Shown here one piece after another: positions 1 through 64,000 of a stretch of DNA of 64,000 bases. Both the position numbers and the translations under genes were made by a program. Every line of letters begins with the position of its first letter. Position 1 is the stretch's first letter. The DNA lies in assembly GCA_034401135.1 (NCBI GenBank), contig JAWZSP010000008.1, positions 62,001 through 126,000 of the forward strand, written 5' to 3'. The notes beneath the pieces were generated by a model. That model saw only the letters and a list, made by a program, of their open reading frames with translations. It ran no database searches and had not been told where the DNA came from. Origin of the DNA: Volutella citrinella. Taxonomy: Eukaryota; Ascomycota; Sordariomycetes; Hypocreales; Nectriaceae.

Positions 1-844
1 ACCTCCCTCTGGCCAGGTGGACTTACATGGATGGATAGAATAGTACTTGCAAACAGCCCAGGAAGCGCGAGCCCGTAGCTGATGCGCTTGACATTCCGTC
101 CAGCAGAACTAAGTGCAGGCGAAGACACGTAAGAGCTACATCAGTAGTAGATGACACAGCCGGCCATAATATACATGGCTGTGACCAATCCGTGATAGAC
201 AAAGCCGGCAGTGCAAATGCCGTGAGTCAAGACAGCATTAAGGCCGATGGATACGCTCAACATGGCGGAGCTGGCGCTGATGCAATAGACCACACGCGCA
301 TCAGTCAGCTCGGCAAACTTGAAAGACCCCGGGAGCGAGCGTCAGTGTGTATGTAACTCTCAAAGCGTGGAAGGCATACAAAAGATGAAGGCCACAGAAA
401 AGAACTCGCGCCCAATGGGACCGAACATGACGGCGTTTGCGTCTCCGATGTTGTAAACAGCCGGGTGTTTAAGCTTGAATATGCCGGCGATGTGGCCCAT
501 CCACGTCGTAAGTCCGACCATGAAACAGAGGAGGAGGACGGCTGGGATAATTCCCAAGGCATCAAACGCGGCCGGAATGGCAAGAATACCGAGGCCCAGT
601 TGCGTCTTGATCATGATGACAGCGGAGCCAATCCAGCCGACCTCGAGGGAATTAGCGAACAAGACACGTGGTATTGCCGTTGACGGGTATTTCTTACAGC
701 GCGGTAGTTGGGACCTTCCTCCGTAATCTCTCCAAAGACAGCATCATACGTAACATTTTCTCCCATCTTGTCGAGTTCCTGGGGTTTGTCGGTCAAGCCT
801 CGCTCTCCACCCGCCTCAACTATTTTGTCATTTGGTGTAGTCAT
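1..844 (-). pseudogene. Broken neutral amino-acid permease (AAAP/Mtr type)
   Basis: The ATG is at 844. Exon 1 (844-698) joins in phase to an exon starting at 641, giving YRA|VGWIGSAVIMIKTQLG, a typical first membrane helix of fungal AAAP (Mtr-like) transporters of the plasma membrane. The frame then breaks in three ways. No donor/acceptor pair around 320-380 keeps frame. The stretch HGICTAGFVYHGLVTAMYI joins regions that lie about 75-80 residues apart in intact family members. An in-frame TGA follows VIYY just before CSSYVSSPALSSAGRNV. A normal donor (GTAAGT) at 26-21 shows that the gene continued past the window edge. An internal deletion plus nonsense change fits a pseudogene better than a variant gene. 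Sequencing error could explain the stop but not the missing residues. Confidence 0.6.
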
Positions 845-1945
845 TTTTGGTACTGAGAGCACGTGCGGATTGGAGTCGAGTTGGTGAAGTGGGATGATGA
901 AGCCAAGCAACAGAATCCAGGGTCGTGGGCCTGTTAAGTAATAAACATTGTGCCCTGTTGCTGCTTCCCCAGAATTCCCCGCAATGGTGTATATCAACTC
1001 GCTATCGCAAGGTGGAGAAAGCGAGCCGCCACAACGGGAGTTTCAACCCCGGATAAGGGAAGTAGACCCCAGCTCGTCGACGCTAGGTGTGCTAAGCGAA
1101 AGTTGGATGCCACGGCTTCGGTTCATGACCCCCCGAACCACTGATAAGACATGCAACCGTCTGGCACGGGCTGCCCCGCGTCTAGTACGAGATCAAAACC
1201 ACTAACTAGAAGCGGCCGCAAAGAAACCTGGACCAAGTTCACAGTGTCAGGCTCAATTGGCTTCTACTGTACAGGGTGCATGCCTGCTCCCTCAGCCATG
1301 GGCCCAAGTGTGTGCGTTCTACGGCTAATCGGAATATCAAGGATAAGGCTCGGAGAGTCTGATTCCGGATCTCGCCTAGCTCTGCGCCCTGTGGGTTCCT
1401 TGGTGATAACGGACAGCTATGCCTGAGCCTGTAACAGCTCTGTCTGTAGACTCCATATCGAGAAGGCTGTATTGATATGTGATTGCAGTTGCACGAATCC
1501 TTGAAGATCAAGAAAGGTCGAATTTGGTCTGATTCTTTACGTGCCTCGATCTAACAGAGAGTATGCTCTCCGGCAACTACAGATGCAATGATGCCATTAC
1601 GGCCGACATGTCCTTAACTCAATAGCTGCCCCCCACCGATTCACATCCAGACTCCCATCCGTGCCCTTTTCTAAATCACTTGTGCACCGTAAAACTCTCA
1701 TTAAGAGCACTGGTGAGCACAAGAAGCGCGTTTAGCAGTGGTGTGGCAATACCATACTTGCGCGCGATCTTGACCGTAATGCCCAGAATAGCGTCCCCAG
1801 CTGGGTCCCCAGCTGGCGTACTGTAAGCCCATGCCGTAGCGTCTCCACAACGAGGTAGATAACGGCCAACCACCCTACCCTGCCCACGTGTGTGTGTCGT
1901 GTCGCCGTGTCGGACAGTCTTGTTCCAACTGCGAGCCATGCCATC
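845..1945. other. Intergenic, about 1.1 kb
   Basis: This lies between the 5' ends of the broken permease and the Zn2Cys6 regulator. Short ORFs on both strands show no family resemblance, and I see no repeat or RNA gene. Confidence 0.5.
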
Positions 1946-4363
1946 ATGAGTCCGTTTCCCGCTGCCGATGCCCCGGACGCGCCGTGGCCCCAGCAGCGGC
2001 CGGGCAGCAGGGAGGGCGCAATGTCGCCGCCGCCGCCGCCAGCCCAGCCGACGCGCCTTCGCCCACGGCCCAAGAACAAGCCCTTGGCCAAGGCCTGCTT
2101 GTCGTGCCGGACGAGAAAGGTCCGCTGCGACGCCGCCCAGCCGACGTGCGCCGCGTGTGCCAGCCAGCAGCGCCAGTGCGTCTATCGCCATGAGCCGCCG
2201 CGACAGAGGTGCGTGTTGTCCAAGCCGTCCTACCGTCCCTCCCGAATTGCTGGCTGATGCTGTGACGGCGCGCTAGGCCGACCTATTCGCAGATCCATGC
2301 CCTGCAGCGCGCAAACAGAGCGCTCGAGAAGTTCGTCCGGGTGCTCAAGGCCAGCAGCGCCGATGAGAGGACGACGCTGCTCGATGCCGCCGTCCACGAC
2401 GACGGCACCATCCGAGTGCCCACGGCGCACCAAGAGGCCGCCGAGGCGACGTCGAGCATCCTCTCGCACGAGTCGCTGAGGCCCAGGGGAGGGGTCGCCT
2501 CGCCCAGCCGGCGGCCCAGCGCGGACCAGTTCGACAGCCCCATGGTCTCGTCCGACGACGAAGTCGACATCGCCAACTTCATCTCGGTCGACGACGTGGG
2601 AAAGCCGCGCAGCAGTTTCGGCCCCTCGTCGGCGCTCTACACGCCTGCAAAGAGCGACTCGACGCACTCTCACTCGCCCTCGCGCCAGCAGCAGCAGCAA
2701 CGCAGCAGCGCCACCACCAGCGACAACATGCGCAACGTGCTCATCGCCCAGGCCGCCCTCCAGCGCCAGTTCGAGCACCGCCTGTCGGCCCTGTCGGCCA
2801 TCGACGACGTCCCCGTCGACCTGGCGCTGCACCTGCTCAACCTGCACTGGATGCGGCAGCACCACAGCTTCCTCCTGACGTACCGCCCGGCCATCATGCG
2901 AGACCTGCAGCAGGGCGGCCCCAACTGCTCGCCCTTCCTCCTCAACGCCATCTTTGCCTGCTCTTCCAAGTACTCGGCCCTCATCAGTCTGCGTGGCAAT
3001 CCTGCCGACCCCAAGACGGCCGGCGTGCGCTTCTTCCGCCGGTGCGACGAGCTGCTCATCAAGGACGCCCTCATCTTCCAGCCCACCATCCCCACCGTCG
3101 TCGGCCTGCTCCTGCTCGGTTCCACCTACAACTCCATCGGCGAGACGTCAAAGGGCTGGCTCTACACGGGCTACGCGCTGCGCATGGTGTACGACCTGGG
3201 CCTCCACCTGGATCCCACCGAGACCACCAAGTGCCCCGAGGAGATTGAGATCCGCCGCCGCGTCTTCTGGGGCGCCTTCATCTGCGATAAGCTGCAGAGC
3301 CTGTACCTCGGCCGGCCCGGCGCCATCAACTTGCGGGACTCTCGCGTCTCCACTGAGCTGCTTGACTCTTACGAGGAGTTTGAGCTGTTTGGAAGCGGAG
3401 CCGGCTGCGCTCCAAACCTGCCCACCCCGTCCCGGGTCGACCTGCCACCAGTGCCCACGCCCATCAGGTCCGTCTCGACGTTCCAGCAGTTTTGCCTGCT
3501 CTCCAAGATCATGACCACCATCATCAACCGCTTCTACGTCGTCGGTGCCACCTTCTCCAACGCCCAGAACAGCCTGCAGCTCGTGGACAATGCCCTCGCC
3601 CACTGGAAGGAGAAGCTCTCGCCCGAGCTGGACTATCGCCCCTGGGAGTCGATGGAGGCCGTGCAGTCGTACCCTCCTCCCAATATCATGATCCTTCACG
3701 CCATATACCACTCTCTCATCATTCTCCTCCACAGGCCCTTCATCACGGATGGCCATCTCCGCTCCGCCGCCACTGCTGTCCGGTCGTGGGACCGCTGCAC
3801 CATGGCCGCGCGCTGCATCACCAGCATCCTCATGGCATATCGCACCGCTTACACGGTAAACAGCGCCCCCTACATCCTTGGGTATACCGTCTATGTGGCG
3901 TGCACCATCCACGTACGTAACGCCGCTGCCCAGGGCCAGAGCGGCCACGAACACAGGGCGCTCTTGACTGCCAGTCTGCGTTGCCTGGACGAGTTATGCG
4001 TCCCCAACCCGGGCCTCTCCAAACCAGTGAGCATTATCCGCCGGCTCATCCATGTCAACGAACTGGAAATCAACTCGGGTAAGTCATATAAATGTTCTTT
4101 TGGCCATCAGCCCAGCATTTTCTAACACCCCGCGCGCAGAAATAAGCCCCGCAGTAGACATGTCAATTGCTGCCATAGACGTAGACGCAATTCTCAGCAT
4201 GTTTCCGCCCATAGGAGCTAGCCCAGACGCCAGGGACACCACCGGTGGTCTCAACTCCCGCAATGGCATGGACATGTCGCTTCCATTCGACCCGCTATTC
4301 GGCCTCATGGATAGTTTTGAGCTGTCAAACTTCCCAGTCGATTTGGATGGCCCGCCACTATGA
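1946..4363 (+). CDS. Zn2Cys6 transcription factor with fungal middle homology domain
   Basis: Exons are 1946-2208, 2277-4078 and 4140-4363, giving 762 residues. A binuclear zinc cluster lies at residues 51-78 (C-X2-C-X6-C-X6-C-X2-C-X6-C, beginning CLSCRTRKVRC) after a proline-rich basic leader. It is followed by a short heptad-like linker (ALQRANRALEKFVRVLK) typical of the dimerisation element. A serine- and glutamine-rich spacer precedes the fungal_trans region (about residues 230-550, with GWLYTGYALRMVYDLGLH and RRRVFWGAFICDK). The last exon ends in an acidic and hydrophobic tail that could serve as activation region. The first intron splits the cluster from the linker, as is common in this family. 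It is a nuclear DNA-binding regulator. Targets are unknown; the TcuA-like gene downstream on the same strand is one candidate. Confidence 0.9.
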
Positions 4364-5076
4364 TTAGCCAACTATGCAATCTATTATTGCCCAAGATTGG
4401 AACTTGGTTTGAGCCCTGAATGATGACAGTGTTTGGTATCCGCAGCTAGCTTGCATATAATCTCCTTGACAGGGGGGTCAATCCGCAATGAAGCTGCATG
4501 CAATCATTTGCACAACGAATGTCGTCTGGGATGCCTGTTTTGATGAACGGCTTCTGATATTACTCCCGACGACTCCCAGTTCCGAAAGTCGCGCCCTTTG
4601 CTTGTTCGATCGGCGTGTTACTCGCCGCGTGGCGAGACTCCCCTTAGCATCCCGCCAACGACCCCGCTCGTCCTGGTCTCCACTGACTCGGGTCCAGCCA
4701 GCTTGTGTTCTGTCTCGGAGAGTCATGCTCCGTGGCTACTAGTACACATTTCGCTCCCCCGGCCTGGCAAGTGGGCCCACTGAATCCACTCGCTCGGGGG
4801 ATCAGAATCCGATCCAGGGTCGCCTCGACCAGGCAACAGACAATTGACCATGAACTCGGCGGTCCAGCTGGTGCAAATACTCACCCAAGACCACCACCCC
4901 ATTCTGTCTATATATGCGGGCGTCCTTGTCTGGTGTGGGATCTGCTAGTATGCCAGATATTCAACGTCATTGCCCTCTCAGCCCCCACTCACTCATCTCG
5001 TCCGGCTGTTGCCCAATCTCGACTACACACTCCCGCACTTACACAATAGTACACAGGCTCCGAGGCAATCCCAAAC
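4364..5076. other. Intergenic, promoter of the flavoprotein gene
   Basis: About 710 bases lie between two plus-strand genes. A TATATAT stretch at 4909-4915, about 165 bases before the ATG at 5077, is the only promoter-like element I can point to. Nothing else is recognised. Confidence 0.4.
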
Positions 5077-6693
5077 ATGGCGCAGCCCCCTTGCATGACC
5101 CTTCCGGCCAGCTGCGACGTCCTCGTGGCCGGCAGCGGCAATGCAGGCTTCGCTGCTGCCCTCTCAGCCGCCCAGTCTGGCGCCGGCCGTGTCCTGCTGA
5201 TCGACAAGTGCCCAGAGGGCTGGGTCGGCGGCAACACTTACTTCACGGCGGGCGCCTACCGCATTGCCCACGGCGGCCTGGACGACCTCCTCCCGCTCGT
5301 CAACAATGTCACTGAGGAGCAGGCCCGGAAGATTGAGCTTGCCCCTTACTCAGACGCCGACTTCCATGCTGATCTGAACAAAGTCTGCGCCGGGCGCTCC
5401 GATCCCGAACTCGCCCACATTCTCGTCTCCGAGTCCAGCCAAGCCATCAAGTGGCTCGCGCGCAACGGCATCCGCTTCCAGCTCTCGTTCAACCGTCAGG
5501 CGTACGAAGCTGACGGCAAGATCAAGTTCTGGGGCGGGCTGTCTCTCAAGACCCAGGACGGCGGCAAGGGCCTGATTGCAGACTACCGCGATGCCGCCCG
5601 CCGCCACGGCATCGAGACTTCATGGTCAACGGCCCTTGTCGATGTTGTGCCGCCCAAGAAGGCCGGCGGAGACGTCGTGGCTGTCGTCAAGAAGGACGGC
5701 GTCGAGACGTCCATCCGGGCCAAGGCTGTTATTATGGCGGCTGGCGGCTTCGAGTCCAACTCGCGCATGCGCAGCCAGTTCCTTGGCCCTGGCTGGGATG
5801 TGGCCATGGTCCGCGGAACCCCCCACAACACCGGAGACTGCCTCGAGATGGCCATCCGCAGCCTGGATGCCCACCCCTACGGCAACTGGTCCGGCTGTCA
5901 CGCCGTGGCCTGGGACGCCAACGCCAATGCACACATTGGCAACCGTGAGGCCTCCAACGAGTACACCAAGTCTGGCTACCCCCTCGGTCTCATGCTCAAT
6001 ACGGACGGCAAGCGATTTGTCGATGAGGGGGTCGACTTGCGCAACTACACATACGCCAAGTTTGGTCGCGCCATCCTGCACCAGCCCGAGCAGACGGCGT
6101 TCCAGGTCTGGGATGCGCAGACGTCTCCCATGCTGCGCCTTGAGGAGTACCGAGAAGAACGGGTGGAGCGCATCACGGCAAGCTCCATCGAACAGCTGGC
6201 GGACAAGTGCGTCGAGCGCGGACTCCGGGACCGCGAGAATTTCATTCAGAGTATCCAAGACTACAACGAGGCCGTGTACGCGAACCGCAAGGAAACTGCC
6301 TCGTCTCCGAAGAGGTTCGACCCTGCTGTCAGGGATGGCCTGTCGACTGTCTCGTCAACCAAGAGCGTTGAGCCCCCCAAGACGAACTGGGCCCTATCTG
6401 TCGATCAGGGCCCCTTCCTTGCTGTCAAGGTCACTTGCGGAATCACCTTCACTTTCGGAGGACTCAAGGTTGTACCTGAGACGGCACAGTTGCTGAGCTC
6501 GGTCACCGGACGCCCTATTCCCGGAGTCTACTGCTGCGGTGAGATGCTTGGTGGCCTTTTCTACCAAAACTATCCCGGCGGAAGCGGTCTGACCTCTGGT
6601 GCCGTCTTTGGGCGACGTGCTGGAAAGGATGCTGCTAGAAGAGTGGCCAATAGCCGAGATGAGCCCTTTTGCTCCGAGAAGCCTAGGCTATAG
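5077..6693 (+). CDS. FAD-dependent dehydrogenase, tricarballylate dehydrogenase (TcuA)/fumarate-reductase family
   Basis: Single exon of 538 residues. An N-terminal Rossmann fingerprint (VLVAGSGNAGFAAALSAAQ) and the acidic ribose-binding stretch LLIDKCPEG bind FAD. GGNTYFTAGAYR, MAAGGFESNS and the C-terminal NYPGGSGLTSGAVFGRRAG are the conserved blocks of the FAD_binding_2 family, which includes fumarate reductase, 3-ketosteroid dehydrogenase and TcuA. The overall pattern is closest to TcuA, which oxidises tricarballylate to cis-aconitate in bacteria. The fungal substrate is unknown. No signal peptide or membrane segment is visible. The first ATG follows an AT-containing leader and gives the expected short N terminus before the FAD fingerprint. 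Confidence 0.85.
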   Translation: MAQPPCMTLPASCDVLVAGSGNAGFAAALSAAQSGAGRVLLIDKCPEGWVGGNTYFTAGAYRIAHGGLDDLLPLVNNVTEEQARKIELAPYSDADFHADLNKVCAGRSDPELAHILVSESSQAIKWLARNGIRFQLSFNRQAYEADGKIKFWGGLSLKTQDGGKGLIADYRDAARRHGIETSWSTALVDVVPPKKAGGDVVAVVKKDGVETSIRAKAVIMAAGGFESNSRMRSQFLGPGWDVAMVRGTPHNTGDCLEMAIRSLDAHPYGNWSGCHAVAWDANANAHIGNREASNEYTKSGYPLGLMLNTDGKRFVDEGVDLRNYTYAKFGRAILHQPEQTAFQVWDAQTSPMLRLEEYREERVERITASSIEQLADKCVERGLRDRENFIQSIQDYNEAVYANRKETASSPKRFDPAVRDGLSTVSSTKSVEPPKTNWALSVDQGPFLAVKVTCGITFTFGGLKVVPETAQLLSSVTGRPIPGVYCCGEMLGGLFYQNYPGGSGLTSGAVFGRRAGKDAARRVANSRDEPFCSEKPRL

Positions 6694-6995
6694 TTGTTTG
6701 CTGAATATAAAACAGGGAAGATGATGGATCAGCCTTGAGTAGACTGATAATACGGGATTATAATAGCAGTAGATCTGGGGTTCAACAGAAGGAAATAGAG
6801 CCAAGTTTTAATCATACATACTGACTCGAATTCTTGTGCATCGGCCATGAGGGAAACAGGTGAACATCATCTTGATTGAGCTGTCGTAATCATGAAAGTC
6901 CAGCTAGTTCAGTTATGTAATCTTTCACATTTTCTCGATACCGGCGTATATTTCTAGTATGCCAAGTATGCTCAATATCTGAACTACTTCTATCA
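6694..6995. other. Convergent intergenic spacer
   Basis: About 300 AT-rich bases between two 3' ends. No gene or repeat is seen; it probably holds the 3' ends of both transcripts. Confidence 0.4.
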
Positions 6996-7960
6996 TTAAG
7001 CATCAAGACCATTAGGCTTGAACACAACCTTGTTCAATTCTCCTCGCTCAAACTTCTTCAGTGCTCCTACAAAAGACTCGTCTAGAGCTGGCAACACCAC
7101 ATCAATAAGCTTCATCTTCGTCATCAGTTCTTTGTTTCGAATCAAAGACGCAAGGGCATCTTCGAATACTGCCTTCAGTGGGTGTCGTCCAAATTTCAGG
7201 CTGAGATCCTTGTTGTAACAACTTGCCGCGGTAAAGGGAAGATCTCCATTCTGGACGCCTGATTTGGAAAGTTAGCATCGTCGGCTTTGGATGGTGAGTT
7301 CGGCTTACCGAATGAGCTAATCTTGCCTCCGTGGGCCACAATATCGTAGGCAGTCTGGAGTGCGGGGCTCAGACCAACGCCCTCAATCACTGCGTGGACG
7401 CCGATATTATCAGTAGCCTCCATGATGACGGCAACGGGGTCCGATGCCTGAAAGTTAATGGGAATACAGCCGAGCTCCCTGGCAGCGTTCAATCGCGCTG
7501 GGTTGGAGTCAATGGCAAAGATTTTGGCTGGCTGGTACTCTCTCGCGGCAATGATGGAGCAAAGAGCTACAGGACCAAGACCTATCACAGCGATTTTCAT
7601 CTCCTTCCATTGGTCGCTTGGAGTGTCGATGAATGCTTGCTTGGCCCCATTGAAACTTGACTGATGTCAGCCTTGTTACGGTTCAGTCGCGTGCCTGCAG
7701 AAAGGCATGTATCACGGCTTCGATAGCTTACCCAGTTGGAAAGATGTCGGTCATCAGAATGGCCAGCTCACCCAAGCTGGCCTCCAACGGGTTGAGATAC
7801 AGGGTGGTGTCGGCCATTGGCACCCTGAAATACTCAGCTCGGGAGCCATCCAGGGTCACGCCGCCAAAGTTCCTGCCCTTTTTGCATCTTCCATGAACAC
7901 CTCTCCTACAATTGAAACACTCGTTGCTATTAACGAGATCATTTAATACCGCTCCGCCCA
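6996..7960 (-). pseudogene. Zinc-type alcohol dehydrogenase (MDR family), N-terminus missing
   Basis: Three exons read well: about 7960-7732, 7655-7309 and 7258-6996. They give the structural-zinc loop NECFNCRRGVHGRC, the block MTDIFPTG-FNGAKQAF, the NAD(P) fold (IAVIGLGPVALCSI) and a C terminus ending KPNGLDA. The catalytic-zinc half of the GroES-like domain, about the first 85-90 residues, should lie upstream of 7960. There I find only frameshifted, stop-containing sequence that faintly resembles the family (GSESERLKLEVG), and no ATG. I read this as a gene whose 5' end has decayed. A misassembled or unrecognised first exon remains possible. If expressed, the product would lack the catalytic zinc ligands and should be inactive. 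Confidence 0.6.
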
Positions 7961-8944
7961 ACCTCGAGTTTGAGCCGCTCTCGGAGAGCCTGCGTTTTAT
8001 AGTTCCTACCCGTTATCTATTGACACCGCTCCTGCATCTCAGGGATGTTGGCTCAGGCTGCACAACTATGACGATTCTTGCCGAGAACCTTGCAAGTGAA
8101 CCTTAGTTGGCCCAATACGCATAAAAATGCGGCTTCTTCCCCCTTGCCGACTCCAGCTTCCTGGGCACACCACACCCAACCACACCCAACCAAGCCCCTA
8201 CAAGCCCGTATGACCAACTGTGCCTCTTCTGAAGCCTGACCCGGGTGTGATATAATATTAGCAACTACGTAGCTCAGTACACAGCTCCGCGCCCGCCCCG
8301 CCTATTATCGAGGGCGGTACCGGCCCTAGCTGGTCTGTATACCAGCTGCTGGTCCAGCGGGGCTGGTCGCAAGGTCGATAGTAGCTATTCACACTAACAG
8401 GTATCTCGTCCTTGGCTTGAATAGTGGTCGCAGCCAGTAGCCGTCCCGACCGTTCCTAGCCTTTGTCAGTCACCTGGTTATCAATCTTCACAAGAAGCCA
8501 GCTCCGAGGTCGGTTCATTCTCTCAGGTGGTCTGATAATCTTATCAGATCTCCTCCCAGCGAATTGGATTTCAAAATAGCCGAGGAGGCCCGCTTTTGCG
8601 TGATTTCTCCCCATCTGATAAGGTGATCTCCCTCACAAGACCGCCGGTACCCGTCTTAGCTTGATTCTAGCGCTTTCAGGTAACGAAAACTCGCCTGATC
8701 TACTGCATCATCCCATGCTGCCCATATCACGCTAGCCATCTTCTCTCCTAGTAAAGACTTGATGCGGTCAATGTTGCCTCGGCCCGTTGAGCGGCTGGGT
8801 AGTGCAGCACTGCAGCCGGCGGTCCGCTTCGACTTGCATCTTGAAATATAAACAGGTAGCGCTGCCCTCCATCAGCTAAGAGTTTCTTTTCCTCTTTTCC
8901 GTTCCACTTTCACCATCATCGAACCCGAACAGACACATTTTCCA
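7961..8944. other. Intergenic, MFS promoter region
   Basis: About 980 bases. The left part carries the decayed 5' end of the dehydrogenase. The right part holds paired GATA sites near 8531-8548 and 8615, and a TATAAA at 8847-8852, about 93 bases before the MFS start. Confidence 0.45.
8531..8548. promoter_or_regulatory. Inverted pair of GATA sites
   Basis: TCTGATAA and TTATCAGA face each other across two bases. A further CTGATAAG lies near 8615. GATA-family regulators such as AreA or the siderophore repressor SreA bind HGATAR sites. The gene downstream is a siderophore-type carrier, so iron control is a plausible inference, but binding is not shown. Confidence 0.35.
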
Positions 8945-10772
8945 ATGGGCTCAGACCTAGACAGCCGTGAACCGGCAGAACCAGCGACCCAGCCAAGTGG
9001 CCCAGACGGCCATGCACCGAGTCTTCACTATGAAAACTCAGCGGGCGTCATCCGCATGGAAGCCGTCGCCGCACGGATGACTACAGCCAAGAGGTGGATA
9101 ATCTTCAGCAGCATTTTCTTCGTCAGCTATGTGCTCGGTCTGGACTTCCTCGTGCGCAACGCCTACGTCCCGTATGCCACGTCGTCGTTCCAAAACCACT
9201 CTCTCCTGTCAACAATCAACGTCATCCGAGGTGTTGTGGCCGCCGCTATCCAGCCATCCACGGCAAGATTGACCGACGTGTTCGGCCGAATCGAGGTTTT
9301 CACAGTCGCAATAATACTCAGCACCGCCGGAACCATTATCGAGACGTTTTCCGTCAATGTCCAGGGATTTGCAGGTGGCGCGGTTCTCTACCAGCTCGGC
9401 TACACCCTCTCGGTCCTGACCATGGAAATCATGATTGCCGATCTCACCACCATGAAGACAAGGCTGTTTTTTGCGTTTGTGCCGGTAATCATTGACTCTT
9501 GGAGATCCCTGGTCCCTGCGTTCTCATGCTGACACGGTGTAGAATTGGCCCTTCTTGATCAATTGCTTCATCAGCGGAAATGTCACGTCGGCGGTTCTTT
9601 CGGTCACGACATGGAAATGGGGCATAGGAATGTTCGCCATCATGATCCCAGTGTCCGCACTGCCTCTCATCGTCACCATGGTCATCCTTGGACGACAAGC
9701 GAACAAGAGAAATACCGAGATAGAGTCAGGTCCATCTCCCTTCAGGCTGCGATCGATTCAAACGCTCTTGTGGGAACTGGATATTGCGGGCGTCATGATC
9801 TTGACCGCTGCCATGGCCATGACTTTGATCCCTCTGACGCTTGCAGGAGGACAGAACACGAGGTGGCGCGATGCCGGCATTTTGGTGCCCGTCATCATCG
9901 GCTTCCTTCTCTTCCCTGTATTCATTCTCTGGGAAAGCAAAATCTCCCAGCCTATGCTACCCCTTCATCTCCTGAAGAACCGAACAGTTTGGGCCTGCCT
10001 CGGAATCAGCTGCGCCTTCCCATTCGCATTCATGGTGCACGGCAACTATCTATTCACCCTGCTCCTTGTTTCCTACAACCTCACCATCGAGGGAGCCACG
10101 CGTGTGGCGTCCATTTACAGCTTCTGTGCAGTGGTTGTAGGATCCAGTCTAGGAGTGGCTGTTCTCAAAGTTCGTCGACTAAAAGAGTTCATCTTAGGAG
10201 GCATCCTCCTATGGTTTGTTGGAGGTGGCTTGATCTACCACTATCGTGGGGGCTCCGGTTCCCAGGCAGGGATCATAGGTGGGGAGATTGTCATTGGAAC
10301 TGCTGCTGGGTTTTTCTCATGGCCGACTCTGATCATGATACAGACCGCCGCCCGGCACCAATACATTGGTGTCCTTATCTCCCTGGTCTTCACTGTCAAC
10401 TCTATCGGTCAAGCGTTCGGAAACTGTGTCTCTGGCGCAATCTGGTCCCAGACACTATTCGATGAGCTGAGCAAGAACCTAGCGCCGTTCAATAATGCAA
10501 CCCTGGCCTCGATGGTGTATGCTGCACCCCTTTCTGTGGTCCCAGAGTATGCCATCGGCTCACCTGAGCGGGATGCCATCATCGTCAGCTACCGGTACAT
10601 TCAGCGAATCCTCACCATCACTGCAATCTGCATCGTGGTTCTGATGCTTATATTTGCCTTGTTCCTACGCAATCCTGTACTCTCAGACCAACAGACCCAA
10701 CCGGAGGCCGAGGGTGCGGAGGCGGAAGTCCAGAACAGAAAGCTCCAAGAACTACAAGAGGAAACAAGGTGA
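8945..10772 (+). CDS. MFS transporter, siderophore-iron transporter (SIT) type
   Basis: Exons are 8945-9484 and 9543-10772, giving 589 residues. The splice VP|NWPFLINCFISGNVTSAVL restores a conserved block of the 14-helix SIT/ARN family. The protein has a hydrophilic N terminus of about 50 residues. It then shows STARLTDVFGR (motif A type), many hydrophobic helices, a long loop GGQNTRWRDAG between helices, and a charged C-terminal tail. Fungal relatives import ferric siderophores by proton symport at the plasma membrane or vesicles. Drug efflux by a related DHA2-like carrier cannot be excluded. No siderophore NRPS lies in the window, so it would act on imported xenosiderophores or on products made elsewhere. 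The GATA pair upstream is consistent with iron control. Confidence 0.8.
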
Positions 10773-11351
10773 AGAGCGTATGGCTGTTTCATTGCAATAA
10801 AGGACGCGGATCCTCGATATGGAACCGCGGGATAAACTGTCGCATGATGAAAAGGATCTTCCTTCGTCACAGGACTCCGGGCCAGGACCGTGATATCAAA
10901 TTAATTGACTACCCAAACATCTGACTCGTGTTTGAAACATGATCTGTTCTTGCCTTGATATCTAGAATAGTCCATTTTATACCACAGTGATATTTACATA
11001 ATGGTTCAGCAGAGCTCTGGATTGCGACAGGGACTTGTCAGAGAAATCCCGCAGACTCCTGAATTTCCTTGTGGGCCTGGGCAGCTATTTTATCACCTCT
11101 AACGGCCCAGCTACCCGGTGAGCTCTATCCAGGTTGAGATTGTAATAGCCAGCGTCACGGGATAGCTACAGTTGGTAGTTAAAGTACAGCAGAGGGCATC
11201 AATTCCACAGCGGCACAGAACTGTCATAATTATACACAAGACCACCCCACCCTGTAAACCCGCTGACAACCCAGATGTTCTGGCTGCTTTAAGCAGAGAC
11301 GATCGCAGTTCCAATCTATTTATTTAGAGAACTGCGAGTAGGGCCTGGGAC
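10773..11351. other. Convergent intergenic spacer
   Basis: About 580 bases between two 3' ends. Only short patternless ORFs are seen, and nothing is recognised. Confidence 0.4.
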
Positions 11352-11760
11352 CTACAAGGGCACACCGCCCATACCAGGCGCCCCGCCAACAAAAATCAGC
11401 GTGCTACTCGTTGTGGTAGTTGGCTGCCCCTTGGGAGGCCCTGATATTGCTGTTCCCATTCCAGGGGCGCCACCAATGAAACTCAGTGTCGCGCTTGTTG
11501 TTGTTGTTGTTGTTGTTGTTGCTGTTGTTGTAATCGACTGGCGCTTAGAAGGTCCCAAATTAGGGACCCCGCCAACATGGCTTTGTGTGGTTGCTGGCGC
11601 AGTAGACTGATGCTCGGGAGATCCTGATACTGTAGGTTCCAAATCAGGGTTGCCGTCAACATAACTTTGCGTGCTGCCTGCCACCGAAGACTGATGATCG
11701 GGAGGTCCTGGTACTAGAGGTCCCGAATCCGGGGGCCCGCCAGCATGGCTCGACGTGCTG
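11352..11760 (-). repeat. Imperfect tandem repeats in the S8-like protein tail
   Basis: At least four copies of a unit reading roughly S-x-(Y/H/F)-(V/I)-x-G-x-P-x-(L/M)-G ... (S/P)-G-x-P-x-x-Q are visible, for example SYVDGNPDLEP, SHVGGVPNLGP, SFIGGAPGMGT and IFVGGAPGMGG. A trinucleotide run at about 11497-11531 encodes a Thr tract between two copies. Confidence 0.6.
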
Positions 11761-14700
11761 CTACTACTCGTCACAGAGGCAGAATCCTTGCTGGCGTGAG
11801 TGCTAGCAGTGCTTTCGCTTCCGTTGGTGGCATCAGAGTTTGTCGTGGACTCGCCATCCGTGGATGCTGGTCTTGTTTCTGTCGTCATGCTGTGATATGG
11901 TCTTGAGCATTCAAGCTGATTGGGATTGCCAGGGGACTCAGTGTCGCGCTTGAAAAGGTAGCAAGCAGGAAACCCGGCCTGATTAAACTCTGTAAGTTCA
12001 AGTCCGTTGTACCCTACATTGATATTTGGCACGATGCCTGTTGCAGGGTCGGGTTGTCTGTTGGGGTTCCTATCCCATGATAGGTTTATCAGCGCCTGCA
12101 CCACTTTCGCCACATCGTCCGAACCCCCGCGACCGATCTCGCCTCTCATAAGCATGGTTTGGATTATGTGGGCAAGTAATCCGGCTATCTTCGCGGTGGC
12201 TATGTATCGATGAGTCAAACATTGCCATTGGAGATAGGAATTGATTGACTTACCTATAGATGTCCCGGAAAATTCGCCTGGTGTGAAGCTAGAATCTCCC
12301 TCAGGACATCGTGAACGCTGGCCAGGTGCATAAATAATAGGTATCCAGTCTTTTAGATCGCTTGCAGGCCAGTGTAAATTGGTACCAGGCCATATCTCCA
12401 TCCCATCAGCGCTCGTAGCGCCAACTGTAACGAGCCCTGCGACATAGAAAGCTTCGTTAGAGACCTTGGCAAGGCTGACAGGAAGCTCATCATTGTCTAT
12501 AACTCGCTATTATAAGCATATTAGCTATAGATCTCCATGTATTCGGAATGCCGATAGACGTACAAGACCATCATTGCCAGTAGCGCAGACAGGTACAATA
12601 TTCTTTGCAACCATTCGTTTAAAGATAGCAGAAAACAGAATCTGGATTTCACCCCAAACATCCTGTCCATCAGCGATAGATGGGTACCGAAAGCCTCTTT
12701 TTCTAAGAGGGTTCTTATACCGATTGTACCCAAGCGACATAGAGAAGACGCTAGGCCGGCCAGATGCCTGATGGACTACATCTCGAAGCGTTTGAAGAGT
12801 GCAATCTAAACCAAGAGCGGAACAATCATCAACAAGATTTAGTCTTGCAGCTTTTCCCATGCCTTGTTCATGGCCAACAGCGTGTGATGCCATGCATGCT
12901 GCATGCTCTCTTGCTTCTGGGTCAGTGTCTTGAACCCATGGAATTCGCTTGTCCCATGGAGAGTGGTATCTTGCGGTTAGATCATGCCTAAAGTACTTTG
13001 TGAACTCCTGGAGAGAAAAAGTTAGTTTGCGTAATTGTAGAAGCAAAAGGAATACACAAACCGTATGAGATAATAAATACATCACTTCTAGAATGTATAC
13101 ATCCACACCCACACCAGGATATCCGTTAAGGAGTGACATTCCCTGATACTCATCTAGACGAGTGCCTCTTTTCAGGTTCAGCACAATGCTTTCTATCTGT
13201 GCTGCCTGCCGTATGAAGAAGGGTGCCCCAGGAGGAGCACCAGGAGGAGCTGGCGGTGCATTTTGTGAACGCGGGGGGTCATCATATATGACTTCCATTT
13301 CTTCGCCCAGGTGAATATTAGAAACCTAGACTGTTATTAGTATTCGTAGTATAAGAAACCCTGTTAACCCTAAGTGACGTGAAATACTGACAAACGGGCT
13401 AGAGAAAAGTCCAGCAGCCATTTCCTCGGTCGTATGTAAAGTAAAGTACATAACACCGAAACCCTCAAGATCCTGTTGCTTCAATGTTTTCTTGACGTCG
13501 ACTTGCAACAGTCGATTCTTCAGTACCAATATATTGAAAGGGTCTCTGAACTTGGGGAATACTAGGAAGAAGTGGGTTAGTGTGCATTGTGGTTCAGGGT
13601 TGGCACGACCCTGGATTCCGAACAGCCTAGGATAGTCAGAAGTGGGATCCGATGTTGCCTTGCAGTACGTCTCAGAAGAAGTGGTTGTAGTGGACTCCGT
13701 GGTCGATGACGGCTCCTGCGTCGATGAAAGCATTTCAGTCATCTGCTGGCTGGTGAGGGCTTGAGTGGCTCCGCTTGGTCCTTCCGAGGCACCATTTGAC
13801 GGCTTTTCGGGGCTGCCAGGCACAGGCGGACGAAGAGGTATGCCGTTTCCGTTCCCAGGGTCACCGGGCGGCTTGTTTCCTGGATTGGTGTTTCCCGGAC
13901 TACCTGGCTTGACAACTATGGGAGGGGGGAAAGTGAAACCTGGTGAACCCGGGGCGGGGGAACCTGGAGGTGGAGAGCCCGGCGGTGCAGGGGAACCTGG
14001 CGGAAGAGGTCCAACGATTGGTAGAGGTGCAACAGGAACAAAGGGTGCACCACCAGCCACATCGCTCGTCGTCGTCATGGTTGTGGTCGGAACAGTACTA
14101 CCGTGTTGCGCCTCAGGGCTTGTGGGCAAAGTCGCATGCGCCGCCGATGTGACACTTCCGCCACTTGGTGATCCAAGGCTACCAAGCGAGGCAGAAGGCT
14201 GTATGTCGATGCTCCGCGATGCGGCCCCTTGGCTAATGTCCTCTGTTGCCATACCGGGTACCGGAACATTGAGCTGAGATGTGCTCATTGTCTTGGCATT
14301 GTGTGTGGTTGTTGACTGGCTTCCAGGTGCTATTTCCATCGTGGAAGAGGTAGAGATAGTAGTCTGACCGGCTGCAGAAATGGGAGCGCCATTGCCCTTG
14401 GTGCGAGTAGATGCCTGCTGATTGCTCTGCGACAATGCGTTCGAGGCGGTCTGGCTGCCTCCTTGCGTTTCAGTTTGTACCGTGCTCTGTCGCTGCTGGG
14501 GGGCACCAGGCGCATGGACTTCGCTGCTCGTCGAGGCTGGTAGGACAGTGGCCTCCACAGTGACTGTGACTACGATAGTTGTTAATGTTGCACTGCCCGT
14601 TGCCTCCGTTGTAGTGCGGGTTGTTTCGACTGCGGTATCGAGTGTCGTGGTAGCATACGTCGAGGAGGGCAAACTTCCCACCGGAACCGTCACTGTTGTC

Positions 14701-14801
14701 GTTATGGTGACTGCTGGTATCTTGGTTGGCCCCGACTTGTCTTGTGAGCTGGCTCCATACACCGAAGACAAGATGCCCAGAAGGGCCAAGCGCAGTAACA
14801 T
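11352..14801 (-). CDS. Secreted subtilisin-like (S8) protein with long Ser/Thr/Pro-rich arms
   Basis: Exons are 14801-13392, 13325-13062, 13007-12564, 12506-12254 and 12199-11352, all in phase, giving 1072 residues. The N terminus MLLRLALLGILSSVYGASSQ is a signal peptide. About 350 residues of Thr/Ser-rich then Pro/Gly-rich (PGSP repeat) sequence follow, probably O-glycosylated. The S8 region starts near residue 500. It holds DVYILE where the catalytic aspartate block (VxxxDTG) should be, EHAACMASHAVG for the histidine block, VPVCATGNDG for the oxyanion block, and FSGTSIATAKIAGLLAH for the serine block. The aspartate position carries glutamate and the histidine block lacks the usual Gly-Thr. 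The tail has imperfect repeats of about 25-30 residues. It may be a cell-wall or adhesive protein with weak or no protease activity. Confidence 0.75.
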
Positions 14802-15591
14802 GGTGACGAAAGCAGCACAATGGACGGTCCACTAACGCACTGAAACAATTTCAGTCTTGGAAGACCGTCCTTATAAGTCGCGTGCTCTGTGCTCGGGCGG
14901 ATGCAAATAGTATAGCGTGGGAATCAACGTAGGGTTTGCATTTTCTTGTCCTTATCCTCAACAACCCCACCGGTAGTCGTGTGCCACCGCGATCCTGTAC
15001 TGCGTGGATTAAGTCGGTGCGCTCATCCTCATCCTACCAGCCATTGTACCGGTGGCACGGTACAGACAACAGCTCACATGTCCATTTTAGAGCAACGGCA
15101 GTTGTGGCTTGTGTAACCCTAAGTTGATCGAGGACCTTGCGGCGCGTCTATTTTAGGAATTCCCCCGAAAGGTGTTCGCCCTGGCCTAGTGCTCGGATAT
15201 ACATCTTACTACGCAGCTTGAAACCCTGCCGGTGGAGAAGTCGTGATTTGGCGGCCGCCACCTGCGCCCTTAGTAACAACAGTCGGGCGGGGGCGGACAG
15301 AAATAGTCGCAAGAAGGATTTTTTTTTTCTCGCATCGCTGGCAAGGGGTGGGCAATGTCTTGACTGTCCTATAATTAGGCGGGTGCCCTCGTGCCGGGGC
15401 GTGTTAGTAGTAACATTCCCTCAATCGGCCCAAAACCCTCCCTTTTGTCGAGGGCCACTGTTGTATGGTATCTCGATAGGGGCATGCTAGCCTTAGGCCA
15501 AGTCTTGGGGGAGGAAAGACCAATGGGATCGGAAAGCTCAAATTCATTACTCTGCCGAGTTTGGTGCATCATTGAATATATGCTCAATGAT
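14802..15591. other. Intergenic, about 790 bases
   Basis: This lies upstream of the S8-like gene and downstream of the carboxylesterase. It holds a TTATAA about 70 bases before 14801 and one perfect inverted repeat at 15045-15064. No gene is seen. Confidence 0.45.
15045..15064. promoter_or_regulatory. Perfect inverted repeat containing CCG-N6-CGG
   Basis: TGTACCG and CGGTACA flank six bases. Inverted CGG half-sites at fixed spacing are the usual form of Zn2Cys6 dimer targets. It lies about 245 bases upstream of the S8-like gene. The binding factor is unknown. Confidence 0.3.
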
Positions 15592-17546
15592 TCAGCTAGC
15601 CATGAATGCCGAGTATGCCAATGCAATATTGTCGAATCCGATGCTCTCTCCAATGTCAATCATGGCTCGGCGGCGACCAGCTTCTTCCGATAGAATGTCA
15701 TCAATCACCTTGGATGTCGCGTCGGTAGCCTTGGCATCCCAAGACGAGGGGCCGTACACCTTTGTCGCCCTGCTCGGCCACGGAGCTGATCCCCACACAA
15801 AGGAACAGAGATCCCCGCCCATTTCCTTGCCTGCTTTGACCATGGCAGGCGGCAAGTCATTTCTAAAGTTCTGAAACAGCAGAATGATGTCCATGATATG
15901 TGTGGCTTCGCCTTTGAACATGCCCTCGCCAGGATTTCGTTCATTGACCAAAAATGTATATGTGTTGGGTCCCCAGCCCTTGCCAAACGAGTAGGTGGCA
16001 GCAAAGTATCCAATGTCGTTGCTAAACTCGAGAAACGCCTTGAATCCAGCGTCATCATCCACAAGGTCACTTGTGAAGCCATACGCTGTGAGTAACTTGG
16101 TCAAGGCGGAGCCATGCTCCCCCAACACGCGATGCATGAAGGCGGGAAATTGCTGGGATATGCCTTGCTTCTTGTGGCCTGCAAAGATTGCCATGCTAGA
16201 TGCCTGCACATTTATTGTCGTGTCAGCTCGGGCATATATAATGCATTGATGGTCTCGCACCCAGAGGCGCCCCAACACTTACGTCAAACTGGCAATCGCC
16301 AACCATGAGACCTTTTAGCCACTTTCGAGCCCCGATGTCTCTGGCGTCTGTAGCAGACACCATGGAGTAGGTCATCGGGTACGGAACCAAGTCACCGTCC
16401 ACCATTGGTCTGTAGGGTAGAGGCGGACTCAACTTGGCCATAATCTCCCCCATTGGAAGGCTGAGAAGGCTCTGTATTCTTTGTTCCGCTGTAGCGGATT
16501 CGAGATTCAAATCCTTGACCACTTGCCCATAAATCCACTCATTATATTCAGCATTTGAAGGTTGCATCAGTAACGGAGTACCTCCAGTCAGTAAGGCACG
16601 TGCAAAGAGGTTTTCATTCGCCAGCAAGTGAAGCCCAGCGGCCACTGTGATGAGTAGGTCATTAGTACTGCCGTTCAAGATCCAAGCAATAAGTGCAAAT
16701 GCGTATGATTACAAACCTCCGCCTGTGCTTTCTCCTGCCACAGTGATTTGATCCGCAGTGCCACCAAAGCCCGCAATGTGTTTATGCAGCCACTTGAGAG
16801 CAACCCTCTGATCTCGGAGTTGGTTGTTTGATTTGTATCCAGCGGACCGTAGCTCGTTGGATGTGAGAAGCCCCAACATGCCGAGCCGGAAGCTATGTCA
16901 TGTTCAAAGTCCACGGTCAGTATGAGGTAGGGTCATGTGTAATTTCCCAAGAAGGCGGTGACAGTGCATTTTTTAATTTTATAAAGCACGCTCTTTGCCA
17001 TCTCAAACTGTACAGAAAGCACTCACTTGACTCCAACCCCGATGATTGGTGTACCTCGTTCAGCAGAGAGCTTGACGAGCTCGGTGAGATCGTAGTGTGG
17101 GAACGAGGCAGAGCCACTGATAAATCCACCGCCATGTATCCACACAAATACTGGCAAAGTATTTGCTTTTGGGAGACTGCCGTCACCTTTCTTAGGGACC
17201 CAGATGTTGAGGTTCAGGACCTCAGTGTCTGACGCTACCAATTCTGGCTCAGGCAGGTTCTGCTGCATCAGTCCCATCTCGAGTTGAAACGATCCCACTG
17301 GCATAGGCGAAGTGGGTCTATAGATATGTTAGTGATAGATGTAAGAGCTCAGGGTAGGAAACAGGACATGTCCTACCCAGGCTTGGTTGCATCGACTGGC
17401 GAATCATAGTGGTCCTTCAGTACGGCCTCTGACAGGCGATCCTGTGGAGTTGCGTACGGGACGCCACGGAATGAGACAACGTCTCTATTAAGTCCTTGAA
17501 TAGTACCAAGCTGAGGAAGTTGGACCTGAAAGAATGCGGAACTCAT
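15592..17546 (-). CDS. Type B carboxylesterase/lipase
   Basis: Exons are 17546-17377, 17317-17027, 16892-16717, 16644-16283 and 16203-15592, giving 536 residues, the usual family length. Visible motifs are FRGVPYATP near the N terminus, the oxyanion WIHGGGFISGS, NFRLGMLGLLTS, the nucleophile elbow VAGESTGGG (Ser near residue 208; the usual residue after Ser is Ala) and GEATHIMD, which holds the likely catalytic His near residue 436. Members hydrolyse carboxylic esters. No signal peptide is evident with the chosen ATG, so it is probably intracellular. An in-frame TTG lies four codons upstream. It is tail-to-head with the P450 to its right and could de-esterify a related substrate, but no direct link is shown. 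Confidence 0.88.
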
Positions 17547-17823
17547 AGTGGTGGACAAGCCAAGGCAAGGTTACAGGGCGCTGGGCTTAGAAAGGGTTGT
17601 GAGAAGGTGTTGGAGACTTCTGTATAATCCAATATTCTGTTAAACAGCTACTCGGCACCTCAAATAGTAAAGAATACTGAGAAACATAGCAGTGAGATGT
17701 GGAAACCCCGCACCATTCCTCTCGACGTTGATGAACCACGTAGGGACCACCCACAACCAACCCTCCACACACAAGAATTCCTACCCCACCCAAAGGTGGG
17801 TCTCGATATTTGGACCAGGCCCA

Positions 17824-19583
17824 TTACACCATCGCGGGGTTAGGGGCAGCATGCTCCATGGTCAGCTTTGTTTCCCCATCATACTTTCGGAGATCCTCTC
17901 TTGCCTGCGCGGCCTCGCTAAAGACAAGTTGTTTGATGCTCTCGGACCTCGGCGTAAATCTGGCCTTGAACGCTTGAGGACGAGTGTTCTCGCTCTCTGT
18001 GTACGCAAAGATGTCCAACTTGACTTCCTTACCCTAGAACGCAAACAGTGTTAGATTCCCCGCACGTTTCTCGACGATGAGCCATAGGAGACTTGCCTGT
18101 GCATCCAGCCCTGGCTGGATGTTGAATGCCCATATCATGCGACCAAGGGAGAACAGCAGACCCTGTTCCGCCAGAGGTTGTCCGCTGCACTGCCGTCTCC
18201 CCCAGCCGAACGGGTTACTTCCCTTTGCATTGGGGTAGGGTCGCTTGGATCCTTCAAGGAATCGTTCAGGTTGGAAGTTGTCAGGATCTGGAAAGTCCCT
18301 GGGGTTTCGATGAATGGCCCACATGTTCCCTGTGAAATTGGTGCCGGCAGGGAAATGGTAGCCTCGATACTCGACGTCTTTGGTGTTGGCATGTGGAATG
18401 CCAGCGAGCACCGTCACAGTTCGCCATCGCAAAACCTCCTTGACCAAAGCTGTGAGGTAGGGTAGCTTCCCGCCATCAATGTCTTCCCAGGAGGGAGATC
18501 TGTCTTGGCCAACGACCCTGTCTATCTCTTCCTGGGCCTTCTTCTGGACGTCTGGGAAGCAGGCCATGGCGAGAATACAGCTCAGCATCGTGCTCGAAGT
18601 TGTGTCGACACCACCTCCAATCAGGTTGGCCATCAGGCCAGAAACCTCGACATCCGTCATCTTGTGTTCCTGCTGTGCCTTCATCATGGTGCTGTTGAAG
18701 GCTTTGTTCTCGTTGGATAGACTCTCTTCTGTGAGCATGTAAAAGTACCGGGCCGCAATAGCTGATCCCATTCTCAAGGCCTTGGGAAAGCTATACAACC
18801 ACGAGGGCAAATTTTGCAACCAGGGCAGAGATTCTAGCAGAAATACACCTGGGACCACAAGGTTGACAGTTTCCATGATATTTAGCGCTTGGATAGCGAC
18901 GTAGTCGTTTTTCCTGTCGATCCTTCGGCCCCATCCAACAATGGAGGTTGTGGAGATGGAGTATCGTTCAACCGAGAGCTCAAAGTCGTCTGGGTCTTGA
19001 ACCAGGTCCCTGATCAGGAGCTTGGCCTCATCCGCTTGAAAGGATCGGTAGTTTCGGACAGCTTGTGAGCCAACTGCGGTGTGCTTGAGCTCAGTCAGCA
19101 ACCAGACAACTGTCCATCGTGTTGAAGGTGTATACCAACCATGAGTTTGCGATGAATTCTCCAACGGTCTCCATATTCCAGTGTTGTCTGGTTAGTAGTA
19201 GTGCAATTTATGACATCGCCCATAAGAATCAGTCGAGGACGCGAGGAGAAGATGTCGGATTTCTTTTCTAGCAACTCTGAAGCAACCCAAGCGTCGGAAA
19301 GAATGATGCGCGGCTGGCGGCCAATCCACAGCGTCATCATTGGGGAATCGTAGTGCTTTGCCCACTTCTCCCATGTAATCCAAGGCCTGACATTGGGCGT
19401 CTGGAAGTGATTGCCGACAATCGGAAATGGAAAGGGGCCAGGCGGGAGTCTGCGGCGCATCACAAGCATTCGTGCCCAGTCAGCGAGGATGGCTGCCACG
19501 GCCATACTAGCCAATATGCCCAGAAATCGGGAGGCGTCAGCCATCGAAAGACTCTGAGGCAACCCCAAGGTGCTGAAAATCAT
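17824..19583 (-). CDS. Cytochrome P450 monooxygenase (first of three)
   Basis: Exons are 19583-19140, 19083-18097 and 18033-17824, giving 546 residues. It has an N-terminal membrane anchor (FLGILASMAVAAILADW), the proline hinge RRRLPPGPFPFPIVGN, the I-helix GGGVDTTSST, the K-helix EVLRWR, PERF, and the heme loop FGWGRRQCSGQPLAE with the ligand Cys near residue 447. The second intron begins GC (CACAG|GCAAGT) and is needed to join GLDAQ to GKEVKLDIFAYTE in frame. The region resembles the group that includes fungal O-methylsterigmatocystin oxidoreductase-like enzymes, but the substrate cannot be inferred. It sits in the ER membrane with NADPH-P450 reductase as partner. It is divergent from the FAD monooxygenase at 20499, so the pair may be coregulated. 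Confidence 0.9.
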
Positions 19584-20498
19584 GTTGTGCAATCGCTTCG
19601 AGTTGTGTTGTCAATAAACTGGAGGATACTAGTCTGAGGAGACCGAGATGAGAAGGATCTTGGTCACTGCACTAAATAACCTTCGTTCGATTGTTCTAAG
19701 GCTCATTCTGTCTTAACACTGAAGTCATCCCAACGCTCCAAAAGCTTCGGCCACTGGCAAATGACGTGAATGTGGCGCTACACTCTTGTGGGGATGTGGG
19801 CGTTGGCTGCTCTTCTGCCACATAGCGGGAAATCAATCAGGTGTGGGCTTAGGGCCCTAGGCAGGGAGGATAGAGAAGCCAGCCCCCAGAGGTACCGACT
19901 GCCTTGATCTCTCGTCGATTGTCTTGTACCTGCTGATTATCTGAGTCCCCGCAACATGATTGACGCCCCTCCCCGGCCTCCCCCCGGGCTCTCCCCGGCT
20001 CCTCCCCGCCCCACCCGGACCCCCCACATTACTGTGCTGAAGAATCATAGGGACCTTTATCTGCTCCACCCTGTCTTTCGCGGTCCAAGGGGTCGTCCCC
20101 TTATGACCAGGGGAAATGGGGCATGAAGCGGGGAGAAGCCGACCTGGGCAATCCCACACATCGTGCGTGCCATGCCACGACTCGCCCAAGGTCCAAATGG
20201 TCCCATCGGGAACGGCCGCGAGGCGTCCCTACCAAACATTATAGACCCGGGTCGACGCGTGTCGCTACTTAAGTCCATGGAATTCCCTTTGGTATCATAC
20301 TAGCGTGTGTCAGAGCTTCATACAATTCAAATCCATTGCGCCCCTCGGAGTCCACTTGCCAACCCCAAGCCCAACGCTCTTCTTGTCTGGTCACTCATCG
20401 ACGACTCCATTCTCCTAGCCACGACGCACTGCGGCACTACCAGCCATTAGTTACGTATTTGGGTATCGCAGGATACCTCAAGCGTTCCAACTACAATA
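19584..20498. other. Divergent promoter of P450 and FAD monooxygenase
   Basis: About 915 bases. A strongly C-rich tract lies at 19968-20028 and ends in CCCCCACATT, matching the shared cluster motif. Nothing else is recognised. Confidence 0.45.
20022..20028 (-). promoter_or_regulatory. TGTGGGG motif in the P450/monooxygenase promoter
   Basis: Reads CCCCACA on the plus strand, followed by T, so it matches the extended form ATGTGGGG. It lies between two divergent starts. See the shared-motif finding. Confidence 0.35.
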
Positions 20499-21987
20499 AT
20501 GAAGGTGTGTCTTCTCTCAGTCGACCATCATGACATTTGAATCAACTGTTGACGTGCGTTCTTCAAGGTCATCATCGTTGGCGCAGGCCCCTCGGGTCTT
20601 CTGCTCGCGACTCTACTGCAGAAGCGTGGAATCCAAACTCAGGTCCTCGAGGCGGCTGATGCACTCGACGATCAACCACGTGCCTGCCACTATGGTGGCC
20701 CTGGAAAGTATGAGCTCGGTCGTGCGGGCGTGTTGGACAAGATTTCTGCTGAAGGATTCCACCCGGGCGGCGTCAGCTGGCGTAGGAAGGATGGATCATC
20801 CATTATCAAGCTAGACAGCAGCACCGTGCCGGAGACAAGCGTACATCGCATCGTGTGCCTTCCCCTTGGCCGGGTTGTCCGCATTCTGTACGACGAAGCC
20901 ATTGCCCATGGCTGTGAGGTGTTGATGCAGCACAAAGTCACCCCCAGCATTGGCCAGACGGCCGAGAGCGCCTGGGTCGATGTTGTCGATGGCTCGTCCA
21001 AGGTGCAGAGGTTCCACGCAGACTACATCGTCGGCTGCGATGGGGCCAACAGCCAGATTAGGCGGGCCCTATTTGGTGACCTCGAGTTCCCTGGCCGGAC
21101 TTGGGACCAGCAAATCGTTGCCAGCAACGTGAGGCACCTCGGATCCGTGTCTTTTCCACGAGGCGTGCTTGTGCTAACACAGACGACTGCAGGTCTACTA
21201 TCCATTTGAGAAGCTTGGATACGATGACAGCAACTTCATCGTGCATCCAAACGACTGGTACATGGCTGCAAAGATCACAAAGGACGGCATGTGGCGAGTC
21301 ACATATGGCGATGTTCCAGGATTGACAAAGCAGCAATATCTCGAGCGTCTTCCCATGCGATTCAAGGAAATGCTTCCCAGTGCTCCTGAGCCTAGTGAGA
21401 TCACGATTTCCAATGTTGGGCCCTATAGAATGCATCAACGGCTTGCCGAAAAGCTGCGAGTTGGTCGATTCTTGCTTGCTGCCGACGCTGCACACCTCTG
21501 CAACCCTTTGTCAGTAACCACTTTCTTGATCCCTTGTTACGTGTCGCGTGTTGACCACCCTCGAATCGTTGGTATCCAATACTGACTGCTCATAGTGGTG
21601 GCCTCGGTCTCGTTGGAGGCATCGCCGACGTAGGGTCGCTATATGATGCTCTTGTCGGTATCGACCAAGGGCTGGCAGATGACTCGATCCTCGACAAGTA
21701 CAACGACATCCGCCGCCAAAAGTACCAAGAGATCGTCGATCCGATGTCGTCATCCAACTTTAGGCGACTATGGGAGAAGGACCCAGAAACCACCATTGCC
21801 GAGGATGATTTCTTCACCATTCTGAGAAAAGCAAACGAGGATGAAGCGTTGCTTTCTCAGCTTCGAGAGGTGTGTAAAATGCATTGGGGATGTTTCAATT
21901 TCTAACTCAGGATAGGCTTCCATGGCATTGAGTCACGACTTCACAAAGTTGTATAACGATAAGCCTGCCAAGGCAGTCCTAGCATGA
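20499..21987 (+). CDS. FAD-dependent aromatic-ring monooxygenase (PF01494 family)
   Basis: Exons are 20499-20504, 20568-21128, 21193-21509, 21596-21869 and 21916-21987, giving 409 residues. The first exon codes only Met-Lys. The second opens directly with the FAD fingerprint VIIVGAGPSGLLLATLL. Other marks are the DG motif YIVGCDGANSQIRR and the second FAD contact GRFLLAADAAHLCNPFGGLGL, where the usual GD is AD. The C-terminal thioredoxin-like domain of phenol hydroxylases is absent, so it resembles the shorter salicylate-hydroxylase or UbiH group. These enzymes hydroxylate phenolic or polyketide rings with NAD(P)H and O2. Divergent pairing with a P450 suggests a shared oxidative route. Confidence 0.85.
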
Positions 21988-22195
21988 GTTTCATAGTTTA
22001 ACGCAAGATGATCTAGAAAGGCCGATCAAGTAAAGAACTGATATGTTATCCAAGGCCTTGCAAGGCGCAGTAGCAACTCGGATAACTCTTCCACTGTGTG
22101 ATTGATAATTCACAGATGTGAATCAACTCATTTTGCGCTCTGCTGTCCATACCAATACAGGTCCTAGCCTCGGATTTGAGGGTATTGTCTTCATT

Positions 22196-25100
22196 CTACA
22201 CTGCCTCCTGCACATCCTCAATGTTAGACACCTCTACATCAGACAGGTCATCGCACATGATTTGCAAAATGCGAGAAAACGTCCGCGATTTCCAGCGCCC
22301 AAGCCCCAGCATGACAGATGCAAAGTAAAGCCAGCACTTGCGAGCCTGTGTATGATTTGGGGAAACAACAAACTCAGCCAGACAAGGGAGCCGACCCTGC
22401 ACAATAAATGCACCCTCTGGAAGGGCGAGGGTCTCTGGTGATATCTTTTCTGATGGATCTGTTAATCCTATTGCGCCCAGCCCAACCCAGTCGACGTCTT
22501 CGTATAAATTGTACGTTTCGTCCGTCTCCATCGCCGGCATGGTCCATATGTAGAAGCCCAAAACCAAAGCAGCGTGGAAAAGCGCAATAATTGAATGAAG
22601 CTTCACCGAGTCGGACATTCTGCGGGTGTAGAGGAGCAGGAATATCCGGGCAGCATGCAAACATGCTCGTCTTGCAGATTGAGTGGCAGCCCAGGTTGAG
22701 ATGTCGCTCAAGGCCTGGGCTGCGGCGGCTGGACCCATCCTCCCGGCTGCCGCTTCGAACAGACGCAAGTTTGCACACAATGACATGCAGAAGAGGTGCC
22801 ATGACACGGCACAGTTCAGGTCAAAGTTTCTGTCCTTTTCGTCAGCGGCCCTGGCGAGGTCTGTCGTGAGGGAGACCAGAGCCTTGCCGCGGTTGTCTTC
22901 TCGAAACAGCTTCCAGGGGAAAATCCTTTGTCGCGAACCCTGTTGCTGGGATCCAGAATCAAGGAGAACCGAGGCTGCTGCAAAGCGATGCTGGAGCAGC
23001 ATGAGAAGTGTCAGCATCATGTCGTAGCTCCTTGAGATTTTGGGCGTCTTGGAGTAGCAAGCTGAAACCACGGGATAGTCCATTTGGCTGAATTCGGGGC
23101 GAAGCTGAGTCCATCTTTCAACCGTCCTGGCTTCGAAAAGGCTACTCTCGCAGATTGGCATGACCTTGACCGACTCTGCTCGAAGTAGAGGCTCGGTGGC
23201 GACATACGAGGCAAACCAGCAGTCTAGTTGTATAATATTCAACGCGAGCCTGTGGAAGGATAGTTAGCTGGATGGGTTTTGCATATGGTATTGTAAAGCC
23301 ATCTCCACTGACCTCTTAATGGACTCTACGCTGCCCCAGACCCTCCACCGTTTTTTAACAGTTGGTAGAGTTGTCAATTCAGTGAGAGAGGGTGGGTACT
23401 GGTCTGCCGAGAACAGACCGCTCGACTTTGCCCTCTAACAAAATAGTTAGACCACCCCATATGTATACATTGGCTCGGTTGTGTAGTGGACTTACTGATA
23501 GTAAAGCAACGTGGAGATTTTCGTTTTGAGTCACTGTGCTTGGGTCCTGCCATGATAATCAGCCACTGTCTGTGGAGGGGATGCATAATGTCCTTACACC
23601 AATGATTGAGGCAAGAGTCAATGTGAAGGACGTGGTCATCATGCTTGCAATCCGCGTCACAAGTGGCGTGTTCGGCTGATCACTCGCCTCCAACTCTACA
23701 AAGGCCGTCTTCAGAAGACTCTAAATGCAGTCCCAACATTAGCTTTGGAATTGTACATAAACTGGTCCTCTGTCCATCTACATATAAGTGAAAAACGTAC
23801 CGGGAATATCTTCCACACCAGCTGGTTCAGCTCGGCCGTGCCCATGACGCTCATTCCAATGGCACACATGGCCACCAGCAGCGATACTGGGGCCTTTTGC
23901 GGCGAAAAGGTCGCAAGGTGTATCATTGGCATCACAATATGGTGGTGGACGATGTACTGTTCGTATGCAATCTCGAGGGTGTCGGGAGCAAAGAGGCGGG
24001 TGTGCACAACATTCTCAAAGGGTTCAAGGATAGCTTGGAAAGCGGCCCACACCCGCTGCTTCGTTTCGTATGTCATGGCCCATTCTGCGACTATTTTGCC
24101 CTGGGTGTTGACTGACGATGGCTCTGATTCCATCAAGTTGCCGAATAGGCCATCGCCAATCGTCAGCTCCTGCCACAACGTTGACATAGGCTTCGTAGGG
24201 GGCTCAGTGCGCCGGACCCAGAAGTGTTGTAGCCGACTAAATTGCCTCTCCATTGCTGGCGATATGGCGTCGTTGCCGTTTGCCTCTGGGCGAGTGACCG
24301 GGCCTGTAGGCATCATACCGGTCTGAGCAGGCAGTCTATCCATAAAGCTAGGCTCATTAGTGATGGTAGAACCGATATTTGGTCCAGTCGGGACAAATTG
24401 ATCATTTTCGAAGGGCAGCCACCACGGATGCAGACCGGGACCTGCATATTGACCCGTCCCAGCGCCGTTTTGTTGGTCCCCGAGAAAGTCACTTGATTCA
24501 AAACGCCCATCCGCAAACAGGGCATTTAGAGAATCGAGTGAGTTTTCGACTATGGGCGGACTGGGTTGCGCGCCATGATTTGCGTTTGTGACAGGGCCTG
24601 GTGGTGTCAGGGCAGAAAAGCCGGCCAGATCACCATAAGGTATTTGACCAGATGGGGGATCTGCGGCACCATCAACCTGCATGTGATTTGATACAACTGG
24701 GCTGGTGATGTAGCCGTCTTGCACTGAAACCCTTTGACCTTCATTCATCGAGTTGGATCGATTGTGGGAGGGTGGCGTGGGCGCCATGTTGACTGGCATT
24801 GCGTGGTCCGATGGATTGAGGCTGGAAAGATTGGATCCGGAATGCATAGATGAAGTTGCGGGGCTGTTGGACTGTTCCGGTGACGGCTGCTGAAGGTCCA
24901 GCGCGACAACGATGTTTGACTGCTGTTGTCCCTCTGCGTCACCTGGGCTACTTGCCGCCGTGATGGTCGAGAGATCGGGAGGGTTTCGCGATTGTGAGAG
25001 GGACCCTGACTCGCCAGCTCGTGCCGCCGCTTCTTTTCGGGCCGACTGATCGTGATTTTTGCAGTGGCGGAAGAGAACATCACTAGAAGAGCAATCAAGG

Positions 25101-25357
25101 GCAATGTTAGATGTCTAAGATCAACCCGAAAGCCTGCAGCGGACACTGGAGGTGGCGGACGCACCTGCGAGCATAGGTCTTCTGGCAGATGTGGCAGCGG
25201 TATGGCCGCTCCCTCGTGTCTACCCAGGTGCGGTCAGAGAAATTGCGCCTTGCACAGTCTGAGATTGAGGTGGTGCCTTACGAGAGCGCTCGTGTCGCTT
25301 CAGATGTTCGGCCTTGGTGAACCGTCTGTTGCATGTCCTGCAGACACTGGGGCCCAT
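22196..25357 (-). CDS. C2H2 zinc-finger transcription factor with fungal_trans domain (first of two)
   Basis: Exons are 25357-25282, 25219-25165, 25082-23801, 23720-23600, 23533-23496, 23434-23313 and 23249-22196, giving 915 residues. The two N-terminal fingers are split by introns: CRTCNRRFTKAEHLKRH and CHICQKTYARSDVLFRH. A long Ser/Gln/Pro-rich linker follows. The rest is the alpha-helical fungal_trans region (YEQYIVHHHIVMPMIHLATF, AMCAIGMSVMGTAELN, LDCWFASYVA). This fused architecture is common in ascomycete regulators of peripheral metabolism. The exon of 38 bases at 23533-23496 was placed from frame and splice signals and is the least certain part. It lies tail-to-tail with the FAD monooxygenase and divergent from the SDR at 25938. 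Confidence 0.85.
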
Positions 25358-25937
25358 GGCTGTTCGAGATGTCCGTCACCCTGAAGGCAAATGGGGTAGG
25401 TCAGATGGACTAGGATCGCCAGCCGGGTGATGCTGACGTTTGAGAGTTCAGTAAACGCGTCAAGAGGGCCAAAGGGAGAGGTAACGGGGTGAGAAGCTTG
25501 CAAGCTGCGATGAAGACGGGAGGGGACAAGTCTCCCACCTGGACATGTGAGGGCATGAGGGGGGGCGAGGCACTAGTATCTACTAGCGGCATGGACAAAG
25601 CGTAATCGCATCCGAGTCCCTGCTAACTGGACTAGGACGGGACATGCACTGGAGATTTTATTGCGGGGTAGCTGCCCTTGGAATCAACCGGCAGTGCTAT
25701 TCCTGTTTAGAGGGGTTACCCCAGACCCCAGGTTCGTGTTCCCATTCCACAGCCTTAGCGAGGGACTCCCTGTTTTCTTGCGTCTGCATGTGGAGTCATG
25801 GAGTGGGAACGGAATCAGTGTTGTTGGAGACTAAGCGGGCGATGGATATATTGGCCGGCACGCACATCTTGCTTGTCTCTTCTCTAGGCTCTTCCTATCC
25901 AGCTTCAGATGGTCAACATCACTCACACCAAGACAAG
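25358..25937. other. Divergent promoter of C2H2 regulator and SDR
   Basis: About 580 bases. I see GC-rich stretches and a GATATATT near 25845, but no exact copy of the TGTGGGG motif and no gene. Confidence 0.4.
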
Positions 25938-26986
25938 ATGACGTCTTATGCATTGACAGATACTGAGCTGAGTGCACTTTCTGGAAAGACTATATTAATT
26001 ATCGGCGCTGCTACGGGTGTTGGGAGAGCCGCCGTCGACATTGCAATTGGTGAGGCGCCTAATCACCGACTGCAGCTCCCTCTCTCCAGTCCACTCTGTT
26101 CTGGCCAGCCATCTGCCCTCGGCATATCACGCGGTAGAGACTCGCTTGCTAATGCTTGTCTCGTCTCTAGAATTCGGTGCCAATGTCGCCATCGGTGACT
26201 GGAACGAAGACGAGGGCGTTGCCATCGCCAAGAAGCTAGGAGACCGCGCACTCTTTAGAAGGTGCGATGTTTCCAACTGGGATAACGTCCTGGATCTTTT
26301 CGAGACGGCACATGCGCGGTTCGGGGTCATCCACAGTGTACTCTCCAACGCCGGCATCAACACTCACGAAGATCTATTTACAGACGCGAAAGATCCAAGC
26401 ACCGGCCGACTGTTACCCCCGTCCCTCAAGTCCATCGACGTCAATCTAGTCGGACAGCTCTATGTAGCTAGATGTGCACTCCACTACTTCGCCAAGTGGC
26501 CCGAAACACGTTGTCAGCTCGTCATGACGTCTTCTGCGGGTGCATTCTTCCCAGCTCCGCCCATCCACATGTATTGCGCAGCAAAGGCCGGCGTGGTTGG
26601 CTTGATGCGCGCACTCTACCCTGACTTGGAAGGCAAGAATGTCACCGTCAACACTGTGGCCCCTTGGCTCACCGGTAAGTGGCAGTGTCCTTTATATCGT
26701 CGACCTTGACAAAGGAATCGAACTTAACAACCGCCTAGTCACCCCCATGCTCCTCGAAGAGTGGCTCAGGAAGTGGCCTCTTCCAAAGAACTCGCCGGCT
26801 GGCGTTGCAAAGGCTCTTTTCCTTCCAACAGTTCGGCCCGAGATCAATGGCAAGACATTCTTCGTTGCTGGAGATAGGTTTATTGAGCTCGAGGACTCGC
26901 TCCACGACGCTGAGCCGGCATGGATGGGACAAGAACTATGCAATCAAGTGCGTCAAGGCCAAGCTATTCTTCTGGGAAAGAATTAG
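25938..26986 (+). CDS. Short-chain dehydrogenase/reductase (first of two)
   Basis: Exons are 25938-26049, 26171-26674 and 26739-26986, giving 287 residues. The cofactor motif ILIIGAATGVGRA (TGxxxGxG type), LSNAGIN, the catalytic Ser in VMTSSAGAF and YCAAK (YxxxK) mark a classical SDR. The C terminus is longer than usual (FFVAGDRFIELEDSL...). The fold and order resemble fungal NAD-dependent SDRs of the 15-hydroxyprostaglandin dehydrogenase-like group. The substrate is unknown. It sits between two regulators of identical architecture. Confidence 0.87.
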
Positions 26987-27501
26987 CTTCCTTCACATTA
27001 CGGTATTGCCACGATTCCCTCCATCCCAAGTCAGCCAGATGGGTGATGTGATTAGTGCCGTGTCCTCCAAAGGGTGTCGTGTCTTGACCAACGACGCCAC
27101 CCAAGCAGGGGCTGCCGAGACCAAGATTGGTGGCTGGCCCGGGTGACCCGGAGAAGGGTGGTATTATTGTGGGGCCATGATTCAGTATGCTATGTGGGGT
27201 GTGGGTGGAGCGATGTGGAGGATGTGGGGGGGATGTGGGGGGATGTGGAGGCGGCACACTCATTTTCAGTGATTCACTTGCCACATGCGCTGGGATAGAA
27301 CGGCATGGCCCACTAACAGATTCCCTAATAATTGGGAGAGTAGAGCGTGGGTATGAATTGAAGAAAGGCCTTTACTCCAGACCTACTCGACGCTACATCT
27401 CCCTCAAGACCCATATGACACACTACCCTAGGCCTGTGACACTACCGATACCCTCTCTCCCCTCTCCCCAGCCAAGTCTGATGCTCTGTTACGAGGTTGA
27501 A
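26987..27501. other. Convergent spacer with GATGTGG array
   Basis: About 515 bases between two 3' ends. It contains a purine-rich array at 27193-27255 described separately. No gene is seen. Confidence 0.45.
27193..27255 (+). repeat. G-rich array of ATGTGG(G) units
   Basis: Five ATGTGG units occur within about 60 bases, three of them followed by GG or more. The units resemble the TGTGGGG motif in cluster promoters. The runs of four to seven G could also fold as a G-quadruplex. The position between two 3' ends argues for a terminator or insulator role as much as for activation. Confidence 0.4.
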
Positions 27502-30500
27502 TCAAATTGAGTTGAGACGATTGCTCTTCATAATGCGCTCATACGCCTGAGACAACAGCTCGAGAGTTGAGCTCATCCATGGAGTCTCTCCCCAAATCCA
27601 CACCTACATGATTTATAGACGGTCAGCAGCGGCTTCGTAAAACGGACAGAAACAAATTAGTCAACCCACATCTTGCAAGAACATGGCCCAGGTTCTTGCC
27701 ACCCCGGCAGCCAACGAGATGCTCTCGCTCAGGTCGTAATCGGCCTCCTCGAGTGTTTCTTTGATATGCTCCAGCAACTCCAATTCCATTGCGTTGGGTG
27801 CAATATCCATCGACATGTCCATTTCAATCGAGTGGATCCATTTTGTCACAAGCAAAGCTGTAGTCTCGTTAATTACACAAAATTTCTGGGCAACACGTGA
27901 ACTGGGGAGACTTGCCGCTCTCCAACCCGGAAATTGCGTGCTCAACACCCCATGGGAAGGATGTAGTTTTGCGGATGAACAAGTGCCCTAGTTTTACTGG
28001 GATCTGTAGGCCCTCGAACAACTTGGTCACGGCGTCAATGAGGTGAGGTTCTCCACGCGGTAATCTAGCCGATGCATACGACTTGATGGCGGCGTCTATT
28101 ACAGATGGGTCCAAGTTACTCAGGCTGAGGCGGCGAGCAGCGCTGGCTGGCTTAAACAGCCTCACGTAGGCCATTCTGAGGACAGCCTGACAGTCGAAGG
28201 TGAGCGGCTGCAAGGTCTTTTGGGTATCCGGGTCGCCGGTGTGCCCCCCGCGTAGGAACGATTCGCATCTCTTCAGAGACTTGATTGTGCTTTGGAGGAG
28301 GGAAGCTGCCAGGCCGTCACCAGCTGCGTCAGTCGTGGAAGCGGTGCCCCAAGAATCGCCCAGGGTCTGTGCCACCTGAAGCCTCTGCCACGAGTGCACA
28401 ACGACAGCGTGCATCATGACGACAGCCGAATACTCTGAAACCCCATAGGCGTCGCATCTGCCCGGCGTCATGATGTCAATGAGCATGTCCTTCAAGTTGC
28501 GACCGCCGACCTTTTTGCGCTGCTCCAAGTTGGCGGACCGTAGATGCTGCCATTCCCCCTGCGATTCGGCACACCAAACCTGCTCGTCTTCAAAGGGCTC
28601 GAGTTCTAGGTCCTGTGTTGCGTTGAAGCCAGGGTTGACGTCGTAAGTTACCATTGTGATGGTGCTCAAGATGTAAATGGCGCCCAGTAAGCGATTCCAC
28701 GACTCCCACTCCACCCATTTGCGCCATTCCGCAATGTTACCCTTTGCCTTGTCGGCTGAGAGCATCATTCGAGCTCTTGTGTACATCTAGTAGCAGAATT
28801 GTGTCAGTTGATCAGTCTAGGGCGCGAATACGTAGGTAGGTGCTTGGTTTGATGAACACAGACGTACCAATGTGTAGAAGCCGTTGTCGTGCATGGCCCT
28901 AATCACAAGTTGATTGTCGCCGCTCATCAAGGCGTAGAAGCTAAGGATGAGCCTTGTCTGCGCATACCAGAGCGGGTACCGTTCAATGCCCGCCTTGTAC
29001 TCGTCTTGTGACGGCATGGGTGCCTTGAAGCGTCAACCATCCTTTGTCAGCCCAGACTCTCAGTTTATTACTGCAATATGCGGTGACGAGATGCGGAGAA
29101 TGTCACAAACATCAGGGAATGCAGAAAGGGGCTGTGACTTACTGTTCTCATACATCGCATCGTAACATCATAGAGTCGTCGAGCGCGCTGACGATCAAGC
29201 CGATAAAGTGCTCCAATACTACACATGGCCAGAATGAGAGGGCTAGGTGTTGATCTTAGACACAAGGTTGGTAAATGGATTATCGGGAGATGTCGGTTGA
29301 ACCTGGTGGCGTAGCTGGACAGGAATGTCTGGCATAGTTTGGCTGATGGAATATCCAACTCGAATTCGCTGACACCCAACCTCTCAACAAAATCGGCATG
29401 GATGGAGCTGTAGGCGGCGTTGTCCAGATCAATCACCGGACAAGGCAGAGGATCGGATGCGCGGAGGATTGGTAAGTCGTCAAGTTGTGAGGCTTGGCGA
29501 TTGCTCACATTGCCGTTCATTCCAGTGGAAGCGGATGTCAGTGGGCCACCAAGCTCGTTGGGAAGGCGTCCCAACGCTTCAACAGACGTAGCCTGAGTTG
29601 TCGGTGCATGTTCAGCTAGGTCAGCGTTGGTATTTTCGAGGCTGAAATTAAACATGTTGATCGGAAAGGCAGGGAAGCTAAATTCCATGCTGTCAAACTC
29701 AAGACTGGGTATCAGAGAGAAGAAACTGGGGGGAGCCAGGTCAGCATCTTGGGAGTTTTGTGTGTTCTGCTGGAGTGCTGCGTCGCCAAACATGATGCCC
29801 GGGGCCAGATCAACGTCCATGGACGCAAAAGCTTCAGGGATACTGGATTGGAAATTGTTACTCGGGGTGCCTGTGGGTTTCCTTCGGAATGAAGCGGGGG
29901 CATTTTGCAAATGCCACGCTTCAATGGACGGGGATTCCGATAAATTGGATGAACGGCGGCCCATCAAGGTTGTGTTTACATGGCTACCGTCTGTAGCAGC
30001 TGATGAACAGGATGACGACGAGGATGACGAAGAGGAGGAGGAAGAGGGTGGCGACAGCGCCGGTACAGCTTCATCGAGGTGGGGTGGACATTTCTGTCCT
30101 GACACGAACTGCTTTTGCAGATTGGGCCCATAATCATCTTCAAAGGCCGCTCCATGATGGCCATCGATCTCCCTTGGTGGTGTGACTAAGGCGGCAGTAA
30201 TAGATGTTGGATCTTTCTGCCAGGGTGGATTGGCGTGGCCGTTGACGCTCTCGCCAGCCGTATGGTCTTCTGGTTGCTTCTGCCGTTGCTCCTCTGCTTT
30301 AGTGTCGGGCTGGGTGCTCTGGTCCTTGGCATTAAGCCCCTTGTCTTTGTGGTGTTCCTCCAGCTGGGTTTCTAATTGTTGAAGGCGCAGGTTGTGCTCG
30401 CGGGCGTGGAGTGTACGCTCATGTCTTGTCACAAGATCCCTAGCCGTTTGTCAGTCGAGATTCACGCTACTCGCAGCACAGGATGGAGACATACTTTCTC

Positions 30501-30685
30501 GCATATGCCTTCTTACAGTAGCGGCAAGAAAAGGGCTTCTCGTGCGAATGGGTGCGCTCATGGCGAATGCAATGCTCGCTACGCTTGAAGATCTTGCCGC
30601 AGTACTGGCACTTGTAGAGGCCCCGAGGACGACCCCTGCGAGCCACTGGACGCGGCACCTCGGACGCGACGGCAGCCGACGACAT
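27502..30685 (-). CDS. C2H2 zinc-finger transcription factor with fungal_trans domain (second of two)
   Basis: Exons are 30685-30495, 30439-29143, 29023-28868, 28786-27916, 27857-27670 and 27603-27502, giving 934 residues. Two adjacent fingers read CQYCGKIFKRSEHCIRH and CRYCKKAYARKDLVTRH. The first intron lies inside the second finger. A charged heptad-like stretch (LRLQQLETQLEEHHKDK) follows, then a low-complexity Ser tract encoded near 30000-30040. The fungal_trans region runs to the end (SLLVILAMCSIGALYRLDR type block, YPLWYAQTRLILSFYALMSGD, WGVEHAISGLES|ALLVTKWIHSIE). The intron at 27915-27858 starts with GC (AGCG|GCAAGT); only this splice joins the conserved block. Divergent from a P450 at 31995, it is a good candidate regulator of the gene set to its right. 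Confidence 0.87.
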
Positions 30686-31994
30686 GCATGCGGCAGTACG
30701 GCGGTGATGGCTGGGGGTTCGCTCACACAGGCCGTGGGCGAGCAGAAGGTTCAGTGTCTTGAGGGGCGAGGTCTAAGCCAACTCGGACGGGGAGGGCGAC
30801 AGAGATGTTGGAGATGATGGATGTGAGAGGTTCAGATGCTGCCATTTCCAGTTTGCAGCCACCGATCAACCCCGAACCCCGGCCGGGACAAGGAACAAAC
30901 GCGGGGAAGGGAGGAAGCAGCCAATAGGGAGACCATGCCGCGATGGCGGGTCATCAGGCGTCAGTTAGTGTTTGAGCTAGGATTGGTCTACCTGGAGGTC
31001 GGATCGCCAACCAGGTCGGGCGTGAAGCTGGGGAAGGCAGCCGGCATAGCCCCATGGGACACCGAGTTCTCCGGGGAAGATCGATCTAGACGTGCAACCG
31101 ACTAACCTCTAGTGGACAAACAAGAGCCATGTGCATCCATGGTGGCGCATCTCGCGTGTTAGCGGCCCCACCCCCCACATGAATCCCAGTCGCGTTACTG
31201 ACACGTTGATACCCTACACTACAACCGTTTTCTCGTTTTTCGGTGGTGTGGTTATGTGGGGTAGAAATCACAACCAGAATGGTTGTGCCAGAGGCGAGGA
31301 TTGGACAACGCCAGGGAGATTAAATGCCGTGTGTGCAAGTTTGCCTTGCTTGCCTTCATTTCAAATTCTGTTCAACTCTTGTTATCCCGTCGGTCGCTGA
31401 GTTGTTACTGCTGGAGCATGTTGCCAGACAATATCCATATTCTCTGACTCTTGTCCTCGTTCAATTTGGCAACATGCCTTGCCCAAAATATTGAGTAAAG
31501 CCCAGCTGCTGATGGTTCCAACGAGATAATAATACAAAACTATATTGGCCAATCACCTCGGGCTTACTCACCTACTCGCCTTCCCCATCAATGGCTGTCG
31601 TAATTATGGTAGCCTCAACCACCATCCTAACCGGACCGGACTTGACCCCTGCATGGGGTAGCAGGTGAGGCAGCAATACAGAGGTGTCAATTTTGCGGGG
31701 TAAACTTTTATCTAGTTAGCACAGTAGTCACAGATCTTAAGGGTCAGCCGGCGTATGTTCCTGGACAAGGGAGGGCTGCGCGTTGAACCCCAAGCAGGTA
31801 ATTATACTCCGCCGAGTGTGATGCCTATTGCGGGGAACCCTACTGTGCCCTCATGGAGAGGTTGTCAAGTGGGGATCTCAAATGGTTTGTAGTCGAACGG
31901 TGTAGACTAGAAATACCCCGTATGTCCCGGGAGGCGCCGTTTGGAACAGACCTCATGACACCGTCAACACGTCTTCCTACTCCGAGAAAGAACC
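30686..31994. other. Divergent promoter of C2H2 regulator and P450
   Basis: About 1.3 kb without a credible gene. It holds TGTGGGG motif copies at 31173 and 31255. Short ORFs show no family resemblance. Confidence 0.45.
31173..31261. promoter_or_regulatory. Two TGTGGGG motifs in opposite orientation
   Basis: CCCCACA lies at 31173-31179 in a CCACCCCCCACAT context, and TGTGGGG at 31255-31261 within TTATGTGGGGTAG. They are about 490 and 735 bases from the two divergent starts. Confidence 0.35.
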
Positions 31995-33949
31995 ATGGCC
32001 TGGATATATGATGCAGCCAAGGAGAACCCGCTCTCTCCCTGCTTCATCGTATTCGGACTAGTCGCATGTATTGTCCTCTACAACTTCTATCCTTTCATAT
32101 CCGAATCGTTGTCATCATCGTCGAGGGCTGTGCCCGGTCCGCTGGCCGCCCGTTTTTCCCGATTCTGGTATCTGTGGATAACCGCCACTGGCCAATTTCA
32201 CCTCAAAAACATTGAGCTTCACAAAAAATATGGTGAGCGGTCAATGGGAACTACACCTGCCGGAGTATCAGCAAGACTAATCTCGTCACGATAGGTTCCA
32301 TCGTCAGAATCGCACCCAAGCAATACACATTCAGCGACCCCAGCGTGCTGAAGCAAATATATGCCATTAGCAAGGGCTTTGACAAGGTCAGTAGGAAGTC
32401 TTTCTTATGGACCTCGGAAACTCATCCTCATGAACTTGCAGTCATTCTGGTACGATGCTTCCACGGTACCACACGCACCATTCAAGGACCTCTTCACCGA
32501 CCTCGACCGAACCCGACATGGAGCGAACCGCAGGCTCGTAGCCAATTTGTACTCGACAACGTCACTACGAAGCATGGAACCTGAAGTCGAAGACTGTATT
32601 TCGGCTTATAAAATCAAGCTTCGTGAACTCGCAGCTACTGGCAAAACTATGAATGCGCAGTTCTGGATGCAATGCTATGCCTTTGACGTTATCAGCCAGA
32701 TTACTGTGAGCTCATTCCCCAGATATCCAAGTGCCCATTGCGCAACAAGTGCTCTGACCACTGCTGTTTCCTCGTGCGCAGTTCAACAAGAGGTTTGGCT
32801 TTCTCGACGAAGGAAAGGACATCGATGGCATATTTGCCAATCTGCACGAATACCTAAAGTACTGCGCGCTGGTTGGCATCAAGCACGAATGGCATGAAAT
32901 TTGCTGGTGGATCCTGAATAAACTACCAGCAAGAGGCCTGGCAAAGGTCGGCCAGTTCACCGCCGACAAAATTGCAGAAGGCAAGGAGTTTCTGGCCCGA
33001 ATTGGCCCTGACGAGGCTGCGAAGAGGCAGGACTTTCTGTCAAAAACCTTTCAGCTGAACAAGGCGAACCCGGAGAAATTCCCAGAGGCCGCCATCTTCA
33101 CAACCTGCATCACCAACACAGGAGCGGGCTCAGATACCACGGCCATTTCACTCACGGCTATCTTGAGCTTCATCAGGACGCATCCAAGGGTCCTGAAAAA
33201 GGTCGACACGCCCCCGTAGCTGAGACGTTGACAGACATGCTGACTGCACGGTGCGTACCAGGTCCGAGATGAGATCGATGCCAAATACGAGCAACTGGGC
33301 AACCCAGAGTTCATCCCCTTTACACAGACCTTGGAAATGCCATATTTGCAGGCATGCGTGAAGGAGGCCCTTCGTCTGCATCCCGCTGTTGGGTTGCCAT
33401 TGGCCCGTCTGGTTCCGGAAGGGGGCGCCACACTCTCGGGAACCTACTTCCCAGCTGGTGTAAGTCACCCTCTATTGCAAACGTGAATCGATACCGCGGG
33501 TAGACACTGATCTATGCGCATGCAGTCCGTTGTGGGGGTAAGCTGTTGGGTTATCCACCGCAACGAGTCCATCTGGGGGCCCACTGCCGATGAATTCAGG
33601 CCAGAGCACTGGCTCATTGACGACAAGGAGGCACTATCGACCATGGAAGCGAGCTGGATACCGGTTAGTACCAATCTTGCTTGTCATTGAGAAAAGAGAG
33701 GCTATGGCTATTTACTGACACGCAATTTAGTTTGGCGCAGGCTCTCGGACGTGTATCGGGAAGAACATTAGCATCCTTGAGATCAACAAACTCATCCCAG
33801 TTCTTGTTAGGAACTTTGACTTTAATATCGTGGACTCTTTCAAACAACGGCATGAGAACTACTGGATGGTAAAGCAAGCTGATCTCCTGTTCAAGGTGTC
33901 GGAGAGACAGCTTGGCGACGTAAGCTCGGGGCAGACAACAGCTATCTAG
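31995..33949 (+). CDS. Cytochrome P450, pisatin-demethylase-like (second of three)
   Basis: Exons are 31995-32232, 32295-32386, 32442-32705, 32782-33201, 33262-33459, 33526-33663 and 33731-33949, giving 522 residues. An N-terminal anchor (CFIVFGLVACIVLYNFYPF) precedes the VPGPLAARFSR hinge. FSDPSVLKQIYAI, the I-helix TGAGSDTTAISL, the K-helix KEALRLHP and the heme loop FGAGSRTCIGKNIS (ligand Cys near residue 458) follow. The layout and short conserved blocks match the fungal CYP57/pisatin-demethylase-like group. That group often acts on plant or microbial phenolics, although the substrate here is unknown. It is divergent from the second C2H2 regulator. Confidence 0.9.
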
Positions 33950-34342
33950 GCGTATTAGTAGTTACTGAGAATGAATTACAAAGAACAGTATTCCGCAGTC
34001 TCTCTGAATTGTTGGACAAGGACGCTACGAGTTGATTGACCTGTCAAACTTTAAATATGGCTCTTGCTGGACTAACCCTGTGGTTGAGATGCTGGCTATG
34101 GCATCTACAGTGGGGTTTAGTATAGTGTCGATTCTGTATATATGAGGCTGTGTACTGCACGGACTTCTCAGACTATCTGCTATGCTATACTACTCAGTCA
34201 TCAGATTCCGTTAACTGTGACGCGAATTGTAAAACACTGCTCTACTAGATGGTGAAGCTGCAAACAGTCAAATTAAACTGATAACGACTGAATAGAACTT
34301 GAACAGCAGTAGTTTGAGGTATCAGGCTTGTGTATTGCTCGT
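33950..34342. other. Convergent AT-rich spacer
   Basis: About 390 bases between the P450 and MFS 3' ends. No gene or repeat is seen. Confidence 0.4.
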
Positions 34343-36137
34343 TTACTTAGACGCCTGGGGATCCTCATCCACTCTCATCCAAACGAGAATATTGTGGCGA
34401 CTCCAGTGCTGTCGATATCTCTTTCCATAGATGTACATAGGCACCGTCATGAGAAACAAGCCAGCACTAATACCAGCGATTATGTCGAACACCTGCGCGG
34501 CGCCGCTTTTCAAATACCAGGGGACAATAAAATTAGTGACCCTATTGATATGTTAGCAGTGACAGAGACACCCCTTGAGATTCCTTCCACTTACCCATAG
34601 AAGAAGAAGTTCTTAAAGGTCACGTTGAAAATAAAGATTTCAACAGAGTGAGCCGGCATGGCATCAAGAGCATAACCCGAGGTAACGCTGGCGAAAATAG
34701 ACATGCCAAACAGGGTTACTCCCCAGAGGGTGGCGATGGCATAGATTGATTGGCGGGCCTCAATGGCATGTCCAAAACCAGCCAGCCCACCAATCGTGAA
34801 AATGGCACCAAAGATGGTAAGGACAAGCCGGAACTCAGGCTCATACACACCGTGATTGCGCCTCGTAAAGTACTTGATGACTGGGTCATTGACATACGCC
34901 AGGATGATGCATGCCAGGGTACCACCGACAAGAGGACCAGTAGATGTATAACCGACGGATGCTGCGTCGAAGTTCCAAGGCGGTCCCGCAAACATGACGC
35001 CAGCAAGGATAGACATGGCCACGAACCATGCCATGATGAGTCCAGTTAGGAAAACATTGTAACTGGCGACAACGTTGAACATCATGGCGAAGCTGGCGAC
35101 GAACATCGAAAACATGGACTTTTCTGTATAGACACCGCTGTAGAGCGAGAGCTCTTGCCTGAAAGACTTGGGCTTGGCAGTGTTGCTGTCCTTGGGAACT
35201 TCGGGATCACGAGAATCGTCTTTGACCTCCTCGACATGATCGATCGCCGAGACATTCTCTTTCTTGTCGCTCAAATCTGAAATTGAACCGACTCGATCAA
35301 TGTTCAGAGTGTTGGACCTGATGAAGGCAGTTTCTGGGGCGAAGAAGATGATAAGGACGGTCTGCAGGACCACAAACGGCAGCAAGATGTGAAAGTTGTA
35401 GGGCCAACTAAGCCTAGTGGTGATGACGCCGGCCAGAATAGACACACCGTTGCTGAGACCACCGAGGATGAAGACGACAACAGCAACATAGAAGCCGCGC
35501 TCGTGAACAAAATACAAGTCTCCAATAACGGATACGCACAGAGACTCGTATGCGGAAGCCCCGGCCCCCTGAAGGACGCGACCGGCGGCCAAGGTGCCAT
35601 AATTGGGAGAGAACTCGCAAACTAGGCATCCCACAAGGCCGACTATGGATGAGACGACAAAAACGGGGCGCTTTCCATACTTTCGAGAGACGGCAGAACA
35701 AAAAGGCGACGCAGCACCCAATACAAGAGCAAGATAGCCACTGAGCTTGGCAATATCCGTGAACGATCTTCCAAGGTCAATCGAGATGGGAACAATACCG
35801 GCATTAAGCATCGGATTCTGGAACATTGATCGTTAGCCATGACTCGGCAAGACCACGTAGCACCAAGTCAGAAAGCAAGTAGACATACTGGTATAATGCA
35901 AATGAATGATGTTCCCATGAGAATGATTAACATGACGCGGTTTTTCTTAAAAGTGGACCAGTTCAATGGGTCATTTGGATCATCCGAAGGCTGCGGGACC
36001 AAAACGATGTGGGAGTTTTTGCCGGTTCCGTGTTTGAGCCCGGTGCTACGAGCTGTAGCCCCATCCGCTGCTTCGTCGAGGCCGACGGTACCCGGGACGT
36101 GATGCCCGTCTTTGGGTTCCAGAATACCTAGACCCAT
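34343..36137 (-). CDS. MFS transporter, DHA1-like, 12 helices
   Basis: Exons are 36137-35889, 35817-34595 and 34541-34343, giving 556 residues. The cytoplasmic N terminus ends with DPNDPLNWS, the hallmark of fungal DHA1 multidrug-type carriers. SRKYGKRPVFV is motif A and GRVLQGAGASAYESL follows. A central loop of about 60 charged residues separates the two six-helix halves. The C terminus ends in a short basic and acidic tail. The downstream ATG at 36137 was chosen because the upstream in-frame extension has no family resemblance. It is a plasma-membrane carrier, probably exporting small molecules. Its position beside oxidative genes suggests uptake or efflux of their substrate or product. 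Confidence 0.88.
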
Positions 36138-37188
36138 GGTGATGAATGTGTAAAGATGGGCGAAGGGGAAAAGCAAGGTATCACTGATTAGGGTTGAATG
36201 GCGATTGACGGATTGGTTGTTAGGTAATTCTTCCAAGACTTGAGACGGGACTGGAGCTGGAAGGCAGTCATTTATGTTGCGACCGAAGAGATATCCCAAC
36301 GCCAGCTCGCCAGGATATGTTGAAAGCTGCTGTGGAATCCGGGGTATGTGGCATTGCGGGATTGTGGGGCAGGTCAAACCTGGGGAAGTCCATGGCCGAG
36401 TCTAGACTACGCATGCCGAGGGAACACACGGATCATGCCCCATTTCGGAGCTTAGCTTAGAACCTCCTCTTGCGATACCGACATTGGATGCCCTTATTGT
36501 GGCATGGGGAGTTGGGGAGCTACCCGGCTCTCCCGGTTTCATGAGCTGCAGGCATCAGCTTGGCTGAGATTGTGGAAAAGGCGGGGGTGGAAGGGAGGGG
36601 AGGGACCAGTTTGGATTGGTAATCTCCACACCTTCAAGCTCCAGGTCGCTTCGCTTATCACCTCTGGCTAGCGGCTGGAAGATTGATGAAATGTGGCATG
36701 CCTCGGGGAGCTAGTGAGTCCCCCACACGTTAGACTCTATTGGGACTCTAGTACGACACCGAAAGAACTGGCAAGGTGGAGATTGCAAGTGCAGATGCTC
36801 CTGCGCGCCCGCTGCCAGGTCATTGCTGACGCGGTCGGGAGGCTGGGGACTGCTGCTGGATACGTCCTAAACTAAAGTTGTCTATCGAGCGATGTGGGGG
36901 GTGGTATTGTGGACGACACAACTACAAGCACGCATGGATGATAGTCACCAACGAGCATAGATCGGCTAATCCAGAGCTCTCCCATGCTGTATTACGCGTA
37001 ATGATGGACACCTCAAGTGGGAAATGTGAGTTTAATTAGTAAAATGCATTGACAATTGGGAACACTAAAGATGCTTCTACGGAATGATATGGGTTGAGTC
37101 TAATCGACATTGAGTACAGGATGTGCCATGAGCGTGGACTCATCACGCTGTGTAGACCAAGCCAAGATTAACAAGGCAATACTCCATT
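36138..37188. other. Intergenic, about 1.05 kb
   Basis: MFS promoter side, carrying TGTGGGG motifs at 36721 and 36893. The remaining sequence has no credible ORF. Confidence 0.4.
36721..36899. promoter_or_regulatory. Two TGTGGGG motifs upstream of the MFS gene
   Basis: CCCCACA lies at 36721-36727, and TGTGGGG at 36893-36899 in the context CGATGTGGGGGGTGG. They are 585 and 755 bases upstream of the MFS start. Confidence 0.3.
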
Positions 37189-39235
37189 CTATAGTCGGCT
37201 AGTATTTTCCTTTTCCAACTCGCGAGATTCGCGGAGGCCTCGGTACTTCTTTGGCCAGATTCCTGATTTTCCAGGGGACAAGATGCCATTGGGGTCGACG
37301 GAGTCCTGGGGCATGGTTCAGCAAAAGATGAAATCGACGGCAAGATGCACAACTGGTGCTTACCTTGAGCTTTTCAACAAATCGGTTGTAGGCGTAGTTG
37401 TTGAAGGTGTTGTGTCCAGCAATCAGGTCTGCATTATTATCAACAAGCGGAACTAAGCAGAGGCCAAGTGGACATTGGACAGTAGTGGCCGTGTCTGCAA
37501 GAGTACTTACCCATGTGGTTGACGTGAGCCCGATACATTCCGTAAGCTCTTTTCTTGCTCTCCTGGTGAAGGCCACGGTACAGCTTATGGACACTGGCTC
37601 TGTGGGTTGCGTCCTGTTGGTCGTACATGAACATGTTGACCACCAGAGAGTGGCGTTCATGCATGAAGAAGTCAATAAGCGGATCAACCCCTGTGTCGAA
37701 ATAGTGCTTGTAGCTGGCCTTCATCCATTCTAGTATGAGATTTCCGGAGTTTGGAATGATGGGTGCATAGTCGCCGTGAGCTGCCTTGCCCTTGCCATTG
37801 CGAGGAAGAGCCCAGTCCACAGTTGGGAGGCTGAACAAAGAGGCAACTCCGGTAAGAAACACGCCATTCTTCTCGGGGATGGACTTGTTATCCAGGAGCT
37901 GGCCAGTCTCGCCAGTGAAGAGGTGTCCGTTTACCGTTGCCGTGGGAACCTCGCGGGAGATGATGTCTTTGATCTCGTCAAAGTGAGCTTGAATTACCCT
38001 CTTATTGCCATAGAGTCCCCATCTTGCCAGCCAGTAGGGAAGATTGTGCTCCTTTTGGAGCTCCTTCAGCCTCCACGACGGAATTGCACCCTCTCCGTCC
38101 CAGAAGTCGACACGCTTTCCAAGAGAGCTAAGCATCTCCGGGGCACCCATGAACCAAACGCAAGTGGGGATAAGGCCAGACTGTCGCATCGGGCCCAGAG
38201 AGTCCACTAAAGGAGCCAGGTCTTCGAAGTTTGGGACTTCGACGGTACACTCCATGAAGGCCTGTGGCTGAGGCGTCATCCAGATGCTAAGCTTGGTAAC
38301 AATGCCCAGGTTGCTCTGCACAAAGAGACCGTCTACGGACGGACCGTATGTGAACTTGGAGGTGAATGAAGAAGGCGAGCCGTCTATGCCCCACTGGCCC
38401 GTCCGGATCATATCCCCGTCAGCGAGCATAATTTCGAGCCCAGCTGTGCATTGATGGTGGTTGGAGTGGCTGCCGAATCCGGTTCCACGATCCAGTGTCT
38501 AGCAAGGGGTCAGTACAGCATCCCCACTGGTCGATTCAGAGTCAGGCTAACTTACGTTGCCGGTGACGCTACCCCAGCTCAAAGAAGGGGTGCTCGGCCA
38601 CACCTTCTTCTTATTCGCGGCGCAATGATCGATGAGATCCCTCCAGGTAACACCAGGCTCGACGACAGCATACGAAAACTCGTCACTGACTTCAATGATC
38701 TTGTTCATGCGGTGGAGATCCAGAGCAACGGATCCGTTGATTCTCGGCGCCGGGCCACCGTAGCTGAGCACTCATGTCAGTTGCATCACGAGTTGGCAGT
38801 GTTTTATTGTCTTACCCGAGATTCTTGCCCCTAGAGAATGTCCATAGCGGAATGGAGAACTTGTTGGCAATGCGCAGAATATCCGAAACTTGGTCGGTAG
38901 ATGATGGACTGTCCTCGCGGCTTAGCTCTCCGGATCCTTAGGCTTCTTCCGGGTAGAAAGACTCACCAGACAGCAGCACTAGGCATCTTCCTCTTGGATT
39001 CATCCTCTTCCCAAATGTCGTAAGGATCAATATAGTGAGACAGGCCATCGCCAATAAACACATTGTCTGTGCCGATAGCCTTGGAGAACTCTGCGACGGC
39101 TTGCGAAAAAGCGCTCGCACTTACGCCAGGCGGGAGGATGGATTTGATGGGAACGCGGGGAGTCGCAAAGACTTTTTGGTGGGCAGCCTCATACTCCTCA
39201 AACGGATACGTGTTCTTGGGTGTGTTTGAAGTCAT
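37189..39235 (-). CDS. Vanillyl-alcohol-oxidase-like FAD enzyme
   Basis: Exons are 39235-38967, 38908-38816, 38763-38556, 38498-37511, 37428-37364 and 37305-37189, giving 579 residues (VAO of Penicillium is about 560). It matches VAO along its length: ANKFSIPLWTFSRGKN, YGGPAPRINGSVALD, YAVVEPGVTWRDL, GSVTGN, GLFVQSNLGIVTKLSIWM, YRAHVNHM and the end DSVDPNGILSPGKSGIWP. MHERHSL aligns with the region of His422, which carries covalent FAD in VAO. YRAH aligns with Tyr503-Arg504. At the position of VAO Asp170 (PDLGGGSV) this protein has PSLSWGSV, so the residue is Ser. VAO oxidises 4-alkylphenols and 4-hydroxybenzyl alcohols in peroxisomes or cytosol. The Ser may mean changed substrate or redox behaviour. 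It is divergent from the third P450. Confidence 0.9.
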
Positions 39236-39881
39236 GGTGGAATTAATTCAAGGACCGTAAGTAGGGAGGTTAAGATGCTGAGCAATCACGTCGGTGGTGA
39301 GGATGGTAGTGATCAAGTGGACACCCACTATGTTTTATAACAAAGTACGTACTAAATTGCTGATCCATCACGGCTTGTCGGTGATAAACAAGACCCCGAA
39401 TCGTTCCACTGGCTCCCACCAATTTTTCTACCCCTCTCCGCGCGGCCAAATTTCTCCAACCACTAAACGAAAGGCAATGGTCTTTTGTCTGGGGCTGGTG
39501 GCATTTGCCAAGAGTGGAAGGGAAGTTTCCTGGGTGGATGTGGGGGACATGCCCCGCCACCTCACCTGGATGGGAGAGCTGCACATCTGAGTGGGAGCTA
39601 AGCTGTGGAGTATTTTGATGCTCTTCAATGTATTAACCCCGGGTTCATTTCCAGGCTCAAATCCCTTGCTCACTGCTCTCAGGGATACTTGACTGGCTGC
39701 TCTATTCATCTTGTGAGGAAATCCAGGAGACCAACGCACACCGACTGCCAGGGCCGTACATCCAAACCAAACGAAACCAGCCAGACGAACCGTCTAATTC
39801 TTCCGCGAAAGGCCATCTTGTTCCTTTACTTTTACTGGGAATCGCGAGGTCCGGGCTGCGCAAGTCGACTGTGTGCCGACC
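39236..39881. other. Divergent promoter of VAO-like gene and P450
   Basis: About 645 bases with a TGTGGGG motif near the middle and no gene. Confidence 0.45.
39539..39545 (+). promoter_or_regulatory. TGTGGGG motif in the VAO/P450 promoter
   Basis: Context GGATGTGGGGGACATG. It lies about 305 bases from the VAO-like start and 340 from the P450 start. Confidence 0.38.
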
Positions 39882-41630
39882 ATGATTGAATCGCTACTGT
39901 CATCATTGCCGGTCGGGCTGTCGGAACACCAATTGCTTGTCAAATCGGCTCTCGTTGCAGTCTCTGCCACTGCCCTCTTATGCAGCCTTTATCTCTGGAT
40001 TGTTCCCAACAAGCTGCTGGTATGGCCTCCCTCCCATATGTTCCAACCTGTGCCCTAGTACTGACTGCAGATATCCAGGACTCGCGAAGACGACACCTTC
40101 CCCCGGGACCCAATGGACTGCCCTTTATCGGCAATATGCTAGACCTTGCGGACTCAGACCAAGTACAACACAAGGTGCGAAAGTGGCATCAGCAGTACGG
40201 CGACATATTCTACACCAAGATCGGAGGGTCCGACTACGTGTGGCTCTCGTCACCCAAGGTGGTGAAAGATCTTATGGACAAGCGATCAAGCACCTGGTCC
40301 TCCCGACCACCCTTACCATTTGCTCAGGACGTCGGGAGTGGCGGCCTGCGTCAGCTCTTCATGGCCTACGGCCCTCGCTGGCGCCAGCTCCGCAAGCATA
40401 GCCATGCTTTGCTCAACCAAAATTCGTCGATGAAGTATAAGCCGGTGCAAGACTTTGAGTCGAAGCAGGTGTTGAGGGACCTCATCGAGAGGCCTGAGAT
40501 GTTTTATACTATCAACAGACGGTATTCTTCATCCGTTATCATGCTGGTCACATATGGATATCGCATCCCGTCTCTTGAGGATCCCATGATCAAGAAGATA
40601 TACACCGTCCTGGATAATGTGACGCACATGACAGCTCTTGGAGCGTATGCTGTGGATAGCTTCCCCTCTCTTTCAATCGTACCCGAGTTCTTCTTGGGCA
40701 ATTGGCGCACAAAGGGCAAACACATTTTTGAACACGACAGCAAGGTCTACCTCGACATGTGGATGCGACTCAAGAAGGAGGTGGATGAAGGAAGCGCCCG
40801 AGATTGCTACTGCAAGGGGTTCTATCTGGCTGATCCCAAGAAAAGCGGCATCAACGATATTGAAGCAGCCTATGCGTGTGGCGGGCTCGTCGAAGCTGGG
40901 TCCGAGACGACCGCGACAACGCTCAACAATTGGATGTTGGCAATGGTCTTGTACCCTGAAACCGCGAAGAAGGCGCAGGAAGAGATTGACCGTGTGGTTG
41001 GCGGTGATAGGCTTCCTCAATTCTCCGACGAGGAAGACTTGCCGTACCTCCGGGGCATGATCAAGGAGGTCTTGCGTTGGCGCCCAGTCAATAAGTTTGG
41101 CATGCAGCATGCCACTTCAGAGGATGACTGGTACGAGGGACACTTTATTCCCAAGGGCTCTACAGCCATTCTCAACTGGTGGTATGTCTGGAGTGGTGCT
41201 ATCAAACGTGTGTCTTGTGCTAACCATGTACGATGCCAGGGCTATCCACCGCGACCCAACTCTCTATGAAAACCCTGATCAGTTTGACCCATCCCGCTAT
41301 CTTGATAAGCCTCTTTCTGCTGCCGACTATATCAACTCTGCCAACCCCTACGATCGCGATCACTTCACATATGGGGCAGGGCGCCGCGTCTGTCCAGGTG
41401 TGCACGTGGCTGAGCTTTCTCTCTTCATCAACGTCGTGCGTGTGCTCTGGGGATTCAACATCTCAAAGGCAAAGAGACCGGACGGGACGGATATTGAACC
41501 AACGAAAGCTATGGTTCCAGGGTTCTTGTCGGTGCCAATCCCTTTCGAGTGCACCATTGTGCCAAGATCTGCTAAACACGAGAAAATCATGCTCGACGAG
41601 TTTGCAAAGGCGGAGAAGGCAGGGATCTGA
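39882..41630 (+). CDS. Cytochrome P450 monooxygenase (third of three)
   Basis: Exons are 39882-40019, 40079-41181 and 41240-41630, giving 543 residues. An N-terminal anchor (ALVAVSATALLCSLYLWIV) is followed by RRRHLPPGPNGLPFIGN. FMAYGPRWRQLRKH is the C-helix, VEAGSETTATT the I-helix, KEVLRWRP the K-helix, and FTYGAGRRVCPGVHVAE the heme loop with Cys at about residue 465. This group of P450s is common in ascomycete secondary-metabolite and detoxification clusters. The substrate is unknown. It shares a promoter with the VAO-like gene, which suggests sequential action on one aromatic substrate. Confidence 0.9.
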
Positions 41631-42000
41631 ATGGCTCACATCGATTTTGAGACTATTTGGTATTAATTGACGAGGAGCTACTCATGCTTTTTTGTTCTGC
41701 TATTGCAGTTATCTTTTAAAGACATGGAATTGATGAATCATGTGTTAAAACCGAGCCACTGAGTCTGTGTATGCCCGGCATCTCTCCCCTTCAATTCCTC
41801 TCCTTGGGTGTCTTAGGGGTTCACATACGTTCAGTCCTGGTACAGCAGGGTCAAGATCATATGAAGTACTCCCAGAATGAGCTTACAGGGCTACGTGCAC
41901 ACTTCACCTAGGCTAATATGATTTGTTCTGATAAAGCAAAATGTAGTCCAATCAATCAATGCATTATGTGCTATCTCAAAACAGTAGTCTTGGCCAATGT
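41631..42000. other. Convergent spacer, about 370 bases
   Basis: Lies between the P450 and dehydrogenase 3' ends. Nothing is recognised. Confidence 0.4.
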
Positions 42001-43161
42001 TCAGTCCAACGGTCCCCCAAGGTACTTGTAAATAATCGAGCCGTCTCGGTCCTAAATACCTGTCAGAAAGCACAACTTGGTCGACAGGTAGCGTAATGGA
42101 CACTTACCATGCACTCCTTGTCCACAGCAACCTTCTCGAAAACAGTCATGGCCGCCTCACCAATGGTTGGCGTAATTCCCACGCTCTTGGCTGCATCAAC
42201 GCCAAGTCCCACATCCTTGGGGAGCATCTGTGACTTGAAGCCCAATTTGTAGTTGTTGCTGCTGGGGGCATGAGCCACGACGCCGGGTACGGGAGCCACA
42301 TGGTCGGCCATGAAGTTTTGGCCTGTTGAGTTTTGAATAATTCGATGAAGGAGGTGCTTATCGAGACCTAAAAGTCGTCCCGTCGCCATGGCTTCGCAAT
42401 TAGCAAGGAGAATGGTACAGGAAAGGTAATTGTTGCAAATTTTGGCGGCAAGGCCATTCCCCAAGCCGCCGCAGAAGAAGGCCTTGTCTTCGGCTCCCAT
42501 GAATCCTGCAATGATTCTCAAGCGCTTCATGACGGGGTCCAACTCGGCAGCATCTTCTTCATCAGGTGCACCGATGAGGAATGAGAGTGTGCCTTTGTCC
42601 GCAGCCGGCACGCCTCCGGATACCGGACAGTCGACATACAGACCCATTCCTGCCTGTGACAACGCGTTGCCAACCTCCTTGGCGATAGCTACATCAATTG
42701 TGCTACATTCGAGGTAAAGCCTCTGGGAGTTGAAGGACGCGCCAGTCGAGCTTGCAGCAGCCACGACACCGTTGGGGGCATCAAGGTAAACTTCTCTGAC
42801 ATTCTTTCCGGACGGCACAATGGAGATGATTGCCAGAGCCTTTTCGGCGACTGACTTGGCCGAGTCTACTATTTCAATAGGGCCAAACTCCCCAAACTCG
42901 GCCTTAAACTTTTCGCATGAGGGCCGAAATACATCGTTGATGTACAGCGTGGCGTCGGCGTCCATCTTCTTACGGACATTGGCGGCCATGCCGTAGCCCA
43001 TGGCGCCAAGGCCTGGAGCATGTTAGCGGCGGAGAAGTGCCAATGTGGAGAGTGTGTGGGCTGTGGAGGCGAGTTGTGGATAGCTGATGAGGGGTTCTGT
43101 GGCCATCTGAGATGTCGGAGTGGGGATGGTACTGACCAATGAATCCAATATTGTTCTCCAT
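42001..43161 (-). CDS. 3-hydroxyisobutyrate dehydrogenase-family enzyme (first of two)
   Basis: Exons are 43161-43137, 43012-42108 and 42051-42001, giving 326 residues. It has the NAD(P)-binding GFIGLGAMGYGMAANV, the substrate block DCPVSGGVPAADKGTLSF and the catalytic-lysine block GNGLAAKICNNY. These are the three signatures of beta-hydroxyacid dehydrogenases (6-phosphogluconate dehydrogenase superfamily). Members oxidise 3-hydroxyisobutyrate or other beta-hydroxyacids, or reduce semialdehydes. The first exon encodes only eight residues. The last exon ends with IIYKYLGGPLD, whose start depends on choosing the TTTAG acceptor. It shares a promoter of about 265 bases with the metallo-hydrolase at 43427. 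A second, diverged copy lies at 48479. Confidence 0.9.
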
Positions 43162-43291
43162 GGTGTAGTCTCGTTTTAGCGTGTGCTTCAGTACCTGGTA
43201 ACCCGGGCAGTCGTCGCTGGGGCTTCCCAACCAGCTTCTTATAATATCTTGGTCGTGGTGGGTTTGACATCTGAAGCAACGACCCGCCCAC

Positions 43292-43298
43292 CCCCACA
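43292..43298 (-). promoter_or_regulatory. TGTGGGG motif in a bidirectional promoter
   Basis: CCCCACA on the plus strand, in the context CCCACCCCCACACTCGG. It lies about 130 bases from each of two divergent starts (43161 and 43427). Confidence 0.4.
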
Positions 43299-43426
43299 CT
43301 CGGGGCTATGGGGCAAAAATGAGCTAGAAGGATCCTCAATGACCTATAGAGTGCAACAGCTGTGACTAAAAACCACGATTTATAACAGGGCTTTAGTTTT
43401 CACAACGACCATCAACCTTGCACATC

Positions 43427-44631
43427 ATGACGGACACTACGAACAACGCTCAACCCAATCTGCCGGGGCACCATGGACCAGGTGTTCAAGTCCATCTTCT
43501 CGATGGGGGGAGCTTCAGCACGGCCACTCTGAGCTTCATACATGACGGAGCACCCCCAGACTTGTTCCGGATGTACGATTGGTGCTTTATGATATTCCAC
43601 AAGCCCTCTGGGAGACGTGTTCTTTGGGATCTCGGATGTAGCCATGTATGTCGTCGACCATGGCCCTTCTAGCGCCAGCGGCTTTTGTCTTCATTCCTAT
43701 GACACAAGACTAAAATGCCTCATGTTAGGATGAATCGCTCTACACGCCTTGGGTCAAGAAAGTGATGCTGCCAAGTGCCAGACCTGTAGGCCCACGGAAG
43801 CCGTTGACTACGCAGCTGGGAGAGTTGGGCGTAAACGCGAATCAGATCGACTCAGTACTCTTCAGGTATTACCTAGCCCTTCCCTATCGGGTTGCTTGCG
43901 TCGTTACCATGCTGCATTCCCCTTTGCTGACCTGTCAACTCTCAGCCATGCTCATTGGGATCACTGCAGACCCATCAGTGGCGAGTTCCCCAATGCCAAA
44001 GCATTCTTCGGCCCTGGAACCAAAGACTTTTGCTCGCCTGGCAACTTGGAGACTGGCAAACCCGATGCAGACATTGAGTGGGATGGGCGGTGGTTCGGTT
44101 CCGCGCAACATGTGACGGAACCGTGGTCAGAGCTTGACGGGGATTGGGTCCCATTCGGCACCTTTGACCGAGCCATAGACTTCTTTGGCGACGGCAGTCT
44201 CTGGGTGATTGATGCGCCTGGCCATATGCCGGGCAATCTCTGTGCGGCCGTCCGGTTGGAGGGATCCCAGGAATGGGTTCTGCTAGGTAGCGACTGTTGC
44301 CATTCCCAGTATGTTGCCATGTTTTTGCTAATTTTCCTGACATTGACTAACAGAAAGCTATCGCAGGGCAATCCTCAGAGGCGAAGCAGATATCGGGCTG
44401 TACGAAACGCCGAGTGGTGAAACGGCGGCTTACCTCCACAAAGACCTTCCTGCAGCTAAGGATACAATCGAAAGGATTAGGGAGGCTGAGTCAAAGTATG
44501 GAATACATGTCGCTCTAGCTCATGACGCGACCTGGCTCGTATCCCAGCATGATGCGGTATTGATGAGTTTGGTGGGTGAGAATAAACAAGGCGTGTGGTT
44601 GGACAGAGTAAAGCATGGTGAACGGCCATAG
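43427..44631 (+). CDS. Metallo-beta-lactamase-fold hydrolase, lactonase-like (first of two)
   Basis: Exons are 43427-43645, 43729-43865, 43946-44308 and 44358-44631, giving 330 residues. The zinc motif SHAHWDHC (HxHxDH) spans the second splice. DAPGHMPGN, GSDCCH and LAHDATW supply the later His, Asp and His ligands. Length and order fit the N-acyl-homoserine-lactone-lactonase-like group, whose fungal members open lactones or lactams. The substrate is not known; a lactone intermediate of aromatic breakdown is an inference from context. It shares its promoter with a beta-hydroxyacid dehydrogenase, and a similar pair occurs again in the cluster. Confidence 0.87.
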
Positions 44632-45010
44632 AACTTGGGTCTATATACTTTGGATTAATTTTCTTTGAATCAGATAGTTTTTTGTGAACTGTTCTACGTT
44701 CGAAGCACCCTGTGTCGTTGCCCATGCTTCAAGGTCAAGTTCTCATGCACAGTCATTCCTGCATGCTACGACCATTTCGTAGGGGTACATTCTCGCCACC
44801 CCACAATTAAGGGTGCTAAGACAACCTTATTGTTGTAAACAGTGTTCAACTCGAGGAGAGTGTGGGGTAAAAAGGGTTGCCCGTGGAGTATCTGGGGCCA
44901 CAGCGCCACCCCCCACCTCGACGATATCATATTTGATCATGGTGCAACCGCATCAAGTCAGACGAGCCAAACAGTAGCAATTGAAATTTCACTCCTACCA
45001 CTCCGTGAAT
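44632..45010. other. Promoter of the NmrA-like gene
   Basis: About 380 bases with TGTGGGG motifs at 44799 and 44861 and no gene. Confidence 0.45.
44799..44867. promoter_or_regulatory. Two TGTGGGG motifs
   Basis: CCCCACA lies at 44799-44805 (context CCACCCCACAATT) and TGTGGGG at 44861-44867 (GAGTGTGGGGTAA), 145-210 bases upstream of the ATG at 45011. Confidence 0.4.
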
Positions 45011-46000
45011 ATGAGCCTGAGAATTGGTGTTATTGGCCCAACCGGCTTTGGGGGCTCTTACTTGTGCGTCGAGTTGCTTGAACGCGGCCTTTCAGTCCGT
45101 GGCTTCTCTCGGCATCCCGAGAAGTTGGGCTCCCACGAGAGATACACTCCCCATTCAATCGATATCGAAGCAGCGTCTCTGGAGGAGTTGATTGACGCCT
45201 TCAAAGATCTTGATGTTTTGATCAACGAGTATGGGCCTCACACAGCCGGCGAGCTCGCTCTAACATACAGTGAGTAGCCCATTGATAGTCCCGGACTCAC
45301 TCAGACGTGTGCTTAACCATATTATAACACAGAGCCCTTCCTGGAACAGACTCGCAAGACTCTGATCGCCGCAAAGGAAGCAAAGGTAGGCTATTTTGTC
45401 ATGGTGGGCGGCTGCGGGTCTCTCCACATGCCGCGGAACCGGCTGCAAACGTGCAGCGAGAGCAAGGAATTCTGGCTCTGGTACCGCCGGGGTATCGCAG
45501 ACAGCCACGCTCATGTCGCATACATGGAGGAGAGGCTTGGCTCGATGGGCTCATCACTACGGGCATATCGAAATGCCAGGCGACAGCAGCGTGGTGAGCT
45601 GCCCATCGACGACGACTCCTTGAAATTGATCGAGGATTATGAGACAACTGCGATGAATAATGACGACGCACTCCAATTTGTCACGGCGGGAAGAACCAGC
45701 TTCATGTTCTTTGACGGAAACACCTCGTTCAAGTGGACCTTTGTGTCCCCCCCAGCCTTGTACCGCTCGGGAAGACGGACAGGGACTTACAAGACTATTA
45801 TTGACGAACTTCCAGTCAAGCCGGCGCTCAAAGATGGGGATGAGGGCAACTTGGAAGGGAGGCTCCATGGAATCTCTGCAGCAGATCTGGCCATTGCCAT
45901 TGCTGATGAGGTGGAGAACCAGAAGCTGGTCGGCAAGCATTGGAGTGCCTACGCGGATATGTCTGACGACACGCCAACCCCGTCATACGTTACCCTCTGA
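45011..46000 (+). CDS. NmrA-like NAD(P)-binding protein
   Basis: Exons are 45011-45269 and 45333-46000, giving 308 residues. The N terminus IGVIGPTGFGGSYLCVELL is a GxxGxxG Rossmann fingerprint of the extended SDR/NmrA type. RGFSRHPEKLG follows the second strand, as in NADP-preferring members. YFVMVGGCGSLHMP marks the central strand. A classical YxxxK is not visible, so it may be an atypical reductase or a redox-sensing regulator rather than a dehydrogenase. The middle (residues about 140-200) is charged and less conserved. Same strand as the hydrolase downstream, with its own TGTGGGG copies upstream. Confidence 0.75.
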
Positions 46001-46248
46001 GGTGGGCGGTACCGCATTCCTTGCCTAGGTAGCTTCATTGAAGATCACAATGCTGCGGACAATGCGTTGTAACAGAATGAGAATGGCCATGTCAACTATC
46101 AGAGTGCACGGCCAAACAGATGTTCTCCACATACAACCCCGCAGTGGGGGATCAATGCTCGTGCAGTATATAATATCGATGATGGCGCTTCCTTATCAGC
46201 AATAGATACTGTAAACCATTTGATCCATTCTTGTCCTGCTTCTCCAAT

Positions 46249-47121
46249 ATGCCCCTTGTGACAGACTCCGCCGGACATACATTCGTCCAACACAGCAATG
46301 GACAGCTGTCGCACTACCGCATCGATGACTTCACCGACCCCTGGCGCCCAAAGGAGACAGTTCTGATACAGCATGGGTTTGCACGCACAATCAACCACTG
46401 GTACGCGTGGGTGCCGGTTCTGTCCCAACACTATCAGGTGATTCGGCGGGATCTACGTGGCCACGGGCTCTCCAGCTACCCGGGGAAATCTGATGCCAAC
46501 AAGTACGACTACTCTCTCAATACCATTCTCGATGAGATCATCGACATGCTCGACCAGCTTGGTATCGAAAAGGTGCATTTCTTTGGAGAGTCTACGAGCG
46601 GAATGCTCGGCGAAGCGTTGGCAACCAAGCACCCCGACCGTCTGCTCTCCCTCGTTATTTGCTCGTCGCCTACCCATCTTCCGCCCAGCGCTCTCCAATT
46701 CTTCGCGTTTGGGCAGCCAGACTGGCCTACCGCCTGTCGTACGCTGGGATCTCGCGGCTGGGCTGAAGCTCTCCGTCACTCCCCTGGCACGGTGGCATCT
46801 GAAGACACTGAATATCAGGCATGGTGGCTTGAGCAGATCTCGCAGTCGGACGGCGAAGGTCTGGCGGGCTATGCCGAGTTTCTGTCTGGACTGGATGCCC
46901 GGCCCTTCTTGAAGGACATTCTTGTGCCGATGTTGATATTGGCACCAAGTAACAGCGCCGTCATGTCGGCAACCATGATGGAAGACGTAGCCAGTCAGGT
47001 GCCGGGGTCCAGGGTGGAGGTTATCGACGCTCCTGGGCATGAAATATTCGTATCTGGGGCTAGCAAATGTCAAAGTGCAGCAATGCAGTTTTGGGCTTCA
47101 ATCTCAAAACAGCAACAGTAG
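46249..47121 (+). CDS. Alpha/beta hydrolase, enol-lactonase (PcaD)-like
   Basis: Single exon of 290 residues. VLIQHGFARTINHW is the oxyanion region, RRDLRGHGLSS the following loop, FFGESTSGML the nucleophile elbow (GxSxxG) and DAPGHEIFV the catalytic-His block. The order matches 3-oxoadipate enol-lactonase-like hydrolases, although many esterases share it. The ATG at 46249 is used because the upstream in-frame codons have no other ATG. A TATATAA at 46167-46173 lies about 80 bases upstream, and GCAGTGGGGG lies near 46141. It is tail-to-tail with the SDR to its right, only 29 bases apart. Together with the decarboxylase-like gene at 49565, it recalls the last steps of a lactone-opening aromatic pathway. 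Confidence 0.85.
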   Translation: MPLVTDSAGHTFVQHSNGQLSHYRIDDFTDPWRPKETVLIQHGFARTINHWYAWVPVLSQHYQVIRRDLRGHGLSSYPGKSDANKYDYSLNTILDEIIDMLDQLGIEKVHFFGESTSGMLGEALATKHPDRLLSLVICSSPTHLPPSALQFFAFGQPDWPTACRTLGSRGWAEALRHSPGTVASEDTEYQAWWLEQISQSDGEGLAGYAEFLSGLDARPFLKDILVPMLILAPSNSAVMSATMMEDVASQVPGSRVEVIDAPGHEIFVSGASKCQSAAMQFWASISKQQQ

Positions 47122-47150
47122 CCGTATTATCGCTAGCTATGGTTCCTATC

Positions 47151-48140
47151 TCAGAATGGCACATACGGCTCCAACTTCCCTCCACCCAAATTGTTTCGGA
47201 TACGGTTCAAATCCTGCTCTTGAATCTCTTTGGCATGGCTGATATAATCGTCAATATCCACGGTCGCATCGACATAACGACCTGCCATGAAGTCCAATTT
47301 TCCTGCCGCGAGTGCAGTGACTAGCCCTGCCGCCAGCTCAGGCTCGTCATAATCCACCTTGCCGAGTGTATCAAGCACTGTTTGAACCGATTTATCTTGT
47401 CCGCGGATCCCTTCCTCAACGTACGTATTCTTCTTTGGCTTCTTTCCCTGTGCCCAATCCTCGAAATTAGTGACGAAGCGAGTCTTGACGGTGCCGGGAC
47501 TGAATGCAAAACACCGAATGTTGTAGTCCTTGTAATTCTCTTGATGCACGATCTCGGCGAGGCGAACAAGACCGAGTTTTGCCACGACGTAGCTGCCGTT
47601 GCCACTGCTCATGTTTACAGCCATGCTGGAAGTGTAGATGATGCACCCTCGCTTCTGTCGCTGCATGTAGGGAAGGCAAAGTCGCGTGAAGAGGAAGCTG
47701 TGTTGAAGACTGGCTGCCACCGTGCTCCACCAGATTTGCGGGTCAGACTCTTCAATGCGCAGCCACTGACATGGCCGACCGGCGTTGCACACCAGGATGT
47801 CGATGCCCCCGAATCGCTGATTGACCTCTTGCATTAGTAGGTCAACAGCTGATGTGTCCGTCACATCGACAGCAGCTTGCTTAGTCTCTAGACTCGGGTT
47901 GGTTTCTTTGCAAATTTCTGCCGTTTCATCCACTTCGTCCTGCTCCAGGGCGACCAGCGTCAAGGACCGAGCCCCTGCATGGGTCAGGAAAACGGATATG
48001 GCTCTTCCCAGTCCCCTCCCAGCGCCAGTTACCAGAACATTCTGGCCCTTGATGGCCCCAGCTAGCTCTTGGTTGACTCTTGGGTCTGTAGCGTAGTAGG
48101 CATCTCGACGGGGACCGCGAGTGAATTCAGGTTGTGACAT
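47151..48140 (-). CDS. Short-chain dehydrogenase/reductase (second of two)
   Basis: Single exon of 329 residues. NVLVTGAGRGLGRAIS is the cofactor motif, LVCNAGRP the NAG block, IIYTSSMAVN holds the catalytic Ser, and SYVVAKLG the YxxxK pair. FSPGTVKTRF is the usual loop after the active site. The C-terminal 70 residues extend beyond the core. The start at 48140 was preferred over upstream in-frame codons because it gives a compact N terminus. The substrate is unknown; an alcohol or quinone formed by the VAO-like enzyme or a P450 would fit the setting. Confidence 0.88.
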   Translation of the reverse strand: MSQPEFTRGPRRDAYYATDPRVNQELAGAIKGQNVLVTGAGRGLGRAISVFLTHAGARSLTLVALEQDEVDETAEICKETNPSLETKQAAVDVTDTSAVDLLMQEVNQRFGGIDILVCNAGRPCQWLRIEESDPQIWWSTVAASLQHSFLFTRLCLPYMQRQKRGCIIYTSSMAVNMSSGNGSYVVAKLGLVRLAEIVHQENYKDYNIRCFAFSPGTVKTRFVTNFEDWAQGKKPKKNTYVEEGIRGQDKSVQTVLDTLGKVDYDEPELAAGLVTALAAGKLDFMAGRYVDATVDIDDYISHAKEIQEQDLNRIRNNLGGGKLEPYVPF

Positions 48141-48478
48141 GGTTACTGTTGTGTCCGAGGAAGAGCAGACTTGGTGTGGCAGCTTTTCAGGGTCAATTTT
48201 CATGCCTCCATTATGCTGTGCTTCCCCACAAGGAGACATCAGGGCCAATTTATTCGTCTGCTAATGAGCCGAGACCGCAAAGGGAGCTTGTTGAAGAGGG
48301 TCTCACCCCCCGCCCCCACACTGCACAGCGCTACGAGGGATGCGGGGCAGCAATGCGGGACAGGACCATTGAATTGCCATATCAACAACATTTTACGCCG
48401 TTCCATCTACCAGGATACTGAGTTTCTTAGTATTTCCTCTACCCAGGCTTTGCATCCCACTGTTTGCTGTCTAGAGCT
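48141..48478. other. Bidirectional promoter of SDR and dehydrogenase
   Basis: About 340 bases between divergent starts. It holds a TGTGGGG motif at 48314-48320 and no gene. Confidence 0.45.
48314..48320 (-). promoter_or_regulatory. TGTGGGG motif in a bidirectional promoter
   Basis: Context CCGCCCCCACACTGC. It lies about 165-175 bases from each divergent start (48140 and 48479). Confidence 0.4.
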
Positions 48479-49496
48479 ATGGATACGCCGCTCAGATTGG
48501 GCTTTGTTGGCCTTGGTGCCATGGGCCTCCACATGGCTTCAAACCTCATCTCGAAAGCCCCCAAGGGCTCTACGCTTCATGTGTATGACATCTCGGAGGA
48601 TGCAATGAGAGATCTCCACCAGAAGCATCCCGGTGCTGTCACGGTTTGTGGCTCTCCCCGGGAGGTAGCCAATAAAACAGTGCGTCAAAACTACTTATGC
48701 AAACACCTACAGCTAACGACATGTGTTTGAACCACAGAACATTACCTTCACGATGCTCCCGGAAGGCTCGCACGTGCGCACTGTCTATCTCCATCCCGAG
48801 ACTGGTATCTTAAACACAGCAATTTCGTCTCGGTTGCTCGTTGACTGCTCCACGATAGACGTCGAGACGTCCCAGTTTGTGGGGGCAGAGGTCAAACGCA
48901 CATGCCCAGGAGTATCTTTCTATGATGCCCCAGTCTCTGGAGGCACATCTGGCGCTGCGGCAGGCTCCTTGACCTTTATGCTCGGCTGTAACGATGATGG
49001 CTCCGATGCGCAATGGCCGCGTCTGTACGACCTGACACAACGAATGGGCAAGGCATCAATCGCTTGCGGAGGAGCGGGCATGGGCCTGATGGCTAAGCTG
49101 TCCAACAACTACTGCTCTGGTCTCATTGCGCTCGCGACAGCTGAAGCCATGGACCTTGGGATTCGCGGCGGCATTGACCCGCGCATCCTCTCCCAGATCT
49201 TCTCCACCAGCACGGCACAGAGCAAACAATGTGATGAGTGGAACCCCGTTCCAGGTATTGTTCCCAACGCTCCCTCGAGCAATGGGTACAAGGGAGGGTT
49301 CAAGGTGCAGTTGATGGCCAAGGACTTTGGTCTCGCAATGGAAACTGCGAAGAAAGCTGGTGCCAAGGCGCTTCTCGGTGCAGTCGGACTTCAGACGTAT
49401 ATTGACGCCAGCAAAGACCCACGATGCCGAGACCTTGATTCCCGTGTTGTGTATCGGTACATTGGAGGACGCGAAGATTGGGAGAAGAAGGCTTGA
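48479..49496 (+). CDS. 3-hydroxyisobutyrate dehydrogenase-family enzyme (second of two)
   Basis: Exons are 48479-48679 and 48738-49496, giving 319 residues. LGFVGLGAMGLHMASNL is the cofactor site, DAPVSGGTSGAAAGSLTF the substrate block and MGLMAKLSNNYC the catalytic-lysine block. VPGIVPNAPSSNGYKGGFK is shared almost word for word with the copy at 42001 (VPGVVAHAPSSNNYKLGFK). The two are therefore related, but the rest is strongly diverged. Two beta-hydroxyacid dehydrogenases in one cluster suggest two oxidation steps or two substrates. It is tail-to-tail with the decarboxylase-like gene, 68 bases apart. Confidence 0.9.
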
Positions 49497-49564
49497 CATT
49501 AGAAGAGCACAATATCATGAATTGAACTATCAATGCCTCTTCATAGCTTGCAACGTCTAAGTCC

Positions 49565-50011
49565 TTACACCACCTTGTTACCCAGCTCTCGTGTCTTCTC
49601 GCCCTTCTCGTGCATTTCGTCAAGGACCTTCTCCGCCGTCTTCATAGCCTCCACCCCCGCCGGCACGCCACAATAAGTCGTGCAATGCAAAATCGCCTCC
49701 CGGATCTCCTCCTCGGTCAGGCCGTTGTTTCTCGCGCCCCGGATATGCACAGCCAGCTCTGGTGTACGGTTGAGAGCCATGAGCATGCCAATGTTGAGAA
49801 GGCTGCGCTGCTTGCGCTCCAGGCCTGGTCTTGTCCAGGCATAGCCCCAGCACCACTCCGTCACAAGTTCCTGGCCCGGACGGGAAAAGGCCGTGGAGCC
49901 GTTGGCCAGGGCTTTGTCGACGTATTCACTGCCCACGACTGCCCGACGGACCTTGAGGCCCTCGTCGAAGAGCTGGCGGTGCAGGGCATCAAACTTGGGG
50001 TCGGTGCTCAT
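49565..50011 (-). CDS. Carboxymuconolactone decarboxylase-family protein
   Basis: Single exon of 148 residues. [26 protein letters not shown]-type spacing ([19 protein letters not shown]) and [18 protein letters not shown] are the conserved blocks of the 4-carboxymuconolactone decarboxylase (PcaC) family. Unlike the AhpD group it has no CxxC; a single Cys-Gly pair is present. PcaC removes CO2 from 4-carboxymuconolactone in bacterial protocatechuate breakdown, while fungal homologues are often uncharacterised and occur in catabolic or biosynthetic clusters. Three TGTGGGG copies lie upstream at 50209, 50237 and 50454. Confidence 0.87.
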
Positions 50012-50588
50012 GGTGGCGTTGCAAGGATGCAAAGAAGTGAATAAAGAGACTGTGTTGAAGCTGTTTACGTGATTTTCGTCTTAGTTTCACGTCCGGCAAT
50101 ACAGTGTTGACACCTTCCGGTCACTCCCAGTCTTCAGACTACTTAAATATCGGGAATGTACCAAGAGGTTTGGTATCCACTGCCACCAGTTTCGCTTCTT
50201 GTTTTGTGTGTGGGGGTGATTTGTCTCTCGACTCGACCCCACATGGGGATGGAGGGGTGTCCAGAGACTCCACAGAGAAGCCATCTACAACCCATCAACC
50301 ATCGCCTGTACTGTAGCACTGTCTCTGAAGGCATTTCTGCAGTGCAGGCTGGACCCTATCACGGAGAGATGAGTTGCTAGAACATCAAATACACAGAAAA
50401 ACAGGACATGCTCCACAATCTTCAGCCGTAGAGCACTGCGGATCAGGGTGATACCCCACATGAAGCATCGTAGGACCAGCCCCACGCCCCACGACAGGCA
50501 ACTTGCCAGGTGCCAATCAACGGACTGGATCTCTTAGAACCTTCGAGACGCGTTGCTGTAGTATTGTCTGATATTTGCAATAATCTGC
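50012..50588. other. Promoter region of the decarboxylase-like gene
   Basis: About 575 bases with three TGTGGGG motifs. I see no gene. Confidence 0.45.
50209..50460. promoter_or_regulatory. Three TGTGGGG motifs
   Basis: TGTGGGG lies at 50209-50215 (TGTGTGGGGGTGA). CCCCACA lies at 50237-50243 (CGACCCCACATGG) and at 50454-50460 (ATACCCCACATG). They are roughly 200-450 bases upstream of the start at 50011. Confidence 0.4.
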
Positions 50589-51627
50589 TTAATCATCACA
50601 AGCCCCAAAGAAGCGACTCCGATTGCCCTCGTCATTCTCCCAATCCACATCGTGCGCCAGAATCACCTCCACTCCCTGCTTCTCAATCTCTTTGATCCGA
50701 GCAAGGGTTTGCAGGGCCCTTTCCTTGTCTGCATGTATACAGCATGTCTGTCCATTTGCATCCGCCCATTCGCCGATGGCTTTCTCCCCACGATAGATTC
50801 GGCGGTCGTGACAGCAGTCGCCACCCAGATACACCCAGCGATGGCCACCATCCGGCACACTTACGCGAACAAGCAGGTTGATGTGTCCTTGGAGGTGCCC
50901 GGGTGCATCAATAATGTAGACACTTCCATCTTGGAATACATCTAGAGCAGCCGGGAGGGAGCTCAGCGCTTTCCATGGCCCAGACAAGCCGAGTGGCGCG
51001 TCGGTGTTCTCAGACGCTTCTCCCTTTTCTGTATCGGGAAGCTCTATTGTCCGCGCTGGATCCAGAAGATCGGCTTCAAAGAAGGAGTGGCCTCCTCGTA
51101 GCGTGTGTCGGCCGTGCAGAAGATCCAACGAGCCTGAACCAACAACAAATGTGCTTTTGGGAAAATCTCGGGGCTCCCCGACATGATCCCAGTGTACCTG
51201 TAGCCATCTTAGCTCTTTATTGCTTCGCTGGATGTAGATGAGAGCTCATTGCTTAACCTACATGCGAATATATGACATAATCGATGTCGTCTGGAGTCAG
51301 GCCACCCCTCCGAAGGCTCTTGACCACGTCAGGATCAGTTGACAGAGGCTGGCGTGTGGCAGCATGGCGCTGAAGCGGCTCCGAGTAGCGACTTATATCC
51401 CGTCGGAGCCCCAGATCCCAGACAATCCTGGTTACTTTCTGCGTTTCTGGGTGAGTGTGTTGGATGAGGAAGCAGAGCGATGGAACCGTTTTGCGGGCGT
51501 CAGGGGGGACTGGGCTCAAAATCTGGTACTCGGGCAGCGAGAATCGACCCCCCGCCAACGCGTGAAGTTGGACCTTTTGGCCACTTGATGACGCTGCATC
51601 GGCTGGAGAAAGGGAGAACGAAGCCAT
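50589..51627 (-). CDS. Metallo-beta-lactamase-fold hydrolase, lactonase-like (second of two)
   Basis: Exons are 51627-51262 and 51197-50589, giving 324 residues. The zinc motif SHVHWDHVG (HxHxDH) spans the splice. DAPGHLQGH, GGDCCHD and LAHDVDW give the remaining His, Asp and His ligands. It shares with the copy at 43427 the blocks VWDLG / WDLGCS, IIDAPGH / VIDAPGH and the Asp-Cys-Cys-His run, so both belong to one lactonase-like group but are well diverged. A lactone or cyclic ester released in the pathway is the likely kind of substrate. A TGTGGGG motif lies at 51866, about 240 bases upstream. Confidence 0.87.
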
Positions 51628-51823
51628 GGCGATGTGTTGAGTGTGAGTTTAGGTCTTTGTCAGTTTTGGCTGGTGTTGCAGTATTGCGATCTTAGTACGA
51701 TGTTATCAGCACAATTGGCGTGCTCATCACTCATTAACTGTCAATCGCACACCCACATCCACTAGACGAATCTTATACTAGTCAGACTGCCACTATGACC
51801 TTGTAGGCCTGTCGCTGGGCTAC

Positions 51824-51873
51824 ATCGCAATAGTGGCGAGTCTAAACGCGGGGTCAATCACCCACCCCCACAT
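51824..51873 (+). repeat. Dispersed repeat, copy 1
   Basis: About 50 bases starting ATCGCAATAGTGGCGAGT. They match 60910-60959 at roughly four bases in five, most differences being transitions. It overlaps the TGTGGGG motif at 51866. Confidence 0.5.
51866..51872 (-). promoter_or_regulatory. TGTGGGG motif upstream of second metallo-hydrolase
   Basis: Context CCCACCCCCACATTGG, about 240 bases upstream of 51627. A further copy is at 52299-52305 (CTACCCCACAATG). Confidence 0.35.
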
Positions 51874-51924
51874 TGGTGGTGTTATACACCAGCTCTTCTC
51901 TCGGCCACAAGACAATTCCAACGG

Positions 51925-52140
51925 TGGGACGAAGCAGTATAGCGAGCTGTTCCGAGTAAAATTGGGCAACGACAACTGGGTGTCCACATGCAGCCATGAA
52001 GCTATCGATGAATCTGGTAGAGCTCCAACGACTGTAGCTTCTGACGTCTTCTCGGATGGCAACCGAATACTGTTTCTTACCTATGGCCCCAAGTGGCGAA
52101 AGCTTCATGCCATCGCACACAATAACGGCCTCGGAGTAAT
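51925..52140 (+). pseudogene. Cytochrome P450 fragment
   Basis: One frame reads YSELFRVKLGNDNW, a gap, then APTTVASDVFSDGNRI and LFLTYGPKWRKLHAI. These are the beta-1 strand and the B'-to-C-helix region of fungal P450s, where YGxxWRxLR is the heme-contacting C-helix. Some expected residues between the blocks are missing. The stretch ends within about 25 codons and has no start, I-helix or heme loop. It is a relic of a fourth P450. Confidence 0.6.
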
Positions 52141-52569
52141 ACAAACCAAGCTAGGAATTTGAAGTTAAGAAACATATTTATGATATTACAGCTGACAATG
52201 CAGATGAAAATAGTTTCTCTATGCACGTACGACGATACACGACTGCTCACAAAGAGACAGGAGTTTGCAGCAGTGTACTAGGAAAGGGTGCAGTCCTACC
52301 CCACAATGTGAAATTGTTGGCTGTGCATATGTCGTTTAATCACATTAGATGCAGGCCAAGATATTCGCATCTCGCTATAAAAAGACACCGGCTACAAACT
52401 TGCATTAATTTCGAGCAGTCTAACAATTTTTCTGACGTCCCGTCATCCTTCTCCCAGTCCAATGCAGACTCATGCTTTCTCAACCCGAAACCGCTCTATT
52501 AGCCAGGCTCCCCACACAACGCGGAAGGAGTCCTGCTGTTTTCAGATTGATCATTGGGGAAAGGAGATC

Positions 52570-55500
52570 TTATTCCTTCTTGGCCTTGCGGTTCTTGGGA
52601 ACGCGCGCAAGCCAGTAGAAGAAAAGACAGGCTCCAATGTTGAAGACGATGAAGACCCACATGAAGCCAAAGTTGCGCCAGCGGTTGGTGAAGTCGACAT
52701 TGATTGCCCTGAGGAAGTCGTTCGTATCCTTGAATGGACAATATTCACAGTCGCTTCGGTTTTCGCTGCCATTGACCAGCTGGCCCGGGGCATGTTTCAT
52801 GTACTCGCTCACGTACGCAAGACAATTTTGTCCACTTGGTGCGGAGAAACGGAGAAGTTCTCTTTCCTTGCAAACAACCGGGGCATTTGCAACTGTTGTG
52901 CCGAGGAAGCCTTCCACAATGTATGTGAAGGGGTTGACTCGGTACATGAAGACCCAGAAACCGGGAAGGGAATCGGGACCTGCGATGACGCTGCATCATC
53001 GTTAGCCGTAATCATTGCTGTTCGAGGGCTTGGGATGCTTACCCGCAGAAGATGAACATCATAATGAAGAAAAGATTTGAAACTCCACCGGCAGAGTTAG
53101 GGTCAGGCATTCCTGAGATTATCAGGTGGCCATAGCTACTAGCAAGCATGAAAAACGTCCAGATGAGAAGGAATATGGTGATTCCACGGGAGTGGACCTG
53201 GTCAGTCCATTCAGCATTTCTGTAGAGCCCAATAGGGAAATACCAGACCAAAAACGAGAACACGGACATCAACTACAGCAATTAGCAATCAAGTCTTAGC
53301 GAGCATGTGCGGTTCGGTCAGATCACATACCGAGTTCCATGCGAGTTCAATGACAATAGTAGCAAACATGAACGCTTGCCAAGAGTACGCCTTGGAGGGT
53401 CTCTCCCGGGCTTCATAGAGAGTTCGCTGCTCGCAAAATGCGGGGAGAATCTGTTGGACAATCTGGGCGAAGATGGAGAGAAAGAAGAAGACACCAAGCA
53501 TTTGAGAAGAGAGTCCCGACATGCTGTTTTCCAGGTTCAGTAGGGAAAGTCCCAAGAAAAGGGCCTACACACAAGGTGGTAACAGAGTTAGTAAACAGAC
53601 AAGTTGGAATCTTGTTTGAAAGCAGCCACATACCGAACCAATGCTCAAGGTGGCCTTGGACCAAACATATCGCGGGGTCCGCCAGACCTGTCGAGCCGTT
53701 CGCTGGGTAACAATCTTCAATTGTTCAAACATGGGTGCCGCAAATTCTTTGTGCTGGGAATCATCATCCTGGCCCGTCACTGGAGCCGAGTTGGCGCCCG
53801 CATTGAGACGAGACAGCTCGGCTTGGACCTCGTTGTACTCGGGAGACTGCCGCCAGACTGCGGGCCAGTCGATGTCGCTAGTCGTGCCGGGTGCTGCGCC
53901 GATGATTTCCAACATGCGCTCTGCGGGGTTGGCCCCGACAGGCAGCTTGGGTCCGCCGTTTCGTTCAAAGTAGGACATCAACACCTTTGAGTTCTGGCCA
54001 ACTTCGCCAAAGTACACCGTCTTACCACCTTTAGCAAGCAATAGCAACCGATCGAATCGCTGGAAGAGCATTGCCGACGGCTGATGGATCGTACACAAGA
54101 TCGCCTGACCGTTTCGGGTCAGAGTTTCCATCAGGTTGCAGATCGACCATGAAGTTTGGCTGTCTAGTCCAGATGTCGGTTCATCGAGGAACAGTAGGAG
54201 CTGGGGTCGCGCGGCAAGCTCAACGCCAATAGTTAATCTCTTTCGTTGCTCAACATTAAGTCCTTCTCCAGGCACACCAACAACCGCATCAGCATACTCT
54301 TCCATATTTAGAAGGCTGATAACACTATCAACATAGTCGAGCTTCTCTTGCTTAGTATACTTTGCAGGTTGGCGGAGAATTGCACTGAACTCAAGGGCCT
54401 CGCGGACAGTGGAAGTTGCCTCGTGGAGGTCTTGCTGTTGCACGTACCCAGTCTTACGCTGGAACGAAGCATCAGCGGTCTTGCCATCGACTCTCGTGCT
54501 GCCCGTTACAACACCCATAGTAACGCGTTTAGCAAGCACATCAAGCAAAGTGGTCTTGCCTGCGCCAGACACACCCTAATAATGGTTAGCATACTCGGTG
54601 TTTTCCAAAACGAAACGTGAAAGAGAGTTGAGAGCAATGAACGCTACTAGACTCCCTGGCTATAGACTTACCATCAAAGCCGTTAGAGTACCCGGCTTCA
54701 CCCAGCCATCAACATGATCTAGGATACGACGAGTCTCGTCTTTGATCTGAACATCATAACACATATCCTTCCAGTGGAAAATAGATGTCTGCTTATCCAC
54801 CTCATCGGTTCGTGGAGCAGTGACACCATTTCCACCATGAGCTGTAGCAGTTGTTGATGGTCCCTTCTCAGGATCCGATTTGGAGCTGCCACCTTGCTTA
54901 TGGCGTTTGTTGATGGTGTCGCGAGTGAAGATGAGAACTTCGCCCTTGGATTTCTCGGAGGCAACGTACTCAATAGCAACAAGATGCAGGGCAAGGTAGA
55001 AAAGAGTCCAGACAATAAGAATGCCGAAGTTCCTCCACTTGTGGGAAGCAATTGCACCGAATGACAACCGGATATAGTCAGCCCCATTGACTGTCAGCTT
55101 TCCTGGGACCGCCCCGACAATCGAGCAGACAGTCTCCGTTCCTGATGAATTGGCGTAGGAAGGACCCGCAGGGACAACGTTGACGCATGGATACTCGATT
55201 CCAACGTACTCGTTGACCAAGATGCTCTCTAGGCCATAGTACATGGGGTCAATCCACCGAATCCAGTCCAGCCATACCTGCGTGTTGCCCGGCTGCAGAG
55301 GGAAACCAGAGTATAACATCAACGCGGTCAAAACGATCGATGACGGCGCCATTGCTTGCTCGATAGTCTTGGTGATTGAAGCAATAAACCGGAACATCAT
55401 AGACATTGTCAGCGTAACGGCAAACACAATGATGAGAAAAGAAAAGAAGTGGCCTGCATCTCGTCTTAGATTTGACATGAAGTAAAATGTCAAATTCGTA

Positions 55501-57382
55501 AGGATCGAATTGACGACTTTATAAGGCAGGTCTGCTACAATAGCCGAAAGAGCCTCTGCACTGGGGTGATAAAAGGCATATCGAGCATGCTTTTCGAGAA
55601 TCTTTCGCTTAGAGTAGAGTGCAATAATCTCGAGGATGCTTGCAAATGCGTTGGTAAGAACGACCATGAAACAGAAGATGGAGCGGCGCTGGAAGCTTGA
55701 AGTATCCATAGGAAGATTGTAGAAGACGCTTCCGACGATGAGTGCTTGGATGAAGTTGGTGATTAACATTGCCATGGTGATTGAAGGATCTTGCTTTAGG
55801 AGGACAAACGAGCGCCAAAGGGTCATATTGAACTGGTCGAAGAATGATAGGTTGAAGGGGGAGCGGGAGCGTGCCCAAGAGGACTGATCCAGACGGCGTG
55901 ACTTGACGAAGGCTTCGTGGTCCTCTCCGTCAAAAGGATGATCCACCAGATACCTCTGCACATCAGCAAGGACAGTAGCGCGAGCCTGGCTTGCCTTCCA
56001 TGCGTCGGCAAACTCATCAGGGGTGTTGGGGGTCCTGCCCTCAAATCCAGGCCGCATGACACGCTCCACGGGACTCGTCATCGAGGTCAGGAAATCAGGC
56101 GTCGTCTGTTGCTCGGGGCATTCGAAGCCAAGCTCTTCGAAGTACGCCTTGGCCTCGTCAGCAGGACCGAAGTAGATCTGGCGTCCTTCGTAGAGCACCA
56201 AAACCTTGTCAAAACACTACGGCAAATACAAGTTAGCAAGCTGTCCAAGCCAGAAGTGTTATGCCCGCCTCAAAAATCAAAGTTGGGATGGAGACTCACA
56301 TCGTAGGCGGCTTGGGGTGCCTGGTAGATGGCAACAAAGGAAGTGCAGCCGATGATATCAGCCTGCGTGCGTAGTGTGCGACAGAACTCGATTGCATTGG
56401 CACTATCAAGCCCTCGGGTACTATTATCCCAGCATTGGAGAGGGGCGTACCCAAGAGCTGCCTCGGCGATAGTTACCCGCTTCCTCTCGCCACCGCTGAC
56501 GCCGCGAACAAAGTCGTTGCCAACGCGTGTATTCTTAGTGTGTGAGATGCCAAACATGGCCATGACAACATCACGGAGATGCTCGGCGTACTCCTTTTTA
56601 GATACAATGGCATCGGGAAGGGTGCGCGGACAGCGAGAGCGTGCAGCAAAGTAAAGTGTGTCGCCGACGGTCAGGTGAGGAAAGTGATGATCAACTTCAG
56701 CAGTATAGATAGCATCACTTCGATAGGCCTTGTGCATTCGCTCTGGCCGGATTCCTTGGTAATTGAGGGTGGCCTGCTTGTCCACAAAGAAGCCCTCTGT
56801 TTCGCCAGCAATGGTACGGAGCAGTGTTGAGCAGCCAGATCCCGGGGGGCCGAGGACGCACAGCATCTCGCCGCTCTCGACCACGCCTTCAATACCACGG
56901 AGGATGTCGATTCGGTGCTCCTCGCTGCCTTTGAATGGCCGTTTCAAAAGGTTGGCGGCAGAAAGGATCGTGTTGCCGACAGTGCTCTGATAGTCTGTTG
57001 GCTTGCCGAAACCATGAACGTTCACATCCTTGAACGCGATACCGGCCTGGCGAGGCCCAATTTCATCCTCTGGCGACACTCTAGAGCGGTAGTACGCTTT
57101 TGCCCACTCTCGAGAGTCAAAGCCGGGGCTATTGGGATCGAGTTTGCTGCCTTGGCGGACAGGAAAGAGATCACGGCCGTGTCCTCCTCCGGCGGATTGC
57201 GTTGTGAGTCTCCGTGCGAGATCATGCAACTCGGCTTCCACAATTGTTTCTTCGTGATCGGTACGCGAAGGACCGGTGGCTTTCTCGTCGCTCAGAGTTG
57301 CCGATGAGGAGGCCGGGTCGGATTCGACGGGAGCAGGGGCAAGCTGAAGCCCAGCTGCCTCTTCTGCGGCCATCTGCACCAT
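52570..57382 (-). CDS. PDR-type ABC transporter (ABCG full-size)
   Basis: Exons are 57382-56300, 56216-54672, 54575-53634, 53564-53331, 53272-53043 and 52990-52570, giving 1484 residues. The order is NBD-TMD-NBD-TMD. The first Walker A is [11 protein letters not shown], with Cys for Lys as is normal in fungal PDR pumps; the first signature is VSGGERKRV. The second half has [11 protein letters not shown], a signature reading [15 protein letters not shown] and a Walker [15 protein letters not shown]. Two sets of about six helices and a Cys-rich extracellular loop before the last helix fit the family. Such pumps export azoles, phytoalexins and other hydrophobic toxicants from the plasma membrane. 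The start at 57382 is used; a second ATG at 57373 is possible. It is divergent from a Zn2Cys6 regulator. Confidence 0.93.
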
Positions 57383-58380
57383 ATTTTTTTTTCGCAGTCT
57401 TTTGTCGGGCACGTAGAACAGCAGGAATGACTAGGCGTCGTGGTAAATGGATGGGTTCGTTTCCAACAGATCGAGGCAAAGGCCGCTGCTTGGGGTGGAA
57501 ATATGAAAGGCAATAAGGAGGCAAGCTAAAGGAGGGAAAGCCGCCCTGTATCAGTGTAATACCAGGTCAAGATGATTTCTCAAGTGGCTTTGTTGATTTG
57601 AGGGAGGATTTGGTCACATCTTATTATAAATCCGACGCGTAGTGTAATTCCCGTTTGATGGCGAGCCTTGTACGTGAAGGTAATCTTCTCGCTTTGACCC
57701 TAAAATCGCAAGCATCCCTGTCCCTACGGACTCTCCCTGCATGCCCGTATGCCCCGATCGACTCCGTCAAGTTCCCTCTGGCCAATGGCTACTCGACGGC
57801 TGGTTGACTTGTTCGATAAGGTAGACAATTTGGTGTTGGTTGGTGCATCACGGACTTTCGGTCGGTGGCGTCAGCTCGAAATAAGTCCGGGCCCACTGCT
57901 TTAGTGCCTGGTGTGGAGACGCACTTTCGGATTATAAGAAAAGGCCACCGTCTCTAAGTCCGTCCCCATCGTCTCTTCCCTCCACACTCTGTGCAACAGT
58001 CAGCCAGGCCTGTGGGGAATCGTGACGCTTGATTGGTCCCTAATAGCATCGATCACCACTTCGGCAAGCTTCAGGTACGCGGCGGCCCCTTGCTGCCCCT
58101 AATTATGCCTTCTAGAAATTTGCTAATGTCGGACTTTTGAGAATTTTCAGAAATAGACTTTCTGTACGTGGACAAGGGCCTGTATCCCGCAGATTACGCC
58201 AGCTACCACTGCCTAAATGCGCGGCTTGTCACCATCGTCGCATGCATAGGCGACCGACGTGAGAATCGCGCATTTCTAGCCTAAACTTTTGTTGCCAGGG
58301 GGAGAAAACGATGACTGCTAGTCGCTGACTTGACGGCCACTCTCCAGCTCTTCTTACCTCCACAGTGTACTTATATCAAC
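57383..58380. other. Divergent promoter of ABC pump and Zn2Cys6 regulator
   Basis: About 1 kb with no gene. It has an AT-rich TTATTATAAA about 240 bases from the pump start and a TGTGGGG at 58011-58017. Confidence 0.45.
58011..58017 (+). promoter_or_regulatory. TGTGGGG motif in the ABC/regulator promoter
   Basis: Context GCCTGTGGGGAATCG. It lacks the preceding A of the extended form, so it is a weaker match than those at 31-52 kb. Confidence 0.25.
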
Positions 58381-60836
58381 ATGGAAACAACCCCTGGTTT
58401 TCATCCTCTGGCAGTAAGTCAAGACTCGCATGTAGGAAAAGGATCAAATAAAACACACTGCCTTCCGCCTATTCATTCGTTCACTGTCCCCGTCTCACTC
58501 TATGGACACTCGACCGCGAATACAGGGGCAGTGTCTTCGTGATTTGCATCCATTCAACTTTTTGCAATTTCTTTCTGATATCAACATGTTGCTGACTGAT
58601 AGCTTTTGTCGTCCTACTAGTGTACCAACTGCAAAAGGAAAAAGGTGAGAAACAGTTCATGTCCTCTTCCACTACTCCCAGACATACTTGCTCTATAGCG
58701 GGAAAATACAGTATGCTCAGTTCCAATCTAACAATTCCTCATCTCAGGTTCGTTGCAGCCGGTTGCTTCCAGAATGCCAGCTATGTGAGAGGTGTGGTGT
58801 AGAATGTATTTACCCTACCAGGGTCGCACGCAGACGCAAGCCAAAGGAGTAGGTACAGCACCTATCATCCTCTTTTCTGTACAATGTAACTAATTACCAT
58901 AGAAACTCGTCGCGGCAGGGTTTGCCCTCTTCTCAGTCTCTACTGAATAGGCTAGAACGCCTCGAAGCACAATGCCATGTCACGCTACCTCGGGCACCCG
59001 CTGCATCGGTCATGTCAGACTCTAACAGATGCCAATCCCCACACGACGCTTCCTCACGCACTGAAAGCCCTCAGCCGTCTTCTTTCACTGGTACCTCATC
59101 CAGCGAAACTATCGGTCTCCCGGGTCCAGCTGGTGTTGCTAAGAGTACAAGCACGGCTGCGTCACATCAAACTAACCACTTACACAGAACGCCCCCTATC
59201 TCCTTGCATTCTCTTAATGACTCCTCATCAAATTGCCGGGATATCTCTAGCACCATCCAAGCGCTTAAAAGAGGCCTAGAAGACGCCAAAAGAAATGCGC
59301 GTCGTACCTACGCCACCGCTGCAAACGTGTGTGAAGCTATCGACATTCCAATCGACTTGGCGAAGCAATGGATCAATAGTAAGACGAGTCCTCTGCAGAG
59401 GCCTTCAGTTTTCCAAAGCTCACCCTCGCCTCAAACAGACTACTTGGAGGCCACAACGATGGATTCATTCTTTATGCTGCCAAACATCTCCATCCTCCGA
59501 TGGCTACCAGATGTCTTGAGCCACCCGAATATCCATGTCGACGCTGTTCTGGTATTAATCTACTACTGTGTCTTGTACATCGGTAGTACAATGCTTGCAT
59601 ACGAGGGTCCTGACAGGAAAGAATGGACACGGAAGTTATACATGTGCTGCTTACGTACAGTCCCCTTGTGGCAACAAGAAGCTCAAGGCACTGCTATGGA
59701 TTTGTATGCAGCTCTCTTTCTGGTATGATTTATCATTTTCTTTCTACTCTTATGCTCCTGCTTCTTCTCTCCCCAACCTTTTCCCTCAATTTCATTGCAA
59801 TAGGACATGGTCAATGTACTTACTGTTTCCCTTCATAGACGGTAATTTCATTCAATCACTTTGACACCAACTTCAGCTGGAACGTCTACAAGTGGGCGGC
59901 AACATACGCCCTTTCCCTAAACTTGCACCGATTGGATGGACATGACAACGAAATACCACCCAGCTTCGTAAGCGAATCGTCACCGAACGAAACTCGTCGG
60001 GACTTTTGGGAACTAGTTCATTATGATCTTCAATATCAGTTGCTTCATGGAAAACCTCCCCTCATCACGGAAACCTGGAATGTGGATCTTCCAAAGTTCA
60101 CCGAATGGGAACACCGCCAGAGAGATTCCAACTCATCCATCGGCTTTTTGCTTTCTACTAGAATTACATTCGCCATGACGGAGTTCTTTCACCTAACGCA
60201 GTCTTTTCCAACTGGGAATGATGATAGCCATGTAACAAAGGTGGAAGCCGTCTGTGCCCAGATTGAGCAATCTTGCATAGAATGGAACACGGTATGTCAT
60301 GTCGTGTCCTGTTTCTATTTCCGACACAACGGAAAAGGATTCCAACCCTTGGTGCCTTGATCTAAACGTCCAGCTGACCATATCTATAGGCTGCTTCGGC
60401 TCAGAAAGAAGTCTCACATATTTTCGGCTCCTGGCGTCTCGTTGCTGTCACAATGGGTGGCTACCTCTCTATTATATTCATGCTACGTCGTGTTGTCGCC
60501 ATGATTCGCGGCCTACCAAACTTGGAACAAGCCGATGATGAAGTATCCAAAATTCCGATTGCAATCCGAGCTTCCCGGTACGCACTACTGACAGCAGCGG
60601 ACGTACTCGATGCTGAATCCCATGCTGGTGGTATCTCAACTGTGGCTGAAGTCTTCATGATTCACATTCCGTATTCATACCTTCTGCATGCTCTTCAAGT
60701 AGATGGACCTCAGGCTACAGAGGACGCCGCGCTACTTCAACGCGTTGCTGGGCAAATAAGGGCTGTTTCAGCGCGTCACCCGGAGACTCAGCCTCTCTCT
60801 ATAGCCTTCCAGACAGCTTTAAATAGTGTCAAATGA
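58381..60836 (+). CDS. Zn2Cys6 transcription factor with fungal_trans domain
   Basis: Exons are 58381-58413, 58621-58644, 58748-58848, 58903-59722, 59839-60291 and 60390-60836, giving 625 residues. The zinc cluster is assembled across exons: METTPGFHPLA|CTNCKRKK|VRCSRLLPECQLC...C, a C-X2-C-X6-C-X5-C-X2-C type spacing. A basic linker VARRRKPKE and a heptad-like LLNRLERLEAQ follow. The middle homology region carries SFNHFDTNFSWNVYKWAATYAL. The 24-base second exon and the short first exon are inferred from exact splice phases. XlnR- and PDR-regulator-like proteins share this pattern. Divergence from the ABC pump suggests it controls the pump. Confidence 0.85.
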
Positions 60837-60909
60837 ATAAAGCCCAAGGTCAAAGTGTCATTTTGCTCTCTCGCGGTCTATTGTGTCTTATGAAATGCAT
60901 AACACCACA

Positions 60910-60959
60910 ATCGCAAAGTGGCGAGTTGAGACGCGGGGTCAGTCGCCTACCCCCATGTT
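60910..60959 (+). repeat. Dispersed repeat, copy 2
   Basis: About 50 bases starting ATCGCAAAGTGGCGAGTTG, matching 51824-51873. It lies in the convergent spacer downstream of the Zn2Cys6 regulator. Confidence 0.5.
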
Positions 60960-61110
60960 AGAGATGCAAATCAAAGCCTCTTCATCGTGGCTTGGTTGGC
61001 CAGTCAGTGGGCACTAAGAACGCTTTGTAGATTCCCATGCCGCTGTTATTGAGTTTCAAGATATGTATCCTATAAGAATAATGGAAATGACTGAATTCGC
61101 CCGCTAATAA

Positions 61111-62028
61111 CTACCATTTTTCGGCCGGGTTGAAGATGATGGTAAAGTCCTCCAGCTTGACAGCCGCATTCCATCTGCCCAGCGTTGGCCAGAAGTTGCG
61201 GTAAAACTTATCGCCAACAGCATTCACACGCCCGCCTGCAACCGCATCTCCATCGCCCTGGCTTAGATCCATCAGCGCCACTCCCGGCGTCGTCTCCTGC
61301 ACCGCGAGCACCGTGTTGGCCCAAGTCTCGGTCCCGGGCAGCTCGCCGTAACTACCTTTGCCCTTAGGTAGGGGTGCCTGGCCCAACCTCGCTGGTACGC
61401 CCTGTGGAATCAAGGGCGAGCCAAAGTTGACTGGGATGCCGGGGCTGACGTCGGGGTAGATGGTGGCCTGGAAGAATGGTTTTTCGGCGGGATATGCTTC
61501 TGTGTTATCGCCAGTAGTGTCATGAGGGTACAGCTTCACTGTAGTGCTCCCGTCTGCATTGTCGGTCCACTTGAAGGAGGCGAGATGCTTGGGGATGTTC
61601 CAGTTTGCGCGACCGTTGTAGCACGTATACTTTTGGCTGACGTACATGCGCGTGACCCTCAGGCTCGTCTGCGGGAGGCCTAGATACGGCCCCGGGTATG
61701 TAAATGCCCCTGGTATGAGGACGAACTCGTCATATGGTCCCACAGGCGTGTCAGTGTACCGGATGATTTGGATAGCACCGATAATTCCCGTGTATATCCC
61801 TGCCGTCGCAGCCGATCCTCGTTGTCGCTCAAGGGGCGAGTACGCCTTCTCAGGCAGTGACAAGACAGCGGGTAGGGGGATCGCCCAGCCGGTGCCCTTG
61901 AGAGTCCATGGCGCTGATACGATCTCGATGGGGTTCGTGCAGTTGTTGGTCCAGCAAGTGTTGTCTGCAAGGACGTTGAGCGCGAGACTGCCAACAAGCA
62001 GGTTCCAGCTCAACAGTTGGAAGAGCAT
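61111..62028 (-). CDS. Secreted protein with acetoacetate-decarboxylase-like fold
   Basis: Single exon of 305 residues from the ATG at 62028. The upstream in-frame ATG at 62097 would bury the signal peptide MLFQLLSWNLLVGSLALNVLA, so the inner start is preferred. PVGPYDEFVLIPGAF, YVSQKYTCYNGRANW and WNIPKHLASF resemble the acetoacetate decarboxylase superfamily. The Lys in NIPKHLA aligns with the Schiff-base lysine region of the true decarboxylase (GYPKKLA). Cysteines near the N terminus (CWTNNC) suit an extracellular protein. Activity is unknown; members also act as aldolase-dehydratases or binding proteins. Confidence 0.7.
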   Translation of the reverse strand: MLFQLLSWNLLVGSLALNVLADNTCWTNNCTNPIEIVSAPWTLKGTGWAIPLPAVLSLPEKAYSPLERQRGSAATAGIYTGIIGAIQIIRYTDTPVGPYDEFVLIPGAFTYPGPYLGLPQTSLRVTRMYVSQKYTCYNGRANWNIPKHLASFKWTDNADGSTTVKLYPHDTTGDNTEAYPAEKPFFQATIYPDVSPGIPVNFGSPLIPQGVPARLGQAPLPKGKGSYGELPGTETWANTVLAVQETTPGVALMDLSQGDGDAVAGGRVNAVGDKFYRNFWPTLGRWNAAVKLEDFTIIFNPAEKW

Positions 62029-62861
62029 CTTGAATGGACGATGAAACAGGACAAGCAAAGGCAGAGAAAATCCACAGCCACTAGGGTAGGGCGCCATGTC
62101 ACATGTATCTTGTCCAAGGCAATCACACCACCTATATGTACTTTACTCTCTTGCTCGGCATGTGAATAGTGCGGCACTTTTTATTCATCTATGTCGTCAT
62201 GGACGCACAACGATTCTTGGCATATTATGAACCTGGAGTGATGAAGAAAATGCAGCCAGGCTGCAGGGCTGATCCAGCTTGTTCGGCTTGATTGTTCGGC
62301 CGGTTTCCTCGGGATATCAATCAGATCGAGCCTCATATTGTTCCCAGCTATTACCAGCATTGCGGTGACGAGGGGAGACGATGACGCTAACGGTAAATTA
62401 AAGGGGACTATTCGATGCTTTTTTGCACGTGAACTACCATTCTGGACGATTACCAAGGTAATAATTCAGCTCACTGCGATCAGAGTTGGCTACCTCGGCA
62501 AACCGAATACCACCTTACTCTATCCTGCAGGCCACCTTTGCTGCACGTTCTGGGGTTTTGCACTCGAAAACAGCAACTTAATCGCCAACTGCCGCAGGGG
62601 AGAGACTGCGTTGGTGTGCTGATGTGACATGCAGGTTCAGCATGGTAGATTGCATCTATGCGCATGTGAGGGTGTCGACAGGCTCTATGAGATTAGCGGG
62701 TCATGCCAAGCTAAAGATAAGCAGCCTTCGATTGCGTTATTGTCGTGTGCGTACCAATTCGTATGTAAGGTCGCTTCATCCGGCTTTTCTTCCGGCTGCT
62801 TCTCTTCCATTGCCAAAAAGGACCGTGTCACTCATTAGTCTATTGCACCTTGTCGCACGCC
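62029..62861. other. Divergent promoter of two secreted-protein genes
   Basis: About 830 bases between the decarboxylase-fold and GMC genes. Short ORFs only; no shared motif copy and no repeat seen. Confidence 0.4.
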
Positions 62862-64000
62862 ATGCGCTGCATCCTGTCCCTCTCTTTTTTGGCCTCCATT
62901 GTCAGCGCCCAACTCGTTGGCGGAGGCAATCTACGCGATGAATACGACTACGTCGTCATCGGCGGCGGTCCTGGCGGAATGACACTTGCCAACCGCCTGT
63001 CGGAGAACAAGGACATCACTGTCCTCCTCGTCGAGGCGGGACCACTGTATGTGCCAACCTAAACCATCGATTTCAGACTTGTGCATGTTTTCTTACTCGA
63101 CCGAAAAAGCCATAATTACGAGAAAGGAATCATGATCCCTCGCTGGCAGCCCCTGAGCCTGCTCAACCCGGACTATCAATGGGGTCTGGTGACGGAGCCC
63201 CAGAAAGAACTCCTGTACCGCCCGGTCCCCTGGATACAGGGCCATCTTCTCGGTGGCGGTAGCTCGGTCAACATCATGCTGATGAATATCGGAGCTCCAG
63301 CCGAGTTTGATGCGTGGGCTAGCTTTGGAAATCCCGGATGGAACTGGAAGGGCGTCTCGCCATACTTTCGCAAGGTCTGTATACTTCAATATTGCACCTT
63401 GCCAGATGAGACTAGAAGTTTCAGTGCTTAGTACTGATATTTCTAGGCTGAGAAATTCACCCCTCCGAGTGTTGAAGAGGCCAACGATTTTAAAATCACG
63501 TACAACGAGGCGTGTCACGGCTTCGAGGGCCCAGTCTCAAGCGGCTACAGCGCGTGGCACTACCCACAGAACAGTAGGAACACATCCGTAATAGGTACTT
63601 CAACTTGAGCATGCGCTAATTGATGTTGTTCAGAACTTTGGCAGGAGGCTATGGACTCATTGGGCATCAAACGAGCTCGCGACCCTCTCTGCGACCCCCT
63701 GGGATCCTTCTTCTCCCCCCACGCCCTCGACCACCAGAACCAGTCCCGTGTGGATGCCAGAGTCGCCTACTTTGATCCCATCTTTGCGCCTGGCGGGGCT
63801 CCGAGGTCCAACATTGACGTGGTTGTCAACAACCTGGTGACGAAGCTCATCTCGACCAAGGATACGAACGGCCGCGTTCGCGTCACCGGCATCGAGGTCA
63901 GTGGGCATCGTAGACTGCCATGCTGCGTTTTCTGTTTCTAAGTTTGACATATATAGTTTGCCTCATCTGCGTCTTCTCCGCGTACCACGGTCAAAGTCAC
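62862..64000 (+). CDS. GMC oxidoreductase, secreted (partial, runs off the window)
   Basis: Exons are 62862-63046, 63110-63374, 63447-63573, 63634-63896 and 63957 to the window end. The N terminus [17 protein letters not shown] is a signal peptide. [20 protein letters not shown] is the FAD fingerprint and LLVEAGPL the ribose-binding end of strand two. [18 protein letters not shown] is the first GMC signature. The second signature and catalytic His lie beyond the window. The acceptor at 63110 was chosen because the alternative leaves a 30-base intron. Secreted GMC enzymes (glucose, aryl-alcohol and related oxidases) oxidise alcohols or sugars with release of H2O2. The substrate is unknown. Confidence 0.88.

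Follow-up and report, generated by a model that had tools for sequence, protein, structure and literature searches.

Genes of the locus

The window is the whole 64,000-nt stretch of DNA that was analysed; it lies on contig C8, and C2, C3 and C4 denote other contigs of the same genome. Gene models were set by hand in an intron-aware manner because the permissive gene finder over-split genes. This gave a cluster locus of ten models between 37.2 and 51.6 kb, about 100 kb from a contig end. All ten spliced models have intact frames, and each matched a Pfam family: FAD_binding_4, p450, NAD_binding_2 plus NAD_binding_11 (twice), Lactamase_B (twice), NAD_binding_10, Abhydrolase_1, adh_short and CMD. 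The ten enzyme genes that a sequence-only reading had named are thus all present.

The leftmost gene encodes a VAO-like flavoprotein of 579 aa (37189-39235, minus strand; FAD_binding_4), spliced from six exons (38967-39235, 38816-38908, 38556-38763, 37511-38498, 37364-37428 and 37189-37305). It is followed by a gene for a 543-aa cytochrome P450 with an intact haem motif (39882-41630, plus strand; p450). Next are HIB1, a beta-hydroxyacid dehydrogenase of the HIBADH family (42001-43161, minus strand), MBL1, a lactonase-type metallo-beta-lactamase-fold hydrolase with a HAHWDH motif and a Lactamase_B match (43427-44631, plus strand), and an NmrA-like/atypical SDR protein (45011-46000, plus strand), with both HIB1 and the NmrA-like protein defined by model and Pfam match. 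The PcaD-like alpha/beta hydrolase ABH (46249-47121, plus strand; model and Pfam match) carries a GESTSG motif, and a short-chain dehydrogenase/reductase, SDR, identified by Pfam, occupies 47151-48140 on the minus strand. The right part holds a second HIBADH-family dehydrogenase, HIB2 (48479-49496, plus strand; model and Pfam match), a 148-aa CMD or PcaC-like protein (49565-50011, minus strand; PF02627, 4e-20) and a second lactonase-type MBL-fold hydrolase, MBL2 (50589-51627, minus strand; model and Pfam match), with the motif HVHWDH. The P450 relic noticed earlier is read as an N-terminal remnant (51833-52162, plus strand); it had no Pfam match but aligns to the cluster P450 (35% over 78 aa).

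The transporters reported on the two sides were also recovered. On the left, an MFS transporter gene (34594-36401, minus strand) has an MFS_1 match of 5.7e-28 in the frame 34594-35832; the frame 35871-36401 has no Pfam match and is presumably the first exon of the same gene. On the right, a PDR-type ABC transporter gene (52570-57412, minus strand) has ABC2_membrane and PDR_CDR matches in the frame 54663-56216; it flanks the cluster and is a possible member.

The VAO-like oxidase and its partner enzymes

The VAO-like protein has the VAO/PCMH fold. It scored 265 bits against PsVAO, with 31-32% identity by structure, and among the matches listed in the structure comparison there were only VAO/PCMH and lactate-dehydrogenase-like flavoproteins. 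It matches an F. solani protein at 84%. The phenol-binding triad Tyr108/Tyr503/Arg504 (VAO numbering) is Y/Y/R in the window protein and is retained in 116, 114 and 116 of 116 homologues, respectively. The position of Asp170 is N in the window protein, and the columns aligned with His422 are L/V; none of the 116 homologues has D at the first position or H at the second (two are gapped at each). Asp170, which is catalytic, is described as conserved in all VAOs examined, and the flavin-linking His422 as conserved with two exceptions (PMC10404669, section 4). The identification of the core oxidase as a VAO therefore held for fold and triad and failed for these two residues, and since both are absent from the window protein and from all 114 homologues with a residue there, we rejected a VAO in the strict sense. 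Consequently, 4-alkylphenol oxidation, which the sequence-only reading took from VAO, cannot simply be transferred to this protein. A HERH motif lies just upstream of the His422 column and is kept in 85 of the 116 homologues, so the flavin link may have shifted to it.

The remaining enzymes were compared with NCBIfam models, using nine of the ten proteins or their orthologues (the P450 was left out). No listed family reached its cut-off; for the SDR, the listed families were 25 of 157. Against models that are bacterial, CMD scored 136.7 bits with PcaC, 4-carboxymuconolactone decarboxylase (TIGR02425, cut-off 155.7), ABH scored 92.0 bits with PcaD, 3-oxoadipate enol-lactonase (TIGR02427, cut-off 255.85), and HIB1 and HIB2 scored 213.8 and 255.6 bits with 3-hydroxyisobutyrate dehydrogenase (TIGR01692, cut-off 291.6). 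MBL1 (46.6 bits) and MBL2 (57.8 bits) were far below the AttM cut-off of 390 bits, and MBL2 (46.2 bits) was below that of 4-pyridoxolactonase (325 bits). The functions of the single steps are therefore guesses. The metal ligands of the MBL fold, HxHxDH and the downstream His, Asp and His, are at least 90% conserved among 32 sequences (H120, H122, D124, H125, H212, D235 and H292 of P0121), and the metal-ligand motifs are likewise present in MBL1 and MBL2. The closest solved proteins to both are 4-pyridoxolactonase and AHL lactonases (3aj3, 9khq and AiiA), to which MBL1 is only ~20% identical.

Paralogous loci and a shared promoter motif

The cluster consists of two modules that recur elsewhere in the genome. 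Module A (P450-HIB1-MBL1-NmrA-ABH) recurs on C4 at 671.8-684.7 kb, with paralogues of the P450 (60%), HIB1 (57% in one part and 43% in the other), ABH (60%) and the NmrA-like protein (65-67%); MBL1 is represented there by a C-terminal piece only (38%). In a search of the 45.1-Mb genome, the NmrA-like protein had no homologue besides the C4 one, and ABH had none above 35 bits besides its close C4 copy. The best other match of the SDR in the genome has 28% identity. Module B (VAO-HIB2-CMD-MBL2) recurs on C2, with HIB2 at 49%, CMD at 81% and the VAO-like protein at 69%, and an MBL2-like gene 23 kb away from the other copies; it recurs partly on C3, with CMD, MBL2 and HIB2. The same gene sets are thus found at three other loci of the genome.

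Adjoining the C4 copy of module A are genes for an intradiol dioxygenase, a FAD_binding_3 monooxygenase and an iron alcohol dehydrogenase (Fe-ADH); the family of the last includes maleylacetate reductase. The same three types of gene occur at 43-54 kb of C8. The ring-cleavage dioxygenase there (50.5-51.2 kb) is outside the window, ~48 kb to the left of the cluster, so the earlier statement that no such enzyme is seen is true within the cluster region and false for its neighbourhood. Because the C4 paralogues sit beside ring-cleavage-type genes, mineralisation is indicated. This bears on the strongest alternative, a detoxification cluster. Such a cluster would open and modify a toxic lactone or lactam from plants, in the manner of FDB1/FDB2 with benzoxazolinone in Fusarium verticillioides, and would export the products with no carbon entering ring cleavage. 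Two lactonase-like MBL enzymes, an NmrA-like gene and the nearby MFS and PDR transporters would suit such a role, and FDB1, as far as its published description was available, also has NmrA-like, MBL and MFS genes. Against it stand the C4 paralogues of NmrA, P450, HIB1 and ABH next to these three genes, and the FDB paper's main text contains none of the terms 'Vanillyl', 'hydroxyisobutyrate' and 'carboxymuconolactone'. We regard detoxification as unlikely.

The sequence-only reading also allowed for tailoring, and the cluster could make or modify a secondary metabolite built on a scaffold that an enzyme encoded elsewhere supplies. Biosynthetic clusters, too, typically contain P450, VAO-like, SDR and transporter genes, and the region lies ~100 kb from a contig end. 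A PF00109 search found no ketosynthase within 2.7 Mb on C8, and polyketide tailoring is therefore disfavoured; it was rejected, the nearest ketosynthase on C8 being at 2.897 Mb. HIBADH, CMD and lactonase-type MBL proteins belong to chiefly catabolic families, and the paralogous clusters carry ring-cleavage genes, which together make a biosynthetic role very unlikely.

The promoters share a motif. TGTGGGG, found post hoc, picked from many 7-mers and assessed with raw P values, occurs at 13 sites in seven of the eight promoter-bearing regions of the cluster (2.1 expected from the non-coding DNA of other loci). The controls were 13 random 10-kb stretches that had earlier been picked for codon training. 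A 50-kb stretch of C2 has 29 TGTGGGG sites (5.8 expected), with 7 in its 6.6-kb core (0.8 expected); for GTGGGGG the corresponding counts are 14 (7.7 expected) and 1 (1.0 expected). The C2 stretch is thus strongly enriched for the TGTGGGG form only, and this form was preferred after both had been counted there. One GTGGGGG site lies in the promoter between the VAO-like and P450 genes (39540-39546, plus strand); others start at 36720, 43291, 44910, 48313 and 51865 on the minus strand and at 36894, 46144 and 50210 on the plus strand. The region next to the MFS gene (36402-37188) has two such sites, and this transporter is a probable member of the regulon. TGTGGGG is in mild excess in the window left of 30 kb (8 vs 3.5 expected), and its excess on C4 (4 vs 1.5) and at 32-62 kb of C8 (7 vs 3.5) is not significant. 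The motif is missing from the 467 bp between converging cluster genes, which says little because only ~0.2 sites are expected there. GTGGGG fits the CreA site SYGGRG (PMC8710005, in the part available). No enrichment is seen for GCGGGG, a further variant of this site (9 vs 7.7 and 6 vs 2.9 expected), so a dedicated regulator would be as likely a reader of the motif as CreA, the mediator of carbon catabolite repression. Candidate transcription factors for this role are encoded at 23.7-30.5 kb.

Parts of the gene set are also linked in other ascomycetes, as judged by a proxy for gene order, shared contigs or near locus tags. HIB1 and HIB2 are 88% and 83% identical to proteins of F. solani and F. 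solani-melongenae. For most entries of the homologue lists, however, the contig carries no second member of the set, and the VAO-like gene of Sporothrix eucalyptigena is separated from MBL1 and HIB2. A lack of conserved synteny in relatives, which the sequence-only reading had named as evidence against a cluster, was thus not what we found, and the linkage is partial. Fungal subtelomeres accumulate catabolic genes, and this partial linkage would also suit a chance subtelomeric gathering with no joint pathway, but recurrence of the genes at three paralogous loci and the common promoter motif point to a non-chance grouping and make coincidence highly improbable.

A predicted degradative route and its known relatives

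Collectively, these results suggest that the locus is probably one co-regulated degradative cluster for a plant-derived phenolic, composed of two modules. The paralogous clusters with ring-cleavage genes, the common promoter motif and the lack of a nearby ketosynthase support the breakdown of a plant or lignin-type phenolic proposed earlier, with the VAO identity and the absence of ring cleavage removed from that proposal. The substrate would most likely be a 4-alkylphenol of phenylpropanoid type whose side chain bears a lactone or a hydroxy acid. The MFS protein would import this compound and the P450 would hydroxylate or O-dealkylate it. The VAO-like flavoenzyme may hold the phenolate through Tyr-Tyr-Arg and, using a base and a flavin link that differ from those of VAO, oxidise the side chain in para position. 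HIB1, HIB2 and SDR would then act on this side chain, oxidising its beta-hydroxy-acid or alcohol groups, MBL1 and MBL2 would open lactones, CMD would decarboxylate, and ABH would cleave an ester, an enol-lactone or a C-C bond. The di- or trihydroxybenzene released in this way could then undergo intradiol cleavage encoded elsewhere, at 50.5 kb of C8 or on C4.

More tentatively, the VAO-like clade could be a widespread ascomycete lineage of its own within the 4-phenol oxidoreductases, one that has lost the catalytic Asp as well as the flavin-linking His and uses another base and flavin link (the conserved HERH). Together with HIB1, MBL1, NmrA and CMD it might form an undescribed peripheral route from a lactone-bearing phenolic to an intradiol-cleavage substrate, under one TGTGGGG-binding regulator. 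The steps that follow the initial attack in fungal breakdown of plant phenolics are largely unmapped. The locus offers a defined, testable gene set, and ring cleavage as the downstream step is already indicated by its paralogous copies. It also provides a candidate regulatory element that connects the window cluster with the one on C2, and VAO-like enzymes of a clade unable to work exactly as VAO.

FDB1/FDB2 of Fusarium verticillioides, which act on benzoxazolinone, resemble the locus in that a xenobiotic cluster contains genes for an MBL-fold hydrolase and an NmrA-like protein. In its available description, FDB1 has its own MBL1, amidase, dienelactone hydrolase, salicylate hydroxylase and transcription factor, and its gene table has no VAO, HIBADH or CMD; unlike FDB1, the ten models here include no amidase or N-acetyltransferase. 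Membership in FDB1 was rejected, with only the MBL and NmrA types common to the ten models. p-Cresol methylhydroxylase, which has a Tyr-linked flavin and a cytochrome c subunit, and pinoresinol hydroxylase (1dii, 9h40) are among the closest known systems to the VAO-like protein. From PsVAO, DcVAO, RjEUGO and the Marinicaulis flavus enzyme 8s7n, all of the VAO/eugenol oxidase family, the window protein and 114 of 116 homologues differ at the Asp170 and His422 positions.

VAO-containing degradative gene clusters of fungi are a published class (Gluck-Thaler and Slot 2018, applied in PMC10735191), so the suggestion of a possibly undescribed cluster is only half right. The likeness is the grouping of a VAO homologue with further genes; the core protein here lacks Asp170 and His422. 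According to the available part of PMC10735191, the class is defined by a VAO homologue of at least 50 bits, at least 30% identity and 50-150% length, with at most six intervening genes. The 265 bits given above refer to PsVAO and the 31-32% identity to the structure comparison, and the cluster is a possible member of the class. A HIBADH/MBL/NmrA/CMD make-up was not found in this class as known through PMC10735191. In the accessible literature, we found no description of VAO with HIBADH, MBL, NmrA or CMD in one cluster, or of such a gene set for A. nidulans AN8634-AN8638, and the available passages of PMC5371717, PMC12335040, PMC13094099 and PMC10512309 contain no such cluster. In Scedosporium, a dioxygenase and a maleylacetate reductase make up a short pathway (PMC8283699, in the part available). 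Comparable genes occur here outside the cluster itself, at the C4 and C8:43-54 kb loci, where an intradiol dioxygenase and a FAD_binding_3 monooxygenase are accompanied by an Fe-ADH that may be a maleylacetate reductase.

Gene content and modular organisation of the cluster

The genome holding the window comprises 45.1 Mb in 26 contigs, the window itself being C8:62001-126000. The ten enzyme genes proposed by the sequence-only reading are present: short introns are typical of them, all ten spliced models have intact frames, and Pfam assigned the expected family to each. The MFS gene and the ABC pump that it had placed on either side were likewise confirmed, the latter as a PDR-type pump. Its P450 relic, which has no Pfam match, is identifiable solely because it aligns with the P450 of the cluster (35% over 78 aa). 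The VAO-like flavoprotein model is 579 aa, the same length as its F. solani orthologue. Fusarium solani and F. solani-melongenae supply the closest named relatives of the cluster proteins, which makes the fungus a probable relative of the F. solani group; identities are 84% for the VAO-like protein, 82% for the lactonase-type MBL-fold protein MBL1, and 88% and 83% for the HIBADH-family proteins HIB1 and HIB2. The SDR is without a close paralogue in the genome (best match 28%). Elsewhere in the window, fragments of another P450 gene lie at 32237-33216 (PF00067 matches at 32758-33216 and, below cut-off, at 32361-32894), perhaps an intron-split or decayed gene, and 61114-62142 gave a weak, sub-cut-off match to acetoacetate decarboxylase (PF06314).

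Parts of the cluster are repeated in the same genome beside ring-cleavage genes. A paralogue locus of module A (P450-HIB1-MBL1-NmrA-ABH) at C4:671.8-685.8 kb holds the P450 (60%), HIB1 in two parts (57% and 43%), the alpha/beta hydrolase ABH (60%), the NmrA-like protein (65-67%) and a C-terminal MBL1-like piece (38%), together with an iron alcohol dehydrogenase, a FAD_binding_3 monooxygenase and an intradiol dioxygenase in which both domains are present. Beyond this copy, genome searches gave no further homologues of the NmrA-like protein at E<=0.001 and no matches to ABH above 35 bits. Were positions random, two given paralogues would fall 14 kb or less from a third with a probability of about 4e-7. 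A locus of module B (VAO-HIB2-CMD-MBL2) at C2:4964.9-4971.3 kb contains HIB2-like (49%), PcaC-like CMD (81%), second HIBADH-type (33%) and VAO-like (69%) genes. A weak MBL-like piece (30%) lies at C2:4973.1 kb; a more complete MBL2-like gene follows 23 kb further on from the module B locus, with homogentisate dioxygenase and FAD_binding_3 frames between it and the module B genes; an iron alcohol dehydrogenase lies at C2:4987.3 kb. A second CMD-domain frame directly follows the C2 VAO-like gene (L027:6695-7417; C2:4971.7-4972.4 kb). CMD, MBL2-like and HIB2-like genes form a partial module B locus at C3:5387.7-5390.9 kb. Since the two gene sets occur separately on other contigs, the window cluster joins both.

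A shared promoter element

CCCCCAC/GTGGGGG tops a 7-mer enumeration of the seven cluster upstream regions and occurs in all seven, where the remaining retrieved loci would predict 0.51. With the MFS gene's region included, and expectations taken from non-coding DNA elsewhere, GTGGGGG was found in 8/8 promoter-bearing regions (9 sites vs 1.5 expected) and TGTGGGG in 7/8 (13 vs 2.1). TGTGGGG occurs 29 times in the whole window, a number reached in none of 100 shuffles. The window motif was noticed first and tested afterwards; the C2 stretch served as a test on separate DNA. There, 50 kb contain 29 TGTGGGG sites compared to 5.8 expected from 13 control loci, with 9 sites in L027 (0/200 shuffles as high) and 7 in L029 (1/200), both C2 loci; GTGGGGG is only mildly raised (14 vs 7.7). 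With tblastn ends taken as gene starts, the C2 sites precede the HIB2-like gene by 158-226 bp, the second HIBADH-type gene by 267-321 bp, the VAO-like gene by 231 bp and the MBL2-like gene by 136-515 bp. The TGTGGGG excess was insignificant at the C4 locus (4 vs 1.5) and in C8:32-62 kb (7 vs 3.5). Four TGTGGGG copies, all on the plus strand, fall within 73 bases at window 27168-27240, between SDR frames and a frame that may belong to a transcription factor gene. Two putative genes for fungal transcription factors, with sub-cut-off Fungal_trans matches, lie on the minus strand at 23714-25114 and 29071-30450 and are candidates for the cluster regulator.

Active-site residues of the VAO-like oxidase

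By overall sequence and by predicted fold, using a structure model of the F. solani orthologue, the VAO-like protein is of the VAO/eugenol oxidase kind. Residues were aligned for 8s7n, a Marinicaulis flavus enzyme of this family, and 116 homologues (500-620 aa, among the best 120 of 766). The phenol-binding positions are conserved (Tyr108 in 116/116, Tyr503 in 114/116, Arg504 in 116/116). None of the 116 has Asp at the Asp170 position or His at the two His columns (His422), two being gapped at each; a single homologue, P0004, has Asp three residues upstream of the Asp170 position, and HERH immediately precedes the His columns in 85 of the 116. According to the available text of one study, Asp170 is conserved in the ~200 fungal sequences examined, as is His422 with two exceptions (PMC10404669); the accessible part of another reports a different VAO subfamily that retains the catalysis-essential residues (PMC12909556). 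Within the genome, two other VAO-like genes (C8:54.7-56.9 kb and C4:38.2-40.1 kb) have the Asp-His of the Asp170 site, and the C2 paralogue has the divergent residue pattern. A further VAO-like gene (L032, C8:2293.4-2295.5 kb) has Glu at the Asp170 position (YGEHF) and a canonical-looking RELHH stretch, and is, judged from these residues, another active-site variant.

Linkage in other fungi, ring-cleavage genes and proposed function

Conserved synteny was assessed by a proxy, namely the same organism with a contig of equal size, or near locus tags, with listings compared by eye for the best 120 of 122 MBL1, 120 of 7364 HIBADH and 120 of 766 VAO-like matches; HIB1 or HIB2 type was set by identity. 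Linkage was partial in several ascomycetes. MBL1 is linked to a HIBADH gene in at least 11 of the 120 MBL1 matches listed, including Drepanopeziza brunnea (MBL1 002651, HIB1 002652, HIB2 002657), Sporothrix stenoceras (010336/010337), Exophiala bonariae (001306/001304), Aspergillus germanicus (101 kb contig) and a Pyrenochaeta (20 kb contig). At least three of those listed link MBL1 to a VAO-like gene (F. solani; Aspergillus pseudoustus, on a contig of 103 kb; Penicillium verrucosum, 007318/007321), and at least four link VAO-like and HIBADH genes: Clonostachys rosea, on a 54 kb contig, and Ilyonectria, Neoarthrinium and Cryphonectria, whose co-occurrence on contigs of 2.0, 0.7 and 5.1 Mb is weak evidence. 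In F. fujikuroi and Neofusicoccum ribis, MBL1 and NmrA are joined in one gene model, as though encoded next to each other. The 774 aa Cladophialophora immunda model P0090 carries both MFS domains and a VAO-like protein, as if these genes were neighbours, as in the window. Most of the matches listed are without a partner, though with listings limited to the best matches this may not reflect real absence. Evidence against linkage comes from S. eucalyptigena, whose VAO-like gene (005555) is distant from MBL1 (010639) and HIB2 (010642), and from Ilyonectria sp. MPI-CAGE-AT-0026, where the MBL1 match listed sits on a different contig.

To the left of the window, C8:43.4-60.1 kb (L024, L009) holds an iron alcohol dehydrogenase, a Zn2Cys6 factor, an intradiol dioxygenase, a phenol 2-monooxygenase-like gene, a VAO-like gene with the canonical Asp, a zinc alcohol dehydrogenase and a carboxylesterase. 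This compact set is likely a lower aromatic pathway and looks like a phenol-to-hydroxyquinol route; the available text of PMC8283699 describes that short pathway as an intradiol dioxygenase plus a maleylacetate reductase. About 36 kb separate the end of the set from the MFS gene in the window, and the set might act together with the cluster or independently of it. Further iron alcohol dehydrogenase/intradiol dioxygenase pairs, within about 11 kb, lie at C6:437-439 kb and C5:396-408 kb, indicating several ring-cleavage modules in the genome.

The cluster would attack, step by step, a phenolic whose side chain carries a lactone or a hydroxy acid, yielding an intradiol substrate. An NCBIfam scan of nine of the ten cluster proteins or their orthologues (all except the P450) placed none in a listed family at the curated cut-off; the nearest scores were CMD against PcaC (136.7 of 155.7) and HIB2 against HIBADH (255.6 of 291.6). 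The sequence-only reading had called the cluster possibly undescribed. This particular make-up was not found in the parts of the literature searched, but degradative clusters containing VAO are a published class, as the available text of PMC10735191 describes. The kind of cluster is thus already known, and the newest part of the finding is the oxidase clade.
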